Assembly: GCA_012517435.1 (NCBI GenBank)
Contig: JAAYUY010000083.1
Span: 1 to 40,181 of the forward strand
Reading direction: 5' to 3'
Source of the DNA: Sphingobacteriales bacterium
Lineage (GTDB): Bacteria; Bacteroidota; Bacteroidia; CAILMK01; JAAYUY01
DNA: 40,181 nucleotides
Shown: positions 1 to 40,181 of the stretch, in pieces
How positions within the stretch are numbered: the stretch's first letter is position 1
Layout of the letters: every line of letters starts with the position of its first letter
The notes under the pieces: model-generated
What the model was told of the DNA's origin: nothing
The model's input: only the letters and a program-made list of their open reading frames with translations
The model's database searches: none
Position numbers and translations under genes: made by a program

Positions 1-30
1 ATCAGGAAGAAGATTTTATAAATCTGAAAT

Positions 31-891
31 ATGAAAGACAAAAACAGAAAAATAGCGTTGCTGGAAGGCTGGCTTTCCACAGTCGTCAATACATTTTTGT
101 TTGCAATAAAGCTTTGGGCAGGAATAATGACAGGTTCCATTGCCATCATTGCTGATGCATGGCATACGCTTTCGGATTCCCTGACCTCAGTCATTGTTAT
201 TATTGGAGTTAAAGTTTCATCAAAACCGGCAGACAGGGAACATCCCTTCGGACATGGTCGTGCTGAGCTGATTGCCTCGCTCATTATCGGAGTTTTGCTG
301 GCAGTGGTGGCTGCCAATTTTGCCAGTGAGTCCATCAAAAGACTTATCAGACATGAAGTGGTTATTTTTAATACCCTCAGTATTGTTGTCATGATTGTTT
401 CTGTGGTCGTTAAAGAAGCCATTGCACAATATGCATTTTATGCTGCACGGATTACCAAAATGGATTTTCTGAAAGCCGATGGTTGGCATCACCGCAGCGA
501 TTCCATTGCATCTGTATTAATATTAATAGGAATCATATTTCAGAAAAAGGCTTTCTGGATTGACGGGGTTTTAGGCCTGATTGTATCAGTTCTGATACTG
601 TTGGTTGCGGTTAAAGTCATCAGGGATGCTGTAAATTGTTTGCTGGGAAAAGATATAACAGAGGAAACCAAAATGCAGATAGTCAATATAGTGGATGAAA
701 CTTCCTTTCATCAGATGCACCCCCATCACTTTCATTATCATGAATATGGAAGGCATCAGGAGGTAACATTTCATATCCGCCTTCCGGCAGAAATGACAGT
801 CAGCGAAGCTCACGACATTGCCAAAAAAATCGAAGTCAGCATTGAAGAGAGACTGAATATTCAGGCTACCATTCATATTGATCCGGTCTGA
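31..891 (+). CDS. Cation diffusion facilitator (CDF) family metal efflux protein
   Basis: Inner-membrane transporter of 286 residues, the usual CDF length, expected to export divalent metals such as Zn2+, Fe2+ or Mn2+ in exchange for protons. The N-terminal half is a run of hydrophobic helices. Two metal-site signatures are visible: ADAWHTLSDS near residue 43 (an HxxxD pair) and DGWHHRSDS near residue 150. The C-terminal cytoplasmic domain is His-rich (HPHHFHYHEYGRH, about residue 230) followed by a typical dimerisation fold. ATG start; the contig edge is 30 bases upstream, so its promoter and any upstream operon partner are not visible. The metal specificity cannot be decided from sequence. 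Family assignment is firm. Confidence 0.95.
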   Translation: MKDKNRKIALLEGWLSTVVNTFLFAIKLWAGIMTGSIAIIADAWHTLSDSLTSVIVIIGVKVSSKPADREHPFGHGRAELIASLIIGVLLAVVAANFASESIKRLIRHEVVIFNTLSIVVMIVSVVVKEAIAQYAFYAARITKMDFLKADGWHHRSDSIASVLILIGIIFQKKAFWIDGVLGLIVSVLILLVAVKVIRDAVNCLLGKDITEETKMQIVNIVDETSFHQMHPHHFHYHEYGRHQEVTFHIRLPAEMTVSEAHDIAKKIEVSIEERLNIQATIHIDPV

Positions 892-961
892 CAGATGTAA
901 CACTAAAATGAAATTAGTTCAGGTAATCAGGGAGATGAAGTTTATTGACCTGTCAACACAA

Positions 962-985
962 TTTTCAATATTTCATTATTGAAAA
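962..985. repeat. Perfect 9-bp AT-rich inverted repeat downstream of the CDF gene
   Basis: Arms TTTTCAATA and TATTGAAAA are separated by TTTCAT. The repeat lies about 70 bases after the CDF stop, in the 238-base gap between two convergent genes. It could be a weak terminator, but no T-run follows the stem and the arms are very AT-rich, so the role is uncertain. Nothing else convincing is visible in this gap. Confidence 0.4.
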
Positions 986-1129
986 CAGGCTGTAGGCTAT
1001 CAAAAGAGGGCAGTGGAAAGTTTTCAGCAGGCAAAAAACCGAAATCCGGAATCTGGCTTTCATAACCCATCACTCATCACTCGAAACCATATCGGACTAA
1101 ACTTTATCATTCTGCTTACAGATGCCGGA

Positions 1130-1582
1130 TTATTCCTTTTGTCTGCTGTCAATCAGTATGGTAACAGGGCCGTCATTGATAAGGTGAATATCCATCATGG
1201 CTCCGAAAACACCCGATTTAACTTCTTTATTAATCAGTTCTTTCAATGTTTTTATAAAATTTTCATAGAGCGGAATGGCTTTTTCAGGCCTTGCGGCCCG
1301 GATATATGATGGACGGTTTCCTTTTTTGGTACTTGCATGCAGAGTAAACTGACTGACCACCATGATTTCCCCATCTGTATCGCTGACCGAAAGGTTCATG
1401 ATTCCTTCAGCATCATCAAAAATTCTGAGCTGTGATATTTTTTTACACAACCAACTGACATCTTCTTCTTCGTCTTCGTGTTCTATTCCGAGAAACACCA
1501 GAAGTCCTTTTCCAATGCTGCTATATGGCTGATGGTCAATGTGAACTGAGGCTTCTTTTACCCTTTGAATAACTACACGCAT
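1130..1582 (-). CDS. dtd: D-aminoacyl-tRNA deacylase
   Basis: Cytosolic proofreading enzyme of 150 residues (full family length) that hydrolyses D-aminoacyl-tRNA, and Gly-tRNA(Ala), to free tRNA. The start MRVVIQRVKEASV is the typical DTD N-terminus. The conserved SQFTLHA motif around residue 78 and the Gly-cisPro-containing RPSYIRAARPE segment around residue 91 that form the active site are both present. The C-terminus (NDGPVTILIDS) also fits the family. ATG start at 1582. It is convergent with the CDF gene and lies downstream of the radical SAM operon on the same strand with a 73-base gap, so it may be read through from that operon. Confidence 0.95.
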   Translation of the reverse strand: MRVVIQRVKEASVHIDHQPYSSIGKGLLVFLGIEHEDEEEDVSWLCKKISQLRIFDDAEGIMNLSVSDTDGEIMVVSQFTLHASTKKGNRPSYIRAARPEKAIPLYENFIKTLKELINKEVKSGVFGAMMDIHLINDGPVTILIDSRQKE

Positions 1583-1655
1583 GGATTTTTTTTCTGCAAA
1601 AATCTGTTTTAAAGTCTGATTTTCACCTGATTATTCCCGCAAATTTCTCAAAAAA

Positions 1656-2744
1656 TCATGAATGCCCGCATTGTTTCATCATTTCGTAGTGACATCGAAG
1701 GGGATTTTCATTGCCGGGTTCGCGCAGGTGCATTGAGTTACCTTCACAATATCTGAAAGCCTCGCAATTCATGCATTTACCTGTTTTGGCCCAGTCACGG
1801 TTTCTGAAGTTCTCAAACCGGTTGTTCCATACGTCAATGAATTTGTCCTGATAAATATTTCCCTGAACAAAACCTCTGTGAATATTGGGACAAGCTGAAA
1901 TGGAACCATCTGCCAGAACGGAAGCAATCATTACCCCGGCACGGCAAAAATAATATCCATCCCTGACTTCAGTTTCGAAATTTCCCAAATAGCCTTCGCA
2001 TCCGTAACTTGCCCTGATACGGCCTTCTTCTCTTGTTTCCTTTAAAAAGTTCATCAACCCAAGCATTTGCTCAGGGCTTACATCCAGTTCATCATTTCCT
2101 TTTGCCCGTCCTGTGGGAAAAATGGTGAATATTCTCCACTTCTTTACACCCAGCTCTATCAGAAACTCTTTTAAATCATTAAGCTGGTGAAAATTTTTCC
2201 TGCTGATACAGGTAGCGACATCATACACCAGATCAGGTTCCCTGACAATCAGACGAATAGCTTCCACCGCTTTATTGAAACCGCCCTTATGTCCTCTCAG
2301 CCATTCATGTGTGTCTTCAAATCCATCGAGACTGACCGTAACAGAGCGTAGTCCGGCATTCATGAGTGAACGAAAGCGTTGAGACGTCAATGCAACACCA
2401 TTGGTAACAAACCCCCATGGATAGCCTTGTTTTTTCAATTCCTGCCCGACATATTCCAGATCTTTCCGCATCAAAGGTTCCCCGCCAGTGAGTACCACCA
2501 TCACTTTGTTTGGATTGTAGTAGTGGGTAAGCTCTTTGGTCACCTGTAGAAAATCATTGGCTGGCATGTCGGAGATACTGCTTTCTTTCCGGCAGTCGCT
2601 GCCACAGTGCAGGCACGAAATATTACAACGCAAGGTACACTCCCAGAACAAATAGGAAAGTTCATGAAGTTCAGCCTGAGCTTTCCGGTAATGTCTGAAA
2701 ACAGTCAGCCCGGCTTTTTTTCGTAATGAAGGTTTGATTTTCAA
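1656..2744 (-). CDS. Radical SAM/SPASM protein of a lipoprotein-associated system (TIGR04133-like)
   Basis: Predicted peptide-modifying radical SAM enzyme of 362 residues. The SAM-cluster motif CxxxCxxC is seen as CNISCLHC near residue 40, followed by the GGEP SAM-binding motif near residue 88. The C-terminal SPASM region has a Cys pattern that could ligate auxiliary Fe-S clusters (FCRAG, SACPNIH, GKCMNCEAFRYCEG, a final RCHYE). The start is TTG; its first three bases overlap the preceding stop as TTGA, indicating translational coupling, and no in-frame ATG gives a sensible N-terminus. The gene is the last of a four-gene operon. From memory of the TIGRFAM families, a radical SAM/SPASM enzyme next to a small lipoprotein corresponds to TIGR04133 with TIGR04134. 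The reaction carried out is unknown. Confidence 0.88.
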   Translation of the reverse strand: MKIKPSLRKKAGLTVFRHYRKAQAELHELSYLFWECTLRCNISCLHCGSDCRKESSISDMPANDFLQVTKELTHYYNPNKVMVVLTGGEPLMRKDLEYVGQELKKQGYPWGFVTNGVALTSQRFRSLMNAGLRSVTVSLDGFEDTHEWLRGHKGGFNKAVEAIRLIVREPDLVYDVATCISRKNFHQLNDLKEFLIELGVKKWRIFTIFPTGRAKGNDELDVSPEQMLGLMNFLKETREEGRIRASYGCEGYLGNFETEVRDGYYFCRAGVMIASVLADGSISACPNIHRGFVQGNIYQDKFIDVWNNRFENFRNRDWAKTGKCMNCEAFRYCEGNSMHLREPGNENPLRCHYEMMKQCGHS

Positions 2745-2956
2745 GATTTTTTCTCTTCCTGGTAAATAGACGAAGGAGGTCCGTACAATGCCGGTTGTTC
2801 CTTGTATCTGGGATTCTTGTCTTTCCTTTTTTCTTTATCGCATCGAAGAACCTTGCATGATACAAATCCGGAAATAAAACCGCTTATTAACACAAGGGAA
2901 ACAAAACCAAATAAATATGATTTTAACCTGTCTGATTTTGCCTTAATCTTTTTCAT
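2741..2956 (-). CDS. Small membrane-anchored or lipoprotein peptide with a YGPP motif
   Basis: Unrecognised protein of 71 residues. An N-terminal basic segment is followed by one hydrophobic helix ending FVSC (about residues 14-34), which could be a transmembrane anchor or a lax lipobox. A short charged, Lys-rich tail contains ALYGPPSSIY near the C-terminus. The ATG at 2956 is preferred over an upstream TTG because it lies 10 bases after the lipoprotein stop and starts cleanly with MKK. Its stop overlaps the radical SAM start. The YGPP motif resembles the YGTP of the neighbouring lipoprotein and the YGAP of the first operon product, which makes it a candidate substrate or partner of the enzyme. 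Confidence 0.7.
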   Translation of the reverse strand: MKKIKAKSDRLKSYLFGFVSLVLISGFISGFVSCKVLRCDKEKRKDKNPRYKEQPALYGPPSSIYQEEKKS

Positions 2957-2966
2957 CTCTGAAGTT

Positions 2967-3338
2967 TCATTGTTTCCATTCAATATTCAGAGATTCCTGT
3001 TCGGCAGGAAGCACAACAATGGTATCGTTCAGGCCGTCCTGGGCACTAAATAGTACTTTTTCATGAATAAAACCATTCAGGTTAATTTCAAAACTGCCAT
3101 CAGAAGCAGTATAAGCTTTGGAAATTCCGGATGAAGATGCGGCTTTGATTTCCAGATTTCCGGCTGCCTGCCCGTTTTCAAGCAACAATTTGCCTTTAAT
3201 GGTATAGTTCCTGTTGAACTGACTGTCGGTTGGGGTGCCGTAGCAGGCCTCGAAAACAAAACTGACAGCCCCTATGCCCATCAGATAGAGCATCCCTCTT
3301 GAAATAACCGATTTAATCCTGAAATACAATTTTCTCAT
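2967..3338 (-). CDS. Radical SAM-associated lipoprotein (TIGR04134-like)
   Basis: Predicted lipoprotein of 123 residues. An N-terminal hydrophobic segment ends in FEAC, a loose lipobox, with the Cys near residue 32 and immediately followed by YGTPTDSQF. The rest reads as a carboxypeptidase-regulatory-like beta-sandwich: YTIKGKLL, then NGQAAGNLEIKA, then ASDGSFEINL. This matches my memory of the radical-SAM-associated lipoprotein family found next to SPASM enzymes in Bacteroidetes. It sits between a T9SS-type protein (10 bases upstream) and the small YGPP peptide (10 bases downstream). It is presumably exported and attached to the envelope. Whether it is the modified substrate is inference. 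Confidence 0.78.
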   Translation of the reverse strand: MRKLYFRIKSVISRGMLYLMGIGAVSFVFEACYGTPTDSQFNRNYTIKGKLLLENGQAAGNLEIKAASSSGISKAYTASDGSFEINLNGFIHEKVLFSAQDGLNDTIVVLPAEQESLNIEWKQ

Positions 3339-3348
3339 ACAAATGAAT

Positions 3349-3861
3349 TTATTGATTTTTAATAACTTTTCTTTTTATTGTTGTTCCGTTGGCTGTGGTA
3401 AAAACCAGCAGGTAGGTGCCTTTGGGGTACTTCCCCATATTCAGCTCCCTGAATTCTCCGGCATTGATCTTTAATTGGTATGTGGCCAGCAGTTCTCCCC
3501 GCATGTTAAATATATCCAATGTAAATTCCTGCTGTTCCGTCCCTTCAGATATTATCCTGATTTCTGAGGAACAGGGATTAGGGAAAAGCCGGATATCGAA
3601 AGCATTTTCTGGCGGAGATTCTGTAACAGGCTGAAAGGAAAGAGCGGGAGTTGTAAGATCAGTATCTTTCTGATTTTCAATAAAATAGAATATATCGCAA
3701 TTGGAATCTGCTACGGGAAGCTTCCAGATTTCTTTCTGTTCCTGAATTTTTCGATTGAAATAAAGATTTTCAGGTGCACCATACTGGGCGACAACAGGAG
3801 AATGAAATCCCGGAATGAAACCGCACAGCAATACACACCATTTGAGAATTCTTTTTTGCAC
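3349..3861 (-). CDS. Short exported protein with a T9SS type A sorting domain and N-terminal YGAP motif
   Basis: Protein of 170 residues with three parts. A signal peptide ends near residue 26 (HSPVVAQ). A short mature N-terminus starts directly with YGAPENLYF. A C-terminal type IX sorting domain begins near residue 90, with the hallmark FPNPCSSEIRI, then FNMRGELL, KYPKGTYLLVF and a basic KRKVIKNQ tail. The start codon is GTG. A TAnnTTTG -7 element lies 36 bases upstream, so this is probably the first gene of the operon. There is almost no domain between signal and sorting region, so the protein is little more than a secretion carrier for a short segment that holds the YGAP motif. No enzymatic role is visible. 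Confidence 0.85.
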   Translation of the reverse strand: MQKRILKWCVLLCGFIPGFHSPVVAQYGAPENLYFNRKIQEQKEIWKLPVADSNCDIFYFIENQKDTDLTTPALSFQPVTESPPENAFDIRLFPNPCSSEIRIISEGTEQQEFTLDIFNMRGELLATYQLKINAGEFRELNMGKYPKGTYLLVFTTANGTTIKRKVIKNQ

Positions 3862-3896
3862 CTTGAAATTTATGTGGTTGAATACCTGTTAACGTG

Positions 3897-3904
3897 CAAA
3901 TGTA
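3897..3904 (-). promoter_or_regulatory. Bacteroidetes -7 element for the radical SAM operon
   Basis: On the minus strand the bases read TACATTTG, a full match to TAnnTTTG, about 36 bases before the GTG start at 3861. I see no TTG at the usual -33 spacing, so the call rests on one element and its position. Confidence 0.4.
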
Positions 3905-3925
3905 AAAAAAATTTGATATGAAATG

Positions 3926-5701
3926 TTAAAGTTGCACAAAAAGGGTAATTCTGGTACCATCCCGAACCACATCAACAGTGATCTGATCGCCAGGATGGAG
4001 GCTTTTCAGCCGGTTCATATAATCGTAAATGTTGTTTACCTCAGCACCATTGACTGCTGTAATCACATCTCCGTTTCTCATCCCCGACAACTGGGCAGGC
4101 CCACCGCTTCTGACCGACTGTACCTTCAATCCCTTGACATCACTGGCTGAGAAATCAGGCAATATGCCAAGGGTAACTTTATAACTCCCTGAAGATGATT
4201 TTGTTTTAGGCCCTGCTTCCTGAAAAGTGATTTGAGGTAGGTTTGCATAGCTGGTTGCCAGCTCTTCAACAAATTCAAGTAAGTTGGTCATTCCCTTGTA
4301 ATTGATTTTGTCCTCATCATCAGCCCAGGTGTGATAATCGTTATGTGCACCGGTAGTGATAAAGATGACAGGGATATTGTTTGCATAAAATGAGGCATGG
4401 TCTGATGGCCCGAGTCCTTCCGGAGATTTTTTAAAATCAAAGGAATATTCTTTTTCAAAAATACTGAAAAGGGAATCATTTTCGCGGGCAGTGCCTGTTC
4501 CGCCAATAAGCAAATATTTACTAATGGTATCCAGCCTACCGACCATGTCCATATTGATCATGGCTTTAATCCGGGAAAGGGGAACGGGGCAGCTGGCAAC
4601 AAATTTTGAGGAGCCAAGCAATCCGGATTCTTCCCCCGTAAAAGCCACAAAAATAACGCTCCTTTTAAGCACTGAGCGATTTTTACTTAACTTGCCGGCA
4701 AGTTCAATCATTGCCGCAACGCCTGAGGCATTATCGTCAGCACCATTATGAACAGCAATAGTGTCGGGGAAACGGGAACCTGAACCCGGGCCTCCCATCC
4801 CCAGATGGTCGTAATGTGCCCCGATGACGATGTATTCATCCTTCAGCAGGGGGCCGCTTCCTTTCAGGATAGCTGCCACATTGCATGTCTTTCCCTGACT
4901 TGTTATGACTTCAGTTGATAAAGAGACATTTTTTTCCAAATCAAAACTCATGGGAGATTTTTTTTCCAGTATGCTGCTTTCAATCATTTCAAGCGATTGA
5001 TTCTGAGTAAATAATGCTCTGGAAGCAAAGCTCCGGCTAATCTGAATGACAGGAATTTTTGAACGGCTGTTGGTTTTTGAGAAAACAAGAGGAGGGAGAA
5101 AATCCTCCTTTTTTTCAGATGCAGGATAAATAAAAATTACACCTGCAGCTCCTTTATCAGCAGCCACCATGGCTTTGTAATTGTCGGAGGAAAATTCTGA
5201 AAACGGATTATTTCTTTCTTTCAGGTCGGGCTCTCCGTTAAAAAGGACAACAATTTTTCCTTTTACATCCACATCAGCATAATCATTCCATTTAAATTTA
5301 TCTGTCTGAATATCAAACCCATAACCGGCAAAAAACACATCTGCTGACACGCTGGTATCGGCTGAAAAGACTAAGGGAATAAAATCTGTTCCGGCCTTAG
5401 CGGTTAACTCAGCGGTTTTAAAGGTATTGTTTTTACCCATGTGATAGGCTGTAACAACGTCAAAATATTGAAAACCATTGTCAAAGAGCAACTCCAGATG
5501 TTGATTCTTGAATTGTTTGCGAATATAACCTGCTGCTTTAAGGGCTTCGGGCGATCCGCTTTTTCTTCCTTTCAATTTGTCAGATGCAAGGTATTGAATA
5601 TGTTTTTTTAAAGCAGACTCCGCGAAGGAGGAGTGAATTTGTGAAAAGGAAACATGGCTTGCAAATAGCAAAGCTGTAAAAACAATAAGAATTTTATTCA
5701 T
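3926..5701 (-). CDS. Exported M28 family metallopeptidase with PA and PDZ domains
   Basis: Predicted zinc aminopeptidase of 591 residues acting outside the cytoplasm. A signal peptide covers residues 1-20 (ending SFSQ). A PA insert follows at about 90-240 (VVLFNGEP, GAAGVIFIYP). The M28 catalytic domain spans about 265-490 with zinc ligands in GAHYDHLG, HNGADDNASG, FTGEESGLLGS, NMDMVGR and the final DYHTW. A C-terminal PDZ domain occupies about 500-591 (SGMRNGDVITAVNG). ATG start; TAATTTTG, a -7-like element, sits about 20 bases upstream on the minus strand (5721-5728). The gene stands alone between the radical SAM operon and the thioredoxin-like gene. The PDZ fusion is common among Bacteroidetes M28 peptidases and may help bind substrate C-termini. 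Confidence 0.92.
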   Translation of the reverse strand: MNKILIVFTALLFASHVSFSQIHSSFAESALKKHIQYLASDKLKGRKSGSPEALKAAGYIRKQFKNQHLELLFDNGFQYFDVVTAYHMGKNNTFKTAELTAKAGTDFIPLVFSADTSVSADVFFAGYGFDIQTDKFKWNDYADVDVKGKIVVLFNGEPDLKERNNPFSEFSSDNYKAMVAADKGAAGVIFIYPASEKKEDFLPPLVFSKTNSRSKIPVIQISRSFASRALFTQNQSLEMIESSILEKKSPMSFDLEKNVSLSTEVITSQGKTCNVAAILKGSGPLLKDEYIVIGAHYDHLGMGGPGSGSRFPDTIAVHNGADDNASGVAAMIELAGKLSKNRSVLKRSVIFVAFTGEESGLLGSSKFVASCPVPLSRIKAMINMDMVGRLDTISKYLLIGGTGTARENDSLFSIFEKEYSFDFKKSPEGLGPSDHASFYANNIPVIFITTGAHNDYHTWADDEDKINYKGMTNLLEFVEELATSYANLPQITFQEAGPKTKSSSGSYKVTLGILPDFSASDVKGLKVQSVRSGGPAQLSGMRNGDVITAVNGAEVNNIYDYMNRLKSLHPGDQITVDVVRDGTRITLFVQL

Positions 5702-5754
5702 GACTGAATGATTGAATTTGCAAAATTAAGGAAGACCAAAGGAGAGAGGTAAAC

Positions 5755-6093
5755 TTAATTTTTTCCGTTCCTGATTAAGATTTTGATTTTATTGACAAGT
5801 GTTTTTCTTGGAATAATTCCTTCGATTTTTTCAATCATTTTTCCCTGATTGAAAATCAGATAGGCAGGCGTTTTTGTGATGTGGTATTTGTTGATGAGTG
5901 TTTTATCAGTATCAAAATTTACCCTGCATATCTTAAGTGAGCCATTCAGATCGTTTTTAAGATCTTTAATTACCGGAGACATGATATGACAAGAGCCACT
6001 CCAGTCGGCATAAATTTCAACCAGAACAAGAGGAAACTGTTCTGTGATTTCTGATGAAAAAGGCTCAAACTGATTGTTGTTGAAAAACGTCAT
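5755..6093 (-). CDS. Thioredoxin-like protein with an SGSC active site
   Basis: Thioredoxin-fold protein of 112 residues. The segment VEIYADWSGSCHIMSPVI aligns with the thioredoxin active site, but the usual CGPC is SGSC, so only the second Cys remains. The cis-Pro loop is intact (TKTPAYLIF), as is the GKMIEKIEG strand. There is no signal peptide, so it should act in the cytosol. Loss of the nucleophilic Cys argues against ordinary disulfide reductase activity; a chaperone, binding or monothiol role is possible. I recall similar WSGSCHIM proteins in other Bacteroidetes, so this is probably a conserved variant rather than a decay product. ATG at 6093 is preferred to an upstream GTG at 6102. 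Confidence 0.85.
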   Translation of the reverse strand: MTFFNNNQFEPFSSEITEQFPLVLVEIYADWSGSCHIMSPVIKDLKNDLNGSLKICRVNFDTDKTLINKYHITKTPAYLIFNQGKMIEKIEGIIPRKTLVNKIKILIRNGKN

Positions 6094-6254
6094 CACTTTC
6101 ACACTTTAAAAGAAAAAATCGTGAGGCTTTTAAAAAATGTGAGGGATTTTTTAAAAAGGTTAAACTGAACTGGAAACTGTAGCCCCACGATTTCGCCTTA
6201 TTTATCTCAATTCTTATACCAAAATTTTTATTTTTCTTAACGTTTTTATAAGGT

Positions 6255-6287
6255 AAACAAAATCAATGATTAAGATTGATTTTGTTT
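6255..6287. repeat. Perfect 13-bp inverted repeat between the sigma-54 activator and thioredoxin-like genes
   Basis: Arms AAACAAAATCAAT and ATTGATTTTGTTT are separated by the 7-base loop GATTAAG. The repeat lies 61-93 bases after the stop of the sigma-54 activator gene and about 160 bases before the next start on that strand. It may be an unusual terminator, since the arm itself carries TTTTGTTT, or a protein-binding site. The rest of this 245-base gap shows nothing clear. Confidence 0.5.
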
Positions 6288-6347
6288 GTAGGGGTAAAGA
6301 GTTATCTTTCCGGAAAAACTCCAATATAACGTAGATTATCCAAAATA

Positions 6348-8480
6348 TTATAGGTTATTTTTTGAGATTCCCAGTTTTTTCATTCTTGCTTCAAGTGTAG
6401 TGGGCTTGAGTCCCAGAATCTTAGCTGCACCCTTTTCACCCCGTATGCGGTAAGCTGTGGATTGAAGTACTTTTAAAATATGCTCTTTCTCAATGTTTTC
6501 AATGGTCATGTTTTCAATGTCCCGGATTGAATTTGAATGAAATAAATTTTCATTTATCACCAGTTCAGTACCCATACTGGTTATCATGGCTCTTTCAATC
6601 ACGTTTTCGAGTTCCCGGATATTTCCCGGCCAGTCGTACAACTGACATGCAGCCATGGTTTTATGGGAAACTGAGCTAAACTTTCGGCCTGTTTTATGTG
6701 AAAATTTATTGATGAAATAATTGACAAGCAGAGGGATGTCTTCCTTTCGCTGACGTAAGGGAGGCAGGGAAATAGGGAATACATTCAGGCGGTAAAATAA
6801 ATCAGGGCGGAAATTTCCCTTTTTTACTTCCTCGCTGAGGTTACGGTTGGTAGCGGCAATGACGCGCACATCTACCTTGAAAGTTTTGGGATTCCCAAGA
6901 CGTTCAAATTCACCATCCTGTAATACCCTCAAGAGTTTCGGCTGCAGTTCGATGGGTAATTCACCGATTTCATCCAGAAAAATGGTTCCTTTGTCTGCAA
7001 GTTCAAAGCGGCCTATTTTTTTGTAGAGCGCCCCGGTGAATGCCCCTTTTTCATACCCAAACAATTCACTTTCAATCAGAGAAGCAGGCAATGCCGCACA
7101 ATTGACTTTCACCAAGGGGTGTTTGTTGCGGTTGCTGATATTGTGTATTGCTCTGGCTATCAGCTCTTTACCTGTTCCTGTTTCTCCGAGAATCAATACC
7201 GTGGTGCGGGTATTTGCCACCCGTTCCACATTTGTCAGGATTTTTTTCATTTCGGCATTCTGGGTGATGATTTCCTCAAAATTATGCTCCAGTTTGATTT
7301 CATCCTGCAGATAGATGTTTTCTGCTTCCAGCTTGTTTTTTAAGGATTGAATCTCTGCCAAAGCATCTTTGAGTTTTTTTTCTGATTTCTTTTTCTCGGT
7401 TATGTCATGCACAAAGCCGACACTGAACGTATTTCCTTCAAATTCAAGTAAATTGGCAGATATTTCGACATCTCTCAATTCTCCGTTGCTTGTCTGGTGT
7501 ATGGTTTCAAGCAATAACCTTTTCTCACGGCAAAGCTGTTCCCAGATTTTTGACCAGCTTTTTTCATTCAGGGTAGGATTGATCTGCCAGACTTTCATCT
7601 GCTCAAGTTCTTGCCGGGAATATCCCCAGTATTCACAGGCATAATCGTTCACCCTGAAAAAAGTACCGTCTTTTTTCAACATGAAAATAGCCTGATGGGT
7701 ATTGTCGATTACGAAATGAGACAGACGTTTTTCTTCCTCAGATCTTTTTAATTCCATTAAGGTGTCCAATAAGCTTATTTCTGCCTTTTTTCTGGCGGTA
7801 ATGTCGCGGAAATGTTGTGCAACCTTTACCACTTCCCGGTTCTTGCCGAATATTGGATGGTAAAGTACATCCAGCCACAGGTCTTTTTCAGGCAGGTATT
7901 GTTCGACCATTTCAGTTTTTCCGCTCTGAAACACTTTTTTAATTTCATTCTCCTGATTGATGAGTGTCAGGCATTTCTTTCCAATGTAATCATCGTTTTC
8001 GATGCCAAGCAGTTTTTTGGCATTTTGGTTATAGTAGATTACATTCATCATATTGTCAATTAGCCCCAGAGGCTCATCAATGTAATTCAGGAAAGCTTCC
8101 AGCAGCAGGCTGCCTTCACGGGATAAAGAATTTGTAAAGCTGAGTTCAGAAATTTCGACTACCATGCCACAGAAATATTCTTTTCCGTCAATATCATATC
8201 TGGAAACATAAATTTCGACCGGAATAATTGTTTTATTTTTCGTGATGTGCCGGCTTTCAAAATAATGAAAACCTTTTTCAGAAATGGTAGAAGTAAGTTC
8301 TTCCCATTTAAGGGGCTGAAATCTCAGGCTAATGTCTTCAATGGTCAGTTTTGTCAGTTCATCCAGCGAATAGCCCAGATGCACGCAGGCTTTCTGGTTG
8401 GCATAAACTATTTTCATGCTTTTATCTGCCCAAAAAACAGGGAAAGGGATTTTTTCAATATCTGCAAAATGAAATGTCAT
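6348..8480 (-). CDS. PAS-domain sigma-54-dependent transcriptional activator
   Basis: Cytosolic regulator of 710 residues. Three PAS-type sensor domains occupy about residues 5-115, 125-235 and 250-365 (for example [19 protein letters not shown] and [24 protein letters not shown]). A short coiled coil follows at about 365-400. The AAA+ sigma-54 interaction domain spans about 400-635, with Walker A GETGTGKE, the GAFTGA loop, Walker [12 protein letters not shown] and the arginine-finger region [15 protein letters not shown] Fis-type helix-turn-helix ends the protein ([21 protein letters not shown]). The ATG at 8480 is chosen over an upstream TTG because a TATCTTTG -7 element lies between them. 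There is no receiver domain, so input is by PAS ligand or partner. No sigma-54 -24/-12 promoter was seen nearby, so its target genes are unknown. Confidence 0.93.
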
Positions 8481-8501
8481 GAATTGGTTTATTTTTTCCG
8501 G

Positions 8502-8509
8502 CAAAGATA
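8502..8509 (-). promoter_or_regulatory. -7 element that sets the start of the sigma-54 activator gene
   Basis: Minus-strand TATCTTTG matches TAnnTTTG, 21 bases before the ATG at 8480. It overlaps the alternative TTG start at 8504, which would therefore not be transcribed. I see no good -33 TTG. Confidence 0.45.
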
Positions 8510-8616
8510 AAACTCCAATATTTTGGAGAAGGAAAAAATATTTTTTTTTCGTATTAAGTTTTTTAAATAGATATTTGTTGACCTAAAAAATATCCCAACC
8601 AAAAAATTTTTACAAG

Positions 8617-9060
8617 ATGAAAAAGTTAAATTTTTGTATTCTTGTGTTGCTGATAAGCGTCAGCATCCATGCCAAAGCAGTTAATACTGGCTTATTTCAG
8701 ATTGATGAAAATCAAATCATGTCGGAAATGTCAGGGTTAACTTTACTTGAAGATTATGTAACGCAAAATCAAGGTGTTACGCTAAGTGAAATGCAGGCAA
8801 GCGGTCATATTTTATCTTACGGTATAAGTGACCAGCCTTCACCTTTCAACGATGAGATGACGTTTGAAGCCCCGTTAGGCATTCCATCATTTATCTGGGG
8901 GTTTTGTCTGGGATTACCCGGTGTGGCTGTCGTTTATTTTGTTTCCGAAGATAAAGATGAAACCAAAAAAGCAGTTTTTGGTTGTATTGCCAGCACAGTC
9001 GCCTATTCTGCCTGTTACCTCGTTTATTACATTGTTTATATAGCCTCGGCTATTCAATAG
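8617..9060 (+). CDS. Small exported membrane protein of unknown function, paralogue 1
   Basis: Unrecognised 147-residue protein. A signal peptide (MKK, hydrophobic core, IHAKA) ends near residue 21. An exported segment follows with FQIDENQIMSEMSGLTLLE and YVTQNQGVTLSEM. The C-terminal half is a hydrophobic hairpin: IPSFIWGFCLGLPGVAVVYF, a charged turn EDKDETKK, then a second helix. It is clearly homologous to the next gene, which shares the DExQI, LExYV, GVTLS and WGFCLG motifs in the same order. The hairpin recalls TM2-type proteins without the canonical TM2 residues. It precedes the first LolA-YidD cassette on the same strand and may be co-transcribed with it. Confidence 0.75.
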   Translation: MKKLNFCILVLLISVSIHAKAVNTGLFQIDENQIMSEMSGLTLLEDYVTQNQGVTLSEMQASGHILSYGISDQPSPFNDEMTFEAPLGIPSFIWGFCLGLPGVAVVYFVSEDKDETKKAVFGCIASTVAYSACYLVYYIVYIASAIQ

Positions 9061-9111
9061 TTTTATTTGGATTTGAATTTCAATCAGTTATCAATAATAA
9101 ACAGTTTTTTT

Positions 9112-9513
9112 ATGAAGAAAATTTTTTTTATGCTGCTTGTCATTTTTCTGACCAGTCTGCAATCAAAGGCTTACGACAGAAGCCTTTTTGATTATGATGA
9201 AATTCAGATCCGAAAAGAATTAAGTGAGCTGAATAGCCTTGAAAGTTATGTGTCGGCCAATGAGGGTGTTACCTTATCTCAGCTGAAAACTGAAAACAAC
9301 CGTTTGACTGCCAACATCAGCAATTCACCCATGATTTTTACTGGTTTCAACGGGGTAGCTGCCGACATTCCTGCTTTTTTATGGGGCTTTTGTCTGGGGC
9401 CTATCGGGGTCATTATTGTCTGGATTATTGATGAGGATGACCTGCTGATGTCAATTGTCGGCTGCCTGGTGTCTTCATTTTTATTCGGTGGAGGCTATCT
9501 GCTTGTTAACTGA
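9112..9513 (+). CDS. Small exported membrane protein of unknown function, paralogue 2
   Basis: Protein of 133 residues from the ATG at 9112; an upstream TTG at 9067 would add a non-hydrophobic leader before the signal peptide and is rejected. The signal peptide ends SLQSKA. The segment LFDYDEIQIRKELSEL, then LESYVSANEGVTLSQL, matches the preceding paralogue. The C-terminal hairpin starts IPAFLWGFCLGPIGVIIVW, has an acidic turn IDEDD, and ends in a second hydrophobic helix. The gene starts 51 bases after paralogue 1 and ends 43 bases before the LolA-like gene, suggesting one transcript. Function unknown; the conserved exported helix pair suggests a membrane-associated partner of the cassette. 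Confidence 0.75.
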   Translation: MKKIFFMLLVIFLTSLQSKAYDRSLFDYDEIQIRKELSELNSLESYVSANEGVTLSQLKTENNRLTANISNSPMIFTGFNGVAADIPAFLWGFCLGPIGVIIVWIIDEDDLLMSIVGCLVSSFLFGGGYLLVN

Positions 9514-9556
9514 CACTGCTTGCTGATTTTTTCTCCGGTTTTTTAAATTTTTTAAT

Positions 9557-10228
9557 TTGAACAGGCTTTTATTAATTGTTTTAATACTATTTTATCCTTC
9601 AGGCATCTTACTGGCTCAGTATTTTTACAGAATTGAGGCCGACATCAGCATTAAAACAAAAGCCGGAAATTTCAGCCAGCTGACCATGGGGAGGGTTTTT
9701 TACGATATAAATATTAAAAAACTGGTGTACAATATCACTTTTCCTGAAAAAGAAGTCTGGGTGGTGAAAGATTCAGTTGTCAGTACTTATGTGGGTGGAA
9801 AGCTGGTAAAAAAGACGACCACTGTTGCGCTGGTGCAAAGTACTGTTTTTCATCTTGCCCTCGAGGGCAGGTTATCTGATTATGGGCTTAGCAAAAGCCT
9901 CTATAAAATCACCAAAGTGGAAAAGGACGGGGATATGGTCATTACGACCTATTCTCCTCCACCTCAGATGAAAGGTTTTGGAGATATTGTCATTTCCACT
10001 AAAAACAAAAGCCTTTATGGAGTGGTTTTTTTCAGTGCCGACAAAAAAATCCTTAGTAAACAGATTGTCAAATCCTACACTACAGTCAGCGGATTAAAGT
10101 TTCCCGCTGAGATTATTCAGATTTATTACAAGGAGGGGAAAGAAAACTATCAGGTAATGACATTTAAAAACATCAAGGTAAACAATCAGCAAAATGAAAG
10201 TTTTTATCGTTATCCTGATGTGCGTTAG
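9557..10228 (+). CDS. LolA-like periplasmic protein, cassette copy 1
   Basis: Exported protein of 223 residues. The signal peptide is MNRLLLIVLILFYPSGILLAQ; it requires the TTG start at 9557, since the first in-frame ATG (about residue 44) would remove it. The body is a series of beta strands of LolA/LolB type: IKTKAGNFSQLTMGRVFYD, KLVYNITFPEKEVWVV, then STKNKSLYGVVFFS and TFKNIKVNNQ near the end. LolA folds carry lipids or lipoproteins in their hydrophobic half-barrel; that activity is inferred here. The last 35 bases overlap the start of the YidD-like gene. Its counterpart in copy 2 (20674-21387) has the same place in the gene order and the same strand pattern, but low sequence identity. 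Confidence 0.68.
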   Translation: MNRLLLIVLILFYPSGILLAQYFYRIEADISIKTKAGNFSQLTMGRVFYDINIKKLVYNITFPEKEVWVVKDSVVSTYVGGKLVKKTTTVALVQSTVFHLALEGRLSDYGLSKSLYKITKVEKDGDMVITTYSPPPQMKGFGDIVISTKNKSLYGVVFFSADKKILSKQIVKSYTTVSGLKFPAEIIQIYYKEGKENYQVMTFKNIKVNNQQNESFYRYPDVR

Positions 10229-10601
10229 TGTTTTTCAGCTGAAAGCCCAAACGTTGGAAGAGCTGAAAATACTGGAAAAAACGACAGAGCATGATGACAG
10301 GCCTTATTATCTGAAATTTGTCAGAAATCAGGGCAAAACGGGAGATAAAATAGTGTCTGCCATGTTTTTGTTTTATAAAAATTTTATTTCATCCCAGGAT
10401 TTTGTTTCATGCAGTTTTTATCCTTCCTGTTCCGAATATGCACTTCTGGTTCTAAAAAAACAGAATATTTTTACCGGCACCATGAATTTTTTTGACAGGC
10501 TGACCCGTTGCCATACCTTCACACCTCAGCAATATCATATCCATCCGGAATATCATCTGCAGATTGATTTACCCAAAAATGCGCGGTATGAAGATTTGTA
10601 A
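10194..10601 (+). CDS. yidD: YidD-like protein with signal peptide, cassette copy 1
   Basis: Protein of 135 residues. An N-terminal signal peptide (MKVFIVILMCVSVFQLKAQ) and a linker of about 45 residues precede a YidD (haemolytic, DUF37) domain: FLFYKNFISSQDFVSC, SFYPSCSEYA, a helix, then FFDRLTRCH. The three Cys positions typical of YidD are kept. Ordinary YidD is a cytoplasm-facing protein of about 70-85 residues that aids YidC-dependent insertion. The added signal peptide predicts a periplasmic or outward-facing domain instead, so the usual role is unlikely to apply unchanged. The ATG lies inside the upstream LolA-like gene, and the stop overlaps the next gene by 14 bases: tight translational coupling. 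Confidence 0.85.
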   Translation: MKVFIVILMCVSVFQLKAQTLEELKILEKTTEHDDRPYYLKFVRNQGKTGDKIVSAMFLFYKNFISSQDFVSCSFYPSCSEYALLVLKKQNIFTGTMNFFDRLTRCHTFTPQQYHIHPEYHLQIDLPKNARYEDL

Positions 10602-11418
10602 ACTGATCTTTTTCAGTACTTTACTCATTACAGCATTCATCAGCCAGGCTCAAAATCTGTTTGATGAGGAACACAGCAGACAATATGCTGAATTTTTATT
10701 TTCTGCCGGAAAGTATGAAGAAGCAAGGCAGGAATATAAGCGTCTGTTGTTATTGGATGATCTGAACACGGATGTCAGGCTCAGAGAGGTTCAGTGCTTA
10801 AGATACTCAGGTCAGCTCAGGGAAGCACTGAAAAGGATGGAAGATTACCGGAAGAAAGGTGGAATAATTAGCTATTCAATTGAAATTGAATATGTTAAGC
10901 TGTTATTACTTAACAGGGAATCGACAACTTTCAGGAAAGTTTACCTGCCGCAAAGTATACTGAACGATTCCGACAAGGTGGTTTTTATTCTTATTGATTA
11001 TTTACTGAATAAAGACTTTAAAAAAACTGATGAGTTCAGAGCATCTGAAAACTTTTCAAATCCTGCTTATAAAAGACTTACAGAAATAAACTCAGAATTG
11101 CAGTCAATCAGAATGAAAAATCCGCTTGTAGGTGGGCTTTTGTCAACAGCCATTCCGGGACTGGGGAAAATTTATTCAGGTTTCTGGCAAGACGGGCTTA
11201 TTTCGTTGTTATATACCGGAATGTCTGCCTTTCAGGCCTATCGAAGTTTTAAAAAAGATGGCATCAGGAGCATTTTTGGCTGGTATTCAGCCATGATGAC
11301 TGCCGCTTTTTATAGTGGTAATATATATGGCTCTGTGAAAGCAGTCAGTAAATACAATCAACTTAAAACCGAATTATTTAACAGAGAGATTGAAGAAATT
11401 CTGTTTAATTATTATTAG
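10588..11418 (+). CDS. TPR protein A with C-terminal PGLGKIYSG membrane hairpin, copy 1
   Basis: Exported protein of 276 residues from the ATG at 10588 (another in-frame ATG at 10579 is possible). The signal peptide is MKICKLIFFSTLLITAFISQAQ. TPR-like helices follow (about 25-130: AEFLFSAGKYEEARQEYKRL). The C-terminal region holds two or three membrane segments opening with AIPGLGKIYSGFWQDG and continuing AYRSFKKDGIRSI and SGNIYGSVKAV. This motif recalls TM2 and DUF5683-type hairpins. The copy-2 gene at 19361-20230 shares PGLGKIY, DG, KDGI and GNI-GS in the same order, so the two are homologous. It overlaps YidD upstream by 14 bases and protein B downstream by 29. Confidence 0.7.
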   Translation: MKICKLIFFSTLLITAFISQAQNLFDEEHSRQYAEFLFSAGKYEEARQEYKRLLLLDDLNTDVRLREVQCLRYSGQLREALKRMEDYRKKGGIISYSIEIEYVKLLLLNRESTTFRKVYLPQSILNDSDKVVFILIDYLLNKDFKKTDEFRASENFSNPAYKRLTEINSELQSIRMKNPLVGGLLSTAIPGLGKIYSGFWQDGLISLLYTGMSAFQAYRSFKKDGIRSIFGWYSAMMTAAFYSGNIYGSVKAVSKYNQLKTELFNREIEEILFNYY

Positions 11419-12238
11419 TATACTGGTTTTCAGTGATTTAAAAAGCCAGAGCATGAAGGAAACAACCTTCATGGCCGACAGTTTTTTTATTTCTCAGGAC
11501 TATGAAAATGCAGCCGACCTGTACCGAAGGATCATCTTTTTTTCTGTGGACAGTGTGAATTACCGGCATTACCTGAAGTTATCGGAATGTTTGTTTCATG
11601 CCGGCCATTATGACGAAGCACTTTATTATTACGATATTGCCTATAACAACCTGGAAAATGACACTTTACTCAATGAAATTTCTTTTCGTAAAACATTGAT
11701 ATACATTCTGTTAAAAGACTACAAACAGGCACGAAGAGAATTGCTGAATATTGATACCGCTCAGTCATTATCCGTTCAAAACAGGTATAATTTTTATCAT
11801 GGTGTCATCAGTTTCAGGGAAGGGAATTATACCCTGGCAGAATCATATTTTATTGCCTCCCTCGATAGTTTAACAAAAAAAGATTCAAACAAAATCAGAG
11901 AAATTTTCACATATCTTCCCAACGGAAAGCCAAATCCCAATACGGCAAAATGGCTGAGTATCATTTTCCCAGGTCTTGGGCAGTTGTATGCTGGTGATAT
12001 CAGAAATGCAGTAAATTCATTTATTCTGAATGGTATTTTAGGAGGATTGTTTGTTTATGTTTCATTAAAATACGGATTGCTGGATGCAGGATTGAGTATT
12101 TTCCCATGGTTTCAGCGTTATTATTTCGGAGGCTTCAAAAGAGCAGCACAAATTGCGTTAAAAAAACAGGAAGAGAAAAGAGAAGAGGTACTGAAGAAAA
12201 TATTTATTTTTTATCAGGGATATTTGGTGAATGAATAA
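11390..12238 (+). CDS. TPR protein B with C-terminal PGLGQLYAG membrane hairpin, copy 1
   Basis: Exported protein of 282 residues. The TTG start at 11390 is needed to keep the signal peptide (MKKFCLIIISILVFSDLKSQ). TPR-like helices span about 30-170 (ADSFFISQDYENAADLYRRI, then FHAGHYDEALYYYDIAY). The membrane region begins near residue 186 with FPGLGQLYAGD and ends with SIFPWFQRYYFGGFKRAAQIA and a basic coiled tail. It shares PGLG-YAG, a KY segment, GLS-F and YFGG-RA-Q-A with copy 2 (18550-19434), so these are a second homologous pair. A and B are themselves related in layout. Last gene of the overlapping four-gene cassette. Confidence 0.7.
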   Translation: MKKFCLIIISILVFSDLKSQSMKETTFMADSFFISQDYENAADLYRRIIFFSVDSVNYRHYLKLSECLFHAGHYDEALYYYDIAYNNLENDTLLNEISFRKTLIYILLKDYKQARRELLNIDTAQSLSVQNRYNFYHGVISFREGNYTLAESYFIASLDSLTKKDSNKIREIFTYLPNGKPNPNTAKWLSIIFPGLGQLYAGDIRNAVNSFILNGILGGLFVYVSLKYGLLDAGLSIFPWFQRYYFGGFKRAAQIALKKQEEKREEVLKKIFIFYQGYLVNE

Positions 12239-12253
12239 TTTACTTTATCTTGG
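12223..12253 (+). promoter_or_regulatory. Bacteroidetes-type promoter for the TM2-domain gene
   Basis: TTTG at 12223-12226, a 19-base spacer, then TATCTTGG at 12246-12253 (7 of 8 matches to TAnnTTTG). The ATG of the TM2 gene follows 29 bases later. The -33 element lies inside the end of the preceding gene. Confidence 0.45.
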
Positions 12254-12282
12254 CACTTTCAAAACCTATTAAAAATTAAGTC

Positions 12283-12696
12283 ATGAAAAACATTTTAGTG
12301 CTGATTTTAGCTTTTGTATTAACAGGATTTGCTTATGCAGATGGAGGAAAATACAAAATCAATGACGAAACTGTCAATCAGATGTTCACCAACGCCCCTG
12401 AAACAAATGGTTTCGATTTCACTGTAAGCCCTCTTACCGGAAATGCCTTACCGGAACAAATAACCGGAGAAAAAAATCCATGGGTGGCATGGGCGCTAAC
12501 ATTTACAGCTGGTGTTGGTATTTGTGGTATTCACAGGTTGTATTTGGGTACTAAAACCGGAGTCTTCATTGCCTATTTATGTACTGCCGGAGGATGTGGT
12601 ATCGTTCAGACTATTGACTGGGTAGTGCTATTGATAGGTGCCATGAACAAGGATATCAGCAAATACATCGACAATTCCAAGTTATTTATGTTCTGA
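12283..12696 (+). CDS. Exported TM2-domain protein
   Basis: Protein of 137 residues. A signal peptide ends FAYADG near residue 22, then an exported stretch of about 45 residues. A TM2 domain follows: KNPWVAWALTFTAGVGICGIHRLYLGTKTGVFIAY, a Gly-Cys-rich turn, and a second helix ending VQTIDWVVLLIGAMNKD. The G-HRLYLG and DW motifs are the family hallmarks. The role of TM2 proteins in bacteria is not known. It lies between cassette copy 1 and the giant surface protein, with its own predicted promoter, and is a third small exported double-helix protein in this region. Confidence 0.88.
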   Translation: MKNILVLILAFVLTGFAYADGGKYKINDETVNQMFTNAPETNGFDFTVSPLTGNALPEQITGEKNPWVAWALTFTAGVGICGIHRLYLGTKTGVFIAYLCTAGGCGIVQTIDWVVLLIGAMNKDISKYIDNSKLFMF

Positions 12697-12769
12697 TGAC
12701 AGGATGAACTTCCACATCAAGGTAAATAATGTGGGAAAATCTTGTAGAACTTTAATAAAAAAATATTAA

Positions 12770-12800
12770 TTGCATATTTTCGATTTGTATGTTATATTTG
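12770..12800 (+). promoter_or_regulatory. Bacteroidetes-type promoter for the giant surface protein gene
   Basis: TTG at 12770-12772, a 20-base spacer, then TATATTTG at 12793-12800, a perfect TAnnTTTG. A transcript starting about 7 bases later would have a leader of about 35 bases before the ATG at 12842. It would also exclude the alternative TTG start at 12812 from having a usable leader. Confidence 0.6.
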
Positions 12801-12841
12801 GTGTCTGATTAATGTTGTTAAATCGTTTAAAATTCAAGTAT

Positions 12842-15800
12842 ATGTCAAGAGTTTACAGATTAGGTTTCTTAATTTTGACAGGTCTTCTTGCAATAAGTTC
12901 ATTTCACCTGAATGCACAGACCAATTTGGCTTTATCGGCAACTGCCAGTCACTCAGGCGGTGGAACCGGAACTTACGGGCCTCAAAACTATAATGACGGA
13001 TATTATTGCAATGGATCCGGAACCTGTTGGGGATGGGTAAGTACATCGGGAAATCCATCAACCTCATCATGGATTGAATATCAGTGGACTACCAGCCAGA
13101 CATTTGATGAAATTAAAGTGTATATTAATAGTACAACCAACAGAGCCATGCATGGCTTTAAAGTTCAGTACTGGAACGGGAGCACTTATGTTGATCATCA
13201 TACCTTTTATATTGCTCCTGCCAATCTGACCCTGAATTACGTGGATAAATTTTCTTCACCCATCACCTCTACAAGGCTGAGACTCACCGATATTTATACA
13301 ACCGGCTCTCAGGCATCCAATCCAATGAATGAAGAAATAGAAGTCAGGCTGACTACTTTGCCCGGTCTTGATGTCGAAATGAACAGGATAGAAATTCCTG
13401 TTACCTGGTCTGTAGGGAAAAATCCACTGAAAGTGGTTTACCGGAACAACCGAAAAGACACCATAAAATGGGTCGATTTAGGATGGCGGTTAAATTGGGA
13501 TGTCCCATCTCTTGTAAATAACTATACCAAAACAGTTCTCCCCGGAGCTGAACAAGCATATCAGTTTGCTGATTCTGTTTACCTTCCGGCTAAAGGCAGT
13601 TATAATTTCAGGGTGTGGGTTTCATCTCCCAACGATTCTTTCCCAGACAATGTAACCTCAAATGATACTTTAATTTTAAGCATTTGCACAGCTATGTCAG
13701 GTACCTACACGATTGGTGGTACAGGGGCAAACTATCCTACTTTTAATGCGGCTGTTACCGATTTGTTGAAATGCGGTATATCCGGGCCTGTGGTATTTAA
13801 CGTGGCGTCAGGAACTTATAATGAGCGGGTAGTTATTCCACAGATTTTAGGTGCCTCACCCACCAATACCATTACTTTTAAAGGAGCGGATAAAGACAAT
13901 TGTATTTTGAACTATAACAGTACTTCCACATCAACCATAGCAACCCTCTATCTTAACGGGGCTGATTATATTAAATTTCAGAATATGACCATTCGTGCAG
14001 GTGGAACCAGTTACGGCTACAGCGTTTTATTAAATAATACAGCTAATTACAACACTTTTTACAATTGTAATCTGATTGTTCCCGTTTTATCAAGCACCTA
14101 TTGTATTCCTATTCTTGCCTCCAGTTCCGAATCAAGTTACAGTGGTTATGCCAATAATGCCAATTACAACACTTTTGAAAACTGCTTAATCAGCGGTGGT
14201 TACTGGGGTGCTTATATGACTGGCCCATCAACTTCAATATGGTGCTATGGAAATAAATTTATAGGGAATACATTTGTCAACCAGTATTACTCGGGAATTT
14301 ACAATTATTACCAGCGGGAAGTGTTAATCAAAAACAACAGGATTATTACCAATAATTCCTCACTGACTGACTCATGGGGCATTTATCATAATTATTGTGT
14401 AAAATCCACTATTGACGGTAATATCATAAATCCCGGATGGATAGGCATGCAGCTTTACTATGAAAACTATTACAGCACTTCTGACAGTAGTCTGATTATC
14501 AATAATATGATTTACAACTTCAAAGAAACTGGCGATCAGGTTGGAATTTACCTTTATAACTATAACTATAACATGAAGGTGTATAACAATACTGTTTATT
14601 GCACAGGTACTACCACATCGACCGCTTATGGAAGAAGTTGTATTTTCGTTTACTACTGTTATGCAAGTTCAATTCAGAACAATATTCTTTACAGTAAGAA
14701 TACAACTTTATTACTGAGCTTTTATCCTTATCCTTACTCAGCTTCTCAGGTGGATTACAATGACTACATTTATGAAAATACCAACAATTCCAATATGTTC
14801 TATAGCAACAGTGTATATTATTACGACCTGGCAGGCTGGAAAACATCTACCTATAATCTTGTGACACCACACGATAACAATAGCTGGGAAAATATTGATC
14901 CCAAATTTGTATCTTCTACAGATCCTCATCTGAATTCAAATTATCCTCCCATTTACGGGAAAACCATTTCATTCATTACGCATGATGTGGATGGAGACGT
15001 AAGGTGTCCTTATTCCACAACCATTGGTGCAGATGAATCGAAATATCCGGTTCCCAGGCCCAAAGCCTTTTTTGTATCAGATGATACAATCTGCCACAGC
15101 ACACCTATCGTATTTTACAATACAGCAGATCCAAAAGCCAAACAGGGTTATTGGTGGTATTTCAATGGTAACTTTGTTTCCAAAAACTTTAACTGGACAC
15201 ATACATTTCCTGCCGGAACAGGTTATGATACGGTTTCTTTGGTAATAATTAACTGCGGAGGTGCTGATACCTTTACAAAATATGTATTCGTTGACAATCC
15301 CAGCAAAGCTCCGAAAGCTGATTTCATCGCAGACCTAAACGAAACCGAAGTGATGTATCCTGTGAATTTCAGCGATTTAAGCATCAACTGTCCCTCAGGA
15401 TGGAAATGGAAGGTCTATCCGGCAACCATCTCACATCCGATTCTTGGAATTGTACCTACTTATTCATTTGTTACTCCGACAAATGAAGGAAGTCAGAATC
15501 CGGTTATCAGTTTTGATTATCCGGGTGTTTATGATGTATGGCTGATAGCTGAAAATGGGATAGGAAAAGATTCCATTGGCAAACAGAAATATGTTAAAGT
15601 TAATCCTGATTACTGGATGTGTTTCTGGGCAGATCCTTCTACAAAGAAGAGCATGGAAGGAACGCTGTATGATGATGGCGGGCCGGCCATGGATTATGGC
15701 AATAACAAAAACTGTGATCTGGCTCTTACCCCATGTGCAAAACAGTTAGACCTGACATTCAAGAGCTTTAACCTGCAGAGTGGCGACTATTTACAGGTAT

Positions 15801-18493
15801 TTGACGGTACTGATGCCAACGGAACTCCTTTGTGGGATGTTTCTGCTTATGGCACAACCGGTTTGACAGGAAACATGACCAATCCAGCGTTTAAATCAGT
15901 GCTGACATCAAATTCAGGAAAAATGTACATTAAGTTTACTACCAACTCGTCAACTGTCAGCTCAGGCTTTGAAGCAAAATGGTCTGGTGTTTATGGTAAT
16001 TATGATAAGCCGGTGGCATCCTTTAATTGTCCTGATACCCTATGTCTGGGAGTAACGGCATATTTTGAAAATACAAGTAAGTCGCTTCCTGATGCTTCTT
16101 ATGAATGGTATTTTACCGACCCGTATTTTGCAGAATCATTTGATAAAAATCCGGGCTACAAGTTTGCATTTGACGGAACTTATACCGTGAAATTAAAGGT
16201 AATTGATTGCGGTGGTGAATCAGAATATACGAAAGACATTGTGGTGGTCGCTCCGTTCAATGCTCCTGTTCCAAACTTTACAGCTGATAACGTCAGACCG
16301 GTTAAAGGAACTGATATTGTTAACTTCAGCGGTGAAGTTTACGGATGTGCTGACGAGTGGAAATGGACAATTACTCCTGCTAACTTTACTAATATCAATG
16401 GCTATCCCAATACGCAATTCCCTCAGATCAGGTTCAACGATACCGGTTGCTATGATGTAAAGCTGGTGACCGGATACAAGGGAATGTATGACAGTATTAC
16501 CAGAAAATGCTTTATCAAGGCCATCCAGTATTGCCAGCCAACGGTTGATTTGTTGACTCAGGATATTGGCATGACTAAAGTTATACTTTCAGACATCAGC
16601 AATTCAACGCCAACCGGGAAAACTGAATATTCAGATTATACACTCACCCACAGTACTTATCTGGATGTAGAAGCTACCTATGATTTACAGGTAGAAAGAT
16701 CTTCAAATTTCAATACCGTTGACCGGAAAGCATGGATAGACTGGAACATTGACGGAGATTTTGACGATCCGGGTGAGTTGATAGGACACGAACAAAATTC
16801 GAGTGCACTCGTCTGGAAAACAAGTTTCAAAGTACCGTGGAATGCTACCTTAGGCCCGACCAGAATGAGAATTTCTACTGTGCTGGGTGGTATGGCAAAC
16901 AATCCATGCGGAAGCCGTTTATTTGGTGAAGTTGAAGATTATAAAGTGATTGTCAGACCTGATGGAACTCCTCCGGTGATTACAATGAAGGGACAGGATA
17001 CTGTAGTTCTTGAGCAATGTACGCCTTCCTACACCGATGCCGGTGCCACCGCAATGGATAATATTGACGGAAATCTGACTTCTGCCATCGTTACAACAGG
17101 TAGTGTTGACCTTAAGAAAGATGGTACCTATTATATAAGATATAATGTATCGGACAACTCAGGCAATAAAGCTGTGGAGAAAGTCAGGACTGTCATTGTG
17201 AAAAAGGATAATGTCCCGCCAGTCTTTAGCCTGAAAGGCAATGCTAAAATGATTTGGGAAGTATTGAACCCATGGGTTGATCCGGGTTACAATGTAAATG
17301 ATACCTGCTCAGGTGTTGATACAGTGAATATTACCGGGACTGTTGACGGAAGCAAGCTCGGGGTCTATCAACTGGAATATACAGCTTACGATAAAGCCGG
17401 AAATTCAGCCGTTCTCACCAGAGAAGTGACTGTGGCTGATACTTCAGATCCTGTTGTTTGGCTGAATGGTTATGCAGTAAATTATGTGGAAGTTCATACT
17501 CCATTTACTGATTCAGGACTTACAGTAAAAGACAATTATTGCTTTAACAATGATATTAAAGTAATGGGAAGTTATAATGTTCACAAATTAGGCACCTACA
17601 CACTAACTTATGAAGTCAGGGATTGTGCCGGAAATGGTCCTGTTATTATGAACAGAGTTATTGTGGTATATGATTCAACTGCTCCGGTGGTTACTTCAAG
17701 CCCGTATCAGTCGGGAGATAAAATCCTTGTAGATGTTTACCACAATATTGACGAATATTTACCAATACTGAACATTACCGACAATTATTATCAGATAAAT
17801 GAAATTACCGTAAATAAATATGGCAGCTACTACACACAGTTCCCCAACGGTGAAGCCACCACGCTTGGTAATTTCAAAGTGGAAATCAAAGTGATTGATG
17901 GCAGTGGAAATGAGGCTTATCTGTATTTCGATATAGATGTAGTTGACAGAGAAAAACCGGTTATTACTTTGAATGGTCCTCAGATTATTCAGATTTGCCG
18001 GTTTAAAGAAGTTCCTGACTCTTTACTCACTGCAGAAGTATCTGATAATTACTATACTAACGTAAACATTACCAAAACCGGAACATATTATACAGATTAC
18101 CTGAATACAAAGAAAGAAGGTTTGTTTACGGTTCGCTACAATGCAGTGGACGGTTCAAACAATCAGGCAATTGAAGTAGTCAGGTACATTGATGTCATTT
18201 ACGATCCGCAAAAGTGTAATGTCGGAGTTAATGAGCCATTAAACGAAAATCTGGTAAATATTTATCCCAATCCTGCAACCCATCTGGTAAATGTTGAAGT
18301 TAACCTTTCCGGAGGGGAAGACTTAACCATCAGCATTATCAACAGCGTTGGGGAAGTAGTGATTGAAAGGATGATGAAATCGACAGGCGGAATTTATACC
18401 TTCGACCTGAGTGAATTTGCAGGTGGAATCTATATGGTTCGCATCAGCACAAACGGCAATACGATTGTCAGGCCATTGATGCTGAGCAGGTAA
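12842..18493 (+). CDS. Giant multidomain surface protein with T9SS sorting domain (1883 aa)
   Basis: Exported protein secreted by the type IX system and presumably surface-bound. Domains in order, numbered from the ATG at 12842: signal peptide 1-26 (SSFHLNAQ); discoidin-like carbohydrate-binding fold about 28-170; CARDB-like Ig fold about 176-283; a long right-handed parallel beta-helix rich in Tyr and Asn about 286-736; two PKD-like domains to 921; a CUB-like domain about 923-1055 (FKSFNLQSGDYLQVFDGTD); two more PKD-like domains to 1228; a GEVED domain about 1229-1375 (WIDWNIDGDFDDPGEL, GEVEDYKV); five DUF5011 Ig-like repeats about 1376-1790 (each with PVI, TD-G, DN, Y--RD-AGN patterns); and a sorting domain about 1793-1883 (IYPNPATHLVNVEV, GGIYMVRIS). 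An adhesin or glycan-binding role is likely. It lies between the two inverted cassettes. Confidence 0.92.
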   Translation: MSRVYRLGFLILTGLLAISSFHLNAQTNLALSATASHSGGGTGTYGPQNYNDGYYCNGSGTCWGWVSTSGNPSTSSWIEYQWTTSQTFDEIKVYINSTTNRAMHGFKVQYWNGSTYVDHHTFYIAPANLTLNYVDKFSSPITSTRLRLTDIYTTGSQASNPMNEEIEVRLTTLPGLDVEMNRIEIPVTWSVGKNPLKVVYRNNRKDTIKWVDLGWRLNWDVPSLVNNYTKTVLPGAEQAYQFADSVYLPAKGSYNFRVWVSSPNDSFPDNVTSNDTLILSICTAMSGTYTIGGTGANYPTFNAAVTDLLKCGISGPVVFNVASGTYNERVVIPQILGASPTNTITFKGADKDNCILNYNSTSTSTIATLYLNGADYIKFQNMTIRAGGTSYGYSVLLNNTANYNTFYNCNLIVPVLSSTYCIPILASSSESSYSGYANNANYNTFENCLISGGYWGAYMTGPSTSIWCYGNKFIGNTFVNQYYSGIYNYYQREVLIKNNRIITNNSSLTDSWGIYHNYCVKSTIDGNIINPGWIGMQLYYENYYSTSDSSLIINNMIYNFKETGDQVGIYLYNYNYNMKVYNNTVYCTGTTTSTAYGRSCIFVYYCYASSIQNNILYSKNTTLLLSFYPYPYSASQVDYNDYIYENTNNSNMFYSNSVYYYDLAGWKTSTYNLVTPHDNNSWENIDPKFVSSTDPHLNSNYPPIYGKTISFITHDVDGDVRCPYSTTIGADESKYPVPRPKAFFVSDDTICHSTPIVFYNTADPKAKQGYWWYFNGNFVSKNFNWTHTFPAGTGYDTVSLVIINCGGADTFTKYVFVDNPSKAPKADFIADLNETEVMYPVNFSDLSINCPSGWKWKVYPATISHPILGIVPTYSFVTPTNEGSQNPVISFDYPGVYDVWLIAENGIGKDSIGKQKYVKVNPDYWMCFWADPSTKKSMEGTLYDDGGPAMDYGNNKNCDLALTPCAKQLDLTFKSFNLQSGDYLQVFDGTDANGTPLWDVSAYGTTGLTGNMTNPAFKSVLTSNSGKMYIKFTTNSSTVSSGFEAKWSGVYGNYDKPVASFNCPDTLCLGVTAYFENTSKSLPDASYEWYFTDPYFAESFDKNPGYKFAFDGTYTVKLKVIDCGGESEYTKDIVVVAPFNAPVPNFTADNVRPVKGTDIVNFSGEVYGCADEWKWTITPANFTNINGYPNTQFPQIRFNDTGCYDVKLVTGYKGMYDSITRKCFIKAIQYCQPTVDLLTQDIGMTKVILSDISNSTPTGKTEYSDYTLTHSTYLDVEATYDLQVERSSNFNTVDRKAWIDWNIDGDFDDPGELIGHEQNSSALVWKTSFKVPWNATLGPTRMRISTVLGGMANNPCGSRLFGEVEDYKVIVRPDGTPPVITMKGQDTVVLEQCTPSYTDAGATAMDNIDGNLTSAIVTTGSVDLKKDGTYYIRYNVSDNSGNKAVEKVRTVIVKKDNVPPVFSLKGNAKMIWEVLNPWVDPGYNVNDTCSGVDTVNITGTVDGSKLGVYQLEYTAYDKAGNSAVLTREVTVADTSDPVVWLNGYAVNYVEVHTPFTDSGLTVKDNYCFNNDIKVMGSYNVHKLGTYTLTYEVRDCAGNGPVIMNRVIVVYDSTAPVVTSSPYQSGDKILVDVYHNIDEYLPILNITDNYYQINEITVNKYGSYYTQFPNGEATTLGNFKVEIKVIDGSGNEAYLYFDIDVVDREKPVITLNGPQIIQICRFKEVPDSLLTAEVSDNYYTNVNITKTGTYYTDYLNTKKEGLFTVRYNAVDGSNNQAIEVVRYIDVIYDPQKCNVGVNEPLNENLVNIYPNPATHLVNVEVNLSGGEDLTISIINSVGEVVIERMMKSTGGIYTFDLSEFAGGIYMVRISTNGNTIVRPLMLSR

Positions 18494-18515
18494 CCACTTG
18501 CCTGAAAACAGTTAT

Positions 18516-18548
18516 AAACCCTGTTGGAAGTAATTTCCGACAGGGTTT
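18516..18548 (+). terminator. Rho-independent terminator after the giant gene
   Basis: A 14-base stem (AAACCCTGTTGGAA with TTCCGACAGGGTTT, one T-G pair) with loop GTAAT, followed by a T-run. It starts 22 bases after the giant gene stop. The stop of the converging B2 gene sits 2 bases beyond, so the hairpin may end transcripts from both directions, though the T-run favours the plus strand. Confidence 0.85.
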
Positions 18549-18549
18549 T

Positions 18550-19434
18550 TTATTGAAATAAAAGCTGGCGTATCCGGAGATTAAATGCTTCTGTTTTTAA
18601 TGCATTGTGCTTTTCAGCCAGTTGATGTGCTCTTCTGATACCTCCGAAGTAAAACTTCTGAAACATGGAAAGGCCGATAAAATACCCTGTAAAATAGTAT
18701 TTTTTGAATATTCCGTAAATTCCGGCAGTTAATGAACCGGCTATGATTGTAAAACTCAGAATCCCTTCTTCCGGATAACCTGCATAAATATGTCCAAGAC
18801 CGGGAAGTATTGCCGACATAGTTTCTGCCCGATCAGGGTTTTTTATTGATGGGAGGTTTTTATTGGTATAAAGCTCATTGATTTTTTCTCTGAAAGACTG
18901 ACAGTTTGTATCATTCAATTCCAGCCACGAGGCATATTCCAGTGCTGCTGCTTTTGCTTCCTGATATTTTGAAAGCTCATTCAATGACAGAATCAGAACA
19001 GGAAGAAGACTTTTATAATATGCTGTGTCCTGAAGGAAAAACCTGCACTGCGTAATCTGTGAAATAGCTTCGGTAAAATCTCCGGATAAGTAGGCATTGA
19101 GACTTAATTGTTGGCGGAAAAGAAAATGCAGACTATCAGGCATAATGGAAAAATCTGCTTTCTGAAGTGTTTCAAAAGCATTTTTATATTTTCCCATCAT
19201 TTTGAGTGCTTCTGCCTGGCGGTAGAGTAGTAAATTATTTTGTTCAAGGTCGGAAGATTCATATTGAATACGGAGGTATTCAAGACAGGCCTCTTCATAT
19301 AATCCTGCTTTCATCAGGCTGTCGGCATGATGAACTGAAGCCGGTACCTGAGAATGAAGCTCAGAAATACATATTGCGAACAGGAATATGAAGGTCAAAC
19401 AATATATTGTAGTCAATCTGGCCATAAAATTCAT
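18550..19434 (-). CDS. TPR protein B with C-terminal PGLGHIYAG membrane hairpin, copy 2
   Basis: Exported protein of 294 residues; ATG at 19434, with an alternative at 19425. The signal peptide ends near residue 29 (SELHSQ). TPR-like helices follow (ADSLMKAGLYEEACLEYLRI, then MMGKYKNAFETLQKADF). The C-terminal membrane region begins ILPGLGHIYAGYPEEG and ends FIGLSMFQKFYFGGIRRAHQLAEKH. Compared with copy 1 (11390-12238) the PGLG-YAG, KKY, GLS-F and FYFGG-RA-Q-A motifs are in the same order and at similar spacing. The start lies well inside the upstream A2 gene (65-74 bases overlap). It is the last gene of cassette 2 and ends at the shared terminator. Confidence 0.7.
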   Translation of the reverse strand: MNFMARLTTIYCLTFIFLFAICISELHSQVPASVHHADSLMKAGLYEEACLEYLRIQYESSDLEQNNLLLYRQAEALKMMGKYKNAFETLQKADFSIMPDSLHFLFRQQLSLNAYLSGDFTEAISQITQCRFFLQDTAYYKSLLPVLILSLNELSKYQEAKAAALEYASWLELNDTNCQSFREKINELYTNKNLPSIKNPDRAETMSAILPGLGHIYAGYPEEGILSFTIIAGSLTAGIYGIFKKYYFTGYFIGLSMFQKFYFGGIRRAHQLAEKHNALKTEAFNLRIRQLLFQ

Positions 19435-20230
19435 TTTTTTCGAGATTTACGCTGTAGTAACTTCCGAAAATATTTCCGAGATAATAAGTCAAAAATAATC
19501 CGCTGAAAAACAAGGTTTTAATGTCTTTGATACCATCTTTCCGATAATTTTCAAAGCTGACAAGTCCCAGAGAGCTGGTAATGAGAAAGGCTGCCACTCC
19601 ATCTCCGGGCCTGCCGGCATAAATTTTTCCAAGCCCGGGTATAAATGCTGAAAGTATTGCTGCTGTCATCTTTTTCCTTTCTTTGAAAGAAGAAATCAAT
19701 GAGGCATATTTGTCAAGCTTTGTTACTTCATTTGAAATTAAAAACCAGTTGGTATCCAGTTCTTTTCTGATGGTTTGATAATCGTCCAGATTTCTTTCCA
19801 GCAAGCTAAGTCCACTTAATAAAAACTGGCGCATCTTTAACTCATCTTCACGACTGAATACAGCATTTTCAAGCAAATGACGGGCTTCGTCATATTGTTT
19901 CTGATAGGAGTAGCAAATAAATCCGAAAAATCTGGCCTTTGCATAAGAACTCAGCGAAGTGTCGGTCAGGGCAAAATACAAGGCAGCGGAATCAAGTTTT
20001 TTCTGGCTGTAAAAACACCATCCTTTCGTAAAATAAAGAGAATCAATGATTTTTGGTGTCAAATCAGGTCTGATAAGAAGGCGGTTACATAAATTGACAG
20101 CTGATTCAAATTCATTGTTTTTTACCAGATAACTGATAAAACTTACTTCACTTTCCACTGAATCTGAAGGATTCTCTGCCTTAAGAAAAAAGCCGGACAA
20201 GAAGATTGATAATGTCAGTAAAAACTTCAT
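19361..20230 (-). CDS. TPR protein A with C-terminal PGLGKIYAG membrane hairpin, copy 2
   Basis: Exported protein of 289 residues from the ATG at 20230, which begins the signal peptide MKFLLTLSIFLSGFFLKAEN and lies 4 bases after the YidD stop; an ATG at 20251 would add seven residues. Helical repeats of TPR type cover about 25-180. The membrane part begins ILSAFIPGLGKIYAGRPGDG and goes on with NYRKDGIKDI and YYLGNIFGSYYSV, which match the same positions of the copy-1 A protein (10588-11418). It overlaps the next gene, B2. The role is unknown; the repeats suggest protein contacts and the hairpin suggests membrane anchoring. Confidence 0.7.
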   Translation of the reverse strand: MKFLLTLSIFLSGFFLKAENPSDSVESEVSFISYLVKNNEFESAVNLCNRLLIRPDLTPKIIDSLYFTKGWCFYSQKKLDSAALYFALTDTSLSSYAKARFFGFICYSYQKQYDEARHLLENAVFSREDELKMRQFLLSGLSLLERNLDDYQTIRKELDTNWFLISNEVTKLDKYASLISSFKERKKMTAAILSAFIPGLGKIYAGRPGDGVAAFLITSSLGLVSFENYRKDGIKDIKTLFFSGLFLTYYLGNIFGSYYSVNLEKNEFYGQIDYNILFDLHIPVRNMYF

Positions 20231-20234
20231 CCGC

Positions 20235-20693
20235 TTATTTGTGGTAAACATCAGTGGTTTCCGTCACTTTATTTGTTTTCTCGTCTATCCGGATAGGAGA
20301 AATATCCTGAGCTGCAATTTTATTGCATCGGGTCAAACGGTCAGCCGAGCAAATAATTCCCTTTATCAAACCGTATCTTCTAATAAGCTCAACACTGAAC
20401 CGGCTACAGGAGGGATGATACAGGCAACTGGCTGAAATCTGCGGACTAATGACTTTTTGATAGGCATACATGGCCCCTCCAAATATCAGGCTGACAGGAT
20501 TGTATTTGATAAAAGCATTTTCTGACTCCGAAAATAAATATTTAACGTCTCTTTGGTAATCGGAAGGAGTTATAAAATGATGCGAAAGGAGTATTCTTTT
20601 ATCCATACTGTCAATTTGGGCAAAGGCAGTGCTTATTCCCATGCTGAGCATAAAGAAAATTAATAACACAACCTTATTTTGCAATTTTTGCAT
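20235..20693 (-). CDS. yidD: YidD-like protein with signal peptide, cassette copy 2
   Basis: Protein of 152 residues from the ATG at 20693, which begins MQKLQNKVVLLIFFMLSMG and a signal peptide ending TAFAQ; an upstream non-ATG extension adds only an unlikely leader. An N-terminal linker of about 45 residues is followed by a YidD domain: GGAMYAYQKVISPQISASC, LYHPSCSRFS, a helix, then ADRLTRCN. All three Cys positions are kept, and a Lys/Thr-rich tail follows. Same secreted layout as copy 1 at roughly one-third identity over the domain by eye, so the duplication is old. The first 20 bases overlap the end of the LolA-like gene. Confidence 0.84.
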   Translation of the reverse strand: MQKLQNKVVLLIFFMLSMGISTAFAQIDSMDKRILLSHHFITPSDYQRDVKYLFSESENAFIKYNPVSLIFGGAMYAYQKVISPQISASCLYHPSCSRFSVELIRRYGLIKGIICSADRLTRCNKIAAQDISPIRIDEKTNKVTETTDVYHK

Positions 20694-21387
20694 TTTCAGG
20701 TACTTTAAAATTAAAATACGGACTGTTGGCCTGCTCATTTAAACGGACATCTGAATAAACAATCCGGTTCACAACCGAATCGCCATCAGGTAAATAATTG
20801 AATTCAACCACTTTTAAAGGCAGCTTAACCGACTGAATCTGAGAATATTGGTAATAATATATTTTTTTTACCAATTTAAAGGAAGCATTGTAGTAGCCAA
20901 GGTAAATGGGAACGTAATTTTCAGAAACAAGTTCAACCTTTGAAAATTCCTTGGCAAGGGAAAAGGGTGCTTCCCATGTGGTAATCAGCATTTTGTCTTC
21001 ATATTTTGTTTCAGAAAGTGTAAAGCCGAGATCTTTCAGACCCAGGTCGCTGGTTTTGTTCGAAAGGAAATAATACAATAAGCTTTTTTCAGTATCGAAA
21101 GCAACACTTTGGGTGAGATACACTTCATTTTTTGCAGGATAATAAATTTTCGCTTCTCCTTTTGCATTCGAAATGAAGACACATTCAATGGGTTTAAGAT
21201 AATGAATGGTCATGATGCCTGTCGATGGCTTGTAGAAAATTTCAGCTGTTACGGTAGATTTTTTTCCGTTTTTCAGGCTCTGGCTTTCCATATTGAGGCT
21301 GATTTTTTCAAGAGGGACTATAGCGGAAAGAAACAGCAGGATGATCAGTGCCAAAAAGGAAATACGAAAAAAGGAAAAATGCTTCAT
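20674..21387 (-). CDS. LolA-like periplasmic protein, cassette copy 2
   Basis: Protein of 237 residues with an N-terminal signal or anchor helix (about 7-24) and then beta-rich LolA-like sequence: KKSTVTAEIFYKPSTGIMTI, CVFISNAKGEAKIYYPAKN, YVPIYLGYYNASFKLV, and a terminal NIV-type strand YSDVRLNEQ. The closing VRLNEQANSPYFNF parallels IKVNNQQNESFYRY of copy 1 (9557-10228). ATG start at 21387; a TAATTTTG -7-like element lies at 21412-21419. First gene of cassette 2, and its stop overlaps the YidD start. A lipid or lipoprotein carrier role would follow from the fold but is not shown. Confidence 0.68.
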   Translation of the reverse strand: MKHFSFFRISFLALIILLFLSAIVPLEKISLNMESQSLKNGKKSTVTAEIFYKPSTGIMTIHYLKPIECVFISNAKGEAKIYYPAKNEVYLTQSVAFDTEKSLLYYFLSNKTSDLGLKDLGFTLSETKYEDKMLITTWEAPFSLAKEFSKVELVSENYVPIYLGYYNASFKLVKKIYYYQYSQIQSVKLPLKVVEFNYLPDGDSVVNRIVYSDVRLNEQANSPYFNFKVPENAKIAK

Positions 21388-21411
21388 GATAAAATTTTGT
21401 AAAAAACTTTA

Positions 21412-21419
21412 CAAAATTA
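21412..21419 (-). promoter_or_regulatory. -7 element upstream of cassette copy 2
   Basis: Minus-strand TAATTTTG, a full match to TAnnTTTG, 25 bases before the ATG at 21387. No clear -33 TTG at normal spacing, so it is tentative. Confidence 0.35.
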
Positions 21420-21446
21420 AGGCAAAAACAGTAAGAGAGGATAAAA

Positions 21447-22154
21447 TTACTTGAGCAGGAAACTTAAGTCATCCTGATTTCCTAACTCATAAAATGGGTT
21501 GCCATATCTGAAAATTCTGGCAGTATGAGGGCCGATAAGAGAAATCTTGTTTCCTTCAACACGCAGAATACTTCCTTCGCGAAGGCCAACCACCGTTACT
21601 TCTTTGTTTAACTCAATAAATTCCCTGATTCTTTCTTCTCTGGTTTCACCGGCAAATCCTTCAGGATTTTTATCGAGATAGTGCGGATTGATTTGGAAAG
21701 GAACAAGGTTTAATGTTTCAAAACCTTTGGGATCAATAATAGGCATATCATTGGTGGTTCGGAGAGTAGGGCATGCGACATTTGAACCGGCACTCCAGCC
21801 GGTATAGGGCATTCCTTCGAGAACTTTTTTGCGGATAGCCTTTGTTAATCCGGTATGATGAAGGTCATGAACGAGTTTAAACGTATTTCCCCCACCGACA
21901 GCTATTGCATCGGCTTTTTCGAGAGCACTTACCGGATCGCTTTCGTGATGAAGGCTGAAAAGGTGATAGCCTAACTTGTGAAAAACCTTTTGAACTTTTG
22001 CTTCATATTCATCCCAGTTTAAGGTAACTCCTGCATACGGGACAAAAGCAATGTTTTTAACTGTTTTGCCAAAAAAATCACTAAAATGAGGTTCGGCAAA
22101 CTCCAGATATTCCAATCCCGGAATTTTGGAATTACTAAGTAGTAAAAGTCGCAT
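21447..22154 (-). CDS. pepE: Peptidase E (alpha-aspartyl dipeptidase, S51)
   Basis: Cytosolic serine dipeptidase of 235 residues, the usual length, cleaving Asp-X dipeptides. The N-terminus MRLLLLSNS is typical. AVGGGNTFKLVHDL precedes the nucleophile motif GWSAGSN near residue 120, and the His-containing QINPHYLDK is near residue 157. The class I glutamine-amidotransferase-like fold carries Ser in place of Cys. ATG start at 22154. The upstream terminator of the ferredoxin gene separates it from that gene, so it is probably transcribed alone. Confidence 0.93.
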   Translation of the reverse strand: MRLLLLSNSKIPGLEYLEFAEPHFSDFFGKTVKNIAFVPYAGVTLNWDEYEAKVQKVFHKLGYHLFSLHHESDPVSALEKADAIAVGGGNTFKLVHDLHHTGLTKAIRKKVLEGMPYTGWSAGSNVACPTLRTTNDMPIIDPKGFETLNLVPFQINPHYLDKNPEGFAGETREERIREFIELNKEVTVVGLREGSILRVEGNKISLIGPHTARIFRYGNPFYELGNQDDLSFLLK

Positions 22155-22185
22155 GATGTTGTTATGTAGTTCTGCAAAAAAATAG

Positions 22186-22217
22186 AAAGTCCGTACAAGC
22201 TGCTGTGTACGGACTTT
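22186..22217 (-). terminator. Terminator after the ferredoxin gene
   Basis: A perfect 12-base stem, AAAGTCCGTACA with TGTACGGACTTT, and an 8-base loop. On the minus strand it starts 10 bases after the ferredoxin stop and is followed by CTATTTTTTT. A convincing intrinsic terminator. Confidence 0.85.
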
Positions 22218-22226
22218 TTATATCCT

Positions 22227-22394
22227 TTATGCCGGATGAATAGCTTCAACCGGACATACATCAGCACAAGCTCCGCAATCGGTGCAAACGTCTGGATCGA
22301 TTTTGTAAATATCGCCTTCTGAAATAGCTTCTACCGGACATTCATCTATACAGGTTCCGCAAGCTGTGCATTCATCACTGATTTTGTATGCCAT
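22227..22394 (-). CDS. 2[4Fe-4S] ferredoxin (55 aa)
   Basis: Short gene read directly from the minus strand. The product of 55 residues has two clostridial-type cluster motifs: CTACGTCIDECP (Cys 9, 12, 15, 19) and CTDCGACADVCP (Cys 37, 40, 43, 47), each followed by VEAI. It is a soluble low-potential electron carrier. The duplicated half-repeat is evident. ATG at 22394; the terminator at 22186-22217 closes the transcript. The presence of a bacterial-type 2[4Fe-4S] ferredoxin suggests anaerobic metabolism such as pyruvate:ferredoxin oxidoreductase, but no partner enzyme is in the window. Confidence 0.95.
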   Translation of the reverse strand: MAYKISDECTACGTCIDECPVEAISEGDIYKIDPDVCTDCGACADVCPVEAIHPA

Positions 22395-22505
22395 AATTCA
22401 ATGTTTAATTGTTCAAATAAATACGAGGCAAAATAAAATCAACTTTTTAAAACAGGCAAGTTAAATTCTTAAATATTTTATGTTCAAAAACAAAGTAGCA
22501 GAATT

Positions 22506-23954
22506 TTAATAAATACGCATGCTACGGGTAACCATCCAGCCTTCTGGTGATATACCTTTTATGGTTATCCAGCCTTTGAAATTTTCCAGCACCTGAACCA
22601 GCTCTTTCGGGTCGCTGAACTTCTGGTTATTTACGGAAAGAATGATGAAATCATTGGTGATACCGAGATTTCTCATCAGGCCGGCTTTCACATTTGCTAC
22701 CTTAACTCCATAGTCTATTCCGAAACGGTCTTTATCCATTTTTGAAATTTCCCTGAACGAAGCACCCAGTTTTTCCGAAACGACCATGTTGTTTTTAAGT
22801 ACTGCATTCAATCCTTCGCTGTTTACCAGTACTACGGTGATTTTTTGAACTTTTCCGTTTCTCAGCACATCGAGGGTAACTTTATCACCAGGCCGGTGAT
22901 AGGCAAGTTTTTCATCATAGGCAGCTTTATCGGCTATGTTCAGATTGTCCATTTTCAGGATGATATCATCCTTTTGAAGCCCTGATTTCATTGCGTTTCC
23001 GGTTTCATAAACCTTTGTAATGACTACGCCTTTAATAAATATATCGTTCAGCTTTGAGGCCATTTGTTCATCAATGTCGCTGACTTCCAGTTCAATAAAA
23101 GCCCGTTGCACAATGCCGTATTCCCTTAAATCATTGACTATTTTATACACAATATTGGAAGGGATGGCGAATCCATAGCCGGCATAAGAGCCTGTTTTTG
23201 AAATAATTGCAGCATTGATGCCTATCAGTTGCCCCTGAAGGTTGACCAATGCTCCTCCGCTGTTTCCGGGATTAATGGCTGCATCTGTCTGTATAAACGA
23301 TTCTATTGGAAAATTATCTCTGTTTATGCTGATATTTCTGCCTTTTGCACTGACAATACCTGAGGTAACTGTGGAGGTCAGGTTAAATGGGTTGCCCACT
23401 GCTATAACCCAGTCACCAATCCTGACATTGTCGGAATTGCCGAAACTCAGATAAGGCAGCTCGGTGGCTTTTATCTTCAAAAGGGCCAGGTCGGTGGATG
23501 GGTCACTCCCAACCAGTTCAGCCTGGTAGGTTTTTTTCCTGTTTAAGACAACGACCTCAATTTTATCAGCATTCTGCACGACATGATGATTAGTGGCAAT
23601 ATAACCATCGTCACTGATGATAACACCGGAGCCGGTGTTGGTCACAGGGCCTGAATTGTAAAAGAAATTGAAGAATAAGTCCCAGCTTGAATAATTGTTT
23701 TGCTGACCTTCCTGTGTGGCTTTAATGAAAACTACTGCCGGACCTGCTATTTCCGAAGCTTTTGCAAACATGTCATTCAGCTCTATGGGACCGGTACTAA
23801 TTGTCTGACTGGTTGAACGTACAGGAATATCTTCTGCCTTTGTAAAATATTCCTTGTGGTTTTCTTTGGAAAAGTATCTGAAAGTGTAAGAGCCGGCAAT
23901 ACCTGAAACAAATGCCAGCAATACCAGCACTCCGTATTTTTTGATGTTATTCAT
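22506..23954 (-). CDS. HtrA/DegP-family serine protease with two PDZ domains
   Basis: Periplasmic quality-control protease of 482 residues with an N-terminal signal or anchor helix (about 8-27). The trypsin-like domain spans about 60-285 with catalytic His in ATNHHVV, Asp in STDLALLK and Ser in GNSGGAL. PDZ1 is about 290-385 (GNAMKSGLQKDDIILKMD) and PDZ2 about 400-482 (AGLMRNLGITNDFIILSVN). ATG at 23954 lies 10 bases after the stop of the DUF1573 gene, so the two are co-transcribed. Envelope stress or folding control of exported proteins is the expected role. Confidence 0.94.
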   Translation of the reverse strand: MNNIKKYGVLVLLAFVSGIAGSYTFRYFSKENHKEYFTKAEDIPVRSTSQTISTGPIELNDMFAKASEIAGPAVVFIKATQEGQQNNYSSWDLFFNFFYNSGPVTNTGSGVIISDDGYIATNHHVVQNADKIEVVVLNRKKTYQAELVGSDPSTDLALLKIKATELPYLSFGNSDNVRIGDWVIAVGNPFNLTSTVTSGIVSAKGRNISINRDNFPIESFIQTDAAINPGNSGGALVNLQGQLIGINAAIISKTGSYAGYGFAIPSNIVYKIVNDLREYGIVQRAFIELEVSDIDEQMASKLNDIFIKGVVITKVYETGNAMKSGLQKDDIILKMDNLNIADKAAYDEKLAYHRPGDKVTLDVLRNGKVQKITVVLVNSEGLNAVLKNNMVVSEKLGASFREISKMDKDRFGIDYGVKVANVKAGLMRNLGITNDFIILSVNNQKFSDPKELVQVLENFKGWITIKGISPEGWMVTRSMRIY

Positions 23955-23964
23955 GTTTTAATTT

Positions 23965-25041
23965 TTAAAGTTTCTCAACCCTTGCATTTAACAGTAAAAC
24001 GACCTCCGGATTATTCGGATCATTGGTTTTGACGGTTACGCTTTGCTGTATGTAACCACTTTTTCCTTTTGTATCCAGTGTAACTTTTATGATACTGCTT
24101 TCACCGGGGTCAAAACGCATTTTATTCAGCGTACTTGCTGTGCAGCCACAATTGGTTTTGGTGTCGTAAATAACCAGTTGATCTTTTCCCTTGTTGCTAA
24201 AGGTAAATTCAGTTGTCAGTATTTGTCCTTGTTTGACTGTTCCGAAATCATGCACTTTCTTGTCGAATTCAATTTTAGGAGCATTGGCCAGCTGCTCTTC
24301 GGTCATTTGGATATAGTTATTCACCACATTTGCTACCACAATAAACTCCTTTTCAGGATAAGCCGCATCATCAGTTACCAGTTGAATACGGTCGAAATTA
24401 TAGCCAAGATTCTGTTGAATATACGTGCTGTAAAAAACCTGAATGGTTTTCTTTTCTTTTGGCTGAATGACAATAGGGGTTGGGTCGCATCGGATATGTT
24501 CGGGTGTTGAAACATATTTTATCGTAACAGCTTTATCAGAGTTGTTGTAGGCATAAATATATCCTGTATCGAAGCTGTTGCGGTTGATTTCACCCATCAC
24601 TACATGATGAACCTTAAAACGCAAAGCACCCATAACTGTCGGATAATCATCGAGGAGGGTACGGGGGCGTGGAATAACATTTCCAAGGATGGAAACCTGA
24701 TATTTTGTTTTGGAATTGGAGGTTACGGTTACTGTTTCATTAAATCCGCCTTCCTTGTTGGTGGGATCATAGGTAACTCTGATAAATCCGGTTTTTCCGG
24801 GTTTGACAGGCTCTTTGCTATAGGCAGGCGATGTACAGCCGCAGGAGGCTTTCAGATCGCTGATGATAAAATCAGCTTTGCCTACATTTGTAAATCTGAA
24901 GTCATAACTGACAGGGCCGTTTTCTTCCCTGATGTCGCCAAAGTTGTGCAATACTTTTTCAAACTGGACTTCCGTCAGTTCCTGCGCAAAAACTCCAATT
25001 GAAAAAATCGTCAGAGTGGTAAGAATGATTAAGGATTTCAT
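23965..25041 (-). CDS. Exported protein with two DUF1573 domains
   Basis: Protein of 358 residues with a signal peptide (MKSLIILTTLTIFSIGVFAQ). Two DUF1573 Ig-like domains are visible. The first, at about 25-120, has the VLHNFGDIREENG strand and the conserved ASCGCTSP. The second, at about 255-350, has KVHDFGTVKQGQ and NCGCTAS. The middle region (about 130-250) is a further Ig-like fold without the CGCT motif. DUF1573 proteins are common in Bacteroidetes and have no settled function. The gene is first in a two-gene operon with the HtrA protease and diverges from parE, with a 202-base gap. Confidence 0.9.
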   Translation of the reverse strand: MKSLIILTTLTIFSIGVFAQELTEVQFEKVLHNFGDIREENGPVSYDFRFTNVGKADFIISDLKASCGCTSPAYSKEPVKPGKTGFIRVTYDPTNKEGGFNETVTVTSNSKTKYQVSILGNVIPRPRTLLDDYPTVMGALRFKVHHVVMGEINRNSFDTGYIYAYNNSDKAVTIKYVSTPEHIRCDPTPIVIQPKEKKTIQVFYSTYIQQNLGYNFDRIQLVTDDAAYPEKEFIVVANVVNNYIQMTEEQLANAPKIEFDKKVHDFGTVKQGQILTTEFTFSNKGKDQLVIYDTKTNCGCTASTLNKMRFDPGESSIIKVTLDTKGKSGYIQQSVTVKTNDPNNPEVVLLLNARVEKL

Positions 25042-25194
25042 AAGCTGATTTTTGTCGGATACCTAAATTTTACAACATTTATGCCATCGGGCAACTGCCT
25101 TTTTGACGCTGATAATCTGTGATTGGTTGTTTTGTTTCTGAAGAAACATGCTTGTCCGTAAGCTTTTATTCACAAAAGGTGTATTCAGAAATGC

Positions 25195-25224
25195 TTGTAA
25201 AATCAGGGATTAAGTTTATTTTTG
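25195..25224 (+). promoter_or_regulatory. Bacteroidetes-type promoter for parE
   Basis: TTG at 25195-25197, a 19-base spacer, then TATTTTTG at 25217-25224, a perfect TAnnTTTG. The ATG at 25244 follows 19 bases later, so the leader is short. Confidence 0.6.
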
Positions 25225-25243
25225 CAGGCATTAACGGAAGATT

Positions 25244-27115
25244 ATGTCAAAAACAGCTTATACAGAAGATTCGATTAAATCGCTTGACTGGCGCGAACAT
25301 ATCCGGATGAGACCGGGGATGTATATCGGCAAACAGGGAGATGGCTCTGCACGTGACGATGGTATTTATATTCTGGTCAAAGAAATTGTAGATAACGCCA
25401 TCGATGAATATGTCATGGGTTATGGAAAGAAAATTGACATCTTTCTTAATGAGAATGAAGTGGTTATAAGAGATTATGGAAGAGGAATCCCTTTGGGAAG
25501 TGTGCTGGATTGTGTGTCGAGAATCAACACAGGAGGTAAATATGATTCCAAGGTTTTCAAGAAAGCAGTAGGCCTGAATGGAGTGGGGGCAAAGGCGGTT
25601 AATGCACTTTCTGAATATTTTAAAGTTGAATCCATCAGAGATGGAAAAATGAAAACGGCTGTTTTTTGCAAAGGTCTTTTGGTCGAAGAAAAAGATATTG
25701 TCGATACCGATAAACCTGATGGTACAATTATAACCTTTATTCCTGACAATGAGATATTTGAAAACTACCGCTACATCATACCTTACCTTGAAAAGATGTT
25801 CTGGAATTATGCTTATCTCAACTCGGGGCTGGTCATTAACTTCAACGGTCAAAAGTTTTTTTCCCAGAAAGGTTTGTACGACCTGCTAAGCAACAAGGTA
25901 AACAACGAGCAGATTGATTATCCTATCATCCACCTGAAAGGAGATGACATTGAAATAGCCATGACGCATGGGGAGCAATACAATGAGGAATATTACACCT
26001 TTGTAAACGGACAATACACCCCACAGGGAGGGACTCACATGATGGCCTTCAAAGAAGCTATTGTGAAGACCATTCGGGAGTTTTACAAGAAAAATTTTGA
26101 GCCTTCCGACATCAGGTCGTCCATTGTGGCGGCAATGAGTATAAAAATTGTTGAACCTGTTTTTGAATCACAAACCAAAACCAAGCTGGGGTCTATGCAC
26201 ATCGAACCCAATGGTCAGACCATCAAATCATTCGTAAACGACTTTGTAAAGAAAGAGCTGGATGACTATCTGCATAAAAATCCTGCTACGGCTGATCTGC
26301 TGCTGAAAAGAATCACCCAGTCGGAGAAGGAAAGAAAGGCAATACAAGGGATTAAAAAGATGGCCGGTGAAATGGCCAAAAAAGCAAGCCTTCACAATAA
26401 AAAACTCAGGGATTGTAAAGTGCATTTCAACGATACCGATAATGAAAAGCGCTATGAAACCACACTTTTTATTACAGAAGGGGATTCGGCAAGCGGCTCC
26501 ATCACCAAATCAAGAAACATTGAAACCCAGGCGGTATTTTCCCTGCGGGGTAAACCTCAGAATACCTTTGGGATGAAGAAAAATATCGTTTACCAGAATG
26601 AGGAGTTTAACCTGCTCCATCATGCCCTGAATATTGAAGAGGGTATGGAAGAACTTAGGTATAACCGCGTTGTGCTGGCAACCGATGCTGACGTTGATGG
26701 GATGCACATCAGGCTTCTTTTACTGACATTTTTCCTTCAGTTCTATCCCGACCTTGTTAAAAACGGGCATTTGTATATTCTTGATACGCCATTATTCAGG
26801 GTTAGAAATAAGGAAAAAACAATTTATTGTTATTCAGAAGAGGAAAAAGAAAAAGCCATCAAATCGCTGGGCGGAAAACCTGAAATCACCCGGTTTAAAG
26901 GGCTTGGAGAAATTTCGCCAGAAGAATTCGGCTTGTTTATTGGTCCGAAAATGAAACTGGAACCTGTGTTATTGTCTGACAATGAGGATATTAAATTTCT
27001 CCTGAATTATTTTATGGGGAAAAACACACCTGAAAGACAGGATTTTATTATCAACAACCTGAAAGTCGAAAAAGATGTAGTGGAGGAAGCGTTAACTCCC
27101 GAAAGCATTATTTGA
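25244..27115 (+). CDS. parE: DNA topoisomerase IV subunit B
   Basis: Cytosolic ATPase subunit of topoisomerase IV, 623 residues. The GHKL ATPase domain has [22 protein letters not shown] and [14 protein letters not shown]. The transducer domain follows, then TOPRIM with [12 protein letters not shown] near residue 414 and [11 protein letters not shown] near residue 485. The C-terminal [10 protein letters not shown] motif is also present. Its length and the [10 protein letters not shown] loop without a GyrB-type insert favour ParE over GyrB. Own promoter. It converges with the Nudix gene, 10 bases apart, without a visible terminator. The parC partner is not in the window. Confidence 0.92.
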
Positions 27116-27125
27116 TTTTCGATAA

Positions 27126-27707
27126 CTATCTTATTCTGTTTTTGGCAAAAAACAGGCAGCTGATGGTTTTTCCGTCAATAATTTCACCTGATTCTACCAT
27201 TTCGTAAGCCTCATCAACAGGAATTTCCATCACTTCAAGATATTCGTGTTCGCTTTCGAGTCCGCCTCCGGAAGTAACTTTATCACTGTTTGTAACTTCA
27301 GCAAAAAACAAATGAATTTTTTCGTCCAGTATGCCCGGACTTGGGTAAATGGTTGTCAGCCATTGGGGGTGGCTGATTTGATAACCTGTCTCTTCAAGGC
27401 ATTCACGAATAATGGTTTCCATCGGATTTTCACCTGCATTCAACACTCCAGCCGGCACCTCCAGTATGTAGGCAGAATCTTCTTTTCCGAACAGGGGTGC
27501 CCTGAATTGCCTGATAAATACAAATGAATGATTATCTTTGTTATAGAGCAAAATGCAGGAAGCTTCAGGCCTTCTGACAACAAAACGCCTGATGTATGTT
27601 TCCTTGTTTTCTACGTATAATTTGAGTTCATCGACTTTTACAAAGCCTGAAAAAAGGTTTTGCTGGGAATGAAGATGAACAGGGTCTTTTTTGCTGACTT
27701 TTGTCAA
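27126..27707 (-). CDS. Nudix hydrolase, ADP-ribose pyrophosphatase-like
   Basis: Cytosolic hydrolase of 193 residues. The Nudix box GVLNAGENPMETIIRECL, continuing EETGY, fits GX5EX7REUXEEXGU exactly, near residues 97-119. IYPSPGILDEKIHLFFA downstream is typical of the ADP-ribose pyrophosphatase subgroup. The start is TTG at 27707, one base after the rplT stop, so it is probably translationally coupled as the last gene of the thrS-infC-rpmI-rplT operon. Substrate is inferred from family similarity only. Confidence 0.88.
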   Translation of the reverse strand: MTKVSKKDPVHLHSQQNLFSGFVKVDELKLYVENKETYIRRFVVRRPEASCILLYNKDNHSFVFIRQFRAPLFGKEDSAYILEVPAGVLNAGENPMETIIRECLEETGYQISHPQWLTTIYPSPGILDEKIHLFFAEVTNSDKVTSGGGLESEHEYLEVMEIPVDEAYEMVESGEIIDGKTISCLFFAKNRIR

Positions 27708-27708
27708 A

Positions 27709-28056
27709 TCAGGGATTCACTTTTTTAACAACTGCTTCAAAAGCTTCAGGATTGTTCATGGCCAGGTCGGCTAAAACTTTCCTGTTGATTTCAATGTTGT
27801 TTTTCTTCAATAAATCGATAAACCTGGAATATGAAAGTCCGTAAGGCCTGACTGCTGCATTGATTCTCTGAATCCAGAGTGAACGATAATCCCTTTTCTT
27901 TTGTTTACGACCTACATATGCATACTGTAAACCTTTTTCTACGGCATTTTTTGCAACTGTCCAAACATTCTTGCGCCTTCCAAAATATCCTTTGGCCTGA
28001 TTAAGTACCTTTTTCCTCCTCTCTCTGGATGCTACCGAATTAACTGATCTTGGCAT
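27709..28056 (-). CDS. rplT: Large ribosomal subunit protein bL20
   Basis: Ribosomal protein of 115 residues. The start [20 protein letters not shown] is the standard L20 N-terminus; [16 protein letters not shown] and [16 protein letters not shown] follow. It lies 31 bases after rpmI in the conserved thrS-infC-rpmI-rplT order. It binds 23S rRNA early in assembly and in other bacteria represses this operon. Confidence 0.98.
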
Positions 28057-28087
28057 TTTCTTTAACTTTATTTTCCTTCAACCAAAT

Positions 28088-28282
28088 TTAAATTCCTAAC
28101 AGACTTTTTACATTTTGTTCGTCTGCAGGGCTGACCAAAGTTTTCTTCGTCAGTCTTTTTTTCTGAACATGCTCTTTCTTTGTCAGAATATGACTTTTGT
28201 AGGCATGTTTCCTCATAATCTTTCCGGAAGCGGTTATTTTAAAACGCTTTTTGGCTCCCGAATTTGTCTTCATTTTTGGCAT
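28088..28282 (-). CDS. rpmI: Large ribosomal subunit protein bL35
   Basis: Protein of 64 residues, [20 protein letters not shown] at the N-terminus and a basic body ending [12 protein letters not shown]. Full family length. It starts 8 bases after the infC stop and is followed by rplT. Confidence 0.97.
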
Positions 28283-28290
28283 CTCTTCTT

Positions 28291-28845
28291 TTATTTAACT
28301 TTTACCGGATTTATTGTTATTATCATTCTTTTTCCTTCTAATTTAGGCAGATGTTCTACTTTCCCTATTCCTTCAAGCTCCTGTATAAATCTGAGCAATA
28401 TGGCTTCCCCTCTTTCGGTATAGGCAATTGTTCGCCCTTTAAAATGCACATAAGCCTTTATTTTTGAACCTTCTGAAAGAAATTTTTTTGCATGGTTGAC
28501 TTTAAAATTGAAATCATGCTCATCCGTATTAGGGCCGAAACGTATTTCCTTTACGACCTGTTTGGCACTCTTTTGCTTGATTTCCTTATTCTTTTTCTTT
28601 TTCTCGTAAATAAACTTGTTGAAGTCAATCACTTTACATACCGGATATTCGGCATTTGCAAAAATTTCGACCAGATCAAGCTCCTGTTCCCGGGCAATTT
28701 CAAGTGCTTTTGAAATCGGATAAACTCCTTCTTCTACATTGGCACCTACCAGCCTTACCCGTGCAGCTCTGATTTCTTCATTGATACGAAAGCTGTCTTC
28801 AAGACGTGGTTCTCTTTTGCCCTGATTTTTGTTCTCTGTTGCTAT
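28291..28845 (-). CDS. infC: Translation initiation factor IF-3 with a non-standard start codon
   Basis: IF-3 of 184 residues; it binds the 30S subunit and checks start-codon pairing. The N-terminal domain reads [40 protein letters not shown]; the linker and C-terminal domain follow ([30 protein letters not shown]). No ATG occurs in the N-terminal half; GTG first appears at codon 72, which would remove the whole N-terminal domain. A strong GGAGG at 28851-28855 is followed, 5 bases on, by ATA at 28845, the best start. Other rare codons are not excluded. A ribosome-binding site this strong is unusual for the phylum. Non-standard infC starts are a known autoregulatory device (ATT in Escherichia coli). 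The gene starts 11 bases after the thrS stop. Confidence 0.9.
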
Positions 28846-28856
28846 ATTTACCTCCT

Positions 28857-30776
28857 TTATTTTGTTTCTGAAATAATTCTTTCTACGAATTCATTGATAG
28901 TCATTTGTCCTAAATCTCCCTGTTTTCTTCGCCTCACAGATACCTTGTTTTGTTCAACTTCTTTTTCCCCTATGATGATCATATAAGGAACTTTTTGCAG
29001 TTCGGCTTCGCGTATTTTTTTCCCAATCTTCTCATGGCTGATATCTAAGGCGGTGCGAATTTCGGCATTCGTCAGATTTTGACAAATTTTTTCTGCAAAA
29101 TCATTATATTTATCACTGATTGACAATACTTTTGCCTGAACAGGTGCGAGCCACAGCGGAAAGTCACCTGCCGTATGTTCGATCAACAAGCCGACAAAAC
29201 GCTCCATGCTTCCAAAGGGTGCACGGTGTATCATTACCGGCCTGTGTTTTTGATTATCATCACCGACATAACTCAGGTCGAAACGCTCAGGAAGATTGTA
29301 ATCTACCTGTACGGTGCCTAACTGCCATTGACGGCCCAGTGCATCTTTGACCATGAAATCGAGCTTAGGCCCATAAAATGCAGCTTCTCCTATGGCTTTT
29401 ACGGCTTTCAGATTTTTTTCCTCTACTGCTTCAATAATAGCTTTTTCTGCTTTCTCCCATGCTTCATCAGAGCCTATGTATTTTTCTTTGTTATTCGGAT
29501 CGCGCAACGAAATCTGTGCAGTGTATTCGCTGAATTCCAGCTTCTTAAGCAATAATTCGATAATATCAACCACATCCAGAAATTCTGCTTTCAACTGTTC
29601 CGGTGTGCAGAAAATATGGGCATCATCCTGAGTAAATCCCCTGACTCTTACCATGCCGTTTAATTCACCGCTTTGCTCATACCGGTAAACATTTCCGAAC
29701 TCAGCAATTTTTACAGGAAGGTCTTTGTAACTGTAAAAGCCGTTTTTATAAATTTCACAATGATGCGGGCAATTCATGGGTTTGAGCATGTATTCCTCAC
29801 CTTCATTGGGGGTTTTTATCGGTTGAAACGAATCGGCTCCATATTTGGCATAATGCCCTGAAGTAATATAAAGCTCTTTTCTGCCTATCACCGGACAAAT
29901 CACCTGCACATAACCCCTGCGTTTTTGCTCCTTTTTTAGGAATTCGATGAGTTTTTCACGAATGATAACTCCGTTGGGGAGCCAGATGGGTAAACCAGAG
30001 CCTACTTTTTCACTGATCATGAATATGCCGAGTTCCCTCCCCAGCTTACGGTGGTCTCTCTTTTTAGCTTCTTCAAGCATAAAAAGGTACTCATCCAGCA
30101 GTTTTTGTTTCGGAAAAGAAATACCGTAAATTCTGGTCAGTTGTTTCCGCTTTTCGTCACCACGCCAGTAGGCACCGGCTATACTGAGAAGTTTTACGGC
30201 TTTTATATAGGAAGTATCGGGAAGATGAGGCCCGCGGCAGAGGTCAGTGAAATTTCCATGTTTATACAGGGTGATTTCGCCATCATTCAGCTCGCTGATC
30301 AGCTCAAGCTTGTATTCATCATTTTTTTGGTTAAAATAGGAGAGTGCTTCTTCTTTACTTATTTCTTCACGTTTGTATTCTGATTTTCTCGAAATAAGCT
30401 CTCTCATTTTATTTTCAAGGGCATCCAGGTCGGCCTGTGTAAGTTGTCTGTCGCCCAAATCAATGTCGTAGTAAAATCCGTTTTCGATGGGTGGGCCGAT
30501 TCCGAATTTTGTTCCGGGAAAAACACTTTCAATGGCTTCGGCCATCAGGTGTGCAGATGAATGCCAGAAAACCATTTTTCCTTCGGGGTCATTCCATGTC
30601 AGTATTCTGACTTCAGCATCATGTGTAATCGGGCGGGTCAAGTCGTAAACCTGTCCGTTTACAAGTACTCCTAATGCTTCGCGTGCGAGACCTTCGCTGA
30701 TGGAGCGGGCGATTTCGATACCAGTAGTTCCTTCAGAAAACTGCTTGACTGTGCCGTCAGGAAATGTTAATTTCAT
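28857..30776 (-). CDS. thrS: Threonyl-tRNA synthetase
   Basis: Class II synthetase of 639 residues, full length. Order: TGS domain (1-60), editing domain with [10 protein letters not shown] near residue 75 and the [11 protein letters not shown] motif near 176, catalytic core with [27 protein letters not shown] and [13 protein letters not shown], then the anticodon-binding domain ([20 protein letters not shown]). It charges tRNA-Thr and proofreads Ser-tRNA-Thr. ATG start; it leads the operon with infC, rpmI, rplT and the Nudix gene, from a promoter inside the end of the upstream gene. Confidence 0.98.
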
Positions 30777-30812
30777 AAAATACTTGTAAAAAATGATGAA
30801 GTTTTAGGGGTG

Positions 30813-30841
30813 CAAAAATAATACTATTAATTAATTTTCAA
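30813..30841 (-). promoter_or_regulatory. Bacteroidetes-type promoter for the thrS-infC-rpmI-rplT operon
   Basis: On the minus strand TTG at 30841-30839, an 18-base spacer, then TATTTTTG at 30820-30813. The thrS ATG is 36 bases downstream. It overlaps the last codons of the TPR lipoprotein gene. Confidence 0.5.
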
Positions 30842-31858
30842 TAATTCTTTGCGTGCTAAATCCGGCAGTTCACCAGCGGGACTGTGGTCAATGATGTGGA
30901 TGAGATCTTGTCGGGCGAGTGCTTTATTTCCTAAGGCTGCATAACTAAGTCCTCTTCCCAGATAAGCTTCGTAATAGTCGGGTTTCAACCTGATGGCTTT
31001 TGTAAAAAACCTGACTGATAAATCGTATTTTTCAAGAAGGTAATAAATATATCCAAGGTTATAGCAGGCACTTTTATGATTGGAATCAATGCTCAGAATG
31101 GCTTCATAATCAGCGATGGCAAGTGAAAAACTGTCGATGTCCTGAAAATATTTTCCCCTGTTGTATAAAGCTCTGACGTCATCCGGCCTGATACGTATGG
31201 CGTTGTTCAGGTAAAAAATCAGGTTTTTGTCTTTTTTATTTGCAAGCAGGTAGGATAAGTCCAGATAGGCGTCAAAAAAGTCGGGATTGACCTTTACTGC
31301 AGTCTTAAGACTCTCAATGGCTCTTGCGGTGTCTTTCATTTCAAGGAAATATAATGACATGGTGGAGTAGATTTCAGGGTTAAAGCGGTTGGCTTCCACG
31401 GCACGGTTTAAATAAGCCAGTGAAAGCTTGTATTCCTGACGCAACAAATATATTTTTCCAAGTCTCAGATAGGGATATTCGCTGTTTGGATTCAGCTGGG
31501 CACTTTTCTCATACGTATTAATGGCCTGATCTATCTGATTTGCTTCATAGTATAAATCAGCGAGATAGGTAACATATTCCACGATACCTGGTTGCAGTGC
31601 GGTGGCTTTTTCCATATCATTGATTGCCAGCAGTATTCTTCCTTTCTTTTGAAAAAGTTTTGCTCTTTGGAAGTAGAGTTCATCTTTATCAGGATGCCTG
31701 ACTATTTTTTTTGTCAGCTTGTTGAGCGCACTGTCGAGTGCATTGGCCGGCTTTTCTATGATAAGCTCTTTATTATTCTTCTTTTCATTGTCGCGGCAGG
31801 AAACAATCATAAAGGTTGTCAAAATCAGGAAAATAGAGATATAGGAACTGATTTTCAT
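30827..31858 (-). CDS. TPR-repeat lipoprotein
   Basis: Predicted lipoprotein of 343 residues. A signal peptide ends MIVSCRDNEKK, with the lipobox Cys near residue 21. About eight TPR-type repeats follow from residue 50 to the end, for example AINTYEKSAQLNPNSEYPYL, then LGKIYLLRQEYKLSLAYLNR and RFFTKAIRLKPDYYEAYLGR. It probably acts as a scaffold at the envelope; partner unknown. A TACCTTTG -7 element at 31882-31889 lies about 24 bases upstream on the minus strand. The gene diverges from the exosortase gene. Confidence 0.87.
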   Translation of the reverse strand: MKISSYISIFLILTTFMIVSCRDNEKKNNKELIIEKPANALDSALNKLTKKIVRHPDKDELYFQRAKLFQKKGRILLAINDMEKATALQPGIVEYVTYLADLYYEANQIDQAINTYEKSAQLNPNSEYPYLRLGKIYLLRQEYKLSLAYLNRAVEANRFNPEIYSTMSLYFLEMKDTARAIESLKTAVKVNPDFFDAYLDLSYLLANKKDKNLIFYLNNAIRIRPDDVRALYNRGKYFQDIDSFSLAIADYEAILSIDSNHKSACYNLGYIYYLLEKYDLSVRFFTKAIRLKPDYYEAYLGRGLSYAALGNKALARQDLIHIIDHSPAGELPDLARKELLKIN

Positions 31859-31881
31859 TTATTCATTAATTATTTTTTCTG

Positions 31882-31889
31882 CAAAGGTA
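31882..31889 (-). promoter_or_regulatory. -7 element for the TPR lipoprotein gene
   Basis: Minus-strand TACCTTTG matches TAnnTTTG, 24 bases before the ATG at 31858. No clear -33 TTG. It forms a divergent pair with the element at 31910-31917. Confidence 0.4.
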
Positions 31890-31909
31890 GGTCAAGCCCT
31901 CTGTAAATG

Positions 31910-31917
31910 TATCTTTG
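31910..31917 (+). promoter_or_regulatory. -7 element that decides the exosortase start
   Basis: TATCTTTG, a full TAnnTTTG match. An ATG at 31907 would precede the transcript start, so the ATG at 31997 is the more likely start, with a leader of about 70 bases. Confidence 0.4.
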
Positions 31918-31996
31918 CCGCACATTAAAAGCTGTAAATTTGTCAAATTACTTTCAGAATTTTAGTATTCGTGCTGCCTGGTCGGATCTCAGAGCC

Positions 31997-32548
31997 ATGC
32001 GTTTCGATGAAAAAAGAAAAGTCTATTACGATGTCGGATTGTTTTTTATCGTCATCATCGGATTTCATGTTATCTGGAGAATCTGGCAATATGGCTTTGA
32101 TTTTAATTTTTTCGGTATCGATTTTATGACCCCTGCTATCCATTTCATGCTTAAAATTGTCAGATCGCAAAGCGCCTGGATTCTGACAAATATATTTGGT
32201 TATGAGACCATTATACGGGGAGAGCTGATTGTCCATGATGAATACTACCGGATGGGAATTACCTTCGGCTGTTCAGGACTCAAACAATTTTATCAGATGA
32301 CAGGTATCATCGTTTTCTTTTATGGCAGCTGGAAAAGAAAAATCTGGTTTTGGGGACTTAGCATGTTCATCATGCACCTCGTCAATCTGATCAGAATCGT
32401 CAGCCTTTTTTTAATTTCCATTTACAGATTGAATTGGTTTGATCCTATACACGACTGGGTCTTCAGGCCTTTGTTTTATGTGGTGATGTTTTTATTATGG
32501 GTTTGGTGGATTGAGAAACTGGCAAAGCCAAAGGCCGGCAAAGCCTGA
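31997..32548 (+). CDS. Exosortase/archaeosortase family protein
   Basis: Membrane protein of 183 residues with about five or six hydrophobic helices. The three catalytic positions of the family are visible: Cys in TFGCSGLKQFYQM (about residue 94), Arg in VNLIRIVSLF (about 132) and His in DPIHDWVFRPLFYV (about 153). Such enzymes cleave C-terminal sorting signals (PEP-CTERM-like) of exported proteins, often linking them to a glycan or lipid. No protein in the window carries an obvious matching C-terminal signal, so its substrates lie elsewhere or are not recognised. It converges with the GT2 gene, 7 bases apart. The subfamily (XrtF or XrtN-like) was not determined. Confidence 0.83.
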   Translation: MRFDEKRKVYYDVGLFFIVIIGFHVIWRIWQYGFDFNFFGIDFMTPAIHFMLKIVRSQSAWILTNIFGYETIIRGELIVHDEYYRMGITFGCSGLKQFYQMTGIIVFFYGSWKRKIWFWGLSMFIMHLVNLIRIVSLFLISIYRLNWFDPIHDWVFRPLFYVVMFLLWVWWIEKLAKPKAGKA

Positions 32549-32555
32549 AACCGGG

Positions 32556-33689
32556 CTATTTAACCTTTCTGCCTTTCCAGATGAATGACTTTCTGTAAGA
32601 TAAAAAAGGTAATATACTAATATAGAAAATGTAAAGAAATCCTGTAACCGGAAGCAAGAGGATGAATCTCAGCTTGCCGTAAAACTTCAGAACAGGGAAC
32701 AAAAAGACAGCCTCAGCAAGTATTTTGCTGATAATCAGTATAAAAAAGAATTTCAGGTAGGATATGTCAAAAACAGACATTACAAGAAAACTAAGGGAAG
32801 TCAGGTGAAAAAGCCAGACAAAAAACGGCAATGCCAGTCCTTTTATGCCGGTATGGAATGTTTTACCCGTCCACCTGATCCGCTGATGATAAAAATCTTT
32901 AAAGTTGGTGGTAGGTTTTGTCGTTACCATGGCTTCTTCATTTTTAAGAAATGAAATTTGTCCGGGGAAATTTCGGGCTATTTTTTGTGTCAGAAAAACA
33001 TCGTCACCACTTGTTTTGGACTCACTGCCGGAATAACCGCCAACCTGATCAAATGCCGACTTTCTGAAAATCAGATTGGCTCCGTTGGTTAAATAGGGAA
33101 ACCCCAGCCGGGTCATTGATGCTCCGATACCATTTAATGCACTGAACTCAAGGGATTGTAGTTTTTGAAATAAAGAATTCTCATCTGAATAGCTGACAGG
33201 TCCCGAAATCATCACAAGCTTTTGATTATCAGTAATGTATGTTGCAATGGTACTTAACCAGCCGGCAAGCATACTGCAATCAGCATCTGTCGTTACTATC
33301 CATTCGTTTTCAGCAGATTCAATGGCTTTTGTCAATGCATTCTTTTTTCCTGTCAGTGCCGTGTCTTTAAGCGATAAGACTTTAAAACGGATTGCATCAG
33401 ACCCTTTTATTTTGTTTATCAGATAATTATGTCCGTCATCTTCAGAAGAATCATCAATAAAAATAACCTCAAAATGTTCTTTGGGATAATTTTGCTGCAT
33501 CAGACTTTCAAAAATAACAGGAAGATTTGCTATTTCATTTCTGAAAGGGACGATAACAGAAAAATCAGGAAAAAGTCCGGCAACTTTTTTATCTGCCTTT
33601 TTGACTGACAGCCATCCGTAAAAAAGCAGCAATACCAATGAAATATAACTCAGGCAAAACAGGTATGAAATGATGTCTAACGAATTCAT
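32556..33689 (-). CDS. Membrane glycosyltransferase family 2
   Basis: Protein of 377 residues. An N-terminal transmembrane helix (about 5-25) precedes the GT-A catalytic domain: FSVIVPFRNEIANLP, VIFIDDSSEDDG, the metal-binding TTDADCSM near residue 137, SGDDVFL near 228 and the acceptor-site QRIRW near 270. Three or four C-terminal transmembrane helices follow. The pattern is that of processive or polyprenyl-linked inner-membrane glycosyltransferases. The ATG start overlaps the stop of the UPF0104-type gene by 4 bases (ATGA), so the two are co-translated. Sugar donor and product are unknown. Confidence 0.9.
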   Translation of the reverse strand: MNSLDIISYLFCLSYISLVLLLFYGWLSVKKADKKVAGLFPDFSVIVPFRNEIANLPVIFESLMQQNYPKEHFEVIFIDDSSEDDGHNYLINKIKGSDAIRFKVLSLKDTALTGKKNALTKAIESAENEWIVTTDADCSMLAGWLSTIATYITDNQKLVMISGPVSYSDENSLFQKLQSLEFSALNGIGASMTRLGFPYLTNGANLIFRKSAFDQVGGYSGSESKTSGDDVFLTQKIARNFPGQISFLKNEEAMVTTKPTTNFKDFYHQRIRWTGKTFHTGIKGLALPFFVWLFHLTSLSFLVMSVFDISYLKFFFILIISKILAEAVFLFPVLKFYGKLRFILLLPVTGFLYIFYISILPFLSYRKSFIWKGRKVK

Positions 33690-34621
33690 TTCGCTTGTTT
33701 TTTGATGCCAAACATAAAAACAGCTCCGGCAAGGCTTGGCAAAAGAATGTTAATGCTGAAAAGCGCATAGGCAGCGGCCAGCAGGCTGACTACATTCACC
33801 TGATATGCCTGAAAAACAAATAAAATGACGGCTCCCCGTGTACCTATTTCGGTAATGGTGATGGCAGGCAGAAAAGTTTGAATCAGAAAAATAGCCGCCA
33901 CCGATGAAATAACCTGCAAAAAGGGTAATTCAATTCCAAAAGCCATCAGGCAAAAATAATACTGAATCAGGTAAACAAAATACCGCAGAGATGAGATGGT
34001 GAGAATGAGAATCAGTTTGTTGTAGTTTAACTGATTAAAAACCTGCGTATAGTTTGAAAGAAAGCCAATCTTCCCGGACAGCTTATGCAAAAGCTGAATC
34101 TTAAAATAGAAGAAAAACAGCAGTAAAACAATAAAAATCAGGCATATCCAATATATCGGTTTTAACTGATGGGCAAACACCACAGCGCCAAACAAAATGC
34201 CCCAAAAGACAGTTGCCAGAAATTGGGCAAAACCCCCGGCCAGGGTACATGAAACCGATTTTCCCATATTTTCCTTTTTCAGGAAAAGCATCCTTCCGAG
34301 AAATTCGGCCATACGGTTAGGCACCCAGTTATTGATGGTCAGGCCTGCCCACACCGCTTTGAGCGAATATAATAAGCTGATTTTCTGAATGCTTTCGAGT
34401 AGTTTTTTCCACTTAAATGCTTCAAATAACCAGTTTACAGGCATTAATATAAAAGCTAATAACAAGTAGAAAGGAAAAAAACGAAAGGAGCGGGCTGACT
34501 TTAATGTCTCCTGAAATTCCTGATTATCAAAGGTTTTTAGCCAGATGTAATAAACGGCTCCTGCAAATACCATTATCCGTAGCATCCATAAAACCAGCTG
34601 ATAAAGTGTTTTATTTTTCAT
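33686..34621 (-). CDS. Lysylphosphatidylglycerol synthase-like/UPF0104 membrane protein
   Basis: Integral membrane protein of 311 residues with about eight hydrophobic helices; the segment VNWLFEAFKWKKLLESI, then WAGLTINNWVPNRMAEFLGR, is typical of the LPG_synthase_TM (flippase-like) domain. The C-terminal acyltransferase domain of true MprF is absent. The overlap with the GT2 gene suggests a role in lipid-linked glycan handling, which is inference. A CAAAAGTA (minus TACTTTTG) -7 element lies at 34666-34673. ATG start. Confidence 0.85.
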   Translation of the reverse strand: MKNKTLYQLVLWMLRIMVFAGAVYYIWLKTFDNQEFQETLKSARSFRFFPFYLLLAFILMPVNWLFEAFKWKKLLESIQKISLLYSLKAVWAGLTINNWVPNRMAEFLGRMLFLKKENMGKSVSCTLAGGFAQFLATVFWGILFGAVVFAHQLKPIYWICLIFIVLLLFFFYFKIQLLHKLSGKIGFLSNYTQVFNQLNYNKLILILTISSLRYFVYLIQYYFCLMAFGIELPFLQVISSVAAIFLIQTFLPAITITEIGTRGAVILFVFQAYQVNVVSLLAAAYALFSINILLPSLAGAVFMFGIKKQAK

Positions 34622-34702
34622 CCGGATAAATGATTCAGAAGAGGGCTACATTATTAATTAATGTGCAAAAGTATTGAAAGAAAGGAAAAGAGAGTGGATA
34701 TT

Positions 34703-35278
34703 CTATTCTGCCCAATAGTAAATCCAGTTTGAAATACCATCTTTCTGCAATTCATATTGAGCTTTAATAGCTTGATTATAAGAGCGGTAAACACCGGCAC
34801 AGATGTAGTACCATTTGCGGTGCTTGTTGTAAAATAAAAATACCTTATAACCTTTGTTATGCCAGGCAATCTGGGCATTTTTAGCGTTTTTGCGACTCCT
34901 GAACGACTCTATGATGATATAATATTCCTTAACCAGCAGTTCTTTGCTGTCCTGTATTTTTTTTATCGTTTCAATTTTTTCAGCCAGCAACTTTTCTTTT
35001 CTTTCCTGACTTTCAGCCGTTTTTTTCGAATCATCCCCTGCTTTCTGAAGCTCAAGCTCTATCTCCCTCAGTTCGACCTGAATTTTATCAAGATACTGGC
35101 TGGGCTCCGATTGTTTTTTCAAATCCTTTGTCAATGAGTCAATTACATTTCCTTCAATGTCGTAAGCTATGATCTTTTGCTTTGCTTTGACTTTTCTCAG
35201 GCTTTGAGATTGAGCAGTTGTCAGTAACAATAAATTACCGGCTGCAAAAAGCAAAATGATGATAAACAGTTTTCTCAT
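34703..35278 (-). CDS. Exported SPOR-domain protein
   Basis: Protein of 191 residues. A signal peptide ends TAQSQ near residue 25. A charged region with coiled-coil character spans about 60-115 (LREIELELQKAGDDSKKTAE). A C-terminal SPOR domain follows at about 118-188, with YYIIIESFRSRKNAKNA, GYKVFLFYNKHRKWYYICA and GVYRSYNQAIKAQYELQ. SPOR domains bind denuded septal peptidoglycan, so a division-site or cell-wall role is likely. It lies upstream of the UPF0104 and GT2 genes with an 81-base gap. Confidence 0.8.
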   Translation of the reverse strand: MRKLFIIILLFAAGNLLLLTTAQSQSLRKVKAKQKIIAYDIEGNVIDSLTKDLKKQSEPSQYLDKIQVELREIELELQKAGDDSKKTAESQERKEKLLAEKIETIKKIQDSKELLVKEYYIIIESFRSRKNAKNAQIAWHNKGYKVFLFYNKHRKWYYICAGVYRSYNQAIKAQYELQKDGISNWIYYWAE

Positions 35279-35382
35279 TTCGTTAATTTAAACAGCAATT
35301 ATACAATTCTTCTGTTTTTCCTGTAAATTAAGTTATGAACAGTGATTTTATACCGATTAGAGAGATAATGTTGTACAGGCAT

Positions 35383-35431
35383 ATTATACCAAATGGATTT
35401 ATAAAATAGTCCAAAAGTATTCTGGTATAAT
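35383..35431. repeat. 49-base palindrome-ended repeat, copy A
   Basis: Ends are a perfect 9-base inverted pair, ATTATACCA and TGGTATAAT. An inner TGGA/TCCA pair makes it a nested palindrome. It is about 82% identical (40 of 49) to copy B. Confidence 0.7.
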
Positions 35432-35450
35432 GCCGAACGGATAGCTGTTA

Positions 35451-35467
35451 TGCCGATGATATCGGCA
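35451..35467. repeat. Short perfect hairpin TGCCGAT-GAT-ATCGGCA
   Basis: Seven-base arms with a 3-base spacer, between the two repeat copies. Related single units TAATGCCGA (35428-35436) and CATCGGTATTA (35480-35490) lie beside it. Confidence 0.6.
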
Positions 35468-35513
35468 TTACAGATATCACATCGGTATTAAAAGGAAAAA
35501 ATGAAAGTTTCTG

Positions 35514-35550
35514 ACACGAAGATTCACGAAGATAAAGAAGATTCACGAAG
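35514..35550. repeat. CACGAAG-type direct repeats
   Basis: GATTCACGAAG occurs twice, with a preceding ACACGAAG, in 37 bases. I recall this kind of repeat in intergenic regions of many environmental bacteria. Not part of any gene. Confidence 0.55.
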
Positions 35551-35572
35551 TTTATAGCAAATGGATTAATAG

Positions 35573-35621
35573 ATTATACCCAATGGATTTATATTTTAGT
35601 CCAATATTAATCAGGTATAAA
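35573..35621. repeat. 49-base palindrome-ended repeat, copy B
   Basis: Begins ATTATACC and ends GGTATAAA, with the same inner TGGA/TCCA pair as copy A. The loop differs (TATTTTA in place of TAAAATA), while the stem bases are kept. Confidence 0.7.
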
Positions 35622-35647
35622 AAGTCATTTTAGAGAGATATGAGAAG

Positions 35648-36901
35648 TCAGGGGGTGAGTAAAATCTTTTCCACCCATACACCTTTTTCATCCACCACTT
35701 TTACAATATAAACACCTCTGCTAAACTGACTGATATCCATTTCATTATCAACACCAAGTATATGTTGACGATACATCATTTGCCCTTGCAGGTTCAATAT
35801 ATAAATTTTACCCGAACAAGGAATTTCACCTTCACACCTGAGGTTTAGCAAACCCGTTGTTGGATTGGGATAGCAGGAATACTTGTTTTTTGTTAAATCT
35901 GGCTTTTCGGGTATGTCGGTTAATATGTCTTTAAATGCAAAGGAACCTTTAAATAAGCGGGTTACACCACCTCCGGGAAAACTTAGAAACAGGTAAATAG
36001 AATCTTTGTCAAAGCAACTTGAAATTGCTCTTAAATTATTTGTTGGAAATTCTTCGCCCAAAAACGCCCATGTATTTCCTCCGTCTTTAGTAAAGAATAG
36101 TCGATTAGGTTGTTCAGATATAGCAAAACCAACATTATTATTATAAAATTCAATATCAGAAAGATAATTTGATTGTATTTTCAGGGTATCCCATGATAAT
36201 CCCCCATTAGTGGATTTCAGAATGATATTAGAGCTTTTCAGCAAAGCATAAGCAGTATCCTGAGAGGTAAACTGAAAAGCACCCCATGGCCAATTGCTGG
36301 TTAATGATTTTACCAGGTTCCAGCTTTGCCCTCCGTTGATGGTTTTGTAAATGCCAAAATTCTTCTGATCTAATCCATATCCAATGCTGTCGTTAATGAA
36401 ATGGATGAAATTTAATGTTTTATCAGCTACTTTCATAATTTTTTCACCCGAATTTTTTACCATCAAAGTAATGTCATATACATTTTTGTCAAATGTTATA
36501 AATACATTTCCTTTGTGTACCTTATGTTCATGTACATAAGCTGTATCAGGGAATCTTTCAAATGAATCGGGCCATGAATTTGCATAATTGCTCGTTCTTG
36601 CCAGCTTTAAAATATTCTTTTTTGTGGGACTTTTTTTAAAGAAAGCATCATGAAAACCACTGCTGTCATTATAAAAGACAGGAAGGCCAACATATTTTAA
36701 CTCAGCCCAACTAAAACCCCCATTATTACTGTAATATAAAGTCCCTTTTCCTAATTGCAAATTATATGCAGAGTAGTAATAATTAGTTTTTGAAGTAACA
36801 ACAAGGAAACCTCCTGAACCTGCACTTGAAGGTGCAAAATTTATCCATTGCGAAAATGTAACGAATGGATACAGAAATATAATTAAAACTAACTTTTTCA
36901 T
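35648..36901 (-). CDS. T9SS-sorted protein with BNR/YCF48-like repeats
   Basis: Exported protein of 417 residues from the ATG at 36901, preferred to a TTG six bases upstream. The signal peptide ends PFVTFSQ. The body is a beta-propeller-like series with Asp-box-type motifs: NNGGFSWAEL, NGGQSWNLV, NGGLSWDTL and DGGNTWAFLG. The C-terminus (about 335-417) is a type A sorting domain: YPNPTTGLLNLRC, LNLQGQMMYRQ, QFSRGVYIVKV, WVEKILLTP. Likely surface or secreted, with no enzymatic motif. It starts 18 bases after the stop of the next large gene, and is probably co-transcribed with it. Confidence 0.9.
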   Translation of the reverse strand: MKKLVLIIFLYPFVTFSQWINFAPSSAGSGGFLVVTSKTNYYYSAYNLQLGKGTLYYSNNGGFSWAELKYVGLPVFYNDSSGFHDAFFKKSPTKKNILKLARTSNYANSWPDSFERFPDTAYVHEHKVHKGNVFITFDKNVYDITLMVKNSGEKIMKVADKTLNFIHFINDSIGYGLDQKNFGIYKTINGGQSWNLVKSLTSNWPWGAFQFTSQDTAYALLKSSNIILKSTNGGLSWDTLKIQSNYLSDIEFYNNNVGFAISEQPNRLFFTKDGGNTWAFLGEEFPTNNLRAISSCFDKDSIYLFLSFPGGGVTRLFKGSFAFKDILTDIPEKPDLTKNKYSCYPNPTTGLLNLRCEGEIPCSGKIYILNLQGQMMYRQHILGVDNEMDISQFSRGVYIVKVVDEKGVWVEKILLTP

Positions 36902-36919
36902 AACCAATTCTTTAAATGT

Positions 36920-39900
36920 TTATTTAGTATGATCGTGATAAAAATTGCCCTGAATCTGATTTTTGCACCCATCAAAAAAGGTATTGTTGTAGGTGCAATT
37001 GTTCCCATTGACAAATGGTAGATATCTGCTGTCCCATAATGCTCTGCAGCATGCTCCGTTCAATACTTGCCAAGCAGGTGGCAATGATGGAGGCTGATTT
37101 GACCAGAAAATATCAGGATATGGTGATAAATCAATAATGTGACATCTTATTAAAGGATCGGCATTATAAGGAAAATTGCATGCTGTAGATGGTCCGGCAA
37201 AAGTGTCATAAAAATTATTCACCTCCTCAATCACCGGATCAACAAAATCGGAACATACATAGCTGCCTTTTAATGGGCCAAAATAATTGGATACTATTTC
37301 GTGATGAAAGGCTTGACCTGATGAAGTGCTGCACGCACAAATCATATTAAAAGCCCATTCCTGTATCATGATGTCCACATAGTTGTTTTCAAAATGGTTG
37401 TGGTGGGCATGCACTATGCCTCCTCCGTAAAAGACATCACGGCCGCTTCGGTCGCGTTTGCCTGCATAAATGGCTATGTTGGCTCCGGTAATGGTAGAAT
37501 TGGTAATTTTCAGGTATCCCTGTGAATAGGTGGTGTCATCTGAACAACCATCAATATTGCCCTGCACTTCTATTCCTTCCCAATCGCAACTGCCTATGCA
37601 ACTGCTGTCAATAATCAGCTTGGCTCCTCGCTCTACTATAATCTTTGAACAGTTTCGCATGATAAAGTCCACATTTTCAAGGTGAAGGGTAAAGCCCTGA
37701 GAGATGATGAGGTCGGCATCAACTATTTTAGTAATATCACTTAGTTTCTTGTAACTGCCCGACCAGTTGGGTAAAGGGAATCTTTTTGCAGAAGTCCAAT
37801 CAGCAGGGATACTATCATCGCAGAAGTCTGTCATATAAACATCAATACCAACTGAATCCATGCATCCACCCAAACAATTGAAAACTTTTAACCAGTAGGT
37901 TCCACTTTGAGTTACTACAATTGAATCAGTTGTTTCGTTTGTTGACCATTCGTAATGAAAACAACCGGTATCAGAAACATGGGCATAAAGAATAGTGCCA
38001 GGTAAATGGCAAATAAAATCAAGAGTATCAATCCATGCATAAAAACTGTCTATAACCAAAATTTTCATTTCTGCTGTATCTGTACACCCCCACTGATTTG
38101 TTACCCAATACCTGCAAATATGTTCACCAGTACCTTCATTAGCCGGATTGAATACAGATGAAGAACTTACACCATCTATAGAATAATCACCACCAGTTTC
38201 ACCACCAAAAGGCATTTCAAACTCAGGAGCAGTAATACATACAATCATTGATGTATCGCCATAAACTTCAGGATTGGGATGAATAGTAACATTTACATTG
38301 GCACTTGTATAACACTCTGGATTTTGGTCATTGTATTTATAGGTATATATAATATAATGGGTTCCCTCCCTGAATAATGCAGGATTGAAAATATCGAAAG
38401 TATCAAGTAAGGGATGATAATAATCACCAGGTTCAGGGTTGCATCCGCTAATAGTTAATGGTGGATCATTTTTACAAAGATGGAAATCCGGACAATCAAT
38501 AGGCGGAGCACTAAGAATAGTTACGTTCACTTCAGCAGTATCAACACAATTTGAATCAATTGTGTATCCCAACAAACGATATGTTCTGCTCTCATTTACA
38601 TAAATGCAAGGTGTTGTATCTCCATTTTCAGTATCCCATCTGTATTTAATCAAACTTTTGTTATACAGTACAATATTTGAATCGCAAATGGTGTCGGAGC
38701 CGCCTTCACAAAATACCCTGTCGTTACCAATGAAAAGAAATGGAGGCCCTAATGTGTCAACATGAATCCATGCTGAATCAAAACACATAGAGTCCCATAC
38801 CAGGACCCAATAATCGCCAGCTCCATAAACATCGGTTTGTAAATTTGTTGAATGATCAAACCATCTTAATGAGTCATATTGTTTTGGATATATTTTAAGC
38901 GTTATTGGAAAAGAGTATTTACATACAACAGTATCTTCAGGAAAAACTTTAAATTCTGGACGTGCTGTAATATTTATGGTATCATATCCGGTACATCCAT
39001 TGCTGTCTTTTACAATTACCGAATATGTTCCTCCACTTGAAACATTGATGGAAGAACTTGTTTGACTAGTACTCCATAAATAACTGTAATCAGGATTATT
39101 GCTTGCTATTAAGGTTTTAGAAAATGAACCACAAATAATAGTATCGTTACCAAGATTAACCAATGGCTTTGAAGTGTCAGTTACCGTAACTAAAACAGTA
39201 TCAAAAGCAAGACAACTATCCATTTCTACTTTTAAAACATACTGAGTTGTTGTTGTCGGACAAACCAAAGTTGTAGCATTGGTATCAAAAGGAGTTGAAT
39301 TTCCTGCTATATACCATTTGAATTTAATATCCGCTTGCAAGGGTGGAGGATTACAGTTTGTCCCAATCCAAACACATGGACTATCACAAGTTATGAATTT
39401 ATCAGGGCCGGCATCAGCATCAACTTCAAAAATCTCAACATCATCAATTCGTACCCAAAAATCTGAATTATAACTGTAGCTTGGAATCTGGTATTCTAAT
39501 GTAAAGAAAAGAAAATCAGTACTTTTATTTGCTGTAAAACAAAATTGGTAATGTTGCCAGCTGCTTCCGGGCTGAGTATAATAAATCTTTGTTGCTCCTG
39601 AGATTGCTAAATTTTTCACATAAGCACTCCAGTCAGGATCAATAGTATTATAAGAATTGGAGTAATCTCGTAAGTAAATTTCAATATTTCCATTTATTCC
39701 TGAATCAGTATTAAAATCCCTGATTCCCATAAATGATATCAGGTAGGTTTTTCCACTATCAATATTTATATATTGCCCAAATGCTTCATGTCCAATTCCA
39801 GATCCGTATTGATTAATAAAATACCATTGTCCAACTCTTCCTGCTGTTGGAGATGATACTGGAAAAGATACAATATCTGAAGTCCCTAACACATTCTGCC

Positions 39901-40162
39901 AACATGGTACTTTCCCATGCTTAAACTCATTTTTTGGTGTACCAGATGATGGAAATTCTTCAGTTCCTGTTAGCACTGGGTTGCAAACCAATGTATTACA
40001 TTGCGCCTGCACATGAGCAGGATAAAAATACCAGAGTAGAAAAAGTATAAAATTGGCAGGCATAAATAAAGTAAGTTTTTTCGCTAATCCATATTGTTTT
40101 TGATTAACAACGCAAGTGAGACATTTTATCGGATACCAAATAAAATGATATAAGGAACTCAC
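36920..40162 (-). CDS. Large exported Cys-rich multidomain protein (about 1080 aa), start uncertain
   Basis: Long coding region of up to 1080 residues. A hydrophobic signal segment ends YPAHVQAQ near residue 54. A 200-residue lectin-like or MAM-like fold follows (about 55-250: HYQFCFTANKSTDFLFFTLE, RIDDVEIFEV). Several PKD or SprB-type Ig repeats cover about 250-780 (LGNDTIICGSFSKTLIA, SGGTYSVIVKDSNGC, QSGTYWLKVF). A parallel beta-helix makes up most of the rest (VERGAKLIIDSS, DWEGIEVQG). Unlike its neighbour it ends without a recognisable T9SS domain (QIQGNFYHDHTK). The 5' end lies near the poly-G edge; the GTG at 40162 and an ATG at 40063 are possible starts, and the true one may differ. 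Confidence 0.8.
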   Translation of the reverse strand: MSSLYHFIWYPIKCLTCVVNQKQYGLAKKLTLFMPANFILFLLWYFYPAHVQAQCNTLVCNPVLTGTEEFPSSGTPKNEFKHGKVPCWQNVLGTSDIVSFPVSSPTAGRVGQWYFINQYGSGIGHEAFGQYINIDSGKTYLISFMGIRDFNTDSGINGNIEIYLRDYSNSYNTIDPDWSAYVKNLAISGATKIYYTQPGSSWQHYQFCFTANKSTDFLFFTLEYQIPSYSYNSDFWVRIDDVEIFEVDADAGPDKFITCDSPCVWIGTNCNPPPLQADIKFKWYIAGNSTPFDTNATTLVCPTTTTQYVLKVEMDSCLAFDTVLVTVTDTSKPLVNLGNDTIICGSFSKTLIASNNPDYSYLWSTSQTSSSINVSSGGTYSVIVKDSNGCTGYDTINITARPEFKVFPEDTVVCKYSFPITLKIYPKQYDSLRWFDHSTNLQTDVYGAGDYWVLVWDSMCFDSAWIHVDTLGPPFLFIGNDRVFCEGGSDTICDSNIVLYNKSLIKYRWDTENGDTTPCIYVNESRTYRLLGYTIDSNCVDTAEVNVTILSAPPIDCPDFHLCKNDPPLTISGCNPEPGDYYHPLLDTFDIFNPALFREGTHYIIYTYKYNDQNPECYTSANVNVTIHPNPEVYGDTSMIVCITAPEFEMPFGGETGGDYSIDGVSSSSVFNPANEGTGEHICRYWVTNQWGCTDTAEMKILVIDSFYAWIDTLDFICHLPGTILYAHVSDTGCFHYEWSTNETTDSIVVTQSGTYWLKVFNCLGGCMDSVGIDVYMTDFCDDSIPADWTSAKRFPLPNWSGSYKKLSDITKIVDADLIISQGFTLHLENVDFIMRNCSKIIVERGAKLIIDSSCIGSCDWEGIEVQGNIDGCSDDTTYSQGYLKITNSTITGANIAIYAGKRDRSGRDVFYGGGIVHAHHNHFENNYVDIMIQEWAFNMICACSTSSGQAFHHEIVSNYFGPLKGSYVCSDFVDPVIEEVNNFYDTFAGPSTACNFPYNADPLIRCHIIDLSPYPDIFWSNQPPSLPPAWQVLNGACCRALWDSRYLPFVNGNNCTYNNTFFDGCKNQIQGNFYHDHTK

Positions 40163-40164
40163 TC

Positions 40165-40181
40165 GGGGGGGGGGGGGGGGG
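40165..40181. other. Run of 17 G at the contig edge
   Basis: A homopolymer of G at the last positions of an otherwise AT-rich sequence. This is the usual trace of no-signal base calls in two-colour sequencing carried into an assembly end. It should be trimmed; it probably is not genomic. Confidence 0.85.

Follow-up and report, generated by a model that had tools for sequence, protein, structure and literature searches.

The window, a 40,181-nucleotide contig of a Sphingobacteriales bacterium, carries a mirror-image pair of four-gene cassettes, each encoding a LolA-like protein, an exported YidD-domain protein, and two TPR proteins (TPR-A and TPR-B), at 9557-12238 on the plus strand and at 21387-18550 on the minus strand. 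This mirrored gene order had been proposed by a sequence-only reading of the same DNA, and we found all eight cassette ORFs at the proposed coordinates and strands. The plus-strand cassette (type 1) consists of LolA-like 1 (9557..10228), a predicted exported carrier of the LolA superfamily whose family alignment (A7) gave a PDB profile match to 3buu and the Pfam LolA_like domain in 17 of 52 members; YidD1 (10194..10601; PF01809, 2.8e-17; TIGR00278 above cut-off), with an N-terminal signal peptide; TPR-A1 (10564..11418), with a signal peptide, TPR repeats, and a C-terminal membrane hairpin bearing PGLGKIY; and TPR-B1 (11390..12238), an A paralogue of the same architecture with the motif PGLGQLYAG. 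The minus-strand cassette (type 2) comprises LolA-like 2 (20674..21387), YidD2 (20235..20738; PF01809, 1.6e-17), TPR-A2 (19361..20251), and TPR-B2 (18550..19434). The overlaps between the cassette genes are real, and certain gene lengths hinge on the choice of start; likely starts are 10579 or 10588 for TPR-A1, 20693 for YidD2, 20230 for TPR-A2, and 19425 for TPR-B2.

Further genes lie beside and between the cassettes. S1 (8617..9060, plus strand), a small exported protein with a C-terminal hydrophobic hairpin, and its paralogue S2 (9067..9513, plus strand; likely ATG start 9112; 39% identity) both match the S family profile and belong to the plus-strand cassette. T (12283..12696, plus strand), an exported TM2-domain protein with its own family alignment (PF05154, 1.3e-12; 48.2 bits against a cut-off of 27.9), is the convergent neighbour of the type-2 cassette. 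Between the cassettes lies a giant surface protein (12812..18493, plus strand) of 1893 codons from the first ATG or 1883 from the eleventh codon, with a type IX secretion system (T9SS) sorting domain at its tail (PF18962, 3e-11).

The partner assigned earlier to each cassette member was confirmed, as all four pairs proved homologous. BLASTP E values, for a nominal 100 Mb database, were 5e-9 for A1-A2, 5e-8 for B1-B2, 1e-4 for YidD1-YidD2, and 5e-3 for LolA1-LolA2; this last pair is the weakest by sequence, and its homology is confirmed by common family membership and a high-confidence model of the LolA fold. The two cassettes fall in two ancient clades, each spread across Bacteroidota, with a support of 1.0 for the split. 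Type-1 and type-2 copies in the window are 15-23% identical, whereas same-type copies of another genus are 30-51% identical to those in the window. The tree and the identities rule out a recent inverted duplication as the source of the mirror arrangement and favour an old duplication, one of the two origins that had been considered. A mobile-element origin was also rejected: A2 had no plasmid match, and the phage matches to YidD2, among those listed, cover only 34-56% of the protein, the two annotated ones overlapping an rnpA-linked yidD. The distance matrices of the LolA-like, YidD, A, and B proteins correlate at 0.85-0.91, a correlation that stems partly from shared phylogeny.

The cassette was found far beyond this locus. 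Our annotation covers 135 YidD–A–B cassettes from Bacteroidota, Ignavibacteria, WOR-3, and further groups, with order and overlaps kept, and most of 80 named loci show the same order, in Cytophagales, Saprospiria, Flavobacteriales, Bacteroidales, Ignavibacteria, WOR-3, Spirochaetales, and Aminicenantes. Among 75 YidD-centred loci of the Bacteroidia sample, A and B follow in order in 70 and at least A is present in all 75; overlapping junctions were seen in 40/44 cases for LolA-like–YidD, 64/75 for YidD–A, and 67/69 for A–B. Across 296 Bacteroidia genomes, an extra YidD occurs in 63/63 genomes with A versus 10/233 without it (Fisher p=3e-54). Since the same gene order recurs in more than 100 loci, a chance arrangement is excluded, and inheritance of the cassette genes as a unit is strongly supported. 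The four families were thus linked rather than scattered, as the sequence-only reading had expected, and its view of a selected envelope unit with conserved order, overlaps, and signal peptides is upheld; that the cassette is a functional unit we regard as nearly certain. Certain YidD–A–B cassettes have neither the LolA-like protein nor S nor T nearby, and the copy number of S and T varies (five S in locus L111, three T in L009) while the four core genes stay single. A search around the cassettes revealed no general neighbours beyond S and T, only lineage-specific ones, and no sigma-54 site was found between S1 and the adjacent PAS/sigma-54 activator gene.

S is an undescribed small exported two-helix protein, almost confined to cassette genomes; it occurs together with A in 22 of 24 cases (p=1e-14), some of them genomes in which S lies away from the cassette. 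The Emticicia S has a lipobox (FFVAC|Q), and most S copies lack one. T was present in 41/63 cassette genomes versus 115/233 others (p=0.03), and we rejected it as a cassette-specific partner on account of this weak association, though it is genuinely linked to type 2 in convergent orientation (26/26 type-2 loci with T but without S). The idea that S and T form one family was likewise dropped, as their hhalign probability of 95% came from the signal peptides and fell to 13% for the mature parts. Because S-T homology is not established without the signal peptides, it is unproven that both types share a single class of cargo.

The LolA-like, YidD, A, B, S, and T proteins are all predicted, with strong support, to begin with Sec signal peptides, which were called by a heuristic rather than SignalP. 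The cassette YidDs scored well above the family cut-offs (62.7 and 63.5 bits against 27 for PF01809; 59.7 and 57.9 against 40 for TIGR00278), but they do not conform to canonical YidD, which has no signal peptide, an rnpA-yidD-yidC neighbourhood, and a GGxDPVP tail. The Sec signal peptide in all likelihood places the YidD domain on the periplasmic side. Alternatively, the N-terminal segments may be uncleaved signal anchors, with the domain cytoplasmic and the protein an extra conventional YidD, given that Pfam and NCBIfam both call these proteins YidD and that cleavage is not provable from short hydrophobic N-termini alone. We consider this highly improbable, as a signal-peptidase-like site with a conserved AQ-type junction occurs in 68 of 78 YidDs, the canonical tail is missing, and the LolA-like, A, and B proteins encoded alongside in these operons look exported too. 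Sequence profiles found no solved structure for the cassette YidD.

The AlphaFold2 model of LolA-like 2 (pLDDT 94.7) confirms a LolA fold, a beta-barrel with lid helices, matching LolA 2w7q (Foldseek, E=1.5e-11), Porphyromonas gingivalis LolA3 (9tp6, E=5e-10), and 3buu (TM 0.57). The model of A (TPR-A2, pLDDT 95.4) shows a TPR solenoid and helices at 194-211, 215-239, and 244-295, strongly supporting four TPR repeats followed by a C-terminal membrane hairpin; the search for solved structures resembling full-length A returned TPR matches only, none at E<=0.001. A and B are paralogues (hhalign probability 99.8%), and one genome (L039) carries them as a fusion, which strongly supports that they act together.

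The earlier reading had placed the cassettes in export, lipid handling, or surface-protein assembly. A LolA-like fold of the lipid or hydrophobic-carrier kind is supported, but a link to the giant T9SS protein or to surface-protein export is not. T9SS cargo does lie between the two copies here, and SprA was detected in 62/63 cassette-bearing Bacteroidia and 18/20 broader carriers, as would be expected of an accessory of type IX secretion. However, SprA occurs in 289/296 sampled Bacteroidia genomes regardless of the cassette, about 227 of them without it, and the Spirochaetales and Aminicenantes carriers, both MAGs, had no SprA match. Nor is cargo adjacency conserved: the other mirror loci (L009 and L085) have no giant between their cassettes, and T9SS tails are sparser near cassettes (about 20/Mb) than in the host genome on average (112 in 3.19 Mb). 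No PF18962 sorting domain was found in the LolA-like, YidD, A, B, or T proteins, and none is listed for the S family. The giant protein is therefore incidental to the cassettes and not a conserved part of them, and a T9SS accessory role is very unlikely.

Taken together, these results are best explained by one periplasmic trafficking or assembly module, present here in two anciently diverged versions, a reading to which we give a probability of about 0.4. A and B would form a membrane-anchored receptor, probably in the inner membrane with its TPRs in the periplasm, which would recruit the periplasmic YidD, and the LolA-fold protein may shield a hydrophobic cargo and deliver it to a membrane or to the far side of the periplasm. 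It is probable that the module handles hydrophobic cargo; that S and T are this cargo is a more tentative proposal, with the S proteins, which are small and hydrophobic and in Emticicia lipidated, the most likely candidates for type 1 and the exported T a weaker one for type 2. Against this reading, the cassette contains no ATPase, LolB, or LolCDE gene and so lacks an energy source for extraction; no LolCDE or LolB gene recurs within about 6 kb of it in more than 100 loci. A more far-reaching version, in which exported YidD, LolA-fold carrier, and TPR receptor pair constitute a previously unknown pathway that carries small membrane proteins of alpha-helical (hairpin) type through the periplasm and inserts them from the periplasmic side into a membrane, perhaps the outer one, is speculative and on balance unlikely.

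Two other explanations bear on the role of S and T. The LolA-like protein may ferry one particular lipid, pigment, or lipoprotein from a platform of A, B, and YidD in the inner membrane, S and T being accessory membrane subunits and not cargo. The LolA fold and the Emticicia lipobox would fit such a dedicated carrier pathway, as would the proposal that LolA paralogues can be specialised to one pathway; an analogue is the role in serving flexirubin proposed for LolA2/LolB2 in Flavobacterium (PMC11885536). However, neither a LolB-like acceptor nor an ABC transporter is encoded in the cassette, genes for lipid, pigment, or MMPL transport do not generally recur beside it, and most S copies have no lipobox, so that we judge this somewhat unlikely. 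It is less probable still that the cassette proteins are assembly factors for an envelope structure built of multiple S or T subunits, by analogy with pilus-type systems. One to five S copies, some unlinked in the same genomes, and the co-occurrence of S with the cassette agree with it, whereas in Pfam no resemblance of S to a pilin or another structural subunit stands out and the cassette lacks an outer-membrane pore or usher.

Annotations everywhere describe YidD as helping YidC in inner-membrane insertion; with a whole subfamily exported, that name is probably wrong for the subfamily, and the exported form offers a simple way to test the function of the YidD domain as such. About one in five of the Bacteroidia genomes sampled (63/296) has the cassette, which also reaches other phyla, suggesting a common envelope process that is apparently undescribed, for which the S proteins provide a testable cargo hypothesis. 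The open-access papers searched described neither secretion of a YidD nor an operon combining YidD, LolA, and TPR genes, and the gene set is apparently undescribed.

Compared with known systems, the cassette resembles the Lol pathway in its LolA fold and predicted Sec-exported periplasmic carrier, LolA proteins, P. gingivalis LolA3 among them, being the best Foldseek matches. It differs in the low identity of its carrier to the top-matching solved structures (12-14%) and in encoding this protein together with two TPR membrane proteins and an exported YidD, without LolCDE or LolB alongside, while a housekeeping LolA is encoded elsewhere in the same genome. Bacteroidota LolA1, LolA2, LolA3, and LolB have been described (PMC11885536, PMC13103446), with YidD mentioned in neither paper. 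The cassette YidD retains the core Tyr, Ser, Cys, SCS, Gly, and Arg positions of the membrane protein insertion efficiency factor family, but unlike the canonical protein it carries a nearly invariant Asp in DRLTRC, and its gene does not adjoin rnpA or yidC, an rnpA-linked canonical YidD being present elsewhere in the genome. T, despite its TM2 domain, departs from usual TM2-domain proteins in being exported, in a motif conserved at its N-terminus, and in its aromatic C-terminus (e.g., DNPKFFMW). A and B share a TPR solenoid on a membrane segment with the anchors YfgM and LapB and with TPR membrane proteins that have PGLGQ-type hairpins (DUF5683/TM2-like), the DUF5683 similarity being weak; unlike in those proteins, the TPR region in the cassette is N-terminal and exported, and it is followed by a C-terminal membrane hairpin with a 52-residue last helix.

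The sequence-only reading had described two four-gene cassettes in mirror image, and all eight of its ORFs were found exactly where it had placed them. Cassette 1, on the plus strand, encodes a LolA-like protein (9557-10228), an exported YidD (10194-10601), and two TPR proteins, TPR-A (10564-11418) and TPR-B (11390-12238). Cassette 2 lies on the minus strand (LolA-like, 21387-20674; YidD, 20738-20235; TPR-A, 20251-19361; TPR-B, 19434-18550), and pairwise BLASTP matched each gene to its proposed partner. Two genes upstream of cassette 1, S1 (8617-9060) and S2 (9067-9513), encode small exported proteins that share 39% identity and are members of this cassette; the TM2-domain gene T (12283-12696) was assigned to cassette 2. 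Directly upstream of S1 is a gene for a PAS-PAS-PAS sigma-54 activator (6348-8504, minus strand), and a gene of comparable size occupies the matching position ahead of a type-1 cassette (the type of cassette 1) at locus L010. A search of 8500-8625, between the activator and S1, detected no -24/-12 site. Elsewhere in the window, 36920-40162 (minus strand) encodes a 1080-residue protein without a Pfam match at 1e-5.

The cassette is a selected unit. Among the 75 YidD-centred loci annotated from the Bacteroidia sample, the window, and the window's order, 70 had TPR-A and then TPR-B next in order, and overlaps were retained at 40/44 LolA-like-YidD, 64/75 YidD-TPR-A, and 67/69 TPR-A-TPR-B junctions. 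At E ≤ 1e-7, a TPR-A profile had matches in 73 of the 296 Bacteroidia genomes, of which 63 were considered genuine; the line between these and the TPR-only matches was drawn after the list was seen, and the gap is clear. The other 10 were discarded because they matched weakly and in the TPR region alone, in nearly every case within a much longer protein. At least two YidD genes were present in 63/63 genomes with a genuine TPR-A versus 10/233 others (Fisher p = 3e-54). The sampled genomes with at least two YidD genes and no detectable TPR-A were G040, G080, G093, G110, G171, G182, G202, G219, G236, and G293. Distance matrices for LolA-like, YidD, TPR-A, and TPR-B show correlations of 0.85-0.91, to which shared phylogeny contributes.

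A scan of named genomes gave 80 loci, most in the same gene order, with carriers in Jiulongibacter, Emticicia, Cyclobacterium, and Saprospiraceae. Further carriers were Bacteroidales and Flavobacteriales MAGs, Melioribacter and other Ignavibacteria, and MAGs labelled Chlorobiota, WOR-3, Spirochaetales, and Aminicenantes. In family f51 the cassette is split (loci L040, L041, and L043 with L054, L055, and L060): the LolA-like protein, YidD, and one TPR protein stay together and the second TPR protein is encoded at a separate locus. In Cyclobacterium L130 and L137 and in L070:5398-6094, the genes look broken or truncated (frameshifts, short YidD), by decay or assembly error.

A recent inverted duplication was ruled out, as identity between the two window cassettes is 15-23%, against 30-51% between each of them and its same-type counterpart at L009, a locus in another genus of the same family (genome G003). 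In a tree of 135 concatenated YidD-TPR-A-TPR-B sets, 47/47 S-bearing cassettes split from 26/26 S-less cassettes with a LolA-like gene and T, with a branch support of 1.0. By this split and the same-type identity across genera, the cassettes are of two old types, in agreement with an old duplication, one of the two origins first proposed. Both types lie side by side in convergent orientation in the window, at L009 (with three T genes), and in the Bacteroidales MAG L085, in divergent orientation at L051, and in tandem at L100 and L090; they are on different contigs in genomes G002 and G004. The only YidD elsewhere in the host genome is canonical and adjoins rnpA, and a canonical LolA is on a different contig.

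The giant T9SS surface protein between the window cassettes (12812-18493, plus strand), on which the sequence-only reading had the two copies converge, is judged no part of the unit. It is absent between the L009 cassettes, T9SS tails near cassettes number about 20 per Mb, and one such protein is unremarkable because the host carries 112 sorting tails in 3.19 Mb. A broader role of the cassette as a T9SS accessory is judged unlikely. About 227 genomes with SprA lack a cassette, and two non-Bacteroidota carriers gave no SprA match, though both are MAGs. SprA occurs in 289/296 sampled genomes, so near-universally that the sample cannot test an association.

By a simple heuristic, Sec signal peptides, as a rule with AQ at the end, are present in nearly all LolA-like, YidD, TPR-A, TPR-B, S, and T proteins. 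For the LolA-like protein, sequence profiles by themselves are marginal, so its assignment rests on the fold: the AlphaFold2 model (pLDDT 94.7) best matched the solved structures of Pseudomonas LolA (E = 1.5e-11), NE2245, and Porphyromonas gingivalis LolA3. TPR-A and TPR-B are paralogues and share their architecture, in which a signal peptide and TPR repeats are combined with a C-terminal membrane segment that carries a PGLG-x-Y-x-G motif. The TPR-A model (pLDDT 95.4) has four TPR repeats, followed by short helices at 194-211 and two long ones, at 215-239 and, with 52 residues, at 244-295; a PDB search with it gave TPR-only matches, none at E ≤ 0.001. The Lys/Arg-rich loop between the two long helices would fit an inner-membrane hairpin with periplasmic TPRs. 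A natural fusion of the two into one 476-residue protein (L039:6487-7917) is good evidence that they act together.

As a proposal for the mechanism, TPR-A and TPR-B would together make up a receptor anchored in a membrane, with their TPRs in the periplasm; YidD would act from the periplasmic side, and a hydrophobic cargo would be shielded by the LolA-fold protein. The type-1 cargo is most plausibly S, a two-helix protein with no informative Pfam match that is almost confined to cassette genomes (22/24), at times unlinked and in several copies. Up to five copies lie upstream of one cassette (L111), and the Emticicia S proteins (L096, L103, L110) have a lipobox. T is a weaker candidate for type 2: it is convergent to the cassette in 26/26 type-2 loci with T and without S, and its family is common in Bacteroidia without a cassette. 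Its conserved aromatic C-terminus (DNPKFFMW or similar) appears atypical of alpha-helical membrane proteins. Against such a carrier, an energy source and an acceptor are both missing from the picture. Rival readings of the cassette are a lipid carrier, a system for assembling subunits, a T9SS accessory, and an ordinary YidD.

Both window YidD domains score above the Pfam and NCBIfam cut-offs. An alignment of 71 YidD sequences has an invariant Tyr, two Ser, two Cys, and Arg, a nearly invariant Asp in DRLTRC, and a third Cys in 61/71. The cassette YidD lacks the GGxDPVP tail of canonical YidD, which, as summarized in a review, works at the SecYEG/YidC insertion site (PMC8082313, citing Yu et al. 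2011). The diversity of Bacteroidota LolA/LolB was described in 2025-2026 in two papers that do not mention YidD (PMC11885536, PMC13103446), and among the open-access papers searched we found none that brings together an exported YidD and genes for LolA and TPR proteins. We consider the cassette new as a gene system, made of known folds.
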